Source: Wenzhouxiangella sp. AB-CW3
GTDB lineage: Bacteria > Pseudomonadota > Gammaproteobacteria > Xanthomonadales > Wenzhouxiangellaceae
Assembly: GCF_014725735.1 (NCBI RefSeq)
Contig: NZ_CP061368.1
Coordinates: forward strand, 207,001-271,000
Direction of reading: 5' to 3'
DNA: 64,000 nucleotides
In this document: positions 1 through 64,000 of the stretch, in pieces
Layout of the letters: each line of letters opens with the position of its first letter
Position numbering within the stretch: the first letter of the stretch is position 1
The notes under the pieces: model-generated
Seen by the model: the letters and a program-made list of their open reading frames with translations, nothing else
Database searches by the model: none
What the model was told of the DNA's origin: nothing
Made by a program: the position numbers and the translations under genes

Positions 1-699
1 GTAGGCCTTGGCGTGCAGGCGGGTCCGGTGGGTGTCATAGGACACCCGCACTTCGGTATTCGGAAGATCCAGAAGAACTTCGATGGCCTTGAGATCCGTG
101 GCGCCCAGGTAGGAAGTCGTGGCGACTCTGAGTCGCGGCTGGCCGTCGGAACGCGGGGTCTCGGTGAAGCGCTGCAGGGCGCTCTTGAGGGCACGCACGC
201 CGCTGAACTTGATGAAGGCAACCAGCCACTCGGTCTGGTCGGCACTGGCCAGTTCCTTCTCGATCTGGGTAATCAGGCTGGGAGAGTGACGGGATCCGGT
301 CAGCAATGCCGAAACCGCCAGCGGGATGTCGGGTCGCGGCGTGCTGGATGCACGCACCTGGGCCTGGTCCGGCCGCCTGATCTCCTGCAATTGCCGGAAT
401 GGCAGTTCAGGAATCTGCGAGATCGTCTCTGAGAGGGGTGACCCTGAATCCTGCAATGCCTCGGAGAATGTTCGCAGACAAACCTCCCATGCAGAGTAAT
501 CCTTTTCTCGAAGGTCAAGCAGGGCTGTCGACATGACGCGGGCCAGGTGGGTGCCAACCGACGTAGGCAGGGTCTCTTTATCCGGGCTGGCATCCCACTC
601 CGCCAGGTCCTCCAGGCCCAAGTCGGTCAGCCGTTCGCGCAACTCGGGCGTCAGCAGGCTTTCATGCAGCCCGAATAACTTGTCACGCTCGTCGCCCAT
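1..699 (-). CDS. PLD-like / DEAD-box helicase-type protein, N-terminal part (runs off window)
   Basis: An open minus-strand frame starts at ATG 697-699 and runs without a stop to base 1, so only the first 233 codons are present. The first 150 residues are helical and I do not recognise them. From about residue 160 the chain reads like the N-terminal phospholipase-D-like module of large helicases in the DUF3427 group: a segment with WLVAFIKFSGVR, then LRVATTSYLGATDLKAIEVL, and finally the HxK half-motif (HAKAY) at the very edge. In that family this nuclease-like module precedes a DEAD/DEAH helicase core, which would lie outside the window. Such proteins occur in DNA repair and defence contexts. 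The frame and start are well supported; the helicase assignment is by family resemblance only. Confidence 0.6.
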   Translation of the reverse strand, partial: MGDERDKLFGLHESLLTPELRERLTDLGLEDLAEWDASPDKETLPTSVGTHLARVMSTALLDLREKDYSAWEVCLRTFSEALQDSGSPLSETISQIPELPFRQLQEIRRPDQAQVRASSTPRPDIPLAVSALLTGSRHSPSLITQIEKELASADQTEWLVAFIKFSGVRALKSALQRFTETPRSDGQPRLRVATTSYLGATDLKAIEVLLDLPNTEVRVSYDTHRTRLHAKAY

Positions 700-1073
700 T
701 GAGGGATTATGCCAGGCCAGGCGAAACAAGCACCTCGATTTCGAGATTCCTTTTTGCAGGTGGGTTCCAATTGCCACTCAACGACATCTTGAGTTCTGTC
801 CTCCGGATGTTGCAAAAGCTTTGATCGAGGCGCACGCAGCTTCTCGCTGTACTTGGGGAAGTAGCGACTGGTGAAGTCGACAGTCTTGATGGGTCTGGCC
901 GGCGGCTTGGCCGTTGTTGATGTCGATTTTGTAGCCGTCGGACTTGTGGTGTTTTTCGATGGCTTCGCTGGCCATCGGCAGGGCGACGATCAGAGCCAGC
1001 TGCGATGCGGGGGCGGCACGAGTATCCAGTATCGCTCAGGCCATCACGGAGCCCCCTCCTGTGTGGTCGTCGA
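700..1073. other. Gap with degraded coding sequence
   Basis: No intact gene is convincing here. On the minus strand two protein-like stretches follow each other in different frames. The first, about 975-900, has residues such as MASEAIEKHHKSDGYKIDIN. The second, about 900-780, has IKTVDFTSRYFPKYSEKL. They would join with a one-base shift near 893-900. This looks like the remains of one reading frame downstream of the racemase-like operon. I could not assign a family, and a chance open frame in GC-rich DNA cannot be excluded. Confidence 0.3.
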
Positions 1074-1193
1074 TCACCCAGGGAAGGCGTCGGGTAAGCC
1101 GGCATCGAAGCCGAAAGAGTCGATCTCTGGAAACGGGGTGTCAGAAAAATACCGAACGCTGGTCATTGCATTCCGTTTGAGGGACTGTGCCAT
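1074..1193 (-). CDS. Small 39-residue ORF ending the DUF1611 operon (possibly truncated)
   Basis: ATG at 1191-1193 is preceded by a GGAG ribosome-binding site eight bases upstream. It lies 65 bp downstream of the racemase-like gene in the same direction, so it looks like a genuine translation start. The product begins MAQSLKRNAM and ends after 39 residues with a TGA at 1074-1076. A one-base frame change just before the stop would continue into another short open stretch ending HTGGGSVMA. The gene may therefore be a truncated or frameshifted third member of the operon. No family is recognised. Confidence 0.35.
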   Translation of the reverse strand: MAQSLKRNAMTSVRYFSDTPFPEIDSFGFDAGLPDAFPG

Positions 1194-1258
1194 TTGAAAA
1201 TCTCCAGAAGGCTTCCTCATTCGGCCCTCAAGCCAGGCGTCACGGGGCTTGCGTCTTT

Positions 1259-2386
1259 CTACACCATCGGTGCAGCAGCGGGTTCGCCGGGGAAGAACCG
1301 GGAGCTGGCGGTGTTCTGGTTCATGGCCTTGGCCACGAACGGCGAGGTCATGGCGCGCACCAGTGCGCTGTAGTTCAAGCCGAAGCGGATTTCGTCGCCG
1401 ATGGCCGGATTGTGATTTTTCGAGTGCACGACGAGATGGTCGCCGCTGGCACCCAGAATGTGGATTCCTGGCGGTGGCTGCAGGCCTGCCGGGTCGACGT
1501 CCTGGTGGCCTATGGCCAGAATGGAACGTGACGGGTTGCCCGAGCCGGGCACTACGGATGCTTGCCCTGGTACTGGCGCGAAGGCGGTCTGGGCGATGGA
1601 TCCCCATGGCTGTGCCGGTTTGGTTTTCGACTCGATTACCTCGGCGACCAACGTGATGGCATCGGTGTACAGGCCGGTGATCGGCTGGCGGGCCAACGGC
1701 TCGCAGCCGAGCAGGATGGCCTCGCCGAGGCGCAGGTGGTTGACCCGGCCAGTATCGGTGTTGCTTAAGACCCAATCCAGGTTGGCGGAGTTGCCGCCGG
1801 AGATCAACCTCAGGTGGATTCGGAAGGTCCGTTCGATCGATTCGGCCAGCGCCGACAGTTCAGCCATGTTGCGTGCATCGGGTGCTACCCCGCCCTGGCA
1901 GGCCAGGTTGGTGCCGATGCCCAGCAGGATGATGTTCGGAAGGCACAGCACGGCGCGCACCATGTCTTCCAGGTCGGCCGGCATGATGCCTTCGCGCAGG
2001 TCACCGAGCTCGACCATGAGCACGACTTCGTGGGTGAGCTCGGCCTGGCAGGCCGCACCGGAAAGCCGGGTGAGGACCGACAGCTCGGTGTTGAAGCTGG
2101 TCTCGGCCGATCGCACGACCCGCTCGGCCTGGCTGAGCATCGGCGAGCGGATCAATGCCGTGCGCGCGTTGACCTGCTCGCATCGCAGGGCCTCGATATT
2201 CTCGATGCGCGAATCGCCCAACGCACTGACACCGCCGCGCAGCATCGCGCTGGCTATTGCGGCAGACCCCAGTCCTGCCTTGGTCACGCCCGTGACCGAG
2301 ATGCCGCGCTCGGCCAGCCGATCGACCAGGCTGCGTGCGTTGTGCTCGATCCGGTCGAGATCGACATCGAGCCGGGGCGCGGTCAT
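1259..2386 (-). CDS. Alanine/ornithine-racemase-like PLP enzyme
   Basis: The 375-residue product has the alanine-racemase N-terminal barrel fold pattern. The start gives a beta strand DVDLDRIEHNARSLVDRL. At residues 34-37 the VTKAGLG segment holds the expected pyridoxal-5'-phosphate lysine. Further on are the barrel strands LMVELGDLREG and RLISGGNSANL and the phosphate-binding RLGEAILLG. It lacks the separate C-terminal domain length of biosynthetic Alr and fits the 'alanine/ornithine racemase family' of amino-acid racemases. Its ATG overlaps the stop of the upstream DUF1611 gene by 4 bp (ATGA), which implies translational coupling and a shared pathway, probably D-amino-acid or N-acyl-amino-acid metabolism. 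Substrate is not readable from sequence. Confidence 0.75.
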   Translation of the reverse strand: MTAPRLDVDLDRIEHNARSLVDRLAERGISVTGVTKAGLGSAAIASAMLRGGVSALGDSRIENIEALRCEQVNARTALIRSPMLSQAERVVRSAETSFNTELSVLTRLSGAACQAELTHEVVLMVELGDLREGIMPADLEDMVRAVLCLPNIILLGIGTNLACQGGVAPDARNMAELSALAESIERTFRIHLRLISGGNSANLDWVLSNTDTGRVNHLRLGEAILLGCEPLARQPITGLYTDAITLVAEVIESKTKPAQPWGSIAQTAFAPVPGQASVVPGSGNPSRSILAIGHQDVDPAGLQPPPGIHILGASGDHLVVHSKNHNPAIGDEIRFGLNYSALVRAMTSPFVAKAMNQNTASSRFFPGEPAAAPMV

Positions 2387-3597
2387 ACCGCTTCAACAAG
2401 CGGCGCCTTTTCAAGCTCCGGGAACGCGGCAAAGACCATGTCGAGCAGGCGCTTCGGCGAGCGGGTCAGGACATCGGTGGCGGGGATGGCGAGTTCGGCT
2501 TCGTAGTGCCCGATGGCTGTCTCCACCTCGGCCTCGGTCATGTGTTCATGGTTGATGGTCAGCCCGATGACGCGGGTGTCGGAAAAGGTCTGGATCAGGT
2601 TGATCTCGACAGCCGGCGACGGCATGGGCATGTGCTCGAAATCGCAGCGTGCGGGCCGTCCGGGGGCGTGTTGCAACACGACCGCGTCCGGGCAACTGCC
2701 GCGCAGTATGAACGAGGTGGTCGAAAAGGCCGGATGGCTCAGCGCGCCCTGCCCCTCGATGATGATCACGTCGGGCCGTTCGGCCTCGAAGGCCTCGACG
2801 ATGATCGCTTCGAGCTCGCCGGCGCAGAACTGCGACGGCACGGCGTCCATGGCCACGCCGTAGCGCGCCCCCTGGATCAGGCCGGTCTGCCCGGTGCCGA
2901 TCATCACCGCTTTCAGGCCGGCCTCGTTGAGTGCGCCGGCCAGCACCGTGGCGGTGGTGCGCTTGCCGATCGCGCAGTCGGTACCCAACACCGCGATGCG
3001 CGGACAGCTCACCTCGTGGATGCGTCCGCTGAACAGGCGCAGCTCGTTTTTCTCCCGCGGCTTGCGGATATCGATGATGCGCACGTTGCCGGCGATGCTG
3101 GCCGCCTTGAATTCCGGGTCGTCGTTGAGGAACTCGTGCAGGCCGTTGACGATGTTCATTCCCAGGCCGATGGCACTCAGTACGAGATCACGTTCATGGT
3201 CCGACAGCATCCCGCTGGCCGGCGCCATGCCGTAGATGAAGTAGTCGGGCATCTTGTCGGCAAGCGCGAGCGCCTCGGCCAGATCGCGACACACGGGGAT
3301 GCCGTTGGCCCGCTTGTCGAGCAGCTCGCCGGCATCACTTCCGGCCCTCTCGCTGTCGATCACTGCAAGGATCCGGTACTTTTCCGAATGACGAACCAGG
3401 CCGTTGGCGGTTTTGCCGTCGACCTCGCCGAAGTTGCCCTCGCAATAGACGATGGCGGTCGCCGTTCGTTCGGGTAGTGCAACGAGGGCGCCCACGGTGA
3501 CCGGCTTCAAGTCGGAGGGATATGGGGCTTGTTGACCAGGCTGGGCCCAGGTTGAACAGGGGGCTGATCGAATCGGGCCCGAGATGATGGGAAACAT
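2383..3597 (-). CDS. DUF1611 family protein (DgcN-like)
   Basis: A 404-residue DUF1611 protein. It has an N-terminal Rossmann-like part (TAIVYCEGNFGEVDGKTANGL), a middle P-loop-like stretch RIAVLGTDCAIGKRTTA and the acidic strand DVIIIEGQGALSHPA. In marine bacteria a DUF1611 member, DgcN, N-acetylates D-glutamate and an enolase-type racemase, DgcA, then epimerises the product. Here the coupled partner is a PLP-fold racemase instead. The start ATG (3595-3597) has an AAGGAG Shine-Dalgarno five bases upstream (plus-strand 3603-3608), so I accept it although the first 45 residues are not conserved-looking. A D-amino-acid role is inferred from family and neighbour. Confidence 0.75.
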   Translation of the reverse strand: MFPIISGPIRSAPCSTWAQPGQQAPYPSDLKPVTVGALVALPERTATAIVYCEGNFGEVDGKTANGLVRHSEKYRILAVIDSERAGSDAGELLDKRANGIPVCRDLAEALALADKMPDYFIYGMAPASGMLSDHERDLVLSAIGLGMNIVNGLHEFLNDDPEFKAASIAGNVRIIDIRKPREKNELRLFSGRIHEVSCPRIAVLGTDCAIGKRTTATVLAGALNEAGLKAVMIGTGQTGLIQGARYGVAMDAVPSQFCAGELEAIIVEAFEAERPDVIIIEGQGALSHPAFSTTSFILRGSCPDAVVLQHAPGRPARCDFEHMPMPSPAVEINLIQTFSDTRVIGLTINHEHMTEAEVETAIGHYEAELAIPATDVLTRSPKRLLDMVFAAFPELEKAPLVEAV

Positions 3598-3954
3598 GAT
3601 GACTCCTTGAGCGAAACAGGGGCTCAGAGGGAGCGATATCGTGAACTCGGGCGAGAAGTACCGATTGCCAGGACAGTCCCCACCAAGCAGCGGGGTCGAA
3701 CAACTGACAGCCTACCACGTATGGCCCGGAAAACGCCGAATCGAGGCAGCGTATTGCCTATCAAAATTGCGGAACTTCAGCGATGCGCCGCGGGCCGGGT
3801 CGGCTCATGCCCGCCGTATCCATAGGGTTCGCGTGCCGCGACCCAATTGCGCGGCTGGGCACCCCAAGCGTATCAATGTCGATTCAGTTCTCCATTGTCG
3901 GAATATTGAGAATCAATGGACAATGTTTGCACTATCACGCGGCCCGAGGAGGTT
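3598..3954. other. Intergenic region upstream of the DUF1611 operon
   Basis: 357 bp between the stop of the diguanylate cyclase and the start of the DUF1611 gene, both minus strand. The only structure I see is an AT-rich nested inverted repeat at 3893-3925: CATTGTC/GACAATG arms around ATTG-agaat-CAAT. It lies just past the cyclase stop, so it could be a weak terminator or a regulator site. Short open frames here lack good starts and look non-coding. Confidence 0.4.
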
Positions 3955-5103
3955 CTAAGCGCCGGCGACGACGGTGCGGTCGCGGCCGTGTTGTTTGGCG
4001 TCGTACATGGCCTGGTCGGCCTGGTTGAGCAGGGTTTCGAGGTCGTAGCCGTTGCTGGCCACGCCGGCGCTGGCGGTGATGTGTTGCGGGCCGTCGCGGT
4101 CGGTCAGCGGTTCGGCGGCGACGGCCTGGCGCACGCGATCGGCGATGGCATGGGCGGCCTCAGTGCTGGTGTCGGGCATGATCACGCCGAATTCCTCGCC
4201 GCCGAGGCGGCCGCAGATGTCGTGCTGGCGCAGGCAGGATGTCAGGACGTTTGCGACAACAATCAGCGCCTCGTCACCGGTGGCATGGCCCCAGGTGTCG
4301 TTGATGGATTTGAAGTGGTCGAGGTCGAGCACCATGACCGATACCGGCTGGTGGCGCTCCCGGCAACGGGCAACCGCCGCATCGCCCAGTTCGGTCAGTG
4401 CGCGGCGATTGAACAGGCCGGTGAGATCGTCGCACTGGGCGGCTTTCTCGGCACTGGCACGCGCGGATTCGAGCTCGTGGGTCAGTTGAATGGTGCCGTG
4501 CATGGCCGCGGCCAGCACGCGGGTGGCACGCCAGGCCGAAACGAAAAACAGCAGCCCGCCCAGCCCCATGGCCAGGCGCAACGCGTCGCCCTGGATGAGG
4601 AACCAGAGCACGACCGGCAGCATGGTGATGGCGCTGGTGATCAGGGCGATTTCGCGCACGGCCGAGTAGGTGGTCAGCGCCGCCGAGGCCATGCCGATGA
4701 GAAAGACGTAAACGAAAGCCTGGTGGACGATGGAGTCGGCTGGCATCAGCCAGGGCAGGCCCAGCCCCCACACGGCCGCGGAAAAATACAGCGAGGCCAC
4801 GTAAGGTTTGCGCCAGCCAAGCACGGCCACGCCGATGGGGTTGGCGCGCTTGTAGGCGACAAACAGCGACAGACGCAACAGGAAGGACAAGCCGATGGCG
4901 GCCAGCCACAGTCCCAGGGCCGGGGTTGCGACTTCGGACCAAAGGCCGATGGCCACCAGCGTGGAGATGGCCAGGGCGAAATACATGCCCGGTGCCGACT
5001 GGCGAAACAGCAGCGCCAGTGTTTCGGCCTCGATAAGAGACCGATGATCGGTTACCTGCTCCGCCGCCGCCTTGTCGGGCACCGCGGATAGGTTGTCTTG
5101 CAC
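3955..5103 (-). CDS. Membrane diguanylate cyclase (GGDEF)
   Basis: A 382-residue protein with about six predicted transmembrane helices between residues 40 and 200, a short coiled linker, then a GGDEF domain. The domain begins with the usual DDLTGLFNRRAL at about 225 and carries the active-site GGEEF at 301-305. An RxxD inhibitory site (RQHD, 292-295) lies exactly five residues upstream of it, so product feedback is expected. It should condense two GTP to cyclic di-GMP at the inner membrane. The integral-membrane sensor does not match a named sensor I recognise. It is separated by 65 bp from the LytTR regulator gene upstream and may share its transcript. All catalytic residues appear intact. 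Confidence 0.9.
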   Translation of the reverse strand: MQDNLSAVPDKAAAEQVTDHRSLIEAETLALLFRQSAPGMYFALAISTLVAIGLWSEVATPALGLWLAAIGLSFLLRLSLFVAYKRANPIGVAVLGWRKPYVASLYFSAAVWGLGLPWLMPADSIVHQAFVYVFLIGMASAALTTYSAVREIALITSAITMLPVVLWFLIQGDALRLAMGLGGLLFFVSAWRATRVLAAAMHGTIQLTHELESARASAEKAAQCDDLTGLFNRRALTELGDAAVARCRERHQPVSVMVLDLDHFKSINDTWGHATGDEALIVVANVLTSCLRQHDICGRLGGEEFGVIMPDTSTEAAHAIADRVRQAVAAEPLTDRDGPQHITASAGVASNGYDLETLLNQADQAMYDAKQHGRDRTVVAGA

Positions 5104-5168
5104 CGGGCCATCCTTGGATTTTCTAGCCGTTAGATGACGAGTATAAGCGAGGGTTACGACCTGCGTGT

Positions 5169-5930
5169 TTACATGCCGCGCAGGCGGCTGCGTGCCGATT
5201 CGCTCACGGGCAGGCGTTCGGGGTGGTTTTTCAGGCGGGCGTGCCAGTGGCCGAGTTCGTCTTTTTCGAATTGCTCGATGGCGCTGGCGCGCGCCAGCAC
5301 GGCGCGGTGGATGCGCCAGAACACGCTATCGTCGAGGCGGTCTTCGAGTTGCTTGAGGCTCATGCGAACCAGCGCCTCATCGTCGGCGGTGACCACGCGC
5401 ACGTACTTGTCGCTGGCGCGAAAGAACAGCACGTCGTCGATGGCCAGGAGCTTGACCGCATCGCCGATGGTGGCGGTAATCCAGTTCAGTTTCTGCTCGG
5501 CGGCCGGGCGAAGACGCTCGTCGAGGGCGCTGAGCAGGGCGCCGATATCCGGCGGCGAGGACCGCAGGCGTTGCTTGAGACGCTCGATGGTGGCGGCGAG
5601 TCGTTCGGGCACGACCGGTTTTAGCAGGTAGTCCAGGGCGCCGGCTTCGAAGGCCGTCACGGCATATTGCTCGTAGGCTGTGGTCAGCACCACGTGGGCC
5701 CGGCCGCTGGCGGCGCGCGCAACCTCAATGCCATCGGCGCCGGGCATGCGGATATCGAGAAACAGTACATCGGGGCGCTTGGACCCCAGCGCGGCCAGTG
5801 CCGCATTGCCATCGGCGCATTCGGCGACCAGTTGGGCTTGCGGCCACAGTCTGGCGAGCTGGTCGATCAGTTGCCGGCGCTGGCCGCTTTCGTCCTCGGC
5901 GACAAGGATTCGGACCGGTGTGCTGTTCAT
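5169..5930 (-). CDS. LytTR-family response regulator
   Basis: A 253-residue two-domain regulator. The receiver domain has the acidic pair at 12-13, phospho-acceptor Asp59 in LFLDIRMPG, the TTAYEQYA switch and the LLKPV lysine. It is followed by a LytTR DNA-binding domain with the characteristic IDDVLFFRASDKYVRV and FWRIHRAVLARASAI segments. This is the AlgR/LytR type, which binds direct repeats upstream of target promoters. Its ATG overlaps the 3' end of the adjacent histidine kinase gene by 4 bp, so the two form a coupled two-component system. Possible targets (envelope, pili, exopolysaccharide) cannot be read from this sequence. AlgR-like regulators control minor pilin operons in pseudomonads, and such an operon lies at 38.8 kb. 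Confidence 0.9.
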   Translation of the reverse strand: MNSTPVRILVAEDESGQRRQLIDQLARLWPQAQLVAECADGNAALAALGSKRPDVLFLDIRMPGADGIEVARAASGRAHVVLTTAYEQYAVTAFEAGALDYLLKPVVPERLAATIERLKQRLRSSPPDIGALLSALDERLRPAAEQKLNWITATIGDAVKLLAIDDVLFFRASDKYVRVVTADDEALVRMSLKQLEDRLDDSVFWRIHRAVLARASAIEQFEKDELGHWHARLKNHPERLPVSESARSRLRGM

Positions 5931-7126
5931 GAGTCGGGCTCCCGGGTTACGGCTTCGGCGGGCAGTTCGATGCTGGCCTCGACCCCGCCGCGGGCATGGC
6001 CTGACAGTTTCAGCCGTGCGTCGTCGCCGTGCAGCAGCCGAAGCTGATGGCGAATATTACTCAGGCCCACGCCACCGCCGGCATTGTCTGACAGGCCCAC
6101 GCCGGTATCGGCCACGGTCACGATCAGACGTTGACCGTCGCGGTGGGCGCGGATCGCGATTTGGCCGCCGTGCGGGCTGGGTTCGAGTCCGTGACGGATG
6201 GCGTTTTCGACCAGCGACAGCAGTATGAATGGCGGGAAGGTCAGCTTCGACAGGCCCGGGTCGCTGTCGATGGAAAATTCCAGGCGATCGCCCATGCGAC
6301 TTTGCATGACGGTCAGATACTGGCGGCAGATTTCGAGTTGATCACCCAGCGTGGAGGCAGAACCGGCATCGTCGGGTCGCAATCTCGGGATGGTGGCCCG
6401 CAGGTACTGGCACAGGGCGTCGAGGGTGCGCTCGGCCTGCTCGGGCTCCTTGCGAATGTCGGAGCGGATGGTGGCCAGGGAGTTGAACAGGAAATGCGGC
6501 TCGACCTGGGCCTGCAGCATGGCCAGTTGGCGGTCGGCGGCGAGCTTGTCGGACTGCAGGCGCCGCATGGCCTGTTCGGATTCGAACGTTGCCAACCGGC
6601 GGTGCTCGCCCAGGTAGGCACGCAGGGCCAAGCCGCCGCCCATCAGAGTATAGAGGCCCAGCAGCACGAGAATATTGATCACCAGCGCACTGCCTTCCAT
6701 GCTGCGCTCGAACTCGCGGTCGGTCAGGCGCATGATGGCGGTCGACGACCAGTGGTCGCCCAGCATGGCCAATACCAGCCCGACGACGATGGCGGCAATC
6801 ACCAGGCGCCGCTCGGCCACTGGCGCGAAGTGCCGATGGCGCACGATTGCGGCCAGCACCGGACCGGCATTGAACATGACCAGAAAGCCGGCGATGAAGT
6901 AGGCGAACAGTTCCAGCGTCGACCACCCATCACTGCCCTCGGCGTAGTGCAGCAACGCTGACAGTGCACCGATCAGGACGATCACCAGACCGAACAGCGC
7001 GGCCCGCCGCCAGACCCAGGCCGTGCTGAACACCGGAAACTGGCGGTAGGACAGCCACCAGTGACCACTGCCGACGGCTACAGCCGCCGGTAACGGCTTG
7101 TTCAGTTCGGTGCTTGAATGGCTCAT
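5927..7126 (-). CDS. LytS/YehU-type sensor histidine kinase
   Basis: A 399-residue kinase with several transmembrane helices in residues 40-170 and no recognisable periplasmic sensor. It has a His_kinase domain of the LytS type with phospho-acceptor His211 in QVEPHFLFNSLA. A GHKL ATPase domain follows with N-box LVENAIRHGLEP and G-boxes ADTGVGLSD and GVGLSNIRHQL. The frame stays open for another 95 codons upstream, but that part overlaps the neighbouring hydrolase gene and has no family character. I therefore use ATG 7124-7126, giving MSHSSTELNK. It is coupled to the LytTR regulator by an ATGA overlap and would phosphorylate it. Confidence 0.87.
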   Translation of the reverse strand: MSHSSTELNKPLPAAVAVGSGHWWLSYRQFPVFSTAWVWRRAALFGLVIVLIGALSALLHYAEGSDGWSTLELFAYFIAGFLVMFNAGPVLAAIVRHRHFAPVAERRLVIAAIVVGLVLAMLGDHWSSTAIMRLTDREFERSMEGSALVINILVLLGLYTLMGGGLALRAYLGEHRRLATFESEQAMRRLQSDKLAADRQLAMLQAQVEPHFLFNSLATIRSDIRKEPEQAERTLDALCQYLRATIPRLRPDDAGSASTLGDQLEICRQYLTVMQSRMGDRLEFSIDSDPGLSKLTFPPFILLSLVENAIRHGLEPSPHGGQIAIRAHRDGQRLIVTVADTGVGLSDNAGGGVGLSNIRHQLRLLHGDDARLKLSGHARGGVEASIELPAEAVTREPDS

Positions 7127-7142
7127 CCTGGTCAAGGATAGA

Positions 7143-8510
7143 TCACTGCCGTTTACCGCGCAGTTCCAGTGCTCCCTGACTGAAGTCCAGGCGCTCGACG
7201 CGACCATCATCCTCGGCCACGAAATCAATGGTGAGGCCCAGCTCGGCGATGGTAAAGCGAGTCTCTCCCTCGGCCACCATGGGAAGTTTCGGCTGAACCT
7301 GGCCGCCGGAGCTGGCCTGGATGTGAAGTTCTTCGCCTTCGATGCTGAACTCGACGACAAAATCGCCCATGAACGGCCCGTCGTCATCGAAGAGCGCGAA
7401 ACGGCCGACATATTGCTCGAGATCGATGCCAGTGACCGCCTCGGCGACAGGTAGCGGTTCCTGCAGCTTGTGATCGCGGTCGACCAGGTGCAGGGCCAGG
7501 TCGCCGAGGCTGCCGCGCATGGCCATGGTGGTGTCCATCAGCACCAGACTGGCCCGGTCAGTCTCGCGATCGACCACCGCGATCGAGGAGAAACCGCCGG
7601 TGCCGCCATCATGGGCCAGGACCCGCCGGTCGCCCACCTGGATGAATCCCCAGGCGTAGCCCTGCGGCTCGTTGTCCGCCTCGATCAGGATCTGACCGGC
7701 TCGCAACAGGGCGTCTTTCAGGGCGCCCTCGTGGTGGCCGAGATGGGCCTGCAGCCAGCGGGTCATGTCAGCCGGCGTGGATCGAATGGCACCCACACCG
7801 CCCAGATCCGGATGGAAATCCCAGTTGGAGGTTCTGCGGCCCGGCCCGGCGTGGCCCTGTACCGTTGATCCGGACAGGCTGGTCCGAGTCATGCCCAGCG
7901 GCTTGAAGATCTCGTCCTCGAGCAGTTCGGCCAGCGGTTTTCCGGTGTGGTGAACCAGCGCCAGCGACAGGGCCATGTAGCCGAAGTTGGAATAGACATA
8001 TCGTTCACCCGGTTTGCTCTCCAGTTGGGCTGCGGACAGGTCGGCCAGCAGTTCCTCGGGCGTGTAACCGGCATACGGGTTGTCCGGGTCGGCGATCTCG
8101 AAGTTGTCCGGCAAGCGCGGCAGGCCGGAGGTGTGGGTGAGCAGATCGATGACACGGATGGGTTGCCCCTCGTATTCGGGCAGCGGGCTGTCGGTCGACA
8201 ACAGTTCGGCAACGGGCTGATCCAGGTCCAGTTCGCCGCGTTCGACCAGTTGGGCGACCAGCAGCCCGAGAAACACCTTGGAGATCGAACCGATCTCGAA
8301 CCGTGAATCCGCTCCGAGCTCGCGGACGTTGTCCGGGTCGGCGCAATAGGCGCCATCCTCGGTGCGCTCGCCGTCGATGTACACCGCCGCCACGCAGACA
8401 CCGGAGCGATCACCGGCCAGGCGCTTTTCAAGCACGGATTCAAGGGAATCAGCCTGGGCAGCAGCGCTGGCCATCAGCCCGGAGACGAGTATCGTGGAAG
8501 ACATATGCAT
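7143..8510 (-). CDS. Secreted serine hydrolase of the beta-lactamase / class C PBP fold
   Basis: A 455-residue protein with a Sec signal peptide ending near AAAQA (residue 20). The beta-lactamase-family active site is complete: S75-I-S-K78 (SxxK), Y173-S-N (YxN) and H300-D-G-G in place of KTG. This set belongs to the class C / EstB / D-aminopeptidase group, so the enzyme may be an esterase, a peptidase or a penicillin-recognising hydrolase. A lipocalin-like C-terminal beta region of about 120 residues follows the catalytic domain. I chose ATG 8508-8510 because it places the signal sequence at the N-terminus; a longer GTG start at 8576 would add 22 charged residues. The Shine-Dalgarno is weak. 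It lies 16 bp upstream of the histidine kinase gene in the same direction. Confidence 0.8.
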   Translation of the reverse strand: MHMSSTILVSGLMASAAAQADSLESVLEKRLAGDRSGVCVAAVYIDGERTEDGAYCADPDNVRELGADSRFEIGSISKVFLGLLVAQLVERGELDLDQPVAELLSTDSPLPEYEGQPIRVIDLLTHTSGLPRLPDNFEIADPDNPYAGYTPEELLADLSAAQLESKPGERYVYSNFGYMALSLALVHHTGKPLAELLEDEIFKPLGMTRTSLSGSTVQGHAGPGRRTSNWDFHPDLGGVGAIRSTPADMTRWLQAHLGHHEGALKDALLRAGQILIEADNEPQGYAWGFIQVGDRRVLAHDGGTGGFSSIAVVDRETDRASLVLMDTTMAMRGSLGDLALHLVDRDHKLQEPLPVAEAVTGIDLEQYVGRFALFDDDGPFMGDFVVEFSIEGEELHIQASSGGQVQPKLPMVAEGETRFTIAELGLTIDFVAEDDGRVERLDFSQGALELRGKRQ

Positions 8511-8644
8511 TGGATTCTGCCGTTCGCTATGAGATCGGGCAACATGCTGCCGCAGTTTCACTTTTCTGAGGAACACCTGCGACGAACGCCGCTTCTGTCT
8601 CGACGGAAACGGCCCGGAGTGTGACGAGTGGCTGGCGCGCCTGG

Positions 8645-8677
8645 TGTCATGATTTGTTTATCCAAATGTCATTTTGC
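8645..8677 (+). promoter_or_regulatory. Possible Pho box
   Basis: Two perfect TGTCAT hexamers start at 8645 and 8667, exactly 22 bp apart, each followed by AT-rich bases, with a weaker GTTTAT-type unit in between. PhoB sites are built from 11-bp repeats of CTGTCAT plus four AT-rich bases. The site is about 110 bp upstream of a Na/phosphate cotransporter-phoU pair, which is a plausible PhoB target. The middle repeat is poor and the following -10 (near 8692) is not a good match. Confidence 0.4.
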
Positions 8678-8783
8678 TTGCGGGTAGGGCACAATATGCG
8701 CCCAGCGGCCTGTCGGTGGTGGTCGCGCCGGCACGAATTGATACCGACTTTTCGTTTCAAAGCTCAAAATAGATGCAAACGAC

Positions 8784-9977
8784 ATGAGCCAACCCCAGCG
8801 CCAAGCCTCGCCCGCGCTGACACGCAATTTCAAGTCACCGGAGGTGCCCGCCTGGCTGCGGGGAGTCTATGCCGGTCTGTGTCTGTACCTGTTCCTGGCC
8901 GCGCTCAATGTCATCGGTAGCGGGCTGGGGCTGTTCGGGCAGGAAAGCGATTTCCTGCTGCGCGCCTTTGCCTACGGCGAGAATCCCTTTATCGCGCTAC
9001 TGGGCGCGGTCGTCGTCACTGCGATTGTCCAGAGCTCGTCGTTCACCACCGCGCTGATCGTCACGCTGGTGGCCACCGGCGAGATGACCCTGGGTACGGC
9101 GGTCTTTGCCATCATGGGCGCGAATATCGGCACCTCGGTCACCGCCGTGCTGGTGGCGCTGGCCAATATCCGGATTCGCAGCAATTTCCGCAAATCCTTT
9201 ACGGCCGCTCTGCTGCACGACCTGTTCAACCTGATGACGGTGGCGGTGCTGTTTCCATTGGAGTGGATCACCGGCGCGCTGAACGAGACCGGACGCGGCG
9301 TGCTCACGCGCAGCGCGGCCTGGATGGCCGATCTGATCGGGCTCGAAGAGGTGGCCCGGCCGAGCAGTCCGGTCCGGGTGATCACCGCGCCGATTGTCGA
9401 CTCGTTCAACTGGGTGGCGGCGCTGGTCACCCCCACCGACATGGTTCAGGGCCTGGTGATGGCGATGATGGGCCTGGTGCTGATGTTCATTGCCCTGGTC
9501 TTCATGGTCAAGAATCTGCGCGGGGCCCTGCTGCGTCACATGGACGGGCTGTTTCGCAGCTATTTCTTCCGCACCGACGTGCGTGCCTACGGCATCGGTG
9601 CAGTCTCGACGGTCATGGTGCAGTCGAGCACCATCACCACCAGCCTGATGGTGCCGCTGGCCGGCGCCGGGGCGGTGCGCATGCGGCGGCTGCTGCCGTT
9701 CATGATGGGTTCCAACCTGGGCACGACATTCACCAGCGTGCTGGCAGCTACGGCCAACCCGGTCGCCGCGGCCATGACCGTGGCGCTGGTGCATGTGCTG
9801 TTCAACCTGGTCGGCACGGCCATCTGGTATCCGTTGCGCTTCATTCCGTACCGAATTGCGAGCTGGTATGGCGCGCTGGCGGGTCGTTCGCCGCGCTACG
9901 CTTTTGCCTTCCTGTTTCTGATATTCCTGGTGATTCCGATTATCGGAATTGCCGTGACCGAATTGATTGTCGCCTGA
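8784..9977 (+). CDS. Na+/Pi cotransporter (NptA/PNaS family)
   Basis: A 397-residue inner-membrane protein with the inverted duplication typical of sodium-phosphate symporters. The first half carries the signature AIVQSSSFTTA (from about residue 81) and the second half the matching VMVQSSTITTS. Each is followed by a glycine/asparagine motif: MGANIGTSVTAV and MGSNLGTTFTSV. About eight to ten hydrophobic helices are visible. It would import phosphate using the sodium gradient. The PhoU-like gene follows after 32 bp and is probably in the same operon. A candidate Pho box lies upstream. ATG 8784 gives a short hydrophilic N-terminus of about 22 residues before the first helix. Confidence 0.9.
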   Translation: MSQPQRQASPALTRNFKSPEVPAWLRGVYAGLCLYLFLAALNVIGSGLGLFGQESDFLLRAFAYGENPFIALLGAVVVTAIVQSSSFTTALIVTLVATGEMTLGTAVFAIMGANIGTSVTAVLVALANIRIRSNFRKSFTAALLHDLFNLMTVAVLFPLEWITGALNETGRGVLTRSAAWMADLIGLEEVARPSSPVRVITAPIVDSFNWVAALVTPTDMVQGLVMAMMGLVLMFIALVFMVKNLRGALLRHMDGLFRSYFFRTDVRAYGIGAVSTVMVQSSTITTSLMVPLAGAGAVRMRRLLPFMMGSNLGTTFTSVLAATANPVAAAMTVALVHVLFNLVGTAIWYPLRFIPYRIASWYGALAGRSPRYAFAFLFLIFLVIPIIGIAVTELIVA

Positions 9978-10009
9978 GCCCGGCCGAGTGCCGGCCACGG
10001 AGAACGAAC

Positions 10010-10690
10010 ATGTTCAAGAAGATTTACCAGACACTGTCATCGAAGACCGCTGTTGACAAAGCATTTACCCAGCTGGGCGAAATGCTCGACCACAGCCTGT
10101 GGATGTTCGAGCGCGCTAATGATGTGTTGCACAGCCGGATTCCGGCCGATGAGGTGCATGACGTCATCTACCAGCGCGACAAAAAGATCAACGAGTTGCA
10201 GCGCTCCATCCGGCGCAAGGTATTGCGCTACCTCACGGTCAACCCCGGCTACGATGTCGCACCCTGCCTGGCCCTGGTCAGCGTGGCCAAGGATGCCGAA
10301 CGCATCGGCGATTACTGCAAGAACGTCTACGAGGTCGGGCGCGCCTATACCCAGGGCTTTCACATCGACCGCTACCACGAGCCGCTCAACGAGATCGCCG
10401 AGCAGACCGTCGACATGTTCAGGATGGTCTCCGAGGCCTGCCAGAAGGGCGATGACGCCCTGGCTGAGCAGGCGATGGGCCGCTCGCGCATCATTCGGCG
10501 ACGCTGCGATCGCATCATCGACGAGCTGTTCGCCGACCAGCAACCGATGGAAATCCACGAAGCCGTGGCCTACTCCCTGCTGGCGCGCCACTACAAGCGC
10601 GTGGCCGGCCACCTGGCCAACATCAGCACGGCCATCGCCGGCGACCTCGACGACATGGACTTCGATCCCCGCCGCGACGACGAGGACTGA
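10010..10690 (+). CDS. PhoU-like phosphate regulator
   Basis: A 226-residue all-helical protein with two PhoU-type repeats. The first holds the KDAERIGDYCKNVYEV motif at about residues 96-111. The second holds LLARHYKRVAGHLANISTAI near the C-terminus, with the basic/acidic metal-cluster pattern of the family. PhoU proteins restrain phosphate import and PhoR signalling. PhoU-like domains paired with or fused to NptA-type transporters are common. The open frame extends far upstream through the transporter gene, but the gene starts at ATG 10010, with GGAG ending eight bases before it. The C-terminus is strongly acidic (DDMDFDPRRDDED). Confidence 0.85.
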   Translation: MFKKIYQTLSSKTAVDKAFTQLGEMLDHSLWMFERANDVLHSRIPADEVHDVIYQRDKKINELQRSIRRKVLRYLTVNPGYDVAPCLALVSVAKDAERIGDYCKNVYEVGRAYTQGFHIDRYHEPLNEIAEQTVDMFRMVSEACQKGDDALAEQAMGRSRIIRRRCDRIIDELFADQQPMEIHEAVAYSLLARHYKRVAGHLANISTAIAGDLDDMDFDPRRDDED

Positions 10691-10783
10691 TCAAGCCCTG
10701 ATACCGTCGGGCCGGCACCTTTGAGAACGCTCGACGATCGCCGAACCAATGAACCCGGCCGCGCCGGCGACCAGAACCCTCAT
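10691..10783 (-). pseudogene. Fragment of an NAD-dependent epimerase/dehydratase
   Basis: On the minus strand ATG 10781-10783 opens a 30-codon frame whose product begins MRVLVAGAAGFIGSAIVE. This is the exact start of an extended short-chain dehydrogenase/epimerase, with its GxxGFxG nucleotide-binding loop. It diverges immediately after, and stops at 10691-10693, directly abutting the stop of the PhoU-like gene. The rest of the roughly 300-codon gene is absent from this neighbourhood, so this is a relic of an old deletion or rearrangement. Too short to be functional. Confidence 0.7.
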
Positions 10784-10899
10784 GCCTGAATTGTAAGCCG
10801 ATTCGCTGCCTGCCCGTTCCCCGTTGATGCGCCTGCTTTACCAGGCCATGCGTTTGTGGCAGATTGAATTGATTTTTTCAACGATCCGGGGACTTTGGA

Positions 10900-11961
10900 G
10901 TGAGTGGAGACGTGCGAGTTGGTGGCCAGGGCATGCGCATTGCAGCCTGGTCGCTGGTACTGGTGTTGGCGATTCTGATCTTTGCGCCAAGGATGAACCC
11001 GCTGGTTCCAAACACCATGGCGGTGGTGGAGCCGGCGCCGTCGGCCGCGGCCTCCGGTGACGTGTATCTGGCCGGCCAGGATCAGCTTCTGCCGACCACT
11101 TATCGACACAAGCTTTATCGCCAGAACCTGACCGCCGGCGACAGTACACGGCTGCTTGAAATCAAACCCAGGCTGCTGGACTGGATCGACGATCACTTTG
11201 TTGTCGTCATGCTCATTGCCCTGATTATCGTGGGCACGATCACAAGCTGGATAGTGCTTCGGTTGCTGCAACGCATGGGCCCAGTGGCAGAACGCATCGG
11301 AGAATGCTTTGACAGGAGACTGGAAGCGCTTGAAGGGGAGGATGAGGCGACCGTGCGCCATGGCGAACTCGTCTGGCTTAAGCCCGGCAAGCAGGCGAGG
11401 CGATCCAAGTTCTGGGTCAGGCAAGCCTGGAAGTTGGCACCGATCTGGTCGGGTGCCCTGGTGTTGTTCGGCGTGATGATGGCACTCAGGGTTTATGAAC
11501 GCTCCGACCTGGTTTGGGCCCCGCTCGTGATCGGGATCGTGATGACGATCCTGGCCATTCAGTGTCTGATTCTGGTCAGGAACGAGTACAACAACAGCAA
11601 GCATGAACTGGGCGTGGACGGAATGGATCTGCTGTTGCGCGACCCGGACGGCAAAGTACAACGATTCGCCAGTCGTGAGTTGCTGTTCGACGGTGACCGG
11701 GTGCTGCTTGGTCAGGTGACCAAGACTGTCTACTCGCAACAGCGGACCTTGGGGAGGCCCACTTTCGAAAACCGGATCTACCTGTTTGAACCGGCAGCCT
11801 CGGAATTGAGCCTGCAACGCGTGCTCGAGCAGGTGCCGCTGGTTTCGCACCGGAAGATGAACCGGGAGGTCTCGCGTCGAGGCGATACATTGCTCATCGA
11901 TCGTGCCGGCGTCGTGGCGTCAATTGCACTATTAGTCTTCAGCTTTCTGGAGTTCTGGTAA
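10900..11961 (+). CDS. Unknown membrane protein with periplasmic and cytoplasmic soluble parts
   Basis: A 353-residue protein with no family I recognise. A hydrophobic segment near residues 13-30 is followed by an extracytoplasmic stretch (about 40-95), a strong helix near 100-122, a charged loop of about 60 residues, and two more helices near 182-222. A soluble C-terminal region follows, and a last hydrophobic segment lies at the very end (ALLVFSFLEFW). It has no close partner: the epimerase relic lies upstream and the Uma2 gene converges on it downstream. The start is uncertain; GTG 10900 is used, while ATG 10933 would begin at the first membrane helix. Confidence 0.6.
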   Translation: MSGDVRVGGQGMRIAAWSLVLVLAILIFAPRMNPLVPNTMAVVEPAPSAAASGDVYLAGQDQLLPTTYRHKLYRQNLTAGDSTRLLEIKPRLLDWIDDHFVVVMLIALIIVGTITSWIVLRLLQRMGPVAERIGECFDRRLEALEGEDEATVRHGELVWLKPGKQARRSKFWVRQAWKLAPIWSGALVLFGVMMALRVYERSDLVWAPLVIGIVMTILAIQCLILVRNEYNNSKHELGVDGMDLLLRDPDGKVQRFASRELLFDGDRVLLGQVTKTVYSQQRTLGRPTFENRIYLFEPAASELSLQRVLEQVPLVSHRKMNREVSRRGDTLLIDRAGVVASIALLVFSFLEFW

Positions 11962-12034
11962 CAACTGCTTCCGGATTGTTCATGGGCCAGACCTGAGACA
12001 GTGTCATGCATCAGCCGGGTTTTCAGATTCGGGA

Positions 12035-12598
12035 TCAGCCTGGCTCGGCATCTTCGAATATGGAATCGCGAGTCAGTTGCAGGTCCACACTGTTGAGATC
12101 AACCGCTTGATCTCCTTCGTGGCTATACAGCACCCAGTGATTGTCGCAATCGCGGCGGTAGAGTTCGACCCGACCACTGTCCGGGTCAACGAGCAGGTAT
12201 TCCCGCAGAGAATCCAGGGTGCGGTAGGCGGCGAACTTGGCGCCACGGTCGAAGGCCTCGGTGCTCGCAGAGAGCACTTCCACGATCAGCACGGGCGATC
12301 CCTTGTCGAGTTCCCGGGCCTGATCATCGGGGTCGCAGGACACCATGACATCGGGATAGAACCAGGCATCGGCTTTTTCCACCCTTAGTTTCATGTCCGC
12401 GACATAGGCAAGGCAAGGGCCACCGCGCAAATGGGACCGAAGCGCGGCAAAAATATTGCCGGTGATGGTTACGTGGCGTGTGCTGGCTCCGACCATGGCA
12501 AAGACTTCGCCGGCCATGAACTCGTGCTTTCCTTCCTGTTCGGCTTCCCAGGCCAGGAATTCCTCGCCGCTCAGACCTGAACGCGGTGGACTCGCCAT
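12035..12598 (-). CDS. Uma2 family (DUF820) PD-(D/E)XK nuclease-like protein
   Basis: A 187-residue Uma2/DUF820 protein. It opens with the family pattern SGEEFLAWEAEQEGKHEFMAGEVFAM. It then has the nuclease-core elements YPDVMVSCDP (Asp), VLIVEVLSAST (Glu-x-Val) and KFAAYRTLDSLREYLLVD. The fold is restriction-endonuclease-like, but the cellular role of the family is unknown. A strong AGGAGG Shine-Dalgarno lies seven bases before the ATG. It is divergent from the Wadjet operon with only 64 bp between starts, so the two probably share a promoter region. Whether it has anything to do with Wadjet is unclear; Uma2 genes are scattered widely in genomes. Confidence 0.85.
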   Translation of the reverse strand: MASPPRSGLSGEEFLAWEAEQEGKHEFMAGEVFAMVGASTRHVTITGNIFAALRSHLRGGPCLAYVADMKLRVEKADAWFYPDVMVSCDPDDQARELDKGSPVLIVEVLSASTEAFDRGAKFAAYRTLDSLREYLLVDPDSGRVELYRRDCDNHWVLYSHEGDQAVDLNSVDLQLTRDSIFEDAEPG

Positions 12599-12662
12599 CG
12601 TCTACCTCCTGTGCCTGTCCTCATCATACCCGCTCCGAGCCATCCAAGAATACAATGGGGCG

Positions 12663-14099
12663 GTGGACTTCGATACCCTCGACAACCTGCGCGATTCCCA
12701 TGGCGGCTGGCGGCTGTTGCTGGCCGATCATGCACCGATGATCGTCAGCTTCTTTCATCGCTGCTTCATCGAGCCGAACGTGCGCGCCATGGCCGAGGGC
12801 GAGCTGGTCAGCCGGCTGGAAGACCACCTGGCCGGCATCCGCGAGGTGCATGGCGAGGACGCCTATCCACGCGCGGCTCTGGCCTATCTCAAGGACTGGT
12901 CGGATGACCGGCGCGCCTGGCTGCGGCGCTACTACACCGCCGACAGCGACGAGGCCCATTACGATCTGACCCCGGCGGCCGAAGGCGCGATCCGCTGGCT
13001 GGCCGGGCTGGAACAGCCGCGCTTTGTCGGCGCCGAGTCGCGCCTGATGACGGTGTTCGACCTGCTCCAGCAGATCGTGCAAGGCACCGAAACCGATCCG
13101 GCCGCGCGCATCGCCGAGCTGGAAGCGCGCCGCGATGCCATCGACGAGGAAATCGAGCGCATTCGCGAGGGCGAGCTGTCGTTGATGGACGACACCCGGC
13201 TCAAGGAGCGTTTCCTGCAGATGGCCGACACCGCCCGCGCGCTGCTGGCCGACTTCCGCCAGGTCGAGCACAACTTCCGCCAACTCGACCGACAGGTGCG
13301 CGAGCGCATCACCTGGTTCGAGGGCGGCAAGGGCGAGGTGCTCGAAGAAGTCTTCGGCGAGCACGACGCCATTGCCGATTCCGATCAGGGCCGCAGTTTT
13401 CGCGCCTTCTGGGATTTCCTGATGTCGCCGGCCCGGCAGGAAGAACTCAGCGGCCTGCTGGAGAAGATCTTCGAGCTCGAAGCGGTCATCGACTTGAAGC
13501 CCGACCGCCGTATCAAGCGCGTGCACTACGACTGGCTGGAAGCCGGCGAGGTAACCCAGCGCACCGTCGCCCGGCTGTCCGAGCAGTTGCGGCGCTTTCT
13601 CGACGATCAGGCCTGGCTGGAAAACCGCCGCATCATGGAGCTGATCCGCAACCTGGAGCGCAAGGCCGTGGCCGTGCGCGAGCATCCGCCGCGGCAATCG
13701 GGCATGTCGCTGGACATGCCCGTGCCCGACTTGAACCTGGTCATGGACCGGCCGCTGTTCAGCCCGCCGCTGCGCCCCGAGATTCACGATGAGGTCACGC
13801 TGGCCGACGACGGGCTCATCGACACGGATGCCCTGTTCGACCAGACCCATGTCGACCGCCAGGCACTGGAGGCTGGCATTCGACGCGCACTGCAGGATCG
13901 TGACCAGATCAGCCTGGCCGAATTGCTGGAAGTCCAGCCACTGGAGCAGGGACTAGCCGAACTGGTGACCTATCTCGCCATTGCCGCCGAGGATGGCGCC
14001 GGGCTGATCGACGATGCGAAGATCCAGACGGTGACCTGGCAGCAGGCCGATGGTCGTCAGCGTCAGGCGCGGGTGCCTCTGGTAGTATTCTCGCGATGA
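12663..14099 (+). CDS. jetA: Wadjet JetA (DUF3375, kleisin-like subunit)
   Basis: A 478-residue DUF3375 protein, the MukF/kleisin-like subunit of a type I Wadjet complex. The chain is mainly helical. An N-terminal winged-helix-type region is followed by a long coiled coil (about 165-230, ARIAELEARRDAIDEEIERIR), a WFEGGKGEVLEEVFGEHDAI segment and a C-terminal domain that would contact the SMC head. It bridges the two JetC ATPase heads. The frame is open further upstream, but the family begins at DFDTLDNLRDSHGG, so I place the start at GTG 12663. No clear Shine-Dalgarno is visible. Its stop overlaps the jetB ATG by 4 bp. The operon appears to start here. Confidence 0.88.
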   Translation: MDFDTLDNLRDSHGGWRLLLADHAPMIVSFFHRCFIEPNVRAMAEGELVSRLEDHLAGIREVHGEDAYPRAALAYLKDWSDDRRAWLRRYYTADSDEAHYDLTPAAEGAIRWLAGLEQPRFVGAESRLMTVFDLLQQIVQGTETDPAARIAELEARRDAIDEEIERIREGELSLMDDTRLKERFLQMADTARALLADFRQVEHNFRQLDRQVRERITWFEGGKGEVLEEVFGEHDAIADSDQGRSFRAFWDFLMSPARQEELSGLLEKIFELEAVIDLKPDRRIKRVHYDWLEAGEVTQRTVARLSEQLRRFLDDQAWLENRRIMELIRNLERKAVAVREHPPRQSGMSLDMPVPDLNLVMDRPLFSPPLRPEIHDEVTLADDGLIDTDALFDQTHVDRQALEAGIRRALQDRDQISLAELLEVQPLEQGLAELVTYLAIAAEDGAGLIDDAKIQTVTWQQADGRQRQARVPLVVFSR

Positions 14100-14680
14100 C
14101 CGAGCCCGCTGTTGATTCCCGCCTTTCGCTGCCGCTGATCGCCCTGTTCAAGGGCGTGGTCTATGCCGACCTGAATCATCAGAACTGGCAGCAACTGCTC
14201 GATCACCAGGGCGCGATTGCCGACTACGTGGCTGTGCTGGGCCTGGAGCTGATCGTCGACGAATCCGAGGGCTATGCCTTCCTGCGCCAGCGCCCGGCCG
14301 ATGACGATGACAACGAACTGCCGCGCCTGATGGCCCGCCGGCAGTTGAGCTACCCGGTCAGCCTGCTGCTGGCGCTTTTGCGCAAGAAACTGGCCGAGCA
14401 CGATGCCGGCGGCGGCGATATCCGCCTGGTCATGTCGCGCGAGGAGATTGCCGACCTGGTGCGCCTGTTCCTGCCCGATTCGGCCAACGAGGCGAAACTG
14501 ATCGACCGGGTCGGCATGGACATCAACAAGGCCGTGGAAATGGGGTTCCTTCGCAAGCTCAGGGGCCAGGACGACCAGTTCGAGGTTCGCCGCATTCTCA
14601 AGGCCTATGTCGATGCCCAGTGGCTGGCCGAGTTCGACCGGCGCCTGGGCGAATACTCCGAGCACGCGGCGCAGGAGTAA
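14096..14680 (+). CDS. jetB: Wadjet JetB (DUF4194, MukE-like subunit)
   Basis: A 194-residue DUF4194 protein, equivalent to MukE/MksE. Recognisable pieces are LIALFKGVVYADLNHQNW near the start, the winged-helix core VLGLELIVDESEGYAFLRQR, and LSYPVSLLLALLRKKLAE. It binds the kleisin JetA and helps load the SMC complex on DNA. The gene is fused into the operon by an ATGA overlap with jetA, and its last codons hold the GGAG ribosome-binding site of jetC. Length is normal for the family and no lesion is visible. Confidence 0.88.
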   Translation: MTEPAVDSRLSLPLIALFKGVVYADLNHQNWQQLLDHQGAIADYVAVLGLELIVDESEGYAFLRQRPADDDDNELPRLMARRQLSYPVSLLLALLRKKLAEHDAGGGDIRLVMSREEIADLVRLFLPDSANEAKLIDRVGMDINKAVEMGFLRKLRGQDDQFEVRRILKAYVDAQWLAEFDRRLGEYSEHAAQE

Positions 14681-14685
14681 ATCTC

Positions 14686-17600
14686 GTGGAAGGACTGGCC
14701 CTTGATTTCGCGCCCGATGACGCCCGTGCCGGCTACCGCCTGCATCGCGTCGAGCTGCTCAACTGGGGCACTTTCGATCGCCATGTCTGGCGGCTGAATC
14801 CCGATGGCGCCAACTGCCTGGTCACTGGCGATATCGGCTCGGGCAAGTCCACCCTGGTCGATGCCATCACCACGTTGCTGGTGCCGGCCCAGCGCATCAC
14901 CTACAACAAGGCCGCCGGGGCCGAGGCGCGCGAGCGCAGCCTGCGCTCCTACGTGCTCGGCCACTACAAGTCCGAGCGTGGCGAGACCGGGCTGTCGGCC
15001 AGGCCGGTCGCGCTGCGCGACCACAACAGCTACTCGGTCATCCTCGGTCATTTCTACAACGAGGGTTTCGACCGCCATGTCACGCTGGCCCAGGTGTTCT
15101 GGATCAGCGACAGCCGAGGCCAGCCCGAGCGCTTCTACATCGCCGCCGACCGGCCGTTGACCGTCGAGGAGCACTTTGCCGGTTTCGGCAACGACCTCAA
15201 GGACCTGCGCAAGCGCCTGCGCGCGCTCGATCACGTCGAACTGCACACCGCCTTTCCGGCCTATGGCGCCAGCCTGCGGCGCAAGCTTGGCATTGCCAGC
15301 GACCAGGCCCTGGAGCTGTTCAACCAGACCGTGTCGATGAAGTCGGTGGGCAACCTGACCGAGTTCGTGCGCGAGCACATGCTGCAGGCCGCCGATACCA
15401 GCCAGCGCATCGACGAGCTGATCCGGCATTTCGACGATCTCAACCGGGCCCACGAGGCCGTGCTCAAGGCGCGCGAACAGATCGAGGCGCTTAGCCCGTT
15501 GGTCTCCGATGCCGACGACCATGCCGAGCGCGGCCGCCAGGTCAGCGAACTGCGGGGGTGCCGGGAGGCGCTGACACCGTGGTTTGCCCATCTCAAGATC
15601 GAACTGCTGGACAAGCGACTGGCCGATCTCGACGGCGAAAGCGCGCGCCTGGGCGAGCGGGTCGATGGCCTCAAGCGCACTCGCGGCGACCAGCGCCGCC
15701 AGCGCGACGATTTGCGCCAGGCCATCGCCGACAACGGCGGTGATCGTCTTGAACAGGTCCGCGCCGAGATCGAACGCCGCCAGGCCGAGAAGGCCGAACG
15801 CCGCCGCCAGGCCGAACGCTACCGCGAACTGGCCGCCGCCGTCGATCTGCACGATGCCCGCGATGCCGATATCTTTCGTGACAATCGCGCCTCTCTGGAG
15901 AAACTTCGCGAGCAGACTGAATCGCGCCAGGCCGAGCTGCAGAACGAGCGCACCGACCAGTTCGTCAGCATGAAGGCGCTGCGCGGCGAACACGAGGAGA
16001 TCGATGCCGAACTGACCTCGCTGAAAGCACGCCGTTCCAACCTGCCGGCGGCGATGCTGGCGCTGCGCGAGAAACTTTGCGAGGCATTGAACCTGGCAGC
16101 CGAAGACCTGCCCTTTGCCGGCGAGCTGATCCAGGTACGAGACGAGGAGCGTGACTGGGAAGGCGCCATCGAGCGCCTGCTGCATAACTTCGCCCTTTCG
16201 CTGCTCGTGCCCGATGAGCATTACCGAGCCGTGGCCGACTGGGTCGATACCACCCGCCTGAAGGGCCGGCTGGTCTATTACCGCGTGCGCGAGGTCGGCA
16301 GCGCCAGCCCCGAGCGCGCCCGCCCCGAAGCGCTCAGCCGCAAGCTCGCGATTCGTACCGACAGCGCCCAATACGCCTGGCTGGAACATGAACTGACCCG
16401 CCGCTTCGACCATGTCTGCTGCAGCGACATGGACCGCTTCCGGCGCGAAACCCGCGCGATCACCCGCGCGGGTCAGATCAAGACTGGCGGCGTGCGCCAC
16501 GAAAAGGACGACCGCCACGCCATCGACGACCGCACCCGCTTCGTGCTGGGCTGGAGCAACGAGAACAAGATCCGCGCCCTGGCCGAACAGCGCGATCGCC
16601 TCGAAAAGCGCATCCAGGCGGTGGCCGATCGCATCGCCGGGCTGGACGGGGAGCTGAAGGCCCTGGCTGCCCGTCTGGGGGATATCAGCCGCCTGGACAT
16701 GTTCGAAGATTTCCAGCGCCTGAACTGGCAGGAAGTGGCTACCCGCATCAGCGAACTGGAAGCCGAGGAACGCAACCTGCGCGACGAGTCGGATGTGCTC
16801 AAGACCCTGCGCGCCCGCCTCGACGAACTCGAGCAGGCCAGTGAGCGGACCGAGACCGAGCTGGAACAACGCCAGGCTCAGCTCTCCACGGCCGAGGAAC
16901 GCGCCCGCAGCGCACGCGAGGCACGCGAGGAAGCCGAGCAACTGGTCGGTGAACTTGACGAGGCCGAGCGCGAGCGGTGGTTTGACCTGCTGGCCGAACT
17001 GCGCGAATCGGCACTTCAAGACCAGCCGATCAACCTCAACGGCATCGATGCCCGCCAGCGTGAGTTCCGCGCCTGGCTGACCGCGCGCATCGATGCCGAG
17101 GACAAGGCCATCCGGCGGCTCAACGACCGCATCATCCAGGCCATGCAGCAGTTCCATCACCGCTGGCCGCAGGAAGCGCGCGAGGCGGATGTCAGCGTCG
17201 ATGCCGCCGACGAGTACCGCCGCCTGCTTGATAGCCTCGAAGGTGACGACCTGCCGCGCTTCGAAAAGCGCTTCAAGGAGCTGCTCAACGAGAACACCAT
17301 CCGCGAGATCGCCGCCTTTCAGGCATTGCTGCACCGCGAGCGCGAGCAGATCCGCGAGCGCATCGAGATCATCAACCGCTCGCTGCACGAAATCGACTAC
17401 GAGAAGGGCCGCTACATCCGCCTGATGGCCGAAACCGCGGTGGATGCCGACATTCGCGAGTTCCAGCACAAGCTGCGCGCCTGCACCGAGGGCGCGATCA
17501 CCGGTTCCGACGACGCCCAGTACTCCGAGCAGAAGTTTCTGCAGGTGCGCGACATCATCGATCGGTTCCGTGGTCGCGAGGGCACGGCCGAGCTCGACCG

Positions 17601-18057
17601 GCGCTGGACGCGCAAGGTCACCGACGTACGCAACTGGTTCGTATTCTCGGCCTCCGAGCGCTGGCGCGAGGACGACCGCGAACACGAACACTATGCCGAT
17701 TCCGGCGGCAAGTCCGGCGGGCAGAAGGAAAAACTGGCCTACACCGTGCTCGCCGCCAGCCTGGCCTACCAGTTCGGACTGGAATGGGGCGAGAAGCGCT
17801 CACGCTCGTTCCGCTTCGTGGTCATCGACGAGGCCTTCGGTCGCGGTTCCGACGAATCGGCCCGCTACGGCCTCAGGCTGTTCGGCCGGCTCAACCTGCA
17901 ACTGCTCATCGTCACGCCGCTGCAGAAAATTCACATCATCGAACCCTTCGTGGCCAGCGTCGGCTTCGTCCACAACCCCGACGGCATGCAATCGATGTTG
18001 CGCAATCTTTCGATTGAGGAATACCGCGCCGAGGCGGCGGCGCGGAAAACGTCATAG
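14686..18057 (+). CDS. jetC: Wadjet JetC (SMC-like ATPase)
   Basis: A 1123-residue condensin-like ATPase. Walker A GDIGSGKST is at 48-56, followed by long coiled-coil arms (about 290-470 and 650-830) around a hinge region near 470-620. The C-terminal half-head has the ABC signature SGGKSGGQKEK and Walker B FVVIDEAFGRGSDES. In Wadjet, JetC dimers extrude DNA loops, and small closed circles such as plasmids are handed to JetD for cleavage. GTG 14686 is preceded by GGAG at 14674-14677 inside jetB. The gene ends just before an oppositely oriented toxin-antitoxin pair, which is unusual because jetD normally follows directly. MksB of the plasmid-excluding Mks system is the nearest alternative, and jetD downstream argues for Wadjet. 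Confidence 0.9.
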   Translation: MEGLALDFAPDDARAGYRLHRVELLNWGTFDRHVWRLNPDGANCLVTGDIGSGKSTLVDAITTLLVPAQRITYNKAAGAEARERSLRSYVLGHYKSERGETGLSARPVALRDHNSYSVILGHFYNEGFDRHVTLAQVFWISDSRGQPERFYIAADRPLTVEEHFAGFGNDLKDLRKRLRALDHVELHTAFPAYGASLRRKLGIASDQALELFNQTVSMKSVGNLTEFVREHMLQAADTSQRIDELIRHFDDLNRAHEAVLKAREQIEALSPLVSDADDHAERGRQVSELRGCREALTPWFAHLKIELLDKRLADLDGESARLGERVDGLKRTRGDQRRQRDDLRQAIADNGGDRLEQVRAEIERRQAEKAERRRQAERYRELAAAVDLHDARDADIFRDNRASLEKLREQTESRQAELQNERTDQFVSMKALRGEHEEIDAELTSLKARRSNLPAAMLALREKLCEALNLAAEDLPFAGELIQVRDEERDWEGAIERLLHNFALSLLVPDEHYRAVADWVDTTRLKGRLVYYRVREVGSASPERARPEALSRKLAIRTDSAQYAWLEHELTRRFDHVCCSDMDRFRRETRAITRAGQIKTGGVRHEKDDRHAIDDRTRFVLGWSNENKIRALAEQRDRLEKRIQAVADRIAGLDGELKALAARLGDISRLDMFEDFQRLNWQEVATRISELEAEERNLRDESDVLKTLRARLDELEQASERTETELEQRQAQLSTAEERARSAREAREEAEQLVGELDEAERERWFDLLAELRESALQDQPINLNGIDARQREFRAWLTARIDAEDKAIRRLNDRIIQAMQQFHHRWPQEAREADVSVDAADEYRRLLDSLEGDDLPRFEKRFKELLNENTIREIAAFQALLHREREQIRERIEIINRSLHEIDYEKGRYIRLMAETAVDADIREFQHKLRACTEGAITGSDDAQYSEQKFLQVRDIIDRFRGREGTAELDRRWTRKVTDVRNWFVFSASERWREDDREHEHYADSGGKSGGQKEKLAYTVLAASLAYQFGLEWGEKRSRSFRFVVIDEAFGRGSDESARYGLRLFGRLNLQLLIVTPLQKIHIIEPFVASVGFVHNPDGMQSMLRNLSIEEYRAEAAARKTS

Positions 18058-18062
18058 ACGGG

Positions 18063-18602
18063 TTACAGGTTACGGTTTCCGGGTTCCGGTTTCCGGGGTT
18101 GTAGGTCGGGGTTACATCCCCGACGGACAACGTTGAATCCGCCCGCACCGGATCGTTCGTGTGTCGGAATGCAGGGTTCAGGGTTCAGGGACCAAGGGTT
18201 GATCACTTCGATGACGCAATTGGAGAAATCGCGTTCGTTGCGGGTGACTACGCCGGCATCCCGCGAACAGGCAATGGCCGCGGTCTGGGCATCGAACTGG
18301 GCGATTGGGCGACCGGACAGGCGCCGGCTGGCCACGATATCGGCGTAGGCGCGGGCGGCGTCGCGGTCGAACGGCAGAACGCGTCGGGCAAAGTCCTCGG
18401 CCATCATGCGGTCGAAGGCATCGATCAAGCGCTTGCGGCGCGTTCCCGCCGACAATAGCGCCAGGCCATAACGCAGTTCGGCCTCGGTCACCGTGGTCGT
18501 GAACAAACTGCCGCCGGGTTGCTCGCCCACCCAGGCCACAACCGACCGATCAGGTGCCGGACGCATCAGCTCGGAAATGACGTTGGTGTCGAGAACCAGC
18601 AT
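18063..18602 (-). CDS. PIN-domain toxin (FitB/VapC type) with a repeat-encoded C-terminal tail
   Basis: A PIN-domain ribonuclease toxin. The acidic residues of the active site are present: D5 (VLDTN), E40/E42 (TEAELRYG), D104 (QFDAQTAAIA) and D125 (RNERDF). FitB/VapC proteins of this group end near residue 137, at VINPW here. This frame instead continues for 42 more residues through GGGTTCAGGG-like and REP-like DNA, so its natural stop seems to have been lost or the locus was inserted against the repeat. It presumably cleaves RNA when freed from the antitoxin encoded 14 bp upstream. The pair lies antisense between jetC and jetD. Confidence 0.8.
   Translation of the reverse strand: MLVLDTNVISELMRPAPDRSVVAWVGEQPGGSLFTTTVTEAELRYGLALLSAGTRRKRLIDAFDRMMAEDFARRVLPFDRDAARAYADIVASRRLSGRPIAQFDAQTAAIACSRDAGVVTRNERDFSNCVIEVINPWSLNPEPCIPTHERSGAGGFNVVRRGCNPDLQPRKPEPGNRNL
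18105..18124. repeat. REP-like palindromic repeat
   Basis: A perfect inverted repeat, GTCGGGG-ttacat-CCCCGAC, is flanked by the wording GTAGG...GGACAA. This is typical of dispersed intergenic 'gtcggggttacatccccgac' elements in gammaproteobacteria. Two further repeat types adjoin it: GGTTTCCGGGTTCC-like at 18061-18098 and CAGGGTT direct repeats at 18172-18190. All of them lie inside the C-terminal extension of the toxin frame. Copy number elsewhere in the genome cannot be seen here. Confidence 0.6.
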
Positions 18603-18616
18603 CCCGAACCGACCTG

Positions 18617-18859
18617 CTAGAACTCGGGAGGTTCGCGAGTCGACTCGCGTTCAGGCAGGTCAAGCTCCACGCCACCGAGTGGCGCGAATCGCGCCTGGAT
18701 GCGCTTGGCCAGGTTGTCCGGCTCGCCGGCCTCCATGGCTAGCGTAGTGCGCAGAACTTCACGCACCTCGTCTTCCATCGAACGGCCGTGACGGGCCGCT
18801 CGCTGGCGCAGACGCTCTTTCAGGTCGTCATCAAGCCGCCGAATGGTAATGCTGCCCAT
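18617..18859 (-). CDS. FitA-like ribbon-helix-helix antitoxin
   Basis: An 80-residue antitoxin. The N-terminal half (GSITIRRLDDDLKERLRQRA, then HGRSMEDEVREVLRTTL) is an Arc/MetJ ribbon-helix-helix DNA-binding domain of the FitA type. The acidic C-terminal part, LGGVELDLPERESTREPPEF, would wrap the toxin. ATG 18857-18859 is chosen because the RHH domain starts right there and GGAAAG precedes it; an upstream in-frame start would run into the operator palindrome. It is transcribed with the PIN toxin 14 bp downstream and should repress its own operon through the 19-bp palindrome. Confidence 0.82.
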   Translation of the reverse strand: MGSITIRRLDDDLKERLRQRAARHGRSMEDEVREVLRTTLAMEAGEPDNLAKRIQARFAPLGGVELDLPERESTREPPEF

Positions 18860-18877
18860 GCTTTCCAAACCTAGAAC

Positions 18878-18896
18878 GTGCAATCATTGATTGCAC
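18878..18896. promoter_or_regulatory. 19-bp perfect palindrome, likely antitoxin operator
   Basis: GTGCAATCA-T-TGATTGCAC is a perfect inverted repeat with 9-bp arms, 18 bp upstream of the antitoxin start. The position and the symmetry fit an autoregulatory operator for the ribbon-helix-helix antitoxin. The palindrome is also about 95 bp upstream of jetD on the other strand, so binding there could also affect jetD transcription. Confidence 0.65.
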
Positions 18897-18991
18897 TACT
18901 GTATCACTGCCGGCACATAGACCGCAACGAACGCGGGGCGAATCAGGCATCCTGTAACCTTTCTGGCAACGAATCGAGACTGGCTCATCGA

Positions 18992-20191
18992 ATGAATGAC
19001 TGCCCATGGACGCGGCCAAAGGATCTCCTCGCCCAGCTGCGCAGGCAGTGGGACTCGGGTCGCCTGCTGGCCGAGCGGCTGGCGGGACAGGAGCCGTTGT
19101 TTCCGCTGAAGCTGCGAGTGAAGAAGGCCACCTCGCGCGATCTCACCGAGCGCTTCGATGCGGTGCGCGACTGGGTTGGGGAATTGATCGAACACTCGCG
19201 CGACAGGCGCGGGCACGGCTATGCCATCGAGTGGCGCACGGTCAACCATCGCACCCGGGGTCGCAACGAACTGCCGAAAGCCGTCATCGTGCCCAGTGCC
19301 GACGATGCGTTGCGGCTGATCGGCAAGACCGGCCACGCGCGGCAGTTCGATCGACTGGCCGCCGAGTTGCTGGCCGAATTTCCAACCCTTGACGACTGGC
19401 TGGCGCGCCGGCCGCTGGAGGCACTCAAGCGTGCCGAGGATTGGCCGCGCCTGCTGGCCATCCTGCGCTACTTCCGCAACCATCCCCGCCCCGGCGTTTA
19501 CCTGCGCCAGCTCGATATTCCCGGCGTGGATACCAAGTTCATTCATGCCCGACGCAGACTGGTCGGGGAATTGCTCGACGCGGTCCTGCCTTTCGAGGCG
19601 GTGGACCCATCGGCCACTGGCGTGCGCGGTTTCAATCGTCGCTATGGTCTGGCCAGCCGTCCGGTGCTGGTGCGCTTTCGCATTCTTGATCCGGAGCTGA
19701 GGCTGCGGGGGCTGAGCGATCTATCCGTCCCGGCCGAGGAATTCGCCCGCCTGAACCTGCCGGTCGAGACGGTCTTCATCACCGAAAACGAGATCAACGG
19801 CCTGGCCTTTCCCGACCATCGGCGCGCCATTGTCGTGTTCGGCCTGGGTTATGGACTGGAACGCCTGGCCGGCATCGACTGGCTGGCCCGTGCGGATTGC
19901 TGGTACTGGGGCGATATCGACACCCACGGCTTTGCCATTCTCAATCGTCTGCGCCATCACCTGCCCAAGGCACGGTCGTTCCTGATGGACCGGGCCACAC
20001 TCGATGCCCATCGCGAACTGTGGGGCAAGGAACCCGTTGACCGGCGCTTTCTTGGCCAACTGTCGCGGCTCGATCAACACGAGCAGGCGCTCTATCAAGT
20101 CCTGCGCGACGATGTCCTCTCCCCCCGGCTACGCCTGGAACAGGAGCACATCCGCTTTGCCTGGCTGGAGCGCTTTCTGGCACGCCTGTAA
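18992..20191 (+). CDS. jetD: Wadjet JetD (DUF3322/DUF2220, topoisomerase VI-like nuclease)
   Basis: A 399-residue protein with the DUF3322 N-terminal region (KDLLAQLRRQWDSGRLLAERL, then the basic WRTVNHRTRGRNELP) and the DUF2220 C-terminal Toprim domain. The Toprim acid Glu265 is in VFITENEING, and the metal-binding D308-x-D310 is in YWGDIDTHGF. These are the residues expected for the DNA-cleaving subunit that cuts circular DNA held by JetABC. The open frame begins further upstream inside the toxin-antitoxin operator, but the conserved protein starts at ATG 18992. It is separated from jetC by about 930 bp carrying the toxin-antitoxin pair, so it may have its own promoter. Confidence 0.88.
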   Translation: MNDCPWTRPKDLLAQLRRQWDSGRLLAERLAGQEPLFPLKLRVKKATSRDLTERFDAVRDWVGELIEHSRDRRGHGYAIEWRTVNHRTRGRNELPKAVIVPSADDALRLIGKTGHARQFDRLAAELLAEFPTLDDWLARRPLEALKRAEDWPRLLAILRYFRNHPRPGVYLRQLDIPGVDTKFIHARRRLVGELLDAVLPFEAVDPSATGVRGFNRRYGLASRPVLVRFRILDPELRLRGLSDLSVPAEEFARLNLPVETVFITENEINGLAFPDHRRAIVVFGLGYGLERLAGIDWLARADCWYWGDIDTHGFAILNRLRHHLPKARSFLMDRATLDAHRELWGKEPVDRRFLGQLSRLDQHEQALYQVLRDDVLSPRLRLEQEHIRFAWLERFLARL

Positions 20192-20310
20192 TGCGGTTCG
20201 GAGTCCGCGCAATCGCCGAGTGAAAAGTGTGTACGTCGTCACGGCATTGCTGCTTTCGCCTCGTTGATCGAGTGATTAAGATGGTCGGTTCTCGATTCTC
20301 GGAGGTAGTG

Positions 20311-22383
20311 ATGTTCAAGCACTGGATTGTTTCTGCGCTGGCCGTGCTGCTGGTCTCGCCATTGGCGCTGGCCGATACGGAATTGCGCCCGGTCACCCAT
20401 GAAGATGTCTGGCTGATGAAGCGGCTGGGCTCGCCCACCGTCAGTCCGGACGGGCAGTATGCCGTGGTGCCGGTCACCGAGCCGTCCTACGAGGAAGATG
20501 GCACGGTGACCAATCTGTGGCTGATCACCGTTGACGGCAGTGAGCCGCCACGGCAGCTGACAGCCGCCAAGAGCGGCGAGAGCGGCGTGCACTGGCGGCC
20601 CGACGGGGCGAAGATCGCGTTTTCGGCCACCCGCGAGGATGACGAGGCCGCCCAGATCTACATCATGAACATGCGCGCGCCCGGCGAGGCCATGCGCATC
20701 ACCGACCTGTCCACCGGCGCCTCCAACCCGCGCTGGAGCCCGGACGGCGAGACCATCGCCTTCGAAAGCCGGGTCTGGCCGGATGCGGCCGACGACGAGG
20801 CCAACAAGGAACGCACCCAGGAAGAAGAGGATTCCGGCATCAACGTGTCGCGTTACGAGGGCTTCCCGATCCGCGACTGGAACCGCTGGCGCGACGAGAA
20901 GCAGACCCGCCTGTTCGTGCAGGAAGCGCGCGCCGGCGCCCAGCCCACCGATTTGCTGGTTGGCACCGAGTTGGCCTCGAGCCCCGGCTACGATGGTGGT
21001 CTGCAAGCGGTGTGGACGCCCGACGGCGATGGTCTGGTGTTTTCGGCCACCGAGAACCTGCACGAGGCCGCTTTCGCCACCACCCGTCGTCATCTCTACC
21101 GCATCTCGGTCGATGGCGGTGAAGCCGAGCGGGTGGTTGGTGCCGACGACTTCAGTTGCACCGGACCGACGTTTTCATCGGCCGGCGACTGGCTCTATTG
21201 CAGTTACTCACCGATCAACGAGTGGGTCTACAACCACACCGAGATTGCCCGCGTGGCCTGGCGCGATGGCAGTGCCGATGGTGATGCCGAGGTGCTGACC
21301 GGTGACTTCGACCGTTCGGTGAGCAGCTTCGATATCAGCACGGGTGGCGAACGGCTCTATCTCACGGCTATGGACCATGGCCGCATGCGCCTGTTCGCGC
21401 TGCCGGCCGGTGGCGGTGAGGTCGAGGCGCTCGATCCCGAAAGCGACGGTGTCTATGGGGGCCTTCATGCCGCCGACGGACACTTGGTGGCGACGTGGGA
21501 AAGCTCGATCTCGCCGATCGAGGTGGTGCGCGTCGACCCCTCCAACGGCCAGCACACGGCCCTGACCGAGTTCAATACCGAACGCGCCGCCGAGCTCGAC
21601 CGTCAGCCGTTCAAGAGCTTCTGGTTCACCTCCAGCAAGGACCGCGAAATCCATAGCTGGCTGGCCCTGCCGCCGGACTTCGACGAAAACAAGCAGTACC
21701 CGCTGGTACTGTTCATCCACGGCGGACCGTTCACCTCGTCGCTGGACAACGACCATGTGCGCTGGAGCCCGCACCTGCTGGCCGCACCCGGCTACGTGGT
21801 GCTGTTGACCGACTACACCGGTTCGGTGGGCTACGGCGAGGAATTTTCACGCAATATCCAGGGCGATCCGCTGGCCACGCCGGGCGAGGAGCTGGTCGAG
21901 GCCGCCGATGCGGCCATCGAGACATTCGATTTCATCGATCCCGACCGCGCTGCTGCCACGGGGGCGAGCTATGGCGGCCACCTGGTCAACTGGCTGCTGG
22001 CCACCACCGATCGCTTCGATGCCCTGATCGGACATGCCGGCCTGATCAGCCTGGAAGGCCAGTGGTCGACCAGCGATGCCATCTATCACCGCGAGATCAT
22101 GAACGACGGCCTGCCCTGGGAAAGCGACGTCTGGGAAGAGCAGAGCCCCTCGACCTACGCCGAGAGCTTCTCGACCCCGACCATGCTGACCATCGGCCTG
22201 AGAGACTACCGCGTCCCGCCCAACGAGACCATCGCCGCCTGGACCTACCTGCAGCGCATGCAGGTGCCCTCGCGCCTGCTGGTCTTCCACGATGCGGACC
22301 ACTGGATCATGCAGGGCAAGGAAGCCCGCTACTTCTGGGAGGAGGTGCATGACTGGCTGGCGAAGTACCTGAAAGACGAGTAG
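20311..22383 (+). CDS. Secreted S9-family peptidase (prolyl oligopeptidase fold)
   Basis: A 690-residue protein with a signal peptide cut near LALA (residue 20). It has a WD40-like/PD40 propeller (blades such as SPTVSPDGQYAV, PRWSPDGETIAFESR, AVWTPDGDGLVFS) and a C-terminal alpha/beta hydrolase domain. The nucleophile elbow GASYGGHLVNW holds the Ser, followed by the conserved acid region and His in FHDADHWIMQGKEARYFWEEVHDWL. It should cleave short peptides in the periplasm. ATG 20311 has a GGAGG site six bases upstream. It converges on the GMC oxidoreductase of the lanthipeptide cluster; a role in leader trimming is conceivable but unsupported, since the exporter has its own peptidase. Confidence 0.88.
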   Translation: MFKHWIVSALAVLLVSPLALADTELRPVTHEDVWLMKRLGSPTVSPDGQYAVVPVTEPSYEEDGTVTNLWLITVDGSEPPRQLTAAKSGESGVHWRPDGAKIAFSATREDDEAAQIYIMNMRAPGEAMRITDLSTGASNPRWSPDGETIAFESRVWPDAADDEANKERTQEEEDSGINVSRYEGFPIRDWNRWRDEKQTRLFVQEARAGAQPTDLLVGTELASSPGYDGGLQAVWTPDGDGLVFSATENLHEAAFATTRRHLYRISVDGGEAERVVGADDFSCTGPTFSSAGDWLYCSYSPINEWVYNHTEIARVAWRDGSADGDAEVLTGDFDRSVSSFDISTGGERLYLTAMDHGRMRLFALPAGGGEVEALDPESDGVYGGLHAADGHLVATWESSISPIEVVRVDPSNGQHTALTEFNTERAAELDRQPFKSFWFTSSKDREIHSWLALPPDFDENKQYPLVLFIHGGPFTSSLDNDHVRWSPHLLAAPGYVVLLTDYTGSVGYGEEFSRNIQGDPLATPGEELVEAADAAIETFDFIDPDRAAATGASYGGHLVNWLLATTDRFDALIGHAGLISLEGQWSTSDAIYHREIMNDGLPWESDVWEEQSPSTYAESFSTPTMLTIGLRDYRVPPNETIAAWTYLQRMQVPSRLLVFHDADHWIMQGKEARYFWEEVHDWLAKYLKDE

Positions 22384-22387
22384 ACAT

Positions 22388-22441
22388 CCATCGGCCACGC
22401 CATCCCCGGACAGCCTTGCTGTCCGGGGGATCGGCCGATGG
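22388..22441. terminator. Nested hairpin between convergent genes (bidirectional terminator)
   Basis: The inner stem CCCCGGACAGC-ctt-GCTGTCCGGGG (22404-22428) sits inside an outer stem CCATCGGCC/GGCCGATGG (22388-22396 and 22433-22441). All pairs are perfect. It lies just after the S9 peptidase stop and before the 3' end of the GMC gene on the other strand. There is no T-run, so termination efficiency is uncertain. Confidence 0.6.
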
Positions 22442-22478
22442 CTCGGAACACCATCGACACGGCCGGCAGCCCAAAGGG

Positions 22479-24104
22479 TCAGGCCGGCCGACCGTTGCCT
22501 CGAGTCAGGTACTCACCCACACGCAATGCGTTGGCAACAATGGTCAGCGTGGGCGGGCTCCCGCCCGAGGTCGGCATGAAACTGCCGTCGACCACATGGA
22601 GGTTGTCCATGGAATGGACGCGACACCAGGGGTCGAGCACGCTGGTTTCCGGGTTGCTGCCAAACCGGCATGTCCCGTGGACCAGATAGGATGAGGTCGC
22701 CCCTACCGCATCGTGGACAATGTCGGTGGCGCCGGCCTCGCTCAGGATCTCGCCGGCCCGCTCCGACAGGATCTCGCCGGTGCGCTGGCGTTGCGGGCAA
22801 TGGCCCAGCCTGATGTGTGCGGCCGGCAGTCCGAATGCATCCTCGCGATTTTCGTCCAGGCTCATCCAGGTCTCCGAGCTGGGCAGAAAGTCGTGGAAGA
22901 CCTCGTACTCGATCCGATCGCACTGTCCCAGTTCCTCGGCCAGCGCATCCAGCAGCGGTTTTCCCCACAGAATGCGGTCGTTGCGCCGGAGCACTTGCAG
23001 TGATCGCCGGAATGGCAGCCGGGCCAGCATGTCGAAGCGCAGCATGCCACCCTTGAGCAGTTCTCCACTGGCGCCATCTCCCAGGTAATAGTCGGCGACA
23101 GAAACATTCAGCATCGGATTCCAGTCCGGTTGCCGGTCGATACGCGCGCTGCCGAAAGTGGTGCCGTGAAACTGCAGGTGTCGGCCGACCAGCCCCTGTT
23201 CATTGCCCAGCCCGTCGGGGTGTCGTCCGCTGCGGCTGAGCAGCAACAGCCTGGCCGACTCGACTGCCGAGCAACTGACAATGAACAGCCGTCCGCGGGC
23301 CCGGTGCCTGGTGCCCCGCGCCCGGTCCAGGTACACCACGCCCTCCACCCGGTCCCGCGCCCCGGTCTCGAGCTCAGTGGCGATGGTGCCGGTTCGAAGT
23401 TCGAGCCTGCCGGTGGCCAGGGCGCGACGAACAAAGCTTTCCTGGCTGCTGCCCTTGGCCCCGACGGCGCAGCCGAATTCGGCACAGGCATCGCATTTCA
23501 CACAGGCAGGTCGGCCCTGGTAGGGCACCGAGTTGATCGAGCGTGGTGTGGCAAAAGGCGTCAAACCCAGTCGGGTACTGGCCTGGCGCAATTGGTCTGC
23601 CATGCGATGTCCGGCCACCGGCGGCATGGGGTGCGGGCCTGATCTGGGGACGAAGCAGGGATTGCCGTCGCCGCTGACGCCGATCTCCCTTTCGGCCAGG
23701 TCGTAGTAGGGCGCCAGGCTGTCATAGTCGTAGGCCCAGTCGGCCAGGTCACCGGTTTCGCCGTGCTCGGCGGCCATGCGAAAGTCTTGCGGGTGGAAGC
23801 GGTAGAGAAATCCGCCCATGTGCACCGTGCCGCCGCCGACGCAACTTGCCGTCCAGCCCAGCGTGGAAGGAATGGTGGGTGACTGGCTGCGGCTCCCGCT
23901 CACCCAGTGCAACTCGCCTGAATCGGGCAGCAGAGCTCCCTCGCGTTGAAACCTGATCTCGTCAGGCTGGTACTGTGAGCGATCGTGGTCCTGGCCGCGC
24001 TCCAGCATCAGCACCTGCCAGCCGGCCCGGCATAGCCACCATGCCAGGGCGCCGCCGCCGGCACCGGCGCCGATGATGACGGCGTCGTACTCCCGATCAG
24101 CCAT
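22479..24104 (-). CDS. GMC-family FAD oxidoreductase in the lanthipeptide export operon
   Basis: A 541-residue flavoprotein. It has an N-terminal FAD-binding Rossmann motif YDAVIIGAGAGGGALAWWL and the ribose-binding LMLERG. A cysteine-rich loop CVKCDACAEFGC lies near residue 220, and the GMC_oxred_C region contains HGTCRFG with the catalytic His. At the second active-site position the usual N-P-T is S-P-P-T-L-T, so the canonical Asn/His is replaced. The start at ATG 24102-24104 overlaps the small-subunit gene by 8 bp, an arrangement like gluconate/sorbitol dehydrogenases where the two form one enzyme. No Tat signal is visible, so it probably acts in the cytoplasm. The substrate could be an alcohol or sugar, or the lanthipeptide itself; the latter is inference from operon position. 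Confidence 0.82.
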   Translation of the reverse strand: MADREYDAVIIGAGAGGGALAWWLCRAGWQVLMLERGQDHDRSQYQPDEIRFQREGALLPDSGELHWVSGSRSQSPTIPSTLGWTASCVGGGTVHMGGFLYRFHPQDFRMAAEHGETGDLADWAYDYDSLAPYYDLAEREIGVSGDGNPCFVPRSGPHPMPPVAGHRMADQLRQASTRLGLTPFATPRSINSVPYQGRPACVKCDACAEFGCAVGAKGSSQESFVRRALATGRLELRTGTIATELETGARDRVEGVVYLDRARGTRHRARGRLFIVSCSAVESARLLLLSRSGRHPDGLGNEQGLVGRHLQFHGTTFGSARIDRQPDWNPMLNVSVADYYLGDGASGELLKGGMLRFDMLARLPFRRSLQVLRRNDRILWGKPLLDALAEELGQCDRIEYEVFHDFLPSSETWMSLDENREDAFGLPAAHIRLGHCPQRQRTGEILSERAGEILSEAGATDIVHDAVGATSSYLVHGTCRFGSNPETSVLDPWCRVHSMDNLHVVDGSFMPTSGGSPPTLTIVANALRVGEYLTRGNGRPA

Positions 24105-24522
24105 TAAAGCGTGGCATCTCCGGTCCGCGCATGCCCACCTGGCGCCAGCCGGCCTCATTGCGGTTGCCGCCACGGGCGGGGTCGCACAGATAGCCTTCCA
24201 GGCAGAACTCGATGAATGAAACCCAGCAGGCCCTGAAGCGCGCATCTTTGCTTTCGGCCAGGGTTTCGAGAATCGCCTCCCGGTCATGTCGGGCGAGCTT
24301 GGGGAACGTGGCGGTGTCGGGCAGGCCGGCCCGCGTCATCGCTGCCTGGAGCTCCGTCACCATGGCGCGCAGTTGTCCGCCACGGGGTGATTCAACCAGT
24401 CCGTGCAGATACTGCGCCACGCCGGCTGTATCCGGGCCGTGTCCCGCGGTATCCGGAATCACGTGCTCGGCCAGACATTCCAGCCACCTGCGGAACTGAG
24501 CCTCGGTGTCAGGTGCCGACAT
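24097..24522 (-). CDS. Gluconate 2-dehydrogenase subunit 3-like protein
   Basis: A 141-residue protein of the Gluconate_2-dh3 family. The characteristic HVIPDTAGHGPDTAGVAQYL near residue 20 is followed by a helical body and FIEFCLEGYLCDPARGGNRNEAGWRQVGMRGP at the C-terminus. Family members pair with a GMC-type catalytic subunit and usually carry a twin-arginine signal that exports the complex. This one starts directly with the mature part, so no export signal is seen. The gene overlaps the ABC transporter stop upstream by 14 bp and the GMC gene downstream by 8 bp, so all three are co-translated. Confidence 0.8.
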   Translation of the reverse strand: MSAPDTEAQFRRWLECLAEHVIPDTAGHGPDTAGVAQYLHGLVESPRGGQLRAMVTELQAAMTRAGLPDTATFPKLARHDREAILETLAESKDARFRACWVSFIEFCLEGYLCDPARGGNRNEAGWRQVGMRGPEMPRFNG

Positions 24523-26740
24523 GTTCGATGCCCGTCGCGAGCGAACGATTCTGCTGCGCCTCGTACAACCGGTAGTAGTGGCCCTGCCTGGCGATCAGTT
24601 CATCGTGGGTGCCGCGCTCGACGATCTCTCCCTCGTCGAACACCAGTATCTGATCGGCCGAGCGGATGGTGCTCAGGCGATGGGCAATCACGACTCGGGT
24701 GGCTTCGACCTGTTCGACCTGCTGATGAACGTGAGCCTCGGTCAGACTGTCCAGCGCGCTGGTCGCCTCGTCGAGAATCAGCAGCTTGGGTTTCTGAAAC
24801 AGCGCGCGCGCCAGTGCAATGCGCTGCTTCTGTCCCCCCGACAGTCCACTGGCACCGTCCCCGATCTGGGTGTAGTAGCCCAGGGGCAAAGCTTCGATCT
24901 CTTCGTGGATACACGCCATGCGTGCCGCCTGACGCACCTCCTCCAGGCTCGCGGCACGCTGACCATAGCTGATGTTTTCGCGCACACTGCCCTGCAACAG
25001 AAACACGTCCTGGGTGACGACGCCAAGCTGTTGGCGCAGCGCTTCGAGATCAACCTGTTTCAGGTCGGCGCCGTCGATGCGAATGCATCCTTCCCAGGCC
25101 AGGTACAGGCCGGCAAGCAGGCGGGCAAGGGTCGACTTGCCCGACCCGGACTGTCCGACCACGCCGATGAACTCTCCGGGCCTGGCTTCGAAACTCACTC
25201 CCTTGAGCACGGGTGCCTGACCACTCTCGTAGGAGAAGGTCACGTTGTCGACCTCGATGTGCCCCTCGATCTGCGGTGGAACAGCCCATGCCCTCCCATC
25301 GTCTTCGCGACGCGCCCCGAACACGTCATTGATGCGATCGAGGTGGCTGTACATCTTCTGCAGTTCGTACCCGGTATCGAGCAGCTGGTTGAGGGGTTGC
25401 AGGACATTGGTGGCCACCAGGCTCAGGGCCAGCAGCAGGCCCAGGCTCAGGCTTCCGGCCAGCACCATGTAGGCCCCGACCGCGAGGAAGAGCAATGGCC
25501 CGAAGTTGACGATGCCGTCGCGTATGGCTGACGTCCAGGCCTCAAGGCGCCCCCGTTTCAGGACGACGTTCAACTCGTCGACATACGCATCGGACCAGCG
25601 TTCCGCCGCAACATGTTCGCGACCGGATGATTTCAACGGTTCGATGCCCGTGAGGATTTGTATCTGCAAGCCCTGGGCACGACTCTGGGCAATCAACTGG
25701 TCCAGGTGCAACTGGCGGTAGTAGCGCCGTGTTACCAGAAAGACCAGCACCTGGATGCTGGCAAACGCGAGCACGATCATCGCCAGGGGGATGGAACCAA
25801 GTACCAGGACCAGCAATGCAAAGATCAGCATGCTGCCGTCCAGAACCGCCGATAGCGAACTGTTGGTCAACGCATCCCGGACAGACCGGCTGCTGTTCAT
25901 CTTGATGACCAGGTCACCCGCCTTTCGTCGATCGAAGAACTCGAATGGCAGACTGATCAAGTGATCAAGAAAGTTGAATGTCAGCACCGAATCCAGCCGT
26001 GTGCGCAGGTATAGCAGCGAGTAACTCCTGAGCAGGCTGCAGGCAAAACGAAAGGCAAAGGCCAGACCAACGCCAATCACCACCACCATCAGCAGGTCGT
26101 GATCCTGTCGCGGAATGATGCGATCGACCAGCACGCCGGTCAGCAGCGGTAGTCCGAGGGCAAACAACTGCAACGCGAAGGACACGACGATGACCCGGTG
26201 CAAGACTGCCGGGTCATTGAGCAGAAGCTTGAAAAAAGGTTTCAGCTTCGATTCACCCTTCTCGCCAGGGGCAAGAGACGCCTTGGCCTCGAAGGTCAGC
26301 GCCACGCCGGTCAGGGCGCGATCCACATCAGCCAGCGGAACACGGACCTGCCCCCGAGCCGGATCCATGATCCAGATCGCGTCCTTGCCGATCCGGTCGA
26401 AGACGACATAGTGGTGAAACTTCCAGTGGAGAATCGAGCCTCTTGGCACGTAGCGCAAGTCGTCTACCTGGCTGACCCGTACTCCACGGCCAAGCAGGCC
26501 GTAGCGGCGTGCCACATTCAGCAGCACGTGGGCATTGGTGCCCCGTCGCATGGTGCCGCAGGCATCAACCACTTCGTCGAGCGTGGTGTGCCTGCCATGC
26601 ATGCCCAGTACCATGGCCAGGCATGCCGGACCGCAGTCGGAATGCTGATGCTGGGCGACAAACGGGATGCGCTTTCGACGCCCGAGGCTGACCCTTTCCA
26701 GCGACGTGAAGCGACGGGCGAGATCAAAAATCGATTTCAT
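24509..26740 (-). CDS. C39-peptidase ABC exporter (PCAT / LanT type)
   Basis: A 743-residue exporter of double-glycine-leader peptides. The N-terminal C39 peptidase has Gln30 and Cys36 (HSDCGPAC), His110 (HHYVVFD) and Asp126 (IMDPARG), so the protease is intact. Residues 170-470 form the six-helix ABC membrane domain. The nucleotide-binding domain has Walker A GQSGSGKST, Q-loop VVTQDVFLL, signature GLSGGQKQR, Walker B LLILDEATSALD and the switch His in VIAHRLSTI. It should cut the leader of the precursor encoded at 29066 after Gly-Gly and export the core, together with the two HlyD-like adaptors encoded just upstream. ATG 26738-26740 lies 13 bp after the adaptor stop. Confidence 0.93.
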   Translation of the reverse strand: MKSIFDLARRFTSLERVSLGRRKRIPFVAQHQHSDCGPACLAMVLGMHGRHTTLDEVVDACGTMRRGTNAHVLLNVARRYGLLGRGVRVSQVDDLRYVPRGSILHWKFHHYVVFDRIGKDAIWIMDPARGQVRVPLADVDRALTGVALTFEAKASLAPGEKGESKLKPFFKLLLNDPAVLHRVIVVSFALQLFALGLPLLTGVLVDRIIPRQDHDLLMVVVIGVGLAFAFRFACSLLRSYSLLYLRTRLDSVLTFNFLDHLISLPFEFFDRRKAGDLVIKMNSSRSVRDALTNSSLSAVLDGSMLIFALLVLVLGSIPLAMIVLAFASIQVLVFLVTRRYYRQLHLDQLIAQSRAQGLQIQILTGIEPLKSSGREHVAAERWSDAYVDELNVVLKRGRLEAWTSAIRDGIVNFGPLLFLAVGAYMVLAGSLSLGLLLALSLVATNVLQPLNQLLDTGYELQKMYSHLDRINDVFGARREDDGRAWAVPPQIEGHIEVDNVTFSYESGQAPVLKGVSFEARPGEFIGVVGQSGSGKSTLARLLAGLYLAWEGCIRIDGADLKQVDLEALRQQLGVVTQDVFLLQGSVRENISYGQRAASLEEVRQAARMACIHEEIEALPLGYYTQIGDGASGLSGGQKQRIALARALFQKPKLLILDEATSALDSLTEAHVHQQVEQVEATRVVIAHRLSTIRSADQILVFDEGEIVERGTHDELIARQGHYYRLYEAQQNRSLATGIEHVGT

Positions 26741-26753
26741 CGGGTCAATCCAC

Positions 26754-27668
26754 CTATAGTCCCGGAATCAGGGCGATCGCGACGGGTTCCGAACCAATCT
26801 GCACCTGTCCGGATACCAGCATGCCGTCGTGCAGCGGATACTGCCGACCCTGGTACTCGAACACCGGATCGAGAATGCGTGCGCGGGCATGGACCAGCGT
26901 GCCGGTCAACTGCAGGCTGTCACCCAGGCCGTACCCGATCTGTCCCCGGGCTTCCTCGACACCGATCAGTTCACTGTCCACTTGTTCCAGCTCAAGCTCC
27001 AGGCGAGATTGCGGATAGCCCAGAAGCTCCAGCAGCACCTGCTGTCCCGGTTCGATCTGCGGACGCAGTTGCCCCGGCAGAAACAGGCTGACCACGTTGG
27101 TGCCGCGTGCATCACCCTGTGTCAGCAATACCTGGCCGGCGACCACCGGCTGCCCCGGACGTACGCGCACATCGCTGACCGTGCCGGCACTCTTGGCCGT
27201 GACCTTGAGTTCGTCAAGCTGCGATTGCGCACTTCGGTAGTCTGCCCGGGCCTGTGCCACCTGCTCGGCCTGTTCGTGATTGAGCAGCCAGCGCTGAACA
27301 GCGTCCCGGTAGTTGTCCCGGGCCAGGATGTACTGGTCCAGCTCACGCTGTGAATGGAACTCGACGAGCACATCGCCTTCCTCGACCCAGTCGCCGCTGG
27401 CCACCCTGACTTCGTCGACCGTGCCGGAAATGCGGGCCACGATCTGGGAGTCACCACCCAGTCTGACCACGCCCTGCCCATCGGCATAGGTGCTGATTCG
27501 AGCCACCAGCGCGTAGACCACTGCAATGACCAGCACCAGTACCAGTACCCGATAGGTCCAGATGGTCCACCCCGGCCCGTTTCTCAGTATCGAGTCCAGT
27601 TCAACGTCGCCCTCATCCCGTGCCTTGAGGGCGGCAGGACGAAACAGGCTGTCGGAAGATTCACTCAT
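26754..27668 (-). CDS. HlyD-like membrane fusion/adaptor protein (second)
   Basis: A 304-residue periplasmic adaptor. After about 35 cytoplasmic residues there is one transmembrane helix (VLVLVLVIAVVYALVARI), then a barrel-sandwich/lipoyl half-motif (VVRLGGDSQIVARISGTVDEVRVASGDWVEEGDVLVEF). A helical hairpin (about 110-165), the matching second lipoyl half (VTAKSAGTVSDVRVRPGQPVVAGQVLL) and a beta-barrel follow. It would link the PCAT exporter to an outer-membrane channel such as TolC, which is not encoded here. The ATG overlaps the preceding adaptor gene by 4 bp. Confidence 0.85.
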   Translation of the reverse strand: MSESSDSLFRPAALKARDEGDVELDSILRNGPGWTIWTYRVLVLVLVIAVVYALVARISTYADGQGVVRLGGDSQIVARISGTVDEVRVASGDWVEEGDVLVEFHSQRELDQYILARDNYRDAVQRWLLNHEQAEQVAQARADYRSAQSQLDELKVTAKSAGTVSDVRVRPGQPVVAGQVLLTQGDARGTNVVSLFLPGQLRPQIEPGQQVLLELLGYPQSRLELELEQVDSELIGVEEARGQIGYGLGDSLQLTGTLVHARARILDPVFEYQGRQYPLHDGMLVSGQVQIGSEPVAIALIPGL

Positions 27669-28528
27669 CGGGAAGCTACCGGGTCGCTCGCTGCCGAATT
27701 GGTGGCAGGCAACGGCTGCACCGAAACACCACGGCCCAGCAGCCCGATTTCCTCAGACTCCAGGCTGGCTTCGGCGACAACCAGTCCGGTAACCACGTCA
27801 CTACCTGGCGCAACGGCAACGACCGTGGCCGTGGCCGAAGCGTCAATCAACATTTTATCTCCAACCTGAACGTTGTACCGGTCTGATTCCGGAAAGGCAA
27901 ATCGCACCAGCAGGGAATCCGGCTTTACGATCTCGAACATCACATCACCGGTGCGAATCCTATCCCCCTTGCGTACCCTGCGTTGCTGTACCAGTCCTCC
28001 GATCGGAGCAACCACGGAGGTGCGCTGCTGCTTGAGTAGCAGTAGTTCATGATCCGCCTTGACCGCTTCCAGTTGGGCTTTTGCTGATGCCACCCCTGCC
28101 TTTGCAGCTTCGTACAGCTGCTCTGCCATACCCAGTTCGTCAAGGGAAACACTGGCCCCGGCCATGTAACGTCGGTCGAGCTCGCTCTTGCGCAGGGAGC
28201 GCATCGAGTTCTCTTCCGTGACCTGGGCTTTCGCCATGCGCAGCTCGGCTTCCGAACGTGCAATCTCGGATTTCAGTTCTTCAAGATTGATGACAGCAAG
28301 TTGTTGTCCGGGAATCACGGGTTGACCGATCAGGACTTCAACCTCTTCAACCGTTCCATCCAGTTCGCTGCTTACCTTGACGGCTTCGGCAGGGTATACG
28401 ACGCCTACCCAGCCTTCGTCCGACGCAACGGCAAGTCCGACAGTCAGAACAATGGTCAGAGCGCAACCAGTGAAAAGGCGGCCGGTGGTGCGCACGGCCG
28501 GATTCGACAACATCAATGCCAGGAGCAT
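27665..28528 (-). CDS. HlyD-like membrane fusion/adaptor protein (first)
   Basis: A 287-residue adaptor with a signal-anchor-like hydrophobic N-terminus (FTGCALTIVLTVGLAVA). A split lipoyl domain (VVYPAEAVKVSSELDGTVEEVEVLIGQPVIPGQQLAVIN, then VVAPIGGLVQQRRVRKGDRIRTGDVMFEIV) flanks a coiled-coil hairpin at about 75-160. It opens the export operon. I use ATG 28526-28528 because GAGGG lies seven bases upstream; the frame also opens at 28549. The gene starts about 45 bp downstream of a good sigma70-like promoter. Having two different adaptors for one exporter is unusual: either they form a heteromeric periplasmic ring or one serves another pump. Confidence 0.82.
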   Translation of the reverse strand: MLLALMLSNPAVRTTGRLFTGCALTIVLTVGLAVASDEGWVGVVYPAEAVKVSSELDGTVEEVEVLIGQPVIPGQQLAVINLEELKSEIARSEAELRMAKAQVTEENSMRSLRKSELDRRYMAGASVSLDELGMAEQLYEAAKAGVASAKAQLEAVKADHELLLLKQQRTSVVAPIGGLVQQRRVRKGDRIRTGDVMFEIVKPDSLLVRFAFPESDRYNVQVGDKMLIDASATATVVAVAPGSDVVTGLVVAEASLESEEIGLLGRGVSVQPLPATNSAASDPVASR

Positions 28529-28578
28529 GCCATTCCCTCGCCAGTACAAACTCGAATGATTAAGCCCCCGTTATCTGC

Positions 28579-28608
28579 ATTCTAATCAGCCCCTGAAGAG
28601 GCAGTCAA
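28579..28608 (-). promoter_or_regulatory. Sigma70-like promoter of the export/GMC operon
   Basis: On the minus strand TTGACT (28603-28608) and TAGAAT (28579-28584) are separated by 18 bp. Both hexamers match the consensus in five of six positions. The predicted start is near 28572, about 45 nt before the first adaptor ATG. Confidence 0.6.
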
Positions 28609-28622
28609 CCATCATCAACTCA

Positions 28623-28669
28623 GCATCTTGATGCAGATCGCATGCATTAAGGTACGGTTCTTGATGAAG
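28623..28669. promoter_or_regulatory. Paired 11-bp repeats, candidate operator of the lanthipeptide cluster
   Basis: TCTTGATGCAG (28626-28636) and TCTTGATGAAG (28659-28669) match in 10 of 11 positions and start exactly 33 bp apart, three helical turns. Each is locally palindromic: GCATC-TT-GATGC in the first, TTC...GAA in the second. They sit between the two divergent promoters, where a shared regulator would bind. No regulator gene is present in the cluster itself. Confidence 0.4.
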
Positions 28670-28704
28670 CGTTCCTTGCGTGAAATCGATAATTTTCCCA
28701 GCGC

Positions 28705-28732
28705 TTGACATGCTGGATTATCCGCCTATACC
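28705..28732 (+). promoter_or_regulatory. Sigma70-like promoter toward the lanthipeptide precursor
   Basis: A consensus TTGACA (28705-28710) is followed after 16 bp by TATACC (28727-28732). The transcript would start near 28739 and carry an unusually long leader of about 330 nt before the precursor ATG at 29066. Confidence 0.55.
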
Positions 28733-28776
28733 ATCGGTGGCAGGCTAAAAAACAAAAGGCGCTGAAGCCGAACAGT

Positions 28777-28837
28777 CTGGTTGGATAGCTCAGTTGATAA
28801 CGTCAGATCAAATCAACTGATAAAGCCAACTTACCAG
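28777..28837 (+). ncRNA. Structured element in the precursor mRNA leader
   Basis: A perfect 9-bp stem TCAGTTGAT/ATCAACTGA (28790-28798 and 28812-28820) encloses a 13-nt loop. It is extended by an outer helix TTGG/CCAA (28781-28784 and 28826-28829) and CTGG/CCAG, across a symmetric ATAGC/TAAAG internal loop. It lies between the plus-strand promoter and the precursor gene and is AT-richer than its surroundings. It may be a cis-acting RNA or a regulator palindrome; no known riboswitch class is recognised. Confidence 0.4.
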
Positions 28838-28991
28838 CTGAAGTTTTCAGTAAAAATAATGGCGGTCGGGGGGTCGATCCATTGGATTCATGAAGCCATT
28901 TCGTTCTGGGCTGGCATGTTCCTTTTGTTTGCAAGGCGATTCGCACCTCCATGGTGTGGATGTTGGCGATGCGTCATGTCGCCAACCGGGA

Positions 28992-29041
28992 CAGAAAACG
29001 TGCTTTCAGCGTTTTCTGAGTTTGACCCGAGAGGGTTTTTT
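28992..29041 (+). terminator. Terminator-like attenuator just before the precursor gene
   Basis: A 9-bp perfect stem CAGAAAACG/CGTTTTCTG (28992-29000 and 29010-29018) is followed by a second small hairpin ACCC-gaga-GGGT (29025-29036) that runs straight into a T6 tract. The T-run ends only about 25 bp before the precursor ATG, leaving no room for a promoter in between. Transcription of the precursor therefore has to pass this signal. It could be an attenuator, or the end of a separate small RNA. Confidence 0.5.
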
Positions 29042-29065
29042 CTGTAGACAAAGAGGAACGCAACA

Positions 29066-29254
29066 ATGAAAAACGAACTCATTGAAATGATGCGCAAGAA
29101 CGTTCAGGCCGACCAGTCGGCTGACCAGGTCAACGTGATTGACGACGAAGCACTCAAGAGCATCAATGGCGGTTGCGGCGGCATGGGAGGATGTCAGCCC
29201 AACCCGTTCTCGGCCACCCTGTGCCCGGACGGAACCTGGTACCAGTGCCCGTAA
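29066..29254 (+). CDS. Class II lanthipeptide precursor peptide
   Basis: A 62-residue peptide. The leader (MKNELIEMMRKNVQADQSAD onward) is acidic-amphipathic and ends DDEALKSINGG, the double-glycine site cut by C39 exporters. The core from residue 37 has 26 residues with four Cys (core positions 1, 7, 17, 25), one Ser (13), two Thr (15, 21) and many Gly/Pro. A second Gly-Gly at core 5-6 offers an alternative cut that leaves 20 residues with exactly three Cys and three Ser/Thr. AGAGGA lies eight bases before the ATG. LanM downstream should dehydrate Ser/Thr and form the thioether rings. I cannot match the core to a named lantibiotic. Confidence 0.9.
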   Translation: MKNELIEMMRKNVQADQSADQVNVIDDEALKSINGGCGGMGGCQPNPFSATLCPDGTWYQCP

Positions 29255-29273
29255 GCGACAGGCTTTAGGTACA

Positions 29274-29301
29274 CCGCATGGTGGCTACGGCCACCATGCG
29301 G
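29274..29301 (+). terminator. Strong hairpin between precursor and lanM
   Basis: A perfect 12-bp stem, CCGCATGGTGGC/GCCACCATGCGG, with a 4-nt loop lies 20 bp after the precursor stop and 100 bp before lanM. There is no T-run. Such hairpins in lanthipeptide operons commonly act as partial terminators or stabilisers, so the small precursor is made in excess over the synthetase. Confidence 0.6.
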
Positions 29302-29400
29302 CTCTCTCAACCAGTGCCAGGTGTCATGACCATACACTTCGATGGGTGATCGTTCTGTAGCCCCTGCCTGAATATCCTTGCTCCAAACTTGGTGAACCTG

Positions 29401-32229
29401 ATGCAGCCGGCCCATGACTCCAGTTCAACTGACTGGCTGGTCCCCATCATGGCCCGGCAGTTTCCCGATCTGGCGCGTCTGTCCTTTCAGCAATCAGTAG
29501 AACATCATTTGCATGATGTTCGAACAGTTCTGCTGAAACAATCAACCGACCCGGGCCGGGTTGATCCCGGTTCAGTACTTGCAAGTGTTCAGCTACTGCT
29601 GAACGACGAACTCGTTAATCGATTGACACCGGTCGTGTTCCGGATGTGTGAGTCGATCATCGCGGTTGGCCCAGTCGAAATCGGCGACTCCGAACATGAC
29701 TTGCGGCAGTGGATTGAACGGCATGGCCTCGATCTCATGTCGGGCGCTTTCCCGCTGCTTCCCGACACCGTCGGTGGCATTCTTTCGCGGCAAGCCAGGG
29801 CAATCGCCGAGGCCCTGCAACGCTACTTTGAAAATCATGCGCTGATCGAGCAGGGTTTGCTGCATGGAAGCAGTGGTTCGCTCAGGCGAATCACGCCCCT
29901 GGGTGAAGAAACTCATAACGAAGGACAACGCCCACTGCGTTTCGAATTTTCGTCGGGCCACACGGTGGTATACAAGCCACGCAGCCTGGGTATGGAAGCC
30001 AGCTTCCAGTGGTGCCTTGAGAAAGTACTGAAGGCTCGCGGCAAGTCATCGCGGCGGCAGCCAGCCATCGTCGACCTCGGCACGCATGGCTGGATGGAAT
30101 GGATCGAAGCCGTTCCGGCGCGCACAAGGGAACAACTTGAAGCTTATCACTACCATTTTGGTCTGCAGCTCGCGGTTGCCGATTTGCTGGGAATGGGCGA
30201 CATGCATTCGGAGAACGTGATTGCTGTCGCCGATGAACCGGTGATGGTCGATTGCGAAGTGTGCGTGGCAATCGACTTGCCCTGGTATGACCCACCCCAG
30301 ATCAGTCACTTCGATACCGTGCTGGGGCTGGGCCTGCTGCCATGGGAGGTGGTGGGTAGTGGGGTGCGGACCAGAAACCGGGCAGGGCTGGCCACCTCGG
30401 CAAAGGCTTTGGTGCACGAGTGGCAGGTCAGCGTTGACGATGATGCGCGACTGAGTCTTTCCAGGGTGGAGAAATCGATTGACGCCACGCATAGTCCTTT
30501 CCTGGGGAACAGCCTCAAGCCGGACTGGCCATCCCTGGGTCGACGGCTGGCCGATGGTTTTCGAGACGGCGCCGACAGCATTCGAGAACTGCTTGACCAA
30601 GCCGATTTCTCCGACACTTTAACCCGGCGTCTGGATGGGCAGATCGTGCGCATCCTGCCACGCACGACGTGGCATTACGCTCGCCTTCAGTCCGCGCTGC
30701 ACGGCGCGGAGGGTCTGGCCGACAAGCGCGCCAGAGGCCAGCTACTGGCGAAGCTCGAACTGGCCGATGCCCGCCACCCCGGCATCAGCCAGTTGGCTTC
30801 CCATGAGCAATCCAGCCTGCTTGCGGGCGACGTCCCCGCATTCCACGGCCGGCTGGGCTCGCGCGAACTCATCTGGCAGGGGCAGTGCGTGGCTGCAGAC
30901 TTTTTGCCCCCTTCGGCCACTCAGGCCCTCGGTCGGCGGTGGCGGCGGCTTGGTGCTGCAGATACCGAGCGACAAGTCCGATTGATCCAGCAGACATTCG
31001 GTCTCTACGAACTGCCCACGCTGCAGTGCAAAGATTCTGGCAGCAACGTGCCCGCCGACCCCCGAAGCCTGGCCGCCGAGGTGGGCGAGTGGCTGCTGTC
31101 CCGTCAGACCAGCGACTACTGGTTCGAAGCCAACCTGGCCGGTGATTCGGCTCGCGTGGCCGGCATCGACACCAGCCTGGAAACCGGCGTGCTGGGGATA
31201 TCGGTCTTCTTTGCCGGTCTCGCCGCGGCCGGTGAAGCGCAATTCGAGGATCATGCCCGGCGCCTGGCCAACGTTGCCCTGGACAGGAGCGAGGCCGCAT
31301 TGCTGGACACGGGCCCGGGTGGCCATGCCGGGCTGGGCGGGCTGATGTTCAGTCTGTGCAGCCTGTCCAGTCTGCTGGACGATGCGGCCTGGATCGAACG
31401 GGCAGAGCGGCTCCTGCCCCTGCTTGAACAGACGGTTGCCCGGGATGAACGGATGGATCTCATGGCCGGTTGCGCCGGCGCCCTGGCGGCGGCCACCGAA
31501 CTGGCAAGGTGCACCGGAAGCCCGGACGCCATGCGTTGCGCGCAAGTCGCCCGCGAAAGAATCCTGGCCCATCATGTCCCGGCCAATCCGGGGTGTGCCT
31601 GGCTGTCCTGTACCACGGCCGATGGTCGGCCCTTGCCTGGCATGGCGCATGGCAGCAGTGGTATCCGCATGGCCTTGATGCGCCTGCAATCGCTGGATCC
31701 GATTGCCGAGGTCGACGACAGGGTCGCCGGGGCTGTCGAGTTCGAGGCGGCCGGATTCGACTTCGAGCTGCGGCGTTTCGATGCTCGACACCCTTCTGCT
31801 CATGATCGACAAACGACCATCAAGGGCGAGGCATGGTGCAACGGAACGCTGGGTATTGCCCTGGCCGATGTCGATATCGGTCAGCAACAAGCCCGGCATG
31901 GTAGTGCGCTCATGCACGCCGCCCTGGGCGGTGTACACGGTCGCCTTCAAACAGACAACCACAGCCTGTGTCACGGCGATCTCGGCAATTTGCTCATGCT
32001 TTCCCGGCTCAAGCCGGCCTATCCCGATGCCCTGGGCAGTCTTGAACTCGAAGTGATCAGAGACCGCTTGCTCTCGGAGCTGTCGAGTGGGCCGATACAT
32101 TGCGGCGCACGACCCTTCAGGACGCTTCACGGGATGATGGCCGGACTGGCCGGAATTGGATACGGTCTGCTACTGCTGGACCATTCGGACTGGCCCGATC
32201 CACTGCGCCTGCGCTTGGGACCTCTCTAG
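29401..32229 (+). CDS. lanM: LanM, bifunctional class II lanthipeptide synthetase
   Basis: A 942-residue LanM. The N-terminal DUF4135 dehydratase has a lipid-kinase-like active site: Lys192 in VVYKPRSLG, His269/Asn272 in GDMHSENVI, and Asp284/Glu286 in VMVDCE. The C-terminal LanC-like cyclase (from about residue 540) has the double GxxG-type repeats (MAHGSSGIRMAL) and zinc ligands Cys813 (EAWCNGT), Cys857 and His858 (LCHGDLGN). All key residues are present, so dehydration and cyclisation should both work. Start choice among TTG 29389, GTG 29392 and ATG 29401 is not decided by a Shine-Dalgarno; ATG is used. It follows the precursor gene after 146 bp and a strong hairpin. Confidence 0.93.
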   Translation: MQPAHDSSSTDWLVPIMARQFPDLARLSFQQSVEHHLHDVRTVLLKQSTDPGRVDPGSVLASVQLLLNDELVNRLTPVVFRMCESIIAVGPVEIGDSEHDLRQWIERHGLDLMSGAFPLLPDTVGGILSRQARAIAEALQRYFENHALIEQGLLHGSSGSLRRITPLGEETHNEGQRPLRFEFSSGHTVVYKPRSLGMEASFQWCLEKVLKARGKSSRRQPAIVDLGTHGWMEWIEAVPARTREQLEAYHYHFGLQLAVADLLGMGDMHSENVIAVADEPVMVDCEVCVAIDLPWYDPPQISHFDTVLGLGLLPWEVVGSGVRTRNRAGLATSAKALVHEWQVSVDDDARLSLSRVEKSIDATHSPFLGNSLKPDWPSLGRRLADGFRDGADSIRELLDQADFSDTLTRRLDGQIVRILPRTTWHYARLQSALHGAEGLADKRARGQLLAKLELADARHPGISQLASHEQSSLLAGDVPAFHGRLGSRELIWQGQCVAADFLPPSATQALGRRWRRLGAADTERQVRLIQQTFGLYELPTLQCKDSGSNVPADPRSLAAEVGEWLLSRQTSDYWFEANLAGDSARVAGIDTSLETGVLGISVFFAGLAAAGEAQFEDHARRLANVALDRSEAALLDTGPGGHAGLGGLMFSLCSLSSLLDDAAWIERAERLLPLLEQTVARDERMDLMAGCAGALAAATELARCTGSPDAMRCAQVARERILAHHVPANPGCAWLSCTTADGRPLPGMAHGSSGIRMALMRLQSLDPIAEVDDRVAGAVEFEAAGFDFELRRFDARHPSAHDRQTTIKGEAWCNGTLGIALADVDIGQQQARHGSALMHAALGGVHGRLQTDNHSLCHGDLGNLLMLSRLKPAYPDALGSLELEVIRDRLLSELSSGPIHCGARPFRTLHGMMAGLAGIGYGLLLLDHSDWPDPLRLRLGPL

Positions 32230-32323
32230 CGGGGGACAAGCGCCTTGACGCCGATTCTGGTAAATTCGAGCGCTTTGGCCCGACAGGTCGCCGACAAGCG
32301 ACAGGAACAGGAATCCGTCAATC

Positions 32324-34756
32324 ATGCATTATCTGCCCACGACTCTGCTGCGGTTTTTCGTACTGGCACTCATCTCCATCTGCCTGGCAGCCGCCGCGGT
32401 TGCCGCCCCCATCATCCAGCCCGGCAAGCCCGGGGAAGACAGCCGCGAGATTTCGGCCGAAGATGCCATCAAGCTCGCCGCCGTGCGCTACTCGGCCGCC
32501 GATGTGCAGTTCATGACCGACATGATTCCGCACCATCAGCAGGCGCTGGACATGACCGTGCTGGTCGCCGATCGCACGGCCCGCAACGGCATGATCGAGC
32601 TGGCCCGTCGCATCGAGTCTTCGCAGAAGGACGAGATTGCCTACATGATCGAATGGCTGAGCGCGCGCGGCGAGCCGGTGCCCGACCGTGACTGGCGCGC
32701 CCATGGACACCATCATCATCACCACGGCATGGAGGGCATGGCGACCGAGGAGCAGATGGAAGAACTCGAAGCGGCCAGCGGTGATGACTTCGACACCCTG
32801 TTCCTCGAGCTGATGATCGAGCACCACCGCGGTGCGCTGGTGATGGTCGAGGACCTGCTCGACGCGCGCGGCGCGGCCCAGGATCCCGAAGTGTTCGAGT
32901 TTGCCCGCGACGTCAAGAACGACCAGGATGCCGAGATCGACCGCATGACTGTCATGCTGGCCAGCTATTCGCCCGATCCGCGCACCGGCCTGGCCGCCGG
33001 CTTTCGCGATGCCGGCGAGGCGATCCACAACATGGAGTTGCTGGTCTCGTTGCCCAAGCCCGACGGCTTCTTCGATCCGGACAACCCGGCCGCCCTGCCG
33101 ACCAGCCGCCTGCGTGAGTTGCAGGCAGAAGACAATGGTGAGGAACCTGAAGAGGACGAAGCCCGCGATCGCCCCTCGCTACTGGATTTTGCCAACACCG
33201 ACATGGCTTTCGCCGACGATTTGCTGGCCGTTGGCAATTACCACGGCTTCAAGCTCTACAACATCGCTGAGAACCGAACCCCGGAATTGGTCAGCGGCGT
33301 GGTCTGCCCCGGTGGGCAGGGCGATGTGTCCATCGTCGGCGATCTGCTGATCATGTCGGTCGAGCAGTTCCGTGGCCGCACCGACTGCGGGCTGCTTGGC
33401 GTGGCCGGCAAGGTCAGCGACGATCGCTTCCGCGGCCTGCGCATCTTCGATATTTCCGACCCGGCGCGCCCGAAGCAGGTCGGCCAGGTGCAGACCTGTC
33501 GCGGCTCGCACACCCACACCGTGGTTGCCGGTCCGGGCGAGGATGGCAAGCTCATTGTCTACAACTCCGGTACCGCCCCGGTGCGTGAAGAGGAGGAGAT
33601 GGACGGCTGCATCGACGAGGACCCCTGGCGCGACGATCAGACCGCGCTTTTTCGCATCGACGTGATCGAGATTCCTGTTGATCGGCCCGAAGACTCGCGC
33701 ATCGTGCACTCACCGGCGGTCTTTGCCGATCCCGATACCGGCATCCTGGCCGGCCTGTGGGAGCGCGGCGATCACGGCCCGGACACCCAGACCTCGGCCG
33801 AGACCAACCATTGCCATGACATCACGGTGTTTCCCGACAAGCAGATTGCCGCCGGCGCCTGCTCGGGCAACGGCATCCTGTTCGACATCTCCGACCCGGT
33901 CAATCCCGAGCGCATCCATGAAGTGGTCGACCCGAGCTTTGCCTACTGGCACTCGGCCACCTTCAGCAATGATGGCCGCAAGGTGATCTTCACCGACGAG
34001 TGGGGCGGCGGGACCCGGCCACGCTGCCGCGCCTCCGACCCGCTGACCTGGGGTGCGAACGCCATCTACGAGATCGTCGACAACGAACTGGTGTTCCGCT
34101 CCTACTACAAGATGCCGGCCCCGCAGACCGAGCAGGAAAACTGCGTGGCCCATAACGGCTCGCTGCTGCCCGTGCCCGGCCGCGACATCATGGTGCAGGC
34201 CTGGTACCAGGGCGGCATCTCGGTGTTCGATTTCACCGATGCGTCCAGCCCGAAGGAAATAGCCTTCTTCGACCGTGGTCCGATCGACGAGGAAGCACTG
34301 GTCACCGGCGGCTACTGGTCGGCCTACTGGTACCGCGGCCGCGTCTACGGCACCGAGATCGTGCGTGGCCTGGATGTACTCGAACTGCTGCCCAGCGACT
34401 ACCTCAGCGCCAACGAACTGGCCGCGGCACGGCTGGTCGACCAGGGTGATGCCTTCAATCCCCAGCAGCAGGACCAGGTCAGCTGGCCGGCCGAGCCGGT
34501 GGTGGCACGTGCCTGGCTCGACCAACTCGAGCGCGGCAAGCGTCTCGATGAGACGGAACTGGCCGCGATTCGCGAACTGCTCCGAACGGCCGACCACGTG
34601 CTGGCCAACGGTGAACCGGCCGGTGAGCTGCCAGAGCAACTGCGCGCTTGGTCGGCCAGAGTGGCCGAACAGGCCCGCGACCATGAGGGTCAGACCCGCC
34701 ACCGCCTGGCGGGCCTGTCCGGCACGCTTGAGGGCGTGGCCGGTCGGCTGAATTGA
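32324..34756 (+). CDS. Secreted DUF305-LVIVD repeat fusion protein
   Basis: An 810-residue exported protein (signal peptide about residues 1-28). Residues 50-225 are a DUF305 domain with two ferritin-like helical hairpins, each with the metal-type motif: FMTDMIPHHQQALDM and LFLELMIEHHRGALVM. A natural His-rich loop (HGHHHHHHGMEGM) lies between them. Residues 290-690 form an LVIVD beta-propeller (LLAVGNYHGFKLYNI, FRGLRIFDISDPARP, GGISVFDFTDASSPK). A short helical C-terminal region follows. DUF305 proteins are linked to copper or other metal handling; the propeller suggests cell-surface binding. It lies 95 bp after lanM on the same strand, but nothing ties it to the lanthipeptide pathway. Confidence 0.83.
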   Translation: MHYLPTTLLRFFVLALISICLAAAAVAAPIIQPGKPGEDSREISAEDAIKLAAVRYSAADVQFMTDMIPHHQQALDMTVLVADRTARNGMIELARRIESSQKDEIAYMIEWLSARGEPVPDRDWRAHGHHHHHHGMEGMATEEQMEELEAASGDDFDTLFLELMIEHHRGALVMVEDLLDARGAAQDPEVFEFARDVKNDQDAEIDRMTVMLASYSPDPRTGLAAGFRDAGEAIHNMELLVSLPKPDGFFDPDNPAALPTSRLRELQAEDNGEEPEEDEARDRPSLLDFANTDMAFADDLLAVGNYHGFKLYNIAENRTPELVSGVVCPGGQGDVSIVGDLLIMSVEQFRGRTDCGLLGVAGKVSDDRFRGLRIFDISDPARPKQVGQVQTCRGSHTHTVVAGPGEDGKLIVYNSGTAPVREEEEMDGCIDEDPWRDDQTALFRIDVIEIPVDRPEDSRIVHSPAVFADPDTGILAGLWERGDHGPDTQTSAETNHCHDITVFPDKQIAAGACSGNGILFDISDPVNPERIHEVVDPSFAYWHSATFSNDGRKVIFTDEWGGGTRPRCRASDPLTWGANAIYEIVDNELVFRSYYKMPAPQTEQENCVAHNGSLLPVPGRDIMVQAWYQGGISVFDFTDASSPKEIAFFDRGPIDEEALVTGGYWSAYWYRGRVYGTEIVRGLDVLELLPSDYLSANELAAARLVDQGDAFNPQQQDQVSWPAEPVVARAWLDQLERGKRLDETELAAIRELLRTADHVLANGEPAGELPEQLRAWSARVAEQARDHEGQTRHRLAGLSGTLEGVAGRLN

Positions 34757-34762
34757 TCGCCC

Positions 34763-34789
34763 GGCCACCCGGCAGCCTGCCGGGTGGCC
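34763..34789. terminator. Bidirectional terminator hairpin
   Basis: GGCCACCCGGC-agcct-GCCGGGTGGCC is a perfect 11-bp stem with a 5-nt loop. It sits between the convergent DUF305-LVIVD and lipoprotein genes, seven bases past the former's stop codon. A short pyrimidine stretch follows on the plus strand. Confidence 0.65.
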
Positions 34790-34804
34790 ATTCCTTGTGG
34801 CGAA

Positions 34805-35404
34805 CTACAGCGCGGCGCGCTCGCCGTCGCGCATCCGGATGCTGCCGATCCAGTCGACGTCGGCGCTCAGCGTGATCTCGCGATTGTCTTCGTCGGCGGC
34901 CATGACCTCGAAGGTGACCACCGGCGGGTTATCCCGGTCGATCTCCGGCAACACCACCCCGTTGGCGGCCAGGTCTTCGATCAGCTCCTCGGTAGAGGCC
35001 GTCCCGGGGCCGCCGCTGAAGCTCGGCCGCACGGAATTGATCTCGACCATGATTCGGCCGGGCTCGCGGTCCTGGACCAGTCCGCCGATGCGCAGGGCCA
35101 GCGTGACCGGTTCGCCGCGAAACTCCAGCGGCGGGTTGTCGAACTCGGTCATGTCGCGATGATCGGCGTTGAGCGAAAAACGGATGGTGCTCATGTCCAG
35201 GCTGGCGTCCGCAAACTCCAGCCCGGCCTCGAGCAGAGTGGCCTCGCCGCGCCATTCCATGCCGCGCATGCCGATATCGCCCAGGTAGAAGGCGTGACCA
35301 TTGGTCGCGGCCGGTGCATCCTCGCCATTCGACTCGTCGACACCGCACCCGGTCAGCAACGGCAGCGCAAGCGGCAGGGCCAGCAGGATGGTTCTGAATT
35401 TCAT
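34805..35404 (-). CDS. Putative outer-membrane lipoprotein of unknown function
   Basis: A 199-residue protein starting with a lipoprotein signal (LLALPLALPLLTGC, with the lipidated Cys at residue 20). The mature part is rich in beta strands and acidic residues, with amphipathic stretches such as MSTIRFSLNADHRDMTEFDNP and PPVVTFEVMAADEDNREITLSADVDW. The pattern faintly recalls YceI-type lipocalin folds, but I cannot confirm that. An AAGGAG site is spaced seven bases before ATG 35402-35404. Its neighbours diverge (kinase-like gene) or converge (DUF305 protein), so it is a single-gene unit. Confidence 0.7.
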   Translation of the reverse strand: MKFRTILLALPLALPLLTGCGVDESNGEDAPAATNGHAFYLGDIGMRGMEWRGEATLLEAGLEFADASLDMSTIRFSLNADHRDMTEFDNPPLEFRGEPVTLALRIGGLVQDREPGRIMVEINSVRPSFSGGPGTASTEELIEDLAANGVVLPEIDRDNPPVVTFEVMAADEDNREITLSADVDWIGSIRMRDGERAAL

Positions 35405-35534
35405 GGCTTTTCTCCTTGGTTGTCGGGTGAATTCGAGGCGGCTTGCCCGGGAACAGACTGTCGCGGCGCTTGCCGCCAGCCCGGGGCTCCAGTACAGTTT
35501 TGTGTGACGGTCCTCAACTATAACGATTATTCCA

Positions 35535-38381
35535 TTGACCGAATCCCTGTTTCGCCGCTGGTTGTCGCTCTGGCGCTCTGATCGTGAGCTGCATGGAACG
35601 GCACTTCAGCGCAGCCTGCGCCGTGAGCAGATGCTGGTGGCCAGTTTTGCCCGTCTCATGCCGGGCGTGCCGCTGTTGCCCGATCGCAGCGGCGAGGATG
35701 ACTCGGTGCTCGGTCGGGCCGGGTTCGCCGGGCTTCAGGCCAGGCCCACGCGCATCGTTGCCTGTTCCAGTTCGGCCGTCTGCTACGTGGCGCTGCGTTT
35801 TCAGTATCACTCCTCGCCGGGCCGCTTCCGCATCTTCAATACCGGGCGCGTCCGGATCTACGCGCGCATCGAGGACCCACTGTACAGGCAGCGCCGGCGT
35901 CACGACGTCGCCGAAGTCCGACGCGATGCCGAGTTGCGCTCAGGCTACTTCGAGCGGGTCTTCATGCTGCTCAATGCCCACGGGCAGGGCAGCAGCGCCG
36001 TGGCCGACTGGATGGCGCAGTGGCTGCCGGACGGTGGCGAAGTGGCCGCGCGCGACTTGCAGGCCGCGGTGCAAAACTTCGATCACAGCATGACGCTCGA
36101 TGGTCGGGCCGAGCGCTGTAATCGCGAGCCGTTCCGGCAGGCCATGCGCCATTTCGACTTCGAAGCCGGCACGCCACCATCGGGTCCGGTGTCGCTGCGG
36201 CTGTGTCTGCGCCCGCACCGCCAGCCCGACGGCCATTACCGTCAGTCGCTGCTGACCCTGTTTCTGGGCAATCGCCGCGGTCCGGCTTTTCGCGGACGCG
36301 ATGGCCGGGTGCGATTCCTGCCGCCGGGCGACGCCTTTGAAGCCCGCTTCAACGCCCTGGCCGAATCCCGGGTGCGCGATCGCCTGATCAGCATCGGCAA
36401 GCCGTCATATCGCAAGACCGCCGAGCAGCGCATCTGGGGTGCCGGTGAGGAGTGCGCAGCCTGCTTTCACAACCTGGACCATTTCGTCATGCAGGGGCGG
36501 CGCTGGATGCTGGAGCGCATGGCCGATGGCATGCCGGCCATGCGCGGGCACCATCGCAACGTGGCGGTTTACCGCAGCGAGCGGCACCGGGTCGCGGTCA
36601 AGGCCGTGCCGTTCGAATCGGTCGGCGACCTGGTGCGACTGATCCAGGCGCATCAGTACGTGCACACCGTGCAGGCACCTGCGTTGCTGGACCGCGCGCG
36701 TCACGGCAAGGCCCTGGCACGCGACATCATTGCCGGTACCCTGACCGCGCTGCATGCCGAAAGGCCGGCCACTGACACACCGGACGCACCCTGGCCGGAG
36801 TATCCGCCGGCGCCGTCGCCGCGGCAGTTTCTGCGCCACCTCGGGCCGTTGCTGCACCAGGTGTGGGTCGACGACGAATACAAGCTCTTGCTGGCCGTGA
36901 CCGACTGGAATGCCGACGGCATGCTGTCGGACTTCGACGCCCGGCGTCGCCTGGTCGAGGACTGCCCCCTGAGCTATCGCCTGCGCATGGCGGCCAACCT
37001 CATGCGCAACGGGCACCGGTTGCTGGCCGATGACGTCACCCATACCGATCTGAAACCGGAGAACATCCTCAACTGCCCCGGGCCGGCCTTTGCCGCCCAG
37101 CGCAAGGCGCGCGAGCAGGGCTGGGAGCGATTGTCCGATGCCGAGGTGCGGGCCATTGCCGAGGGTGAAGCGATGCTGGAGGGCGATCATTCCGGCATCT
37201 ATTTCGGCCGCGAGGGCGGCGTCGACAACATCAAGCCCGGCGAGGGTCTGCCGACCTCCCTGGCTTATTCGAACTGGCGTTTCACCGGGCTGGGGCTGAC
37301 CCGGGGGCTGCGCCCCACCCACCTGAAAGTGGCGCGGGACGACCGGCCGGGGCTGGACGCGCTGGTGCTGGAGCAGGATGTCGCCAACCGGGGCGCCACC
37401 GCCTGGGAAATCGTCTACGGCGGGCTGGAAGACTGCATCCCCTCTTCGCGGTGGCAGCAACGCCAGGCCGCCCGGGACACCGCGCAGATGCGCGTGGCGA
37501 CCTGCCTGGACCAGGCCATTGCCTTGCGCCGCAGCGGGCGGAAAGATCCGGAAGTGATACAGTCGCTGGAACGGGCCATGTGCGACTGCGACCGGCGCCT
37601 GCTTGACCTGGTCAGTCTGCGTTCCGAATGCATCGAGCATAAGCGCTGTCTCAGCCCGCTGTTCCAGCAGGCGCGCGACAATCGCCATGGCCATGCCGTC
37701 TGGATCGATCCCCGTGTCATCGACATGCTCGACCATCTCGCCTGCGATACCCGCCACCCGGATCTCGACCGTCAGCGCGCCGCCAAGCTCTACCGCACCG
37801 CCGAAACCCTGTTTCGGGCCGAGGCCACGCGGCTGGAAACCGCCGACTACCAGACCGCCTGCATTCGCCGCCTAAAACTTGTGAGCTACATGAACAGCCG
37901 CCGCCTGCACTTCAACCCCGACAGCGGCCTGCTGGGGCTGGCCGACATCGAACAGCAACTGGCCCGGCTGAATGCGCTGGTCGAGTCCATGTCCGACCCG
38001 CGCCACGCCCTGGCCGGCTTCGCGGCCGCCTGGCAGCGAGCCCGGCAGTGGGGATTCAGTGTCATCGAAACGGTGGCGGAGCTTCGCGCCGAACAAGACG
38101 ATGCCGATTCCGACTTCGTTGCCGATGCCGTTCCCGCGCCGGAGGCCCGTTCGGCCTTGCTGGAACTGGCACGCTCGACCCTGATGCGGGAGCATGCCCG
38201 CCAGCAACGCGAAGAGTCGCGGGAAGACGAACAGCGCATCCGTCCGCCCCATCTCGGCCTGCTCGAGCCACGCCGGCCACGGCTCTACCAGAAGCACGGC
38301 GAGACATGCCGGGGATACACGCTGGGGCAGGGAACGACAATGGCCGGGTCAGGCGTCAATCCGGATTCGGTGGAGGTCTGA
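35535..38381 (+). CDS. Large protein with eukaryotic-like protein-kinase motifs
   Basis: A 948-residue protein not matching any family I know end to end. Residues 350-360 read like kinase strand beta-3 (RVAVKAVPF, candidate ATP-binding Lys356). Residues 503-510 are a near-perfect catalytic loop HTDLKPEN, where Asp505, Lys507 and Asn510 correspond to the HRDLKPEN of Ser/Thr kinases. No DFG is seen at normal spacing; a possible equivalent is LVLEQDVANRG about 110 residues later, after an insertion. The first 330 residues and the last 300 are of unknown function. No membrane helix or signal is obvious. The start is uncertain: TTG 35535 gives MTESLFRRWL; no Shine-Dalgarno is visible. It is divergent from the lipoprotein gene. 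Confidence 0.65.
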   Translation: MTESLFRRWLSLWRSDRELHGTALQRSLRREQMLVASFARLMPGVPLLPDRSGEDDSVLGRAGFAGLQARPTRIVACSSSAVCYVALRFQYHSSPGRFRIFNTGRVRIYARIEDPLYRQRRRHDVAEVRRDAELRSGYFERVFMLLNAHGQGSSAVADWMAQWLPDGGEVAARDLQAAVQNFDHSMTLDGRAERCNREPFRQAMRHFDFEAGTPPSGPVSLRLCLRPHRQPDGHYRQSLLTLFLGNRRGPAFRGRDGRVRFLPPGDAFEARFNALAESRVRDRLISIGKPSYRKTAEQRIWGAGEECAACFHNLDHFVMQGRRWMLERMADGMPAMRGHHRNVAVYRSERHRVAVKAVPFESVGDLVRLIQAHQYVHTVQAPALLDRARHGKALARDIIAGTLTALHAERPATDTPDAPWPEYPPAPSPRQFLRHLGPLLHQVWVDDEYKLLLAVTDWNADGMLSDFDARRRLVEDCPLSYRLRMAANLMRNGHRLLADDVTHTDLKPENILNCPGPAFAAQRKAREQGWERLSDAEVRAIAEGEAMLEGDHSGIYFGREGGVDNIKPGEGLPTSLAYSNWRFTGLGLTRGLRPTHLKVARDDRPGLDALVLEQDVANRGATAWEIVYGGLEDCIPSSRWQQRQAARDTAQMRVATCLDQAIALRRSGRKDPEVIQSLERAMCDCDRRLLDLVSLRSECIEHKRCLSPLFQQARDNRHGHAVWIDPRVIDMLDHLACDTRHPDLDRQRAAKLYRTAETLFRAEATRLETADYQTACIRRLKLVSYMNSRRLHFNPDSGLLGLADIEQQLARLNALVESMSDPRHALAGFAAAWQRARQWGFSVIETVAELRAEQDDADSDFVADAVPAPEARSALLELARSTLMREHARQQREESREDEQRIRPPHLGLLEPRRPRLYQKHGETCRGYTLGQGTTMAGSGVNPDSVEV

Positions 38382-38425
38382 ACCGCTCGCCTGCCGCGAC
38401 AGAATGGCCGATGTAAACGGGAAAA

Positions 38426-38501
38426 TGGTGGAGCCGAGGGGAATCGAACCCCTGACCTCAGCAGTGCGATTGCTGCGCTCTCCCAACTGAGCTACGGCCC
38501 C
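38426..38501 (-). tRNA. tRNA-Ala(CGC)
   Basis: 76 nt on the minus strand including an encoded CCA (38426-38428). The acceptor stem GGGGCCG/CGGCTCC contains the G3:U70 wobble pair that identifies alanine tRNA. The D-arm has AGCTCAGTTGGGAGAGC. The anticodon stem CAGCA/TGCTG holds the loop ATCGCAC, giving anticodon CGC (codon GCG). The T-arm has AGGGGTTCGATTCCCCT. The CGC isoacceptor fits a GC-rich genome. Confidence 0.95.
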
Positions 38502-38553
38502 ACGAACCTCGGCAGACGCCGCCGCCTGGCAGCAGCGCATTCGGGCGGGTGGC

Positions 38554-38580
38554 ATTATAGCGGTTTTGCCGGCGCGACAA
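38554..38580 (-). promoter_or_regulatory. Promoter of tRNA-Ala
   Basis: On the minus strand a perfect TATAAT (38554-38559) lies 53 bp upstream of the tRNA 5' end, with TTGTCG (38575-38580) as a -35 at a short 15-bp spacing. A GC-rich stretch follows the -10, as in stringent discriminators. Confidence 0.5.
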
Positions 38581-38787
38581 CAGTCTCCCGGTGTCACGCG
38601 CCGGCCTGGCGCGGCGGCGTTGTCAGGCTGTCGTTCCGGTGTGCGCGAGACGTCCGCGGGGAATTGCCGCGATTGAAATCACGCTGTGTCTATAATAATG
38701 TGATGTACTGCCGAAATGACTTTTGACAAGATGCCAAGGCGCCGATAGCATGAATATCCGTACCGCGCAAGTCCGAGGTCAGCGGCC

Positions 38788-39288
38788 GTGAAAAATCTGA
38801 GCAAGGGCATCGGTCTGATCGAACTGATGATCACCGTCGTGGTCCTGGTCGTGCTGGCCAACTTCGCCGTGCCCAACTTCATGCAGTTCATCCAGTCCAA
38901 TCGCGTCACCGCAGAGGCCAATTCACTGGTCTCGGCACTCAACTTTGCCCGCTCCGAGGCCGTCAAGCGCGGTGAGGATGTGCGCCTGTGCGCATCCAGC
39001 GATGGTCTGACCTGCGGTGGCGACTGGGCCGATGGCTGGGTGGTTCGAGTCGGCAATGACATGCTGCGCCAGTGGGACGGGCTGCCGGACCGTTTCACGA
39101 TCGTCTCGGACGACGACGATGAAATCGACTTTGATGCCATGGGCGCGGTAGCCGGCGCCACTGCGGGTAACTTCAGTTTCAGCCTGCATGTGCAGCCGGC
39201 CAACTGCAGCGCGGGGCAAACGCTGCGACGTACTGTCGATGTCTCCCACGTGGGGCGTGCCCAGGTAATGGTCGAGCCCTGTGAATGA
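38788..39288 (+). CDS. fimT: GspH/FimT-family minor pseudopilin
   Basis: A 166-residue type IV pilin-like protein. The leader MKNLSKG is cut by PilD before IGLIELMITVVVLVVLANFAVP, so the mature protein starts with Ile rather than the usual Phe, with the conserved Glu5 kept. The globular part has the GspH signature NRVTAEANSLVSALNFARSEAVKRGEDV and a disulfide-ready pair in RLCASSDGLTCGGDW. FimT/FimU-type proteins form the pilus tip complex with PilV, PilW, PilX and PilY1, which follow in order. GTG 38788 is the start. A TATAAT at 38691 is the only promoter-like hexamer upstream. Confidence 0.88.
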   Translation: MKNLSKGIGLIELMITVVVLVVLANFAVPNFMQFIQSNRVTAEANSLVSALNFARSEAVKRGEDVRLCASSDGLTCGGDWADGWVVRVGNDMLRQWDGLPDRFTIVSDDDDEIDFDAMGAVAGATAGNFSFSLHVQPANCSAGQTLRRTVDVSHVGRAQVMVEPCE

Positions 39289-39343
39289 TGTGATGCCCAT
39301 GATTGCGACCAGTCCAAGGATGATCGACAAGGAGTGCAGTGCA

Positions 39344-39739
39344 ATGGTAGCGCCTGGCGCCGTCCCCCGTGCTCAGCGTGGCCTGACCCTGATCGAGGTA
39401 CTGATTGCCGTGGTCGTGCTGGCGCTGGGTCTGCTGGCCGTGGCGGCCATGCAGTCCAATGCCCTGGTCAACAGCCACAGCGCCCACCATTACTCGCTCG
39501 CCACCACATTGGCCGGGGATGCGCTCGACCGGGTGCGCGCCGGCGACACGCCGGCCCAGGTCAACAGCTATTACACGAGCAACAGCTCCCGTTACAACGC
39601 ACAATTCCCCGGTAGTGTCACCATCACTGTCAATGAACAGGGCAACCAGGCTGTCGCCACCGTGACCTGGTCGGACGATCGCATCACCGATAACGGCAGC
39701 GCGACCCAGGAAACGGTCACTCTGAGGAGTCGGCTATGA
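39344..39739 (+). CDS. pilV: Type IV pilus modification protein PilV
   Basis: A 131-residue PilV. The leader ends in QRG before LTLIEVLIAVVVLALGLLAVAAMQ, the class III pilin-like N-terminal helix with Glu5, followed by a small beta domain (GSVTITVNEQGNQAVATVTW). The frame extends back to 39281 overlapping fimT, but I choose ATG 39344 because AAGGAG lies nine bases upstream and the leader then has a normal length. Its stop overlaps the pilW ATG by 4 bp. It acts in the minor-pilin priming complex. Confidence 0.87.
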   Translation: MVAPGAVPRAQRGLTLIEVLIAVVVLALGLLAVAAMQSNALVNSHSAHHYSLATTLAGDALDRVRAGDTPAQVNSYYTSNSSRYNAQFPGSVTITVNEQGNQAVATVTWSDDRITDNGSATQETVTLRSRL

Positions 39740-40914
39740 GGCAGACATTGTTCAACCGCCGTGCACGCGGCTTCTCGTTGATCGAACTGTTGATTGCGCT
39801 GATTCTCGGCCTGCTGGTTACTGGCGCGCTGGTGCAGTTGTTCCTGGCCAACCGGCTGACCTACAGCGTTTCCGACGGCCTGGTCCGGGCCCAGGAAAGT
39901 GCGCGCTATTCCATGGAACGCCTTAACCGCGATCTGCGCATGGCCGGCTCGGCACCCATGTGCAGTGGTGCGCCGGTCGAGCTCAATCTCATTATCGATA
40001 CTTCAGGTGCTGACGGTGATGTTGCGGATATCGTGAATGCCGGCGGAATCATGCTGTTTGACTATACCAACACCGGAGCTGGCGATACTTATGCTTTTCC
40101 GGAGTATGGGCCCGGAAATAGCAACAATTGGGACCACTTCGATGGTAGCAGCCTGCCGCCTGCCCTGGCGGGGCGGGCGCTGGCCGGTACGGATGTCATC
40201 GCCCTGCGAACCATGGAGGCTGTGACCGGCATTACCGGTTGCACGGGGTCACCGCCCAACAACCCCAATGCCAGTGCTCTGAATGTGTGTCCAGATGATG
40301 ACCCCGGCGGTAGTGTCGGTTCCGCCAATACCGGAGTCGACCAAGGAACTGTTGTAACCGCGGTTGACTGCACTGCTGGCGTCGGCGACATCTTTGTCAA
40401 TAACAACAATGCCAACGCATCTGCCTTCAATCGGGGCCAGGGAAACAACCACACCGGCGTGCGCAATCGTAACGTCAATTGGAGCCATTCCTATCGCGAA
40501 AACACAGAGTTCTATCGTTCCGAGGTGATCTACTATTTTATCGGCCTGAGTGCCGGGTCCACGGCCGCCCGTCCGCGGCCGGCTCTGTTCCGGGTACGCA
40601 ACTGCAACGCTGCGAATGCGGCGAATTGCGTTTTCGAGGAACTGGCCGAGGGCGTGGAAAACCTCCAGGTCTTTGTCCGTACCGAAGGCGACAACACCTT
40701 CCGTGACCCGCGCGACAACGCGATCGGCGACTGGAGCAATGTGGCCGCCGTCGAGCTGAACCTGGTGCTGGTCTCGCCCGAGGAAGTCGACAACAAGGAT
40801 CTGGCCCAGACCATTGACCTTGGCAATGGTCTGAACGTGAACGTGGACGACCGGCGCATCCGGGTGGTCTATTCCAATACCGTGGCGGTGCGCAATCGCA
40901 TCATCGTGCGCTGA
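39736..40914 (+). CDS. pilW: Type IV pilus assembly protein PilW
   Basis: A 392-residue PilW. The prepilin leader MRQTLFNRRARG precedes FSLIELLIALILGLLVTGALVQLF, with Glu5 present. Then comes the family motif RAQESARYSMERLNRDLRMAG and a large beta-rich globular part. A Cys-containing loop is near residues 165-220 and the region RPRPALFRVRNCNAANAANC is near 280. The base composition of the middle part (about 40000-40500) is visibly less GC-rich than its surroundings, consistent with a fast-evolving exposed domain. It is translationally coupled to pilV and 12 bp from pilX. Confidence 0.88.
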   Translation: MRQTLFNRRARGFSLIELLIALILGLLVTGALVQLFLANRLTYSVSDGLVRAQESARYSMERLNRDLRMAGSAPMCSGAPVELNLIIDTSGADGDVADIVNAGGIMLFDYTNTGAGDTYAFPEYGPGNSNNWDHFDGSSLPPALAGRALAGTDVIALRTMEAVTGITGCTGSPPNNPNASALNVCPDDDPGGSVGSANTGVDQGTVVTAVDCTAGVGDIFVNNNNANASAFNRGQGNNHTGVRNRNVNWSHSYRENTEFYRSEVIYYFIGLSAGSTAARPRPALFRVRNCNAANAANCVFEELAEGVENLQVFVRTEGDNTFRDPRDNAIGDWSNVAAVELNLVLVSPEEVDNKDLAQTIDLGNGLNVNVDDRRIRVVYSNTVAVRNRIIVR

Positions 40915-40926
40915 CGGCAGGAGCCC

Positions 40927-41523
40927 ATGAACATGCAAAACCACCCCCAAGCAATTGTTGCACCGGCACGCGGACTGGCGCTGATCATGGCGCTGATCTT
41001 TCTGCTGATCCTGACCATACTGGGCCTGGGCGCCATGCAGAACACCGTGTTGCAGGAACGCATGGCCGGCAGTTACGCCGAGCGCAACCAGGCGCTGCAG
41101 ATGGCCGAGCTGGCCGCGCGCACCGCCGAGCGCGATTTCCGCGCCGCCAAATGCGCGGGGCTGGACTATCCATTCGTCAGCCTGGAAGAGCGGCCGGCCG
41201 CTTGCCCGACCGCGCGCGCCTGCGGTGGCAGCGCCGTGGTGGCCGATGCCGACTGCATGGACGCACTGAGCTGGATTTCCGATTCCACCGGCGATGGCGA
41301 GGCCCGGTATGTGGCCCTGGAGCTGCCGCCGGATTGTGGACTCAAGGAGGGGGAAACCGAAAACCCGAACGAGGGTCCGGATGGCATGCCGGAATACTCA
41401 TCGTCGCGGGACACCATCCTGGTGCTGGCCCATGGAATCGGCCCGGCCGGTACCGGCCAGGTAATCCTGCAGACGATGTATTTTGGTGGCGCCCTGGAAG
41501 GCATCGGGTCGGATGGCTGTTGA
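40927..41523 (+). CDS. pilX: Type IV pilus assembly protein PilX
   Basis: A 198-residue PilX. The N-terminal RGLALIMALIFLLILTILGLGAMQNTVLQERMAGSYAERNQALQMAE has the family's long hydrophobic helix, and lacks the Glu5 of major pilins, as PilX proteins often do. The MAGxxxERNxALQxAE motif is diagnostic. Four Cys in the C-terminal half may form disulfides. It links PilW and PilY1 in the tip complex. The start ATG AAC ATG leaves 1-3 residues uncertain. pilY1 begins 25 bp downstream. Confidence 0.87.
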   Translation: MNMQNHPQAIVAPARGLALIMALIFLLILTILGLGAMQNTVLQERMAGSYAERNQALQMAELAARTAERDFRAAKCAGLDYPFVSLEERPAACPTARACGGSAVVADADCMDALSWISDSTGDGEARYVALELPPDCGLKEGETENPNEGPDGMPEYSSSRDTILVLAHGIGPAGTGQVILQTMYFGGALEGIGSDGC

Positions 41524-41548
41524 ACATGTGGCAGACGGGAGTTACACA

Positions 41549-44500
41549 ATGAAGCGAATCACACTGGCGGCTTTGACTGCGTTGCTAGCCTGGGGCGTGG
41601 GCGCCCCGACCCTTGCCGGCGTCAATATCGCCCCCAAACCCCTGGCCATGGCCACCGGCAAACCGCCCAATATCCTTCTGATCCCCGATACCTCGGAAAG
41701 CATGCAGGAGGACACGTCTGGAAGGCTGGCATTGGACCGAAGCGACCCCAAGTGCGTTCCGGGGCCGAATATGGATGCAGACCATTGCCCGGCAGGTGCG
41801 CGCTCACCGCTCAGCAAGGCGAGCATTGTCAAGGATGTCGGGCTGCTGCTGATCGACAACTATCGAGACAACGTCAATATGGGCCTGATGTCCTACCAGC
41901 AGCATCCCGCATCTCAGGACCGAGGTGATTTCAATTCCGGTGGCACGGTCCGCTGGCACCTGGTCGAGCGTGCGATTGACGTGCGCTTCAGCACTGACTC
42001 CAATCCATCCTGGTATCAGCCCAACCATAATCAAAGTTGGGATTCCGACATCAAGCGTTTTCGCACGCAGCACCCTTACGACGAAGATATCTATCTGTTC
42101 TTCAATGACGCCATTCCAGGTTATGCGTGGACACCAACCAACCAGCCCCTGGACCTGGATAACAATGTCACTGGCTTTTACTGCCGAACAGATCGCGACG
42201 GTGGGGGCCAGCAGTGGGACTGTCATTATGACCCGAGCTACGAGCATGATGAGGACTCGACCTACATGACGTCGTTTGGTGATTTGCGGGATTCGGGGGC
42301 GGTAGAGGATGATATACCCGGTATCGGTAGTGGGCTCTGGTTTGCTGACCGCAATCAGCGCTGGAATGTGTTTCTGGTAGACAGTCAGCGTCAGCGTGGC
42401 ATCGACAGCTGGGGTCGTCGTGCCGTGTTTCTGCAAACCAATCAGAAGGAATGGAGAACGACCACCGCACCCGGCAAGGGTTATCTTCACGTGCCGATTC
42501 GCGGCAACACCGGTGATCCGGCGGTTGACGATGCTCACTGGGCGGCCCTGACAGCCAAACTGCAGCCCCAGCGCCACGACTGGAACCCGGACGCGATGAC
42601 CGATCCGGCCTGGCCGCTGATCGCGGCCGGCCTGACCCCGCTGGAAGGCACCATGCAGACCGCGCGCGACTACTTTGAGGAGGCGGGAAGCGGCACCTCG
42701 AACACCTTCGGGCCGGACCAGGGCTGGAACGATGACCTGCCCGACTTGCCGGAATCTTGCGATGTCAATGCCGCGGTCTGGATTACCGACGGTTTGCCAT
42801 CGGTTGCGGCCGACGGTACCGGCCTGGGTGACGATCCGCCGGGAGCGCTGGACGATGCTGCCGATGCCATCGAAGACTTCCATAATGTCACCGGCGCCGA
42901 TGTCCATATTGTCGGTTTTGCCCTGCCGGCCGGCGTGGAAGACATCCCCAAAATGCCTGATGACCCGCTGGACAGGCTGGCTGCAGCCGGTGGCACGGAA
43001 AAGGCCCTGATGGCCGAGGATGAGCAGGGTCTGATCGAAGCGATGAACGAGATCTTCCAGCAGATCATCGCCGATGCTCGTTCCGAGTTCAGCAGCCTGA
43101 ACTCCGGGGCCGTGATGCGTCTGGACAGCATTGGATTCCGTACTCTGGCCGACCCGGAAGACTGGACCGGTGACGTGGTTGGCGAGCGCAATCCGGACGG
43201 TTCGGCGACGGAGATCTGGCGGGCCAGCGAGGAGATGCCGGCTTGGGAGGATCGTGGCCTCATAACCAGTAATGGTGATTTCGAACCCGGAAATGCCGAC
43301 CTGCTCGCCGAAATGATCGAGATTCTCGGCGGTGACGACAGTGATCAGGATGATGTCGATCAGGCGATCGACATCATCAATTACGTGCGCGGCGATGCTT
43401 CAAATGAGCAGCGCAACAATGGCAACTTCCAGGATCGATCCAGCCTGATCGGCGCCGTGGTCGGCAGCGAACCGGCCCTGCAGCGCCCCATCAACCACGG
43501 CTGGGACCGTGTTGAAGAACTCAGGGAAAGCTACCAGTCGCACGTGAGCAGCAAGAGCGGCCGGCGCAACGTGGTCTACGTCGGCAGCAACGCCGGCGTC
43601 GTGCATGCCATCGATGCCGAATCCGGCAATGAAATCTGGGGCTATGTGCCGCGCGCCGTCTGGCCGCGCCTGCCCGAGTTGGCCGATCCGGGCACCGATT
43701 TCGTCTACACCGTCGATGGCAGCATGAGGGTTGTCGACGCTTACTGGGATGGTGGCTGGAAGACGGTTCTGCTGGGCGGTCTCGGTGCCGGTGGCAAGGG
43801 CCTGTTTGCCATTGACGTGACCAATCCGAACAACCCCACTGTCCTGTGGGAAGTGACGCCGGAGGATCTCGGTGGTGACGGAGACGATCTGGGCTTTACC
43901 TTCGCCGCCCCGGGGATTGCCCGTATCGATGATGGCAGTGACACCGGGGAGTTCGTGGTTGTAGCCGGCAATGGCTATGGCTCGGAGAACAATGACTCGC
44001 GCCTTCTCGTTTTCGATGAAAGTGGCAACCTGACGGAGAATATTGCCGCAGGAACCGGCAGCAGTGGCAATCCCAATGGTCTGTCCACGGCCCGCATTGC
44101 AATGGATCGGCCGGATGAACATTACAGCCGCTGGGTTTACGCCGGCGACCTCCACGGCTCATTGTGGCGCTTTGATCTGAACAGTCCTTCGAGCAGTGCC
44201 GACGAGATCCATTCAACCAGCGGGCCGATCACGGCCGCGCCGCAGACCAGCTACCCGCCGTTTGGCAACGGCTTCGTGGTGAGCTTCGGCACCGGCAAGT
44301 TCTTCGAGACCGGTGACAACTCGACCACTGACAACCAGCGTTTCTATGTGATCTATGACCTCGATCCGGAAAACGGCACCCCGGGCGGCGATCTGACAAG
44401 CCGCAGTTTCGGTGGTAGTAACACGGGCGAGCGCGAGGACATCGATCTCGAGGATTACGACGGCTGGTTTGTTGAGTTTTCCGGTGGCGAACGCGTGCTG

Positions 44501-44878
44501 ACACAGCCGCGCGTGGTCCAGGACATGGTGCTGTTCAGCACCTATCAGCCTATCGAAGACCCCTGCGCCGTCGGCGGTATCAATGCCGGCTACCTGCTGC
44601 GCGTGGGTAGCGCCGAGGGTGCTTTTGGTGATGACTACACCGGCCGCATCGGCGACATCGAAGGCGCGCCGGCCGGCGTCGGCTTTACCGTGCGCGAACG
44701 GCCCCTGCTCGACAGCGATGGCGACCCGGTTACTGATCCGGATACCGGCGAGGTCATTGCCGATGGGGTGGACGTGGCCATTCGCATCGGTGATCACGAA
44801 GAGGTTCTCGAAGGCACGGCCGGATGGGCCGAGGATCTTGCCGAAGGTCGTCGCCAGAACTGGATGCAGGTACGCTAG
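41549..44878 (+). CDS. pilY1: Pilus tip adhesin/assembly factor PilY1
   Basis: An 1109-residue PilY1 with a signal peptide cut near TLAG (residue 24). The N-terminal von Willebrand-like region starts with NILLIPDTSESM, whose DxSxS matches a metal-ion adhesion site, and ends near residue 540. The C-terminal beta-propeller opens with RNVVYVGSNAGVVHAIDAESGNEIWGYVPRAVW, the conserved PilY1 signature. Acidic loops such as ILGGDDSDQDDVDQ and DSDGDPVTDPDTG could bind calcium. PilY1 caps the pilus, primes assembly, and serves in adhesion and surface sensing. GGGAG lies nine bases before ATG 41549. The operon ends here; no pilE-like gene follows. Confidence 0.92.
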   Translation: MKRITLAALTALLAWGVGAPTLAGVNIAPKPLAMATGKPPNILLIPDTSESMQEDTSGRLALDRSDPKCVPGPNMDADHCPAGARSPLSKASIVKDVGLLLIDNYRDNVNMGLMSYQQHPASQDRGDFNSGGTVRWHLVERAIDVRFSTDSNPSWYQPNHNQSWDSDIKRFRTQHPYDEDIYLFFNDAIPGYAWTPTNQPLDLDNNVTGFYCRTDRDGGGQQWDCHYDPSYEHDEDSTYMTSFGDLRDSGAVEDDIPGIGSGLWFADRNQRWNVFLVDSQRQRGIDSWGRRAVFLQTNQKEWRTTTAPGKGYLHVPIRGNTGDPAVDDAHWAALTAKLQPQRHDWNPDAMTDPAWPLIAAGLTPLEGTMQTARDYFEEAGSGTSNTFGPDQGWNDDLPDLPESCDVNAAVWITDGLPSVAADGTGLGDDPPGALDDAADAIEDFHNVTGADVHIVGFALPAGVEDIPKMPDDPLDRLAAAGGTEKALMAEDEQGLIEAMNEIFQQIIADARSEFSSLNSGAVMRLDSIGFRTLADPEDWTGDVVGERNPDGSATEIWRASEEMPAWEDRGLITSNGDFEPGNADLLAEMIEILGGDDSDQDDVDQAIDIINYVRGDASNEQRNNGNFQDRSSLIGAVVGSEPALQRPINHGWDRVEELRESYQSHVSSKSGRRNVVYVGSNAGVVHAIDAESGNEIWGYVPRAVWPRLPELADPGTDFVYTVDGSMRVVDAYWDGGWKTVLLGGLGAGGKGLFAIDVTNPNNPTVLWEVTPEDLGGDGDDLGFTFAAPGIARIDDGSDTGEFVVVAGNGYGSENNDSRLLVFDESGNLTENIAAGTGSSGNPNGLSTARIAMDRPDEHYSRWVYAGDLHGSLWRFDLNSPSSSADEIHSTSGPITAAPQTSYPPFGNGFVVSFGTGKFFETGDNSTTDNQRFYVIYDLDPENGTPGGDLTSRSFGGSNTGEREDIDLEDYDGWFVEFSGGERVLTQPRVVQDMVLFSTYQPIEDPCAVGGINAGYLLRVGSAEGAFGDDYTGRIGDIEGAPAGVGFTVRERPLLDSDGDPVTDPDTGEVIADGVDVAIRIGDHEEVLEGTAGWAEDLAEGRRQNWMQVR

Positions 44879-44888
44879 CCCGTATATC

Positions 44889-44919
44889 CCGGGCCGGACC
44901 CCAATCGGGTCCGGCCCGG
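44889..44919. terminator. Bidirectional terminator after pilY1
   Basis: CCGGGCCGGACCC-caatc-GGGTCCGGCCCGG is a perfect 13-bp stem with a 5-nt loop. It lies between the convergent pilY1 and PfkB kinase genes, ten bases past the pilY1 stop. There is no long T-run on either side. Confidence 0.7.
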
Positions 44920-44926
44920 ACAGACC

Positions 44927-45871
44927 TCAACCCGGCGGCATGTCGCTGCCGAATTCCGCGCGGAACCGTTCGAGGAGCTGTTCGGCCTGGAAATCGTGGT
45001 GTTGTGGCCCGTTGTGGGAGATCTTCAGCGCCCCCAGCAGGGATCCCAGCCGACAGGCGTCGACCGGATCCCAGTCGCGTTCCAGCCCGTAGAGCAGGCC
45101 GGCCCGGTAGGCGTCGCCGCAGCCGGTGGGGTCGACCACCCGTTCCGGTTTGACCGCCGGAATGGTTGCTTCGCTGCCATTGTGCCAGAGTTGTGAGCCT
45201 TCGCCGCCATGCGTGACGATCAGGCCGCCGGGCAGTCGCCGGGTCACGTCTTCGCGGCTCCAGCCGGTCTTTTCCTTGAGCAGTTCCCACTCGTAGGAAT
45301 TGACGGTCAGCCAGTCGGCATGGTCGACCATGCGTCTGAGTTCGTCGGCATCGAACATCGGCAGGCCCTGGCCGGGATCGAAGACATGCGGAATGCCGGC
45401 GGCGTGAAACTGCTCGGAATGATCCAGCATGGCCTGCTTGCCGTCCGGCGAGACGATGCCGAAGCGCACGCCGGCATTGGTGGGTACGGCCTGGCAGTGG
45501 TTCTCGCTCATGGCGCCGGGGTGGAAGGCCGTGATCTGGTTGTCGTCGATGTCGGTGGTGATGTAGGCCTGGGCGGTCCAGTGGTTGCCCAGTACGCGCA
45601 CGTAGTCCTGGCAGATGCCCAGTCGGTCGAGGTGGCGCGCGTAGTCGTCGAAATCCGGGCCCACCGTGGCCATGGGCAGCGGTTCGCCGCCGAGCTTCTT
45701 CAGGCTGTAGGCGATGTTGCCCGCGCAGCCGCCGAAGTTGCGGTGCAGCTCCGGCACCAGGAAGGCCACGTTGAGCATGTGGGTCTTGTCGGGCAGGATA
45801 TGATCGCGAAAACGCTCGGGAAAGACCATGATGTTGTCGTAGGCCATGGAGCCGCAGATCAGTACGGACAT
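44927..45871 (-). CDS. PfkB-family sugar/nucleoside kinase
   Basis: A 314-residue ribokinase-fold enzyme. The N-terminal strand MSVLICGSMAYDNIMVF and the glycine pair NFGGCAGNIAYSLKKLGG form the substrate side. The C-terminal PfkB signature VVDPTGCGDAYRAGLLYGL carries the anion hole and the catalytic Asp. It phosphorylates a sugar or nucleoside with ATP; the sequence resembles bacterial adenosine-kinase-like members, but I cannot fix the substrate. It is a single gene, divergent from mreB. The start ATG overlaps no other gene. Confidence 0.85.
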   Translation of the reverse strand: MSVLICGSMAYDNIMVFPERFRDHILPDKTHMLNVAFLVPELHRNFGGCAGNIAYSLKKLGGEPLPMATVGPDFDDYARHLDRLGICQDYVRVLGNHWTAQAYITTDIDDNQITAFHPGAMSENHCQAVPTNAGVRFGIVSPDGKQAMLDHSEQFHAAGIPHVFDPGQGLPMFDADELRRMVDHADWLTVNSYEWELLKEKTGWSREDVTRRLPGGLIVTHGGEGSQLWHNGSEATIPAVKPERVVDPTGCGDAYRAGLLYGLERDWDPVDACRLGSLLGALKISHNGPQHHDFQAEQLLERFRAEFGSDMPPG

Positions 45872-45891
45872 GAAGCACTCCTGACGAATAA

Positions 45892-47085
<1,194 letters not shown>

Positions 47086-47091
47086 TCTGCC

Positions 47092-48093
47092 GTGCCAGTG
47101 CAGGGGCCGGGGCGGCAAGTGAACCAGCCGCTCGGCACCTGGGGCACGGTTGCCGCCAGTGACCTGGCCGCCCGAACGGCCAGGCTGATGATCTACTGCC
47201 TGTTGGCCATCATCCTGATGGTGCTGGATTATCGCGGCGGCTATGTTGCCGATATCAGAAATCGCGCCACCGCCGTGGTCGAACCTGTGTTGCTTGCCAT
47301 CGAGGCGCCGTTTGCCTTCGGTCGCCGCCTGGGCGAGGAGCTGCGCACGCGCCACGAACTGCAGGACCGTGTGGCGCTGCTGGAACAGCAGGTGCGCGAT
47401 CAGAGCGCCGAGCTGATCATGCTCGAAGAACTCGATCGCGAGAATGCCGAGTTGCGGCAATTGCTGGATGCCACCGGGCGGGTTCAGCTGGCCTATCGCG
47501 CGGCGGAGTTGATGAATGTCGACCTCAATCCCTACTCGCACCGCGTCATGATCAATCGCGGACGCCGCGATGGACTGGAGCGCGGGCAGCCGGTCATCGA
47601 TGGTGAGGGGGTGCTCGGCCAGGTCGACCGCCTGGCCCGCAACTCCGCCCAGGTGATCCTGATTTCCGATCCGGACCATGCCCTGCCGGTCAGGGTGCGC
47701 CGCACCGACTTGCGTACGGTGGCCTATGGCACCGGGCAGATCAACTCGCTGCGCCTGACCGACCTGCCCATGAATGTCGATCTCGTGCCCGGCGACGTGC
47801 TGATCACCTCAGGGCTGGGCGGGGTCTTTCCGCCGGGCTTGCCGGTGGCCGAAATTCGCGATGTCACGCGCCGTTCCGGCGAGCCGTTCGCCCGTGCCGA
47901 TGCCCGGCCGCTGGGCCGGCTGGACCGCGCCCGGCATGTGCTGGTGGTGGCCATGGCCGAGCCCGACGCGGAGCCTGCTGAATCAGTGGATGACGCCGGC
48001 ACAACGACAGACGAGGCCGACGCCGAAATCGACACCGAAGCCGATATCGAAGCCGACAGCCCAGACGATGTGGGCGGGGAGGATCAGCCATGA
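47092..48093 (+). CDS. mreC: Rod-shape protein MreC
   Basis: A 333-residue MreC. One transmembrane helix (LMIYCLLAIILMVLDYRGGY) is followed by a coiled coil at about 80-125 (LRTRHELQDRVALLEQQVRD) and the paired beta-barrel domain. That domain has HRVMINRGRRDGLERGQPVIDGEGVLGQV and VPGDVLITSGLGGVFPPGLPVAEI. The C-terminus is an unusual Asp/Glu/Ala-rich tail of about 45 residues. It organises PBP2 and RodA in the periplasm. GTG 47092 lies six bases after mreB; GTG 47119 is an alternative start. The stop overlaps mreD by 4 bp. Confidence 0.94.
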   Translation: MPVQGPGRQVNQPLGTWGTVAASDLAARTARLMIYCLLAIILMVLDYRGGYVADIRNRATAVVEPVLLAIEAPFAFGRRLGEELRTRHELQDRVALLEQQVRDQSAELIMLEELDRENAELRQLLDATGRVQLAYRAAELMNVDLNPYSHRVMINRGRRDGLERGQPVIDGEGVLGQVDRLARNSAQVILISDPDHALPVRVRRTDLRTVAYGTGQINSLRLTDLPMNVDLVPGDVLITSGLGGVFPPGLPVAEIRDVTRRSGEPFARADARPLGRLDRARHVLVVAMAEPDAEPAESVDDAGTTTDEADAEIDTEADIEADSPDDVGGEDQP

Positions 48094-48581
48094 GCCGTCC
48101 CAATTCCACTTCGTATGTCCTCTGGCTGTCGCTGCTGGCAGCCCTGGTACTGACCCTGATGCCGCTGCCCGAAGCGGTGGCCCCGGCCCGACCCTACTGG
48201 GTCGCGCTGGTGCTGATCTACTGGAACCTGGAAGCCGGTCGGCTGCGTCAGTTAGGCCAGGCTTTCATCCTCGGGCTGCTGCTCGATCTGCTGACCGGCA
48301 GTCTGCTGGGTCAGCATGCGCTCAGCCTGCTCGTGATCAGCTATCTGACCGAGCGTTTCCGCAATCGCCTGCGCTTTTTCCCGCCGTGGCAACAGGCGGC
48401 CGCGGTGATGGCCCTGCTGTTCAATGACCGCATCGTGCAGTTGTGGATCGTCGGCCTGACCGACGATGCCTGGCCGTCCGTGGCCTGGTGGCTGGCGCCG
48501 CTGGTCGGGCTTGTGGTCTGGCCATGGCTGTTCCTGCTGCTCGACCGGCTGCGTCAGTTCGAACGCCGACAGCGCATATGA
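48090..48581 (+). CDS. mreD: Rod-shape protein MreD
   Basis: A 163-residue polytopic inner-membrane protein with about five helices and the MreD signature features RPYWVALVLIYWNLEAGRLRQLGQAFILGLLLDLLTGSLLGQHAL. It is a core member of the elongasome, whose exact action is not resolved. It overlaps mreC upstream and the PBP2 gene downstream by ATGA motifs. Length and topology are normal. Confidence 0.92.
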   Translation: MSRPNSTSYVLWLSLLAALVLTLMPLPEAVAPARPYWVALVLIYWNLEAGRLRQLGQAFILGLLLDLLTGSLLGQHALSLLVISYLTERFRNRLRFFPPWQQAAAVMALLFNDRIVQLWIVGLTDDAWPSVAWWLAPLVGLVVWPWLFLLLDRLRQFERRQRI

Positions 48582-50425
48582 TCGACCGGCAACACAGCGG
48601 CACGCTTGGCAACGAGCGCGAGGAACTGGCGCTGATCCAGCGTCGCTTCCGCTTCGTGGTGACCGTGATGCTGGCGATCTTCCTGGTGCTGGGCTGGCGC
48701 TTCGGCACCCTGCAACTGGGCGAGCATGAACGCTACGCGGCGCGCGCCGACGAAAACCGTATCCGGCTCAATGCCGTCGCGCCCAATCGCGGCCTGATTC
48801 TCGATCGCAATGGCCGCGTGCTGGCCGAGAACCGTCCGGCCTATCGGCTGGCCATCGTGCCCGAGCGGACCGAGGGCCTGGAAGAGACGGTCGAGCGACT
48901 GTCGGAGCTGGTCACCATCAGCGCCGAGGAGCAGCGCCGCTTCCAGCGCCAGCGCATGCGCCAGCGCCGCTTCGAATCGGTCACCCTCAAGAGCAACCTC
49001 AGCGACGAAGAGGTCGCGCGACTGGCGGTGCATCGTCACCAGATCCCCGGTGTCGAGATCGAACCCTACCTGACCCGCCATTACCCCCATGGCGAGCTGT
49101 TGTCGCACGTGGTGGGCTATGTCGGGCGCATCGACGAGCGCGACCTGCGCCGGCTGGGGCGCGAGCAGTACCGTGCCACCAGCCATGTGGGCAAGACCGG
49201 CATCGAGCGCCACTACGAACACCTGCTGCACGGCCAGCCGGGGCTGGAGCGGGTCGAGACCAATGCCCAGGGGCGCGTGCTGCGCGTGATCGAGCGCCAG
49301 GACCCGGTCCCGGGCGAGGACCTGCAGCTCACGCTGGACCTGCAGTTGCAGGACGCCGCGCACGAGGCCCTGGGCGACTATGCCGGGGCGGTGGTGGTGC
49401 TGGATGTTCACAACGGCGAGGTGCTGGCCCTGGTCAGCAAGCCCGGTTTCGACCCCAACCTGTTCGTGCATGGCATCAGCCAGTTCGACTACTCCAGCCT
49501 GTTGCACCATCACCAGCGCCCGCTGTTCAACCGCTTTCTGGCCGGCGGCTACGAGCCGGGATCCACCATCAAGCCGTTCATCGCCCTGGCCGGGTTGGAA
49601 ACCGGCGCCATCACCCCTCAAACCCGGGTGTTCTCTCGCGGGTGGTTCCAGTTGCCCGGCCACAGCCGGCGTTACCGCGACTGGCGGCGCGGCGGTCATG
49701 GCTGGGTCGACCTGGAGCTGGCCCTGGCCGAGTCGGTGAACGTTTATTTCTACCAGTTGGCCGTCGACCTGGGCATCGACCGCATATCGCGCGAACTGGC
49801 ACTGTTCGGCCTGGGACGTGCCACCGGCCTGGATCTGCCGGGAGAACTCACCGGTGTCCTGCCCACGCGTAGCTGGAAGCGCGCCACCTTCGGTGAGCCC
49901 TGGTATCCCGGCGAGACGGTGATTACCGGTATCGGTCAGGGCTTTACCGTGGTCACCCCCATGCAACTGGCCCACGCCACGGCGGCGCTGGCCGGGCGCG
50001 GCCAGACCGCGCCCCCCTGGCTGGTCGTGCCGACCGAACCGACGCGCATGGTCGAGCATGCCGATGCCGACTGGGCGGCCGTTTTTTCCGGCCTGGAGGC
50101 CGTGGTGCACGGGCCGTCCGGCACGGCCCGGGCTATCGCCGCCGACGTGCCAGTGCGGCTGGCCGGTAAAACCGGCACTTCCCAGGTCTTCGGCCGACCC
50201 GGTGAAGCCGAGGGCGTGGATGAGCGCGAGCAGGATGAGCTGCCCGAGCACCTGCGCAATCACGCGCTGTTTACTGCTTTTGCCCCGTTCGATGACCCGC
50301 AGATCGCGGTCGTGGTGGTGGCCGAACACGGCGGTGGCGGAGCCCGCGTGGCGGCCCCGGCGGCCGGAAAGGTCATCAAGGCCGCCGCCGAGCTGGGGCT
50401 CATGGACAAGGGAGAGGCACCGTGA
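48578..50425 (+). CDS. mrdA: Penicillin-binding protein 2 (elongation transpeptidase)
   Basis: A 615-residue class B PBP. It has a short cytoplasmic N-terminus and one membrane helix (FVVTVMLAIFLVLGW). The pedestal/dimerisation domain includes NRGLILDRNGRVLAENRPAY and SHVVGYVGRIDERDL. The transpeptidase domain has nucleophile Ser329 in STIK, SVN in the next motif and KTGTS near residue 535. It crosslinks peptidoglycan for side-wall growth together with RodA, encoded next. The conserved start is ATG 48578, which overlaps the mreD stop; the longer frame upstream runs through mreD. All catalytic motifs are intact. Confidence 0.96.
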   Translation: MIDRQHSGTLGNEREELALIQRRFRFVVTVMLAIFLVLGWRFGTLQLGEHERYAARADENRIRLNAVAPNRGLILDRNGRVLAENRPAYRLAIVPERTEGLEETVERLSELVTISAEEQRRFQRQRMRQRRFESVTLKSNLSDEEVARLAVHRHQIPGVEIEPYLTRHYPHGELLSHVVGYVGRIDERDLRRLGREQYRATSHVGKTGIERHYEHLLHGQPGLERVETNAQGRVLRVIERQDPVPGEDLQLTLDLQLQDAAHEALGDYAGAVVVLDVHNGEVLALVSKPGFDPNLFVHGISQFDYSSLLHHHQRPLFNRFLAGGYEPGSTIKPFIALAGLETGAITPQTRVFSRGWFQLPGHSRRYRDWRRGGHGWVDLELALAESVNVYFYQLAVDLGIDRISRELALFGLGRATGLDLPGELTGVLPTRSWKRATFGEPWYPGETVITGIGQGFTVVTPMQLAHATAALAGRGQTAPPWLVVPTEPTRMVEHADADWAAVFSGLEAVVHGPSGTARAIAADVPVRLAGKTGTSQVFGRPGEAEGVDEREQDELPEHLRNHALFTAFAPFDDPQIAVVVVAEHGGGGARVAAPAAGKVIKAAAELGLMDKGEAP

Positions 50426-51525
50426 GCCCGTTGCTGGCCGATCGAACGGGATCCCTGATGCCACAGTGGCGTCTGGACCCATGGCTGATGGGTATGCTCC
50501 TGGTCCTGATGGGGTTCGGCATGCTGGTGTTGTACTCGGCCGGCGAACAGCAGATCGGCCTGGTCTGGCGTCAGGCGGTGCGCCTGGGCATGGGCCTGGT
50601 CATCCTGGTGGTGCTGGCGCACGTGCCGCCGCGGCTGCTGCGACTGTGGGCGCCGTGGCTGTTTCTCGCCACCCTGCTCACGCTGGTGGCCGTGCTGCTG
50701 TTCGGCGTTGGCCGGGGAGCACAGCGCTGGCTGGACCTGGGCGTGATCCGTTTCCAGCCCTCCGAGGCGATGAAGCTGGCACTGCCCTTGATGCTGGCGC
50801 TGCTGTTCTACCGTCGCAGCCTGCCGCCGAACTGGTCCACCCTGTTCATGGCCGCGGCACTGATTGCCCTGCCGGTGGCCCTTATCGTGATGCAGCCCGA
50901 CCTGGGCACGTCCGTGCTCATCGGCGCCAGCGGCGTGTGCATGCTGTTCCTGGCCGGCCTGCGCTGGCGCCTGATTCTGCTCATGCTGCTGGGCCTGGCC
51001 GCCATCGCCCCGGTGCTCTGGCTGCAGTTGCACCAGTACCAGCGCCATCGCATCCTGACTTTTCTCAGCCCGGAATCCGACCCCCTGGGGCAGGGCTGGA
51101 ACATCATTCAGTCGAAGATCGCGGTCGGCTCGGGCGGTCTGACCGGCAAGGGCTGGCTGGCCGGCAGCCAGTCCCACCTGGAATTCCTGCCCGAGCCCCA
51201 CACCGATTTCATCTTCTCCGTGCTGGCCGAAGAGTTCGGTTTTGTCGGCGTACTGGTCATGCTGGCGCTGTATGCCGGCATTGTCGGGCGCGGCATGTAT
51301 CTGGCCAGCCAGTGCCGTGACAGTTTCGGCCGCCTGCTGGCCGGCAGCCTGGTGTTCATGTTCTTCCTGTATGTGGCCGTGAACGTCGGGATGATTTCGG
51401 GCCTGTTGCCGGTGGTTGGTGTGCCGCTGCCGCTGGTCAGCTACGGGGGGACATCGGCGGTGACGTTGCTGGCGGCGTTCGGGATTGTGATGGGGCTTTA
51501 TAGTCGGCGGCGGTTTATGGGGTGA
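50422..51525 (+). CDS. rodA: RodA peptidoglycan glycosyltransferase
   Basis: A 367-residue SEDS-family polymerase with about ten transmembrane helices. Family hallmarks are GVGRGAQRWLDLGVIRFQPSEAMKLALPLML near residue 94, LGTSVLIGASG, the catalytic-loop region LPEPHTDFIFSVLAEEFGFVG and VPLPLVSYGGTSAVTLLAAFGI at the C-terminus. It polymerises lipid II into glycan strands, paired with PBP2. It starts at GTG 50422, overlapping the PBP2 stop. A tandem-repeat-bearing gap follows before mltB. Confidence 0.96.
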   Translation: MSPLLADRTGSLMPQWRLDPWLMGMLLVLMGFGMLVLYSAGEQQIGLVWRQAVRLGMGLVILVVLAHVPPRLLRLWAPWLFLATLLTLVAVLLFGVGRGAQRWLDLGVIRFQPSEAMKLALPLMLALLFYRRSLPPNWSTLFMAAALIALPVALIVMQPDLGTSVLIGASGVCMLFLAGLRWRLILLMLLGLAAIAPVLWLQLHQYQRHRILTFLSPESDPLGQGWNIIQSKIAVGSGGLTGKGWLAGSQSHLEFLPEPHTDFIFSVLAEEFGFVGVLVMLALYAGIVGRGMYLASQCRDSFGRLLAGSLVFMFFLYVAVNVGMISGLLPVVGVPLPLVSYGGTSAVTLLAAFGIVMGLYSRRRFMG

Positions 51526-51535
51526 GGGGGCTTTG

Positions 51536-51570
51536 AGTGTTAAGTGTTAAGTGTGAAGTGTGAAGTGTTT
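51536..51570. repeat. Heptamer tandem repeat after rodA
   Basis: Five consecutive 7-bp units, AGTGTTA, AGTGTTA, AGTGTGA, AGTGTGA, AGTGTTT, follow the rodA stop by 10 bp. They are in turn followed by a G-rich stretch up to about 51630. No gene is seen in 51526-51648. Such short tandem arrays vary in copy number; no function is apparent. Confidence 0.8.
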
Positions 51571-51669
51571 GGGGGTGGTTTAAGGGGTAGAATTCGGGGT
51601 TGGGGGTGGGTGGAAACCTTTGCTTGTTGGGGGTTTCTATATTGACTGATGTCTGGCTATCGAGATGAG

Positions 51670-52632
51670 ATGCTGATGCGTTTGCTGATTGGATTGCTGT
51701 TGTCTGTTTCTGTTGCGGCCCAGGCCGATGATGTTCATCCAGGTGCCGAAGCCTTTGTCGAGATGGCCGTGAGCGAGCATGGGCTGGATGCCGACGAGGT
51801 GTGGGCCGTGCTGGCCGAGGCGCGGTATCAGCAGTCGATCATCGATGCCATGACGCGGCCGGCCGAGGCGCGGCCCTGGTATCAGTACCGACCGATTTTT
51901 CTGACCGAAACGCGCATTGACGCGGGCGCGGAGTTCTGGCGCGCCAATCGCGATCTGCTCGAAGAGGTTTCCGAGCGTTTCGGCGTGCCGGTGGAGATCA
52001 TTGTCTCCATCGTCGGCGTGGAAACCAACTACGGGGTCAATACCGGCAGTTTCCGGGTCATCGATGCGCTGGCCACGCTGGGCTTCTACTACCCCCGGCG
52101 CGCGGCCTTCTTTTCCCGCGAGCTGGCCCAGTTCCTGCGCCTGGCCCATGAAGAAAACCTGCCGGTCAACGAGGTGCGGGGGTCGTACGCCGGCGCCATG
52201 GGGATCGGCCAGTTCATCCCGTCGAGCTACCGCGCCTATGCCGTGGATTTCGACGGCAGTGGTTCGCGGGATCTGTGGCGTTCGCTGCCCGACGCACTCG
52301 GCTCGGTGGCCAATTACCTGGCCGAACATGACTGGGACCCGGATGGCCTGACGGTGTTGCCGGTCAATGGCGTGCCCGATGACCTGGACTTCGAGTTCAA
52401 TCCGCGCCTGGCCACCAGCCTGGAAGAGCTGGCCGGGCAGGGCATCGATTTCGACCGCGATGGCCTCTCGCCCGACACGCCGGCCACGCTGGTCGAACTC
52501 GAGACCGAGAACGGCCGGGAGTACTGGGTGGGGCTGAACAATTTCTACGTCATCACCCGCTACAACCGCTCGCCGCTGTATGCCATGGCAGTCATCCAGC
52601 TGGCCGAAGCCATCCGGGAGCGCAAACAGTGA
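51670..52632 (+). CDS. mltB: Membrane-bound lytic transglycosylase B family (MltB)
   Basis: A 320-residue lytic transglycosylase of GH103. The N-terminus MLMRLLIGLLLSVSVAAQA is a signal peptide without a lipobox Cys, so the enzyme is probably soluble periplasmic. The catalytic Glu is in IVGVETNYGVNTG. The family motifs YPRRAAFFSRELAQFL, GSYAGAMGIGQFIPSSYRAYAVDFDG and GSVANYLAEHDW follow in order. It cleaves glycan strands to 1,6-anhydromuramoyl products. The frame also opens at ATG 51649, which would put acidic residues before the signal peptide, so I prefer 51670. Its stop overlaps the rlpA start by one base. Confidence 0.93.
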   Translation: MLMRLLIGLLLSVSVAAQADDVHPGAEAFVEMAVSEHGLDADEVWAVLAEARYQQSIIDAMTRPAEARPWYQYRPIFLTETRIDAGAEFWRANRDLLEEVSERFGVPVEIIVSIVGVETNYGVNTGSFRVIDALATLGFYYPRRAAFFSRELAQFLRLAHEENLPVNEVRGSYAGAMGIGQFIPSSYRAYAVDFDGSGSRDLWRSLPDALGSVANYLAEHDWDPDGLTVLPVNGVPDDLDFEFNPRLATSLEELAGQGIDFDRDGLSPDTPATLVELETENGREYWVGLNNFYVITRYNRSPLYAMAVIQLAEAIRERKQ

Positions 52633-53417
52633 TGCGTACTGCACTGCCGCTCATTGCCGTGGCGGTGCTGCTGGCCGGTTGCGGGCGCGAGGTCCGCATG
52701 CCCGGGCCCGAGGTCGACGGGGCCCCGGACGATCAGCTTGATCCGGCCCTGATCGAGACACCCCAGCCGCGCCCCGAGCCCCCCAGCGCCTACGGCAATC
52801 ACAGTCCCTACGAGGTCTTCGGCCAGACCTATCACGTCCGCTCCACTGCCGAGGGCTACGCCGAACGCGGCATTGCCTCGTGGTACGGCACCAAGTTTCA
52901 TGGTCGCCCGACCTCGTCGGGCGAGCCCTACGACATGTACCGCATGACCGCGGCGCATCGCAGTCTGCCCCTGCCGACCTGGGCCGAGGTGACCCGGCTC
53001 GATACCGGCAAGACCATTATCGTACGCATCAACGACCGCGGCCCGTTCCATCCCGATCGCATCATCGACCTGTCCTGGGCGGCGGCGGTCAAGCTCGACA
53101 TGGTCGACAAGGGCACGGCGCCGGTGAAGGTGCGCGCGATTACCTTTGACGAGGATCAGGGCGTGACGCCGCGACCGGCCCGAGTGCCGGTATTTGTCCA
53201 GGTGGGCGCCTTTTCCGACCAGGATCGCGCCCGCGGCATGGCCGAACGGCTTGAAAACGCCGGCCTGGGACCCATACACACCGAAACGGCACGCAATGCC
53301 GGCGGGCCTATCTGGCGCGTTCGGGTCGGCCCGATCGACCAGGTCGAGCGTGCCCGATCCCTGATCGAACGGGTCACCGAACTGGGCTTCGGTCCGGCAC
53401 AATATGTCTATCCCTGA
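52632..53417 (+). CDS. rlpA: RlpA-like septal lytic transglycosylase lipoprotein
   Basis: A 261-residue lipoprotein with signal sequence ending LLAGC (Cys18 lipidated) and a Pro-rich linker. The double-psi beta-barrel domain has GIASWYGTKFHGRPTSSGEPYDM, MTAAHRSLPLPT and VRINDRGPFHPDRIIDLSWAAA. A C-terminal SPOR domain starts about residue 185 (VFVQVGAFSDQDRARGMAERL) and binds denuded glycans at the septum. RlpA cleaves such glycans in pseudomonads. The gene sits in the classic PBP2-rodA-rlpA-dacA order. Confidence 0.93.
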   Translation: MRTALPLIAVAVLLAGCGREVRMPGPEVDGAPDDQLDPALIETPQPRPEPPSAYGNHSPYEVFGQTYHVRSTAEGYAERGIASWYGTKFHGRPTSSGEPYDMYRMTAAHRSLPLPTWAEVTRLDTGKTIIVRINDRGPFHPDRIIDLSWAAAVKLDMVDKGTAPVKVRAITFDEDQGVTPRPARVPVFVQVGAFSDQDRARGMAERLENAGLGPIHTETARNAGGPIWRVRVGPIDQVERARSLIERVTELGFGPAQYVYP

Positions 53418-54609
53418 GACCGAGACTCACAATCGTCCAATCGACATGATTTCCCATTTCTCCCTGATCAAGATCATCGCGCTGACCCTGGTGCTGTCGG
53501 CCGCCCCGGCCCTGGCCCAGTCGCCGGTACCGTCACCGCCGTCCGTGGGTGCGACCAGTTACGTGCTGGTCGACTATCACAGCAACCAGACCATCGCCGA
53601 GCGTGAACCCGATGCCCGGGTCGAGCCGGCCAGCATCACCAAGCTGATGACCTCCTACCTGGTGTTTTCCGAGATTCGTGACGGCAACCTGTCGCTGGAT
53701 GACGAAGTGGTCATTTCCGAGTATGCCTGGCGCATGCCCGGCTCGCGGATGTTTGTCGAGGTCGGCAATCGCGTCGGTATCGAGGAGTTGCTCAAGGGTG
53801 TCATCATCCAGTCGGGCAACGACGCCAGCGTGGCGCTGGCCGAGCATGTCGGCGGTTCCGAGGAGGTCTTTGCCGGCATGATGAACGATGCCGCCGCCCG
53901 CCTGGGCATGACCGGCACCAACTACACCAATGCCACCGGTCTGCCAGACCCCGACCAGTACACCACGGCACGCGACATTGCCATTCTGGCCGCCGCCCTG
54001 ATCCGGGAATTTCCGGATTTCTATTCCTGGTACTCGGAGCGTGAATACACTTTCAACGGCATTCGCCAGCACAACCGCAACCGCTTGTTGTGGCGCGACC
54101 CCTCGGTTGACGGCCTCAAGACCGGGCATACCTCCAGTGCCGGCTACTGCCTGGTGACCTCGGCCAGCCGCGACGGCATGCGCCTGATCAGCGTGGTCAT
54201 GGGCACCGACAGCGAGGACGCCCGTGCCACGGCCAGCCAGTCGCTGCTCAACTACGGTTTCCGCTTCTTCGAGACCTACCAGCTCTACGAGGCCGGAGAC
54301 AAACTCAGCAGCGAGCGCATCTGGCGGGGGCGTGACAACAAGATCGATCTGGGCATCGAGGACGAGTTGTTCGTGACCATTCCGCGCAGTCGTTACGAGG
54401 CGCTCGAAGCGCGCCTGGAAATGGACGATACGCTGACTGCTCCGGTCAGCGCGGGCAGCGAGCTGGGCCGGCTGGTGATCAGCCTGGATGGCGAGTCGGT
54501 GGCCGAGCGGCCGCTGGTGGCGCTGACCGACATCGAGGAGGCCGGCTTCTTCGGCCGCGCCACCGACAGCGTGCGGTTGTGGCTGGGCGGATTGTTCGGA
54601 GGCGATTGA
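53404..54609 (+). CDS. dacA: D-alanyl-D-alanine carboxypeptidase (PBP5/6 type)
   Basis: A 401-residue low-molecular-mass PBP. It has a signal peptide (ALTLVLSAAPALA) and a peptidase S11 domain with S-I-T-K (EPASITKLMTSY), SGN (IQSGNDAS) and KTG (DGLKTGHTSSAGY). A PBP5_C beta domain and a C-terminal amphipathic anchor (SVRLWLGGLFGGD) follow. It trims the terminal D-Ala from pentapeptides in the periplasm. The start overlaps rlpA by 14 bp if ATG 53404 is right; ATG 53446 would give a shorter, more typical signal region. Confidence 0.95.
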   Translation: MSIPETETHNRPIDMISHFSLIKIIALTLVLSAAPALAQSPVPSPPSVGATSYVLVDYHSNQTIAEREPDARVEPASITKLMTSYLVFSEIRDGNLSLDDEVVISEYAWRMPGSRMFVEVGNRVGIEELLKGVIIQSGNDASVALAEHVGGSEEVFAGMMNDAAARLGMTGTNYTNATGLPDPDQYTTARDIAILAAALIREFPDFYSWYSEREYTFNGIRQHNRNRLLWRDPSVDGLKTGHTSSAGYCLVTSASRDGMRLISVVMGTDSEDARATASQSLLNYGFRFFETYQLYEAGDKLSSERIWRGRDNKIDLGIEDELFVTIPRSRYEALEARLEMDDTLTAPVSAGSELGRLVISLDGESVAERPLVALTDIEEAGFFGRATDSVRLWLGGLFGGD

Positions 54610-54618
54610 CGGCTGCAC

Positions 54619-54888
54619 ATGGTCGAGCACGACGACGGTCCGCTTGAGTTTCCCTGCCGCTGGCCGGTCAAGGCCATGGTGCGCAGCGGCGAGGATGTCA
54701 TGGCCGAGGTGCTGCGCGCCATTGGGCGCCATGCCGAACTTCCGGATGAAAAGGATGTTCGCGTGCGTCCTAGCCGCCATGGTCGTTTCGAAAGCATTAC
54801 CGTGACCATCGAGGTCCGATCACGCTCTCACCTGGAGTCGGTGTATTCCGAAGTTCGGGACGTGCCGGCGGTGGTGATGACGCTTTGA
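54619..54888 (+). CDS. ybeD: YbeD family protein (DUF493)
   Basis: An 89-residue DUF493 protein with an ACT-like alpha/beta fold: PLEFPCRWPVKAMVR, a helix VMAEVLRAIGRHA, and SITVTIEVRSRSHLESVYSEV. The gene is conserved between dacA and lipB in proteobacteria and its function is not established. It begins nine bases after dacA. A G/A-rich repetitive gap of about 55 bp (GGGAGACGG units) precedes lipB. Confidence 0.92.
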   Translation: MVEHDDGPLEFPCRWPVKAMVRSGEDVMAEVLRAIGRHAELPDEKDVRVRPSRHGRFESITVTIEVRSRSHLESVYSEVRDVPAVVMTL

Positions 54889-54944
54889 ATGCGGGGCGGG
54901 AGACGGAAGATGGGAGACGGTAGACGGATGATGGGGCATTGATA

Positions 54945-55658
54945 ATGGTTACATCCTGCCAATCAGCCAAGGGTTCAGCCCGGGAACTCCTGGTTCGCCA
55001 CCTGGGTCGTCAGCCCTACGAGACGGTCTGGGCGGCGATGCGCGATTTCACCGACGAGCGTGATGAGTCCACGGCCGACGAGTTGTGGCTGGTCGAGCAT
55101 GATCCGGTGTTTACCCAGGGGTTGGCCGGCAAGCCCGAGCATCTGATCAATCCGGGCAATATCCCGGTGGTCCAGACCGATCGCGGCGGGCAGGTGACCT
55201 ATCACGGTCCGGGCCAGGTCGTGGCCTACCCGCTGCTCGACCTGGAGCGGCTCGGCGTGGGTGTGCGCTGCCTGGTCGATCGCCTCGAGCAGGCCGTTAT
55301 CGACGTGCTGGCCGGCCACGCGGTGGTCGGCACCCGCAAGGATGGCGCTCCCGGAGTGTTCGTCGACGCCGCCAAGATTGCCTCCATCGGCCTCAAGGTT
55401 CGGCGCGGACGCACGTATCACGGCCTGGCCTTCAACGTTGATATGGATCTCACCCCCTTTTCCTGGATCAATCCCTGTGGATTTGCCGGGTTGGAGATGA
55501 CGCAGGTAAGTGCCCACGTCCCCGAAGCGCAGTGGCAGGACATGGCCGACAAGCTGGTGAAGGCACTGGCGCCCCTGATGGGTTACCATCGAACCGACAT
55601 ACAGGACACGATGCCGGAGAAGCTTCGAACTGAAGCCGTCGTATCCGGTCATAGCTGA
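54945..55658 (+). CDS. lipB: Lipoate-protein ligase B (octanoyltransferase)
   Basis: A 237-residue LipB. It has the conserved [22 protein letters not shown], the catalytic Lys in [14 protein letters not shown] and the catalytic Cys in [14 protein letters not shown], with His in [13 protein letters not shown]. It transfers octanoyl from acyl carrier protein to lipoyl domains of 2-oxoacid dehydrogenases in the cytoplasm. ATG 54945 is used. lipA, often the next gene, is absent here; prc follows after one base. Confidence 0.95.
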
Positions 55659-55659
55659 C

Positions 55660-57819
55660 ATGAAAACGAACCTGATCCGCTTCTCGCTTCTTGCAGTGCT
55701 GGCGCTGGTTTCCGTCCCGGCGCTGATGGGACTCTACACGCCCACCTCGGCGCCGGCGGCGATTACCGAGTCGTCGCCCGATGCGCTGGCGGCCGAGCCG
55801 CATCACGAGCATGCCAGCCGGCTGGCATCGCGGTTTCTGACCAGCTACCACTACCACCGGCAGGATCTCGACGATGACATGTCGTCGCGCATCTTCGATC
55901 AGTACCTGCGCCAGCTCGATCCCAACCGCTCGTTCTTCACGGCCTCCGATGTCGATGACATGGAGCGCTACCGCGACTACCTGTCCGATGCGATCCGCCA
56001 GGCCGATCTCGACCCGGCCTACGACATGTTCAACCTCTACGCACGCCGGGTCGACGAGCGCACCGACCACGCCCTCGCGCTGCTCAAGAAGGGTTTCGAC
56101 TTCGATATCGAGGAAGAATACCGCTTCGACCGGCGCGAGGCCGACTGGGCAGCCGATCGTGAGTCGCTAGACGAGATCTGGCGTAAGCGGGTCAAGAACG
56201 ACTGGCTGCGCCTGCGCCTGGCCGACCAGGACGACGAGAGCATTGTGGAAACCCTGACCGAACGCTACGAAGGCCTGCAGCGTCGCGTCCACGAGCTCAA
56301 CAGCGAAGACGTGTTTTCGCTGTTCATGAACGCCTTTACCCGCTCGGTCGAGCCGCATTCGGCCTACATGTCGCCGCGGCGCTCGGAGGATTTTGAAATC
56401 TCCATGCGGCTGTCACTCGACGGCATCGGCGCCATGCTCCAGCGCGAAACCGAGTACACCACGGTCATGGAGGTTGTGCCGGGTGGTCCGGCCGACCTGG
56501 ATGGCCGCCTGCAGCCGGGTGATCGCATCATTGCCGTCGGCCAGGGCGAGGATGGCGACATGGTCGATGTGGTCGGCTGGCGCCTGGACCATGTGGTCGA
56601 CCTGATCCGCGGTGAGCGCGACACCGTCGTGCGGCTGGAAGTGTTGCCGGCCGAGACCGGTCTGGGGGGTCCGTCGACCGAACTCGAGATCACCCGCAAC
56701 GAGGTCAAGCTCGAAGAGCAGGCCGCCAGCAAGGAAGTCATCGAGGTGCCGGTGGGTGACGAGACCCGTCGGATTGGCATCGTGCGCGTGCCGGTGTTCT
56801 ATGTCGACTTCCAGGGCCGGGCCCGCAACGAACCCAATTACCGGTCGAGCACGCGTGATGTGCGTCGCCTGATCAACGAACTCAAGTCCGACGGTATTGA
56901 CGGCCTGGTGGTCGATCTGCGCGGCAACGGCGGTGGTGCCCTGGTCGAGGCCACCACCATGACCGGGCTGTTCATCGATACCGGTCCGGTGGTTCAGGTC
57001 CGTGATTCCCGTGGCCGGGTCAGCCTGGAAGAGGACCGCGAGCCGGGCATGGCCTGGGAAGGGCCGCTGGGTGTGCTGGTTGATCGGCGCAGCGCCTCGG
57101 CCTCGGAAATCTTTGCCGCCGCCATCCAGGACTATGGGCGCGGCGTCGTCATCGGCGAGCCTACCTTCGGCAAGGGCACGGTGCAGAACCTGATCGATCT
57201 CGACAACATGTCGCGCGGCGAGGACGACAAGATGGGCCAGATCAAGCTGACCATGGCCCAGTTCTATCGCATTGCCGGCGGTTCCACCCAGGCCAAGGGC
57301 GTGGTGCCTGATTTTGTCCTGCCGTCGCCGGGAGATCCCGAGGACTGGGGCGAAAGCGCGCTGGATTTCGCCATGCCCTGGGGCGAAATCGATGCAACGG
57401 ACTTCAAACCCTATGCAGACCTCTCAGGCCTGATCGACTTGGCTCGCCACCGTCACGAAGAGCGCGTCAAGACCGATGACAAGTTTGCCGACCTGATGGC
57501 CGAACTTGCCGAGTGGGAAGAGCAGCGTGACCGTGAGACGGTGTCGTTGCACGAGCCGACCCGTCGCAAGGAAGTCGAGGCCGCCGAGGAGCGACGCGCA
57601 TCGCGCCATGCCCGCGGCACGCCCGACCTGGAAGAGGGGCTGCTCGAAGGCGTGGCTGCGGTGGACGATGACGAGGATGATGAGGATGACGACGACGAGG
57701 CACCGGACCTGTTCCTGACCGAATCGGCCCGCATCCTGTCCGATCTGATCGACTACGATCGCGACACGCACCTGCTGGCCCACAGCGAGGCGGCACCCTC
57801 CGGCATCGACGTCGACTGA
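55660..57819 (+). CDS. prc: Tail-specific protease Prc (S41A)
   Basis: A 719-residue periplasmic protease. It has a signal peptide, the N-terminal helical domain (LDPNRSFFTASDVDDMERY), a PDZ domain about 240-330 (LDGIGAMLQRETEYTTVMEVVPGGPADL) and the S41 catalytic core. The core has the nucleophile Ser in RRSASASEIFAAAIQDYGR and the Lys in FGKGTVQNL. A C-terminal DUF3340-like region carries a run of acidic residues (VDDDEDDEDDDDEAPD) that is longer than usual. It degrades proteins with nonpolar C-termini and controls lytic enzymes, fitting this murein gene cluster. Confidence 0.94.
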   Translation: MKTNLIRFSLLAVLALVSVPALMGLYTPTSAPAAITESSPDALAAEPHHEHASRLASRFLTSYHYHRQDLDDDMSSRIFDQYLRQLDPNRSFFTASDVDDMERYRDYLSDAIRQADLDPAYDMFNLYARRVDERTDHALALLKKGFDFDIEEEYRFDRREADWAADRESLDEIWRKRVKNDWLRLRLADQDDESIVETLTERYEGLQRRVHELNSEDVFSLFMNAFTRSVEPHSAYMSPRRSEDFEISMRLSLDGIGAMLQRETEYTTVMEVVPGGPADLDGRLQPGDRIIAVGQGEDGDMVDVVGWRLDHVVDLIRGERDTVVRLEVLPAETGLGGPSTELEITRNEVKLEEQAASKEVIEVPVGDETRRIGIVRVPVFYVDFQGRARNEPNYRSSTRDVRRLINELKSDGIDGLVVDLRGNGGGALVEATTMTGLFIDTGPVVQVRDSRGRVSLEEDREPGMAWEGPLGVLVDRRSASASEIFAAAIQDYGRGVVIGEPTFGKGTVQNLIDLDNMSRGEDDKMGQIKLTMAQFYRIAGGSTQAKGVVPDFVLPSPGDPEDWGESALDFAMPWGEIDATDFKPYADLSGLIDLARHRHEERVKTDDKFADLMAELAEWEEQRDRETVSLHEPTRRKEVEAAEERRASRHARGTPDLEEGLLEGVAAVDDDEDDEDDDDEAPDLFLTESARILSDLIDYDRDTHLLAHSEAAPSGIDVD

Positions 57820-57830
57820 CCGGGCCCGGC

Positions 57831-59981
57831 GTGGGTTCCGCCCCGCTCGCGGCCCGCGTGGTCGTGCCGGTACCGCTGCCGCGGCCCTTTGATTACCTAC
57901 CGCCGTCCGGGCAGACCCTGCCGCCGGTGGGCAGTCGGGTGCTGGTGCCTTTCGGCAAGCGCGAATGCGTTGGCCTGGTCGTCGACCACCAGGCCCCGAC
58001 CCATGCCAGCGATCGGCTCAAGCCGATCAGCCAGGTGCTCGATCCGGCTCTGGTTTCTCCCCAACTGCTTGAACTGGCGCTCTGGTGCTGCCGCTACTAC
58101 GGGGCGGCACCCGGAGAGGCGGTCAATCTTCTGCTGCCCGGGGCACTCCGACGAATCCGGGGTTTTCGCCCGCCGCCACTGCCATTCCTGGCACTGACCG
58201 AAGCCGGCCGGTCGGCCGGGCTGGAGCGTGCGCCGCGTCAGGCCGAAGTGCGTGAATCGCTGATAGACGGGGCACGGCCACGACAGGAACTGATCGAGCA
58301 GGGCATCGGCAGCGAGGTGTTGCGGCGCATGCATCAAGCTGGTCTGCTGCAGGAGATGGACCGGGCCGAGCTGCCAGCGCCGGAACCCGGCCCGACCCTC
58401 AACGCCCAGCAGCGCCATGCCGTGGCCGCCGTGCTGGCCGCCCGCCATCGCTTCGAATGCCTGCTGCTGGCAGGGATCACCGGCAGCGGCAAGACCGAGG
58501 TCTACCTGCGCGCCGCTCGCCGCATGCTCGCGCGCGACCGCCAGGTGCTGATCCTGATTCCGGAAATCGGACTGACCGCGCAACTGGTCCGGCGTATCGA
58601 GTCGCGCCTGGGCGCTCCGGCCCGCGTCTATCACTCGGGCCTGAGCGAAGGCGAACGGCTGGCCTGCTGGCGGGCCGCTCATGATGGTTCGGCCCGCGTG
58701 ATTGTCGGTACCCGCTCGGCGGTGTTCCTGCCGCTGGTGCGGCCCGGCCTGATCGTGGTCGACGAGGAGCATGATGGCTCCTACAAGCAGGCCGAGGGCG
58801 CCCGCTACCACGGCCGTGACGTGGCGGTGATGCGCGCACGCCGGCTGGGTATACCCATTGTGCTGGGCTCGGCTACACCATCGCTGGAAAGCCTGCACAA
58901 CGAATATCAGGGCCGCTACCGCCTGCTCGAACTGAGCGAGCGCGCCGGTACGGCACGGCTGCCGCGCTGGCGCGTTACCGATGCCCGCGGCCGGGGCGGT
59001 GGGCTGGACCCGGAATTGGTCACGGCCATCCGGCGCCATCTCGATACCGGCGGCCAGGTGCTGGTTTATCGCAATCGACGCGGCTATGCTCCAGTGCTGA
59101 TGTGCGCCGAGTGCGGCTGGTCGGCCGACTGCCATCGCTGCGATGCCCACATGACCTGGCATCAGTCCGCCGCCAGCTTGCAATGCCATCATTGCGGCCA
59201 CTACCAGCGAACCCCGCCGCGCTGTCCCGAGTGCGGCTCACCGGAACTGCTGGCGCTGGGGGCGGGCACCGAGCGGTTGGAAGATCAATTTCGGCAGGCT
59301 TTTTCGGATGTGCCGGTGCACCGGGTCGATCGCGACAGCATGAGCGGCCGCCACGATTTCGACGAGCTGCTCGCCAGCGTGCGCGAGGGCCAGCCCTGCA
59401 TTCTGGTCGGCACGCAGATGCTGGCCAAGGGCCACCACCTGCCGGGGGTAACCTTGGCGGCCGTGCTCGATGTCGACCAGGCCCTGTTCAGCGCCGACTT
59501 CCGGGCTCCGGAACGCCTGGGCCAGGTGGTCTGCCAGGTGGCCGGGCGCGCCGGTCGTGGTGAGCGCGAAGGCGAGTTTCTGCTCCTGACCCGTCACCCG
59601 GAGCACCCTCTGGTCACCGACCTGGCCCGGGGCCACTACCTGGGCTTTGCGCGCCGCCTGCTCGACGAGCGCTGCGCCGCCCAGCTACCGCCGGCCACGG
59701 CGCTGGCCCTGCTGCGTGCCGAAGCCCACCAGGTCGATGCGCCCCGCGCCTTCCTCAAGCAGGCCGCGGGGCTGCTGCGCTCAGCGCATATCGAAATCAT
59801 CGGCCCCTTGCCGGCCATCATGACCCGGCGCGGCGGCTACTGGCGTTTCCAGCTCTGGTTGCAGGCTGACGACCGGGCCCGGCTCTCGGCGCACCTGGGA
59901 AGACACTACGAAGGCCTGCACGAACTGCCGGCCAGCCGCCAGGTGCGCTGGCACCTGGACATGGACGCCCTGGAGCTGTAG
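57831..59981 (+). CDS. priA: Primosomal protein N' (PriA helicase)
   Basis: A 716-residue PriA. The N-terminal DNA-binding domain VVVPVPLPRPFDYLPP is followed by the superfamily 2 helicase core, with Walker A GITGSGKTEVYL, DEEH in VVDEEHDGSYKQAEGARYHGRD and the LGSATPSLES motif. The zinc-binding insert has CAECGWSADCHRCDAHM and CHHCG...CPECG (eight Cys). QVAGRAGRGEREGEF comes near the end. It reloads the replisome at stalled forks. GTG 57831 begins 12 bp after prc. The gene converges on pbpC with six bases between. Confidence 0.95.
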   Translation: MGSAPLAARVVVPVPLPRPFDYLPPSGQTLPPVGSRVLVPFGKRECVGLVVDHQAPTHASDRLKPISQVLDPALVSPQLLELALWCCRYYGAAPGEAVNLLLPGALRRIRGFRPPPLPFLALTEAGRSAGLERAPRQAEVRESLIDGARPRQELIEQGIGSEVLRRMHQAGLLQEMDRAELPAPEPGPTLNAQQRHAVAAVLAARHRFECLLLAGITGSGKTEVYLRAARRMLARDRQVLILIPEIGLTAQLVRRIESRLGAPARVYHSGLSEGERLACWRAAHDGSARVIVGTRSAVFLPLVRPGLIVVDEEHDGSYKQAEGARYHGRDVAVMRARRLGIPIVLGSATPSLESLHNEYQGRYRLLELSERAGTARLPRWRVTDARGRGGGLDPELVTAIRRHLDTGGQVLVYRNRRGYAPVLMCAECGWSADCHRCDAHMTWHQSAASLQCHHCGHYQRTPPRCPECGSPELLALGAGTERLEDQFRQAFSDVPVHRVDRDSMSGRHDFDELLASVREGQPCILVGTQMLAKGHHLPGVTLAAVLDVDQALFSADFRAPERLGQVVCQVAGRAGRGEREGEFLLLTRHPEHPLVTDLARGHYLGFARRLLDERCAAQLPPATALALLRAEAHQVDAPRAFLKQAAGLLRSAHIEIIGPLPAIMTRRGGYWRFQLWLQADDRARLSAHLGRHYEGLHELPASRQVRWHLDMDALEL

Positions 59982-59987
59982 CGCGAC

Positions 59988-62177
59988 TCAGCGCACCGTG
60001 ATCGTCACCATGGCCGACTGCTCCGGTCGCCACGGCAGTTCGGCGTGGACACGAAAGCGGCCCGGTTGCATCGGCAGGTGCAGCGGCTCGTCGGCCGGCA
60101 GCAGCCGGAACGGACGTCCGTCGACATGCCACAGCACCTGTGGGCCCGGCACCTCGCCGGCCAGCCGGACCGGAACGTACTGCAGGTCTTCGGGCGTGTC
60201 GGGATGACGGTAATACACGCTGCCATCGGCCGGCTCGGCGATGCGCAGCCGGGCCGGCTGGTGATCGCTGAGCGGTGGCAGTGTCACCGTTTGCGGGCTC
60301 GGGGTGCGGCGGGTCCGGTCAGCCGGCAGCCATTCACTGATGCGATGGGGGCAGTGGCCATTGCCGGTCGGCTGCGCGCACAGGCTGACCTGTTCATGAC
60401 CGGGCGGCCTGGGGAAGGCGCTGGCATGCCGGCCCTCGCTTCCATGCAGCTCCAGCAGGGCCGCCTGCACCAGCTCGGCGGTGCGCAGCCCGCGCAGCTC
60501 GCGGTGCATGCCGCGCCCGTCGGGCCGGCCCATCCAGGCACCGACCAGGTAGCGCGAGCTGTAGGCCACGGTCCAGGCATCGCGCACGTCCTGGCTGGTG
60601 CCGGTCTTGACGGCCACCGGCCAGGGATATTCCAGCGCACTCATGCGCGCGAAACTGGGCAGCCGCACCATGGGGTCGGCCAGCATCTGGGTGACCTGGC
60701 GGCTGGCCACCTCGCCGATGATCTTCTGGCCGCTGACCGGCTGGTCTTCGCGCAGCCTGAGCGGCATCAGCCAGCCATCGTTGGCCAGCATGCCGTAAGC
60801 CTGGACCACGTCGCGCAGTCGCATCGGCAGGGTGCCGATGGCCAGCCCGGCGCCGTAGTGCCGCGCCGCGCGGGTGCTGTCGTGCAGGCCGGCTTCGCGC
60901 AGGAACTCGTAGCTGGCCTCCAGGCCCATCTGATGCACCAGCGACACGGCCGGCACGTTGCGTGAGTTGGCCAGGGCCTGGCGCGGCAGCAGTGGGCCCA
61001 GGTGCAGGCGGTCGGCATTGCGCACACCGGGCGCTTCCAGCGGCTCGTCCCACAGCAGGGTGTCGGCCTGGATGTCGCCGCGGTCCAGCGCCATGGCAAA
61101 CAGCAGCGGCTTGATCACCGAGCCGGGCGAGCGGGCGATGCGGCTGAAATCCATGGCCCCGGCCGAGTCGCCCCGGTAATCGGCCGAGCCGACCAGGGCG
61201 CGCACCGCCATGGTCTCGCGCTCGACCACCATCAGGGTCAGCTGTTGGGCGCCGCCCTCGTATTGCGCGTTCATCCACCCGCGCGCGGTGGCATCGAGTC
61301 GGTGCTGCAGGTCCAGGTCCAGCGTGGTGTAGACCAGGCCGCCATCCTCCGGAGCACGCTCCAGACGCTGCTGCCATTCCAGTACCCAGTGCATGGCCGC
61401 CGCCGGTCGCCGGCCGGGTGGGCGCAGCCGCAGGGCCGGCAGTTGCCGCCTGGCCAGGTCCAGGTCGGCCTGGTCGATGACCGCTTCCTGCTGCAGGTAG
61501 GCCAGAATGCGCTGGGCCCGGCGCACGGCGCGGGCGTGGCCGTCGGCGGTGAGCGGGTTGTTGCGTGCCGGCGCGCGCGGCACGGCCGAGAGCAGGGCGA
61601 TCTCGGCCCAGCTCAGGTCTTCGACGGGCTTGTCCAGATAGTAGCGGGCAGCATGGGCAATGCCGTGGCTGCCGTTGCCGTAGGGCACCAGGCGCAGATA
61701 CTGCTGCATGACCGCTTCGCGACCGTGCCGGGCCGTCATCAGGACCGCGGCCACGGCCTCGACCAGCTTGCCGCGCAGCGTGCGCGGCCGCGGGTCTTGC
61801 AGGCGCACGGTCTGCATGGCCAGCGTGGAGGCGCCGGAGCGCACGCAGCGGCAGCTCAGATTCTGTACCAGCGCCCGCACGGCCGCCAGGCCGTCCACGC
61901 CGGGGTGACGCTCGAAGCGGGCATCCTCCAGTGCCAGGGTGGCCAGCGCCACGCGCTCGGGCACCGTTTCAAGCGCCCAGTAGCCGTACTCGCCCGCCGC
62001 CGGCCCGCCGACTTCGGCCAGCCACTGGCCCTGGTGATCGAGCAGGCGATGACTGGCCGCCGGTTCGATCAGTGCCGAGCGGGGCCAGGCGGCCAGCAGC
62101 AGCCACACACAGGCCAGCAGCAGGGTCGCGCCCGGCAGCCATGCGATCCGCAGCGGCACCTGCCGGGGCCCGTTCAT
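59988..62177 (-). CDS. pbpC: Penicillin-binding protein 1C (bifunctional)
   Basis: A 729-residue class A PBP. It has an N-terminal membrane anchor and a glycosyltransferase domain with the catalytic Glu in LEDARFERHPGVDGLAA, then GASTLAMQTVRL, and AVLMTARHGREAVMQQYLRLVPYGNGSHGIAHAARYY. The transpeptidase domain has S-V-I-K (SPGSVIKPLLF), SRN and VKTGTSQD. A C-terminal BiPBP_C domain of about 90 residues follows (LRIAEPADGSVYYRHPD). Its start overlaps by one base with the stop of the alpha-2-macroglobulin gene, the standard pairing in which the macroglobulin protects the cell where the PBP repairs murein. Confidence 0.95.
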   Translation of the reverse strand: MNGPRQVPLRIAWLPGATLLLACVWLLLAAWPRSALIEPAASHRLLDHQGQWLAEVGGPAAGEYGYWALETVPERVALATLALEDARFERHPGVDGLAAVRALVQNLSCRCVRSGASTLAMQTVRLQDPRPRTLRGKLVEAVAAVLMTARHGREAVMQQYLRLVPYGNGSHGIAHAARYYLDKPVEDLSWAEIALLSAVPRAPARNNPLTADGHARAVRRAQRILAYLQQEAVIDQADLDLARRQLPALRLRPPGRRPAAAMHWVLEWQQRLERAPEDGGLVYTTLDLDLQHRLDATARGWMNAQYEGGAQQLTLMVVERETMAVRALVGSADYRGDSAGAMDFSRIARSPGSVIKPLLFAMALDRGDIQADTLLWDEPLEAPGVRNADRLHLGPLLPRQALANSRNVPAVSLVHQMGLEASYEFLREAGLHDSTRAARHYGAGLAIGTLPMRLRDVVQAYGMLANDGWLMPLRLREDQPVSGQKIIGEVASRQVTQMLADPMVRLPSFARMSALEYPWPVAVKTGTSQDVRDAWTVAYSSRYLVGAWMGRPDGRGMHRELRGLRTAELVQAALLELHGSEGRHASAFPRPPGHEQVSLCAQPTGNGHCPHRISEWLPADRTRRTPSPQTVTLPPLSDHQPARLRIAEPADGSVYYRHPDTPEDLQYVPVRLAGEVPGPQVLWHVDGRPFRLLPADEPLHLPMQPGRFRVHAELPWRPEQSAMVTITVR

Positions 62178-64000
62178 CAGTCGCTGCCCGGGCGTGCTAT
62201 GCGCACGGTCGCGCCATGGCTGTGGCCGCGCACGTCGGGTTGGTACATCAGTTCGGCATGGGCCGGGGGCAGCGAGTAGCGCCCCGGGAACTGGGCCCGT
62301 GCCCGGAAGGCAAAGTGGTGACTGCCGGCCGGCAGTTGGTCGAAGTAGTACACCACCTCGTGGTCACGCCAGGCGACAAAGTCGGGCTCGAGGCTGTCGG
62401 GCCGGCTGGGTGTCGATTCCGGGGGCGCGGTATCCAGGCTGGGGTTGAGCAGTTCCATGCCGGCTGCCAGCGGCAGGCTGATGGCCACGTGATGGCGCTG
62501 CAGCGGGCTGATCACGGTCAGGCGCTGTTCGATGACTTCGCCGACCGACCAGTCGATGTCCTGCCCGGCCTCCTCCAGGTGCTGTTCACGTTCAGGCTGT
62601 TCGTGCTCGGGGTCGATACGCACCAGCGTGCGTTCCAGCACCAGGCCACGTGCCTGGGCCTCGGCGTGGCTGCCCGGGGGTTCCGGCACATAGATCATCT
62701 GCTGCATGGCCGCTCCCTGGCCCTGGTCCAGGCGCAGGTGGTGGTCCTGTTCGCCGGATATCGCGTGGCGCAGCAATGGCGTGTCCACCGACAGGGTGTC
62801 ATCGTCTAGTTGCCAGTCCAGGTACTCATCGGCTTCAAGCGGCCGTTGCATTTCCCCAACCAGGGCCATGATGGCTTCGGCATTGGCATTGCTGTGGCCC
62901 CAGCCGTTCTCGTCGCCCAATCGCAGCAGTACGTCCACCAGGGTCTGCTCACGCCGGCCCTGTTCGGGTACTTCCCGCAGCGCGCGCAGCATGCGGGCGA
63001 TGACGCGGGTTTCCGACGGCAGAATCATGGGCGAGGCCGGCGACGGGCCCTGACGCAGTCCCGTGTACACGGGTTCGCCATCGCGCAACTGGAAGATCAG
63101 GCCGGCGTGCAGGCTGTCGGCCAGTTGGCCCAGCAGGACCGCCCCCGGGCTGCTGCCGGAGGCCAGGGCCAGGGTGACCTCGGCCATGGCTTCGAGCGAC
63201 AGGAACTGGCGTCGGCGCGCCAGCTCGGCGGCGTAGCCGGCATCCAGTTCGTCGTCGGCGGCCAGTGCGGTCAGCGCCATGGTGCGTTCGGTGTAGCGGC
63301 TGTAGAAGTAGGAATTGCGCCCTCGCAGGCTGGCCCTGAGGGCACGGTGCAGGCCATTGCGCAGTGATGCCGGTATCTCGAAGTCCTGTGCTTCGGCCTC
63401 GACCACCAGGTGCAGCGCCCAGGAGGTGACCGGCACATGGCTGCGCGATGACTGCGGCCACAGGCCGATGCTGCCATCGGAGCGCTGGACATCGACCAGG
63501 TAGTCAAGGGTCGAGGCCACGTGATGGTCGATCAGCTCGGTGCCTGACTGGGGGTAGAGCAGTTCGATCAGCGCTCGTGCCGCCAGCAGGCCGCGGGCGC
63601 GGCTGATGCGCTGCTCGGCGCCGGCATGCGGATAGGTCAGCAACTGATTGAGCGCGGCGGAAACCTGCAGGCTGCCCGAACGCGGGCTGAGCAGCAGGCT
63701 GCGCTCCAGGCTGCCGGTGCGCACCGGCTCGGCCGGGCCGGGCAGTTCGTGGGCGCGCTGATCATCATCGAATGGCAGCAGCAGGCGGTCGTTCAGGGCG
63801 CGCCGGTCGGGCAGCACGGGCAGATCGACGGCAAATGCATCGCCGACGCCATCGCTGTCGCGCTCTACGCCGATGGTGACCCGGGCGCGGGGCGTTTCAA
63901 GCTGCTCGGACGAGTGGTCTTCGGGCAAGGGCACGTACACCGGAAAGTCCAGCCGCTTGCTGCCGCTCTCGGACCACTCGAACGGTCGGCTGGTCTCGCC
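62177..64000 (-). CDS. Bacterial alpha-2-macroglobulin, C-terminal part (runs off window)
   Basis: The minus-strand frame is open to base 64000, so the 608 codons seen are the C-terminal third of a YfhM/BamG-like periplasmic alpha-2-macroglobulin. Visible are the helical thioester domain (repeats such as SRARGLLAARALIELLYPQ, QRSDGSIGLWPQSSRSHVPVTSWALHLVVEA, GWGHSNANAEAIMALV) and a C-terminal receptor-binding-like beta domain ending in RSYSLPPAHAELMYQPDVRG-type wording near ARAQFPGRYSLPPAHAELMY. At the thioester position the sequence is YPHAGAEQ where CxEQ is expected, so the reactive Cys is missing. It is coupled to pbpC and should trap proteases by shape only. Confidence 0.9.
   Translation of the reverse strand, partial: GETSRPFEWSESGSKRLDFPVYVPLPEDHSSEQLETPRARVTIGVERDSDGVGDAFAVDLPVLPDRRALNDRLLLPFDDDQRAHELPGPAEPVRTGSLERSLLLSPRSGSLQVSAALNQLLTYPHAGAEQRISRARGLLAARALIELLYPQSGTELIDHHVASTLDYLVDVQRSDGSIGLWPQSSRSHVPVTSWALHLVVEAEAQDFEIPASLRNGLHRALRASLRGRNSYFYSRYTERTMALTALAADDELDAGYAAELARRRQFLSLEAMAEVTLALASGSSPGAVLLGQLADSLHAGLIFQLRDGEPVYTGLRQGPSPASPMILPSETRVIARMLRALREVPEQGRREQTLVDVLLRLGDENGWGHSNANAEAIMALVGEMQRPLEADEYLDWQLDDDTLSVDTPLLRHAISGEQDHHLRLDQGQGAAMQQMIYVPEPPGSHAEAQARGLVLERTLVRIDPEHEQPEREQHLEEAGQDIDWSVGEVIEQRLTVISPLQRHHVAISLPLAAGMELLNPSLDTAPPESTPSRPDSLEPDFVAWRDHEVVYYFDQLPAGSHHFAFRARAQFPGRYSLPPAHAELMYQPDVRGHSHGATVRIARPGSD

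Follow-up and report, generated by a model that had tools for sequence, protein, structure and literature searches.

The stretch of Wenzhouxiangella sp. AB-CW3 DNA analysed here (the window) is 64,000 nucleotides long, and positions are numbered from its first letter. Between 22479 and 32229 it contains two divergent transcription units that face away from a gap of approximately 0.5 kb. The leftward unit, on the minus strand, encodes in order two HlyD-like adaptors, a (27665..28549; 294 aa when read from the TTG at 28549) and b (26754..27668; 304 aa), a C39 peptidase-ABC exporter (24509..26740; 743 aa), a small protein resembling gluconate dehydrogenase subunit 3 (G2DH3; 24097..24522; 141 aa) and an FAD-type GMC oxidoreductase (22479..24104; 541 aa). 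The last two gene joints of this unit overlap, by 14 nt between the exporter and G2DH3 and by 8 nt between G2DH3 and the GMC oxidoreductase. The rightward unit, on the plus strand, consists of a 62-aa LanA precursor (29066..29254) followed by LanM (29389..32229; 946 aa from a TTG, with an alternative in-frame ATG at 29401). A sequence-only reading had named all of these parts and their divergent arrangement, and each was recovered where it had been placed. Both the family searches and the layout support its reading of the region as a complete class II lanthipeptide cluster of a gammaproteobacterium that includes two adaptors, a C39 exporter and the GMC/G2DH3 pair.

The gap between the two units includes a stretch (28785-28880) that by eye resembles a decayed tRNA (GGTTGGATAGCTCAGTTGAT ... 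GGGGGGTCGATCC) and that is not called by ARAGORN; it might be the mark of an old insertion site. Immediately to the left of the cluster lies a complete type I Wadjet defence set on the plus strand (12456-20191), formed by JetA (12456-14099; PADLOC best E 1.8e-213), JetB (14096-14680; 1.1e-87), JetC (14620-18057; 0) and JetD (18878-20191; 2.1e-147). A PIN-domain ORF recognised by family search (18063-18602, minus strand) is positioned antisense between JetC and JetD. Downstream of LanM and on the same strand, 32324-34756 encodes an 810-aa protein with an N-terminal DUF305 domain.

The precursor is formed from the leader MKNELIEMMRKNVQADQSADQVNVIDDEALKSINGG and the core CGGMGGCQPNPFSATLCPDGTWYQCP, and has the features expected of class II, being small, with a double-glycine leader (Gly35-Gly36) and a core containing Ser, Thr and Cys. 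Gly36-Cys37-Gly38 at the end of the leader reproduces a Gly(-1)-Cys(1)-Gly(2) pattern. A second GGC within the core (Gly41-Gly42-Cys43), which could be a second thiazole site, is common to the same-genus MAG described below but not to all relatives. LanM passes TIGR03897 (398.5 bits, cut-off 304) and consists of an N-terminal dehydratase domain (PF13575) and a C-terminal cyclase domain (PF05147). Alignment to LicM2 (6st5) places DMHSEN at 271, WCNG at 816 and LCHG at 860, which we take to be functional dehydratase and cyclase zinc-ligand residues.

The exporter combines a C39 peptidase (PF03412) with an ABC core (PF00664, PF00005), and the catalytic Cys, His and Asp of the C39 domain are all present, as they are in six of six exporters compared, a set that excludes the exporter of the related genome G109. 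Against the NHLP bacteriocin exporter model TIGR03796 it scores 594.4 bits, under the cut-off of 853.3. Adaptor a matches HlyD_D23 (52.0 bits) and HlyD_3 (52.6 bits); an ATG near 28528 is a likelier start than the TTG at 28549 and, by eye, the protein has a signal-like N-terminus. Adaptor b matches HlyD_3 (48.9 bits) and by eye has a single N-terminal stretch resembling a membrane helix. The locus thus provides an ABC protein and two adaptors as parts of a tripartite type I system, and export of the product by a TolC-type route is plausible.

The GMC oxidoreductase (PF05199/PF00732) is the predicted thiazole-forming tailoring enzyme. The ORF listed for it spans 602 aa and probably starts too early, the likelier start being the ATG at 24104 that gives 541 aa and the short overlap with the end of G2DH3. 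FAD glucose and fructose dehydrogenases possess a cysteine motif with an iron-sulphur cluster, and the C-x2-C-x2-C-x4-C motif of the GMC protein (C201, C204, C207 and C212) suggests such a cluster here. An identity as the mycofactocin enzyme MftG was rejected, as TIGR03970 gives 71.7 bits against a cut-off of 387.45. A structure prediction from a six-row alignment reached a mean pLDDT of 55.9 and was left unused. Searching plasmids with the GMC protein returned 16 records, all below 60% identity (31.6-38.0% among the 15 matches listed). The adjoining G2DH3 belongs to PF13618 (40.9 bits, cut-off 23.4), a family of small subunits of FAD dehydrogenases. By eye, its translation contains no Tat or Sec signal, and it finds no match among solved-structure sequences at E ≤ 1. 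Folding, electron transfer and substrate binding are guesses at what it may do in this cluster.

The closest solved chains to the GMC protein are FAD glucose and fructose dehydrogenases (6a2u, E 2.2e-50; 7w2j, E 3.8e-47), and PF13618 is itself named after the small subunit of such an enzyme. Both points favour the view that the two proteins are ordinary sugar or alcohol dehydrogenase subunits that are neighbours of the lanthipeptide genes by accident. The likeness consists of membership of the GMC family by sequence and of the adjoining PF13618 protein. However, the His of the NNHITG segment in 6a2u and 7w2j has no counterpart at the aligned place in the AB-CW3 protein, the identified neighbours do not include a cytochrome gene, there is no Tat-like signal, and the reading frames overlap the exporter gene. 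This view is already unlikely, and it is considered again below alongside the relatives of the GMC protein. Loss of the canonical GMC catalytic residues was also tried as a mark of the RiPP-linked proteins, and was discarded as the sister group has changed likewise.

Querying named genomes with the GMC alignment brought up nine loci. The sequence-only reading had proposed searching for the layout in related genomes, and it recurs in PLM2.Bin43, a Wenzhouxiangellaceae MAG of the same genus (locus L053, on the same contig as L034 and L052). Here the same divergent arrangement is found, with identities to AB-CW3 of 66% for the GMC protein, 73% for the ABC exporter, 63% and 60% for the adaptors and 46% for G2DH3. 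Although LanM is just 43% identical, this shared layout takes the gene arrangement beyond chance, and a chance assembly of genes is ruled out by the conservation of the layout in relatives. The core, CGMGGCQPNPFSATLCPDGTWIICQ, is nearly identical to that of AB-CW3, the two differing by five synonymous and three non-synonymous changes over 25 aligned codons, plus one codon gap. Two further members of the family contain similar clusters. In OFTM154 (L056, same contig as L032) both adaptors, the ABC exporter, G2DH3, GMC and LanM lie in one row, while one contig of G109 carries the adaptors, an ABC gene split over two frames, G2DH3, GMC and the precursors (two intact and one interrupted), with LanM at the edge of another contig.

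Outside the family, the locus of Eilatimonas milleporae (L059) encodes LanM, G2DH3 and GMC together with four precursors. Between 11795 and 14218 the precursors form two pairs that resemble each other, separated by a partial second GMC copy, a C-terminal fragment, as would result from a tandem duplication. No C39 exporter match is found in the 21.6 kb covered. That a GMC gene occurs here with no such match nearby speaks against a reading in which the flavoprotein pair serves the producer, through immunity or redox housekeeping of the exporter, and leaves the peptide untouched. The family searches recognised no dedicated immunity gene within 22479-32229 of AB-CW3, which would suit such a role, but the similar published arrangement is described as modifying the peptide (Wiederkehr et al., 2026; PMC13083261), and we give this reading almost no credence.

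Three Myxococcota clusters, Myxococcus qinghaiensis (L055), G530 (L094) and G537 (L101), contain LanM, a C39 ABC exporter and GMC, with one, two and three precursors respectively, and a G2DH3 match is absent from all three. In L055 a 70-aa ORF resembling a single helix (6024-6236, minus strand) lies between the precursor and the exporter, where other loci carry a full HlyD-like adaptor, and L101 has a short match to the same part. Finally, a MAG titled Cyanobacteria (L054) contains G2DH3 and GMC inside a lasso-peptide cluster, together with PqqD-like, transglutaminase-like and asparagine-synthase-like genes and a 60-aa candidate precursor that lacks cysteine; no LanM match occurs in the surrounding 59 kb.

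In a tree of 30 GMC proteins the nine RiPP-linked members lie on one side of a branch supported at 99/94 and found in 100% of 200 bootstrap trees, with the 21 others opposite. This tree was drawn from 45 rows by leaving out two duplicates, one short row and 12 Myxococcota rows belonging to the sister group, and the row for one of the clade members, L110, is long and unusual in its letter composition. An earlier tree of 39 rows placed eight of the nine together (100/100). All nine are beside RiPP genes, eight with lanthipeptide precursors and one in the lasso-peptide cluster, and LanM accompanies eight of them when G109, with LanM on its separate contig, is counted. By comparison, LanM matches are absent from the six sister-group loci read with flanks (L057, L058, L095, L103, L104 and L111) and from two more distant GMC loci (L060 and L061). 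A G2DH3 match is present in all eight of these loci that lack LanM and in six of the nine clade members. The occurrence of G2DH3 in each of the LanM-less loci makes it probable that GMC and G2DH3 were paired before they came into use with RiPPs, and that the Myxococcota clusters later lost the pairing. The sister-group pairs, one of which has a Tat-like signal, show that GMC and G2DH3 can stand together without LanM, as the accidental-neighbour view would have it. This is opposed by the single clade formed by the RiPP-linked proteins and by a neighbourhood conserved across genera and phyla, and we consider it very improbable that the AB-CW3 pair is an ordinary dehydrogenase.

The RiPP-linked GMC clade is thinly spread. 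In the family of AB-CW3, five of 43 genomes match at E ≤ 1e-150, four of them RiPP-linked, and in the class sample the single match in 369 genomes is the query genome itself. Two further samples gave one match each at E ≤ 1e-190 (1/297 and 1/289), in both cases the centre genome, and a third gave two of 193 at 1e-130, namely itself and an outsider. Among the Myxococcota, 107 of 195 genomes match at E ≤ 1e-120 and at least three of the 195 have a RiPP-linked GMC, loci having been taken for 30 genomes. LanM itself is not rare in the order, where 51 of 398 genomes contain one over the cut-off.

A homology search over the eight LanM-linked loci yielded 15 intact precursors, 12 of which have GG-C at the end of the leader, for example GGCCLPGQSSAICTPCPPQHCL in Myxococcus, GGCGCPPGAGSVLCTPCPPLNCGA in Eilatimonas and GGCAPTTPGVSCVPPGVFCP in G109; each of the eight loci has at least one such precursor. 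The initial searches had GGC or GAC in their pattern, and it was a pattern-free screen together with the homology search that added an interrupted L110 copy and the copies lacking GGC. Three intact non-GGC copies were found once the pattern was dropped, and the proposition that every clade precursor carries GGC was therefore rejected. These three precursors have no Cys after GG or GA, reading IGGGNSPSAESSAICTPCPPYHCV in G530 (L094, 6004-6216, minus strand) and ITGGDFCLPGQSSPQCTPCPPRHCF and ISGADTCEQFGSYYCTPCPPYHCL in G537 (L101, 5546-5758 and 6095-6310, minus strand), and each is beside a GGC sibling. They retain the CTPCPPxxC end of the Myxococcota, which recurs across phyla in two of the four precursors of Eilatimonas; its remaining two end in CSPCPPxxC. 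In the open-access literature CTPCPP is matched in a keratin context alone. The non-GGC siblings are perhaps natural non-substrates of the GMC enzyme, or partners in a multi-peptide product.

The leaders differ among the loci. With 66.7 bits in L094 and 39.1 bits in L056, precursors of two loci exceed the TIGR03898 cut-off of 23.5 and so fit the mersacidin/lichenicidin family, whereas those of L059 (17.1 bits) and one of L110 (14.2 bits) fall below the cut-off and the AB-CW3 precursor has no match to this model. For comparison, precursors were sought beside 17 other LanM loci of the order. Two strict screens found nothing, and a looser control screen, crude and adopted after the strict versions came up empty, recovered 15 candidate reading frames, two of them with GGC, from 13 of these 17 loci, which lack a RiPP-type GMC; at the edge of one of the 17, L039, lies a weak and partial match to GMC (27.5% over 138 aa). 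Applied to the eight GMC-linked loci, the looser screen returned 13 ORFs, ten with GGC, although it missed the L055 and L094 precursors and its range was widened for L056 and L110. Nine LanM loci of the order (L041-L046 and L048-L050) carry another precursor family with a leader of the [NS]PAGxL type, of which three cores (L044, L045 and L050) read CGTACTGS...CC.

The GMC chemistry to which these junctions may be compared was described in class II lanthipeptide clusters of Acidobacteriota. There, ThaO converts a Gly-Cys motif of ThaA into a thiazole with a loss of 20 Da, as established by co-expression, isotope labelling, mutants, MS/MS and NMR; the ThaA C1A exchange blocks the reaction, and two lanthionine-type rings are made by ThaM (Wiederkehr et al., 2026; PMC13083261). 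A homologue of ThaO, TheO (contig DATEIO010000468.1), acts on TheA in the absence of LanM, G-1A and G2A impairing the reaction while G-2A does not; according to the authors, no known GMC enzyme had until then been described from RiPP biosynthesis (PMC13083261).

AB-CW3 offers the elements of this system, namely LanM, a GMC oxidoreductase and Gly36-Cys37-Gly38, and from these we infer a thiazole at Gly36-Cys37. The explanation of the locus that we consider probable is a class II lanthipeptide biosynthesis and export cluster in which GMC/G2DH3 forms this thiazole and the C39 exporter acts with two adaptors and TolC. LanM would dehydrate Ser49, Thr51 and/or Thr57, and by joining them to Cys43, Cys53 and Cys61 it would form two or three (methyl)lanthionine rings. 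The GMC enzyme, helped by G2DH3, would heterocyclise and oxidise Gly36-Cys37 to the thiazole (-20 Da) in the manner of ThaO and TheO. The C39 ABC transporter, with its two adaptors and a TolC encoded elsewhere, would then remove the leader and export the peptide, which would probably act against Gram-positive prey. The product predicted by analogy thus combines a Gly36-Cys37 thiazole with two or three (methyl)lanthionines. The absence of a G2DH3 match from the three Myxococcota clusters, and the occurrence of GGC in two of the 15 control candidates, count against the thiazole. If it is right, the non-GGC siblings of L094 and L101 should escape the GMC enzyme, and with three of 15 precursors lacking the junction Cys and the lasso-linked candidate free of Cys, the substrates of the clade need not all be Gly-Cys.

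A conflict with leader removal follows from the proposed ring. C39 peptidases canonically cut after a double glycine, with further positions at P7 and P4, and the AB-CW3 leader fits this site with Leu30 at P7, Ile33 at P4 and Gly35-Gly36 at P2-P1. A thiazole formed from Gly-Cys leaves no amide between the two residues to cut, so that with Gly36-Cys37 converted the bond for the canonical cut would be gone despite the intact C39 residues. The leader might then be cut at Gly35|Gly36 instead or be removed by a different protease, or only some of the peptide might be converted to thiazole. The calculated monoisotopic masses are 2672.016 or 2690.027 for Gly36-Pro62 with one thiazole and three or two dehydrations, and 2635.021 or 2653.032 for Cys37-Pro62 lacking the thiazole. 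The peptide studied in PMC13083261 was released with trypsin and AspN.

The same leader fit and intact C39 residues would also suit a class II lanthipeptide of the ordinary kind, cleaved at GG|C, with GMC/G2DH3 altering something else on the peptide or at its N-terminus, for example a thiol or alcohol. In line with this, the antiSMASH analysis reported in PMC7691419 predicted dehydrations and crosslinks only, and three sibling precursors (in G530 and G537) as well as the lasso-linked candidate have no junction Cys. On the other hand, all eight LanM-linked loci keep a Gly(-1)-Cys(1) precursor despite their differing leaders, as the GMC reaction described in PMC13083261 needs, and cleavage at GG|C of a peptide without the thiazole appears rather unlikely. 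Building on the thiazole, we tentatively suggest, as a possibility that still falls well short of an even chance, that GMC and G2DH3 constitute a RiPP tailoring module that crosses classes. It would act on class II lanthipeptides of Gammaproteobacteria and Alphaproteobacteria, on those of Myxococcota in a form lacking G2DH3, and in a lasso cluster with a Cys-free candidate precursor. In the lanthipeptides it would heterocyclise the same Gly-Cys bond that forms the C39 site, so that either ring formation and leader removal compete or the cut shifts one residue upstream (G|G-thiazole).

With these results a lantibiotic locus that was published but partly annotated, in a cultivated bacterium that preys on Gram-positive cells, becomes a thiazole-lanthipeptide candidate open to testing. 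If the assignment holds, GMC thiazole chemistry extends to Proteobacteria and Myxococcota, and G2DH3 becomes a candidate partner protein for the GMC enzyme. They also raise the testable question of how the leader can be cleaved off once its double-glycine site has become part of a ring. If the clade serves lasso peptides as well, the use of GMC enzymes would extend beyond a single RiPP class.

The AB-CW3 locus is the one reported by Sorokin et al. (2020; PMC7691419), with the same core, lanM and hlyBD. The strain is a gammaproteobacterium from soda lakes, isolated on Staphylococcus cells, that feeds on Gram-positive cells. The paper reports the lanA core, identical to CGGMGGCQPNPFSATLCPDGTWYQCP, with lanM and hlyBD and a tolC elsewhere in the genome; lanM expression was four times higher with Staphylococcus cells and LanA was not detected, and Melittangium boletus is named as the source of the closest lanM (PMC7691419). 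Its statement that no other Wenzhouxiangella encodes a similar gene contrasts with the whole layout found here in the same-genus MAG PLM2.Bin43. The sequence-only reading did not recognise the combination of genes as described, and this novelty is just partial, since the lanthipeptide half is in print as a prediction (PMC7691419) and GMC thiazole chemistry in class II clusters is likewise in print (PMC13083261). 'Gluconate' has no match in the main text of either paper (nor has GMC in that of PMC7691419), the phrase 'gluconate 2-dehydrogenase subunit 3' is absent among the open-access literature matches listed, and sections 17, 19 and 20 of PMC7691419 contain no second adaptor. The present analysis adds the G2DH3 partner in six of nine clade members, the lasso-linked relative, the cleavage conflict and the siblings that lack GGC. 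It also extends the clade to Proteobacteria and Myxococcota, although some of these relatives may already be listed in the supplements of the 2026 paper. Compared with the ThaO and TheO clusters of Acidobacteriota, by their published description rather than by sequence, the Wenzhouxiangella cluster has in common a class II LanM, a GMC oxidoreductase and a precursor with Cys after Gly, and it differs from the tha-type system as described in the second GGC of its core (PMC13083261).
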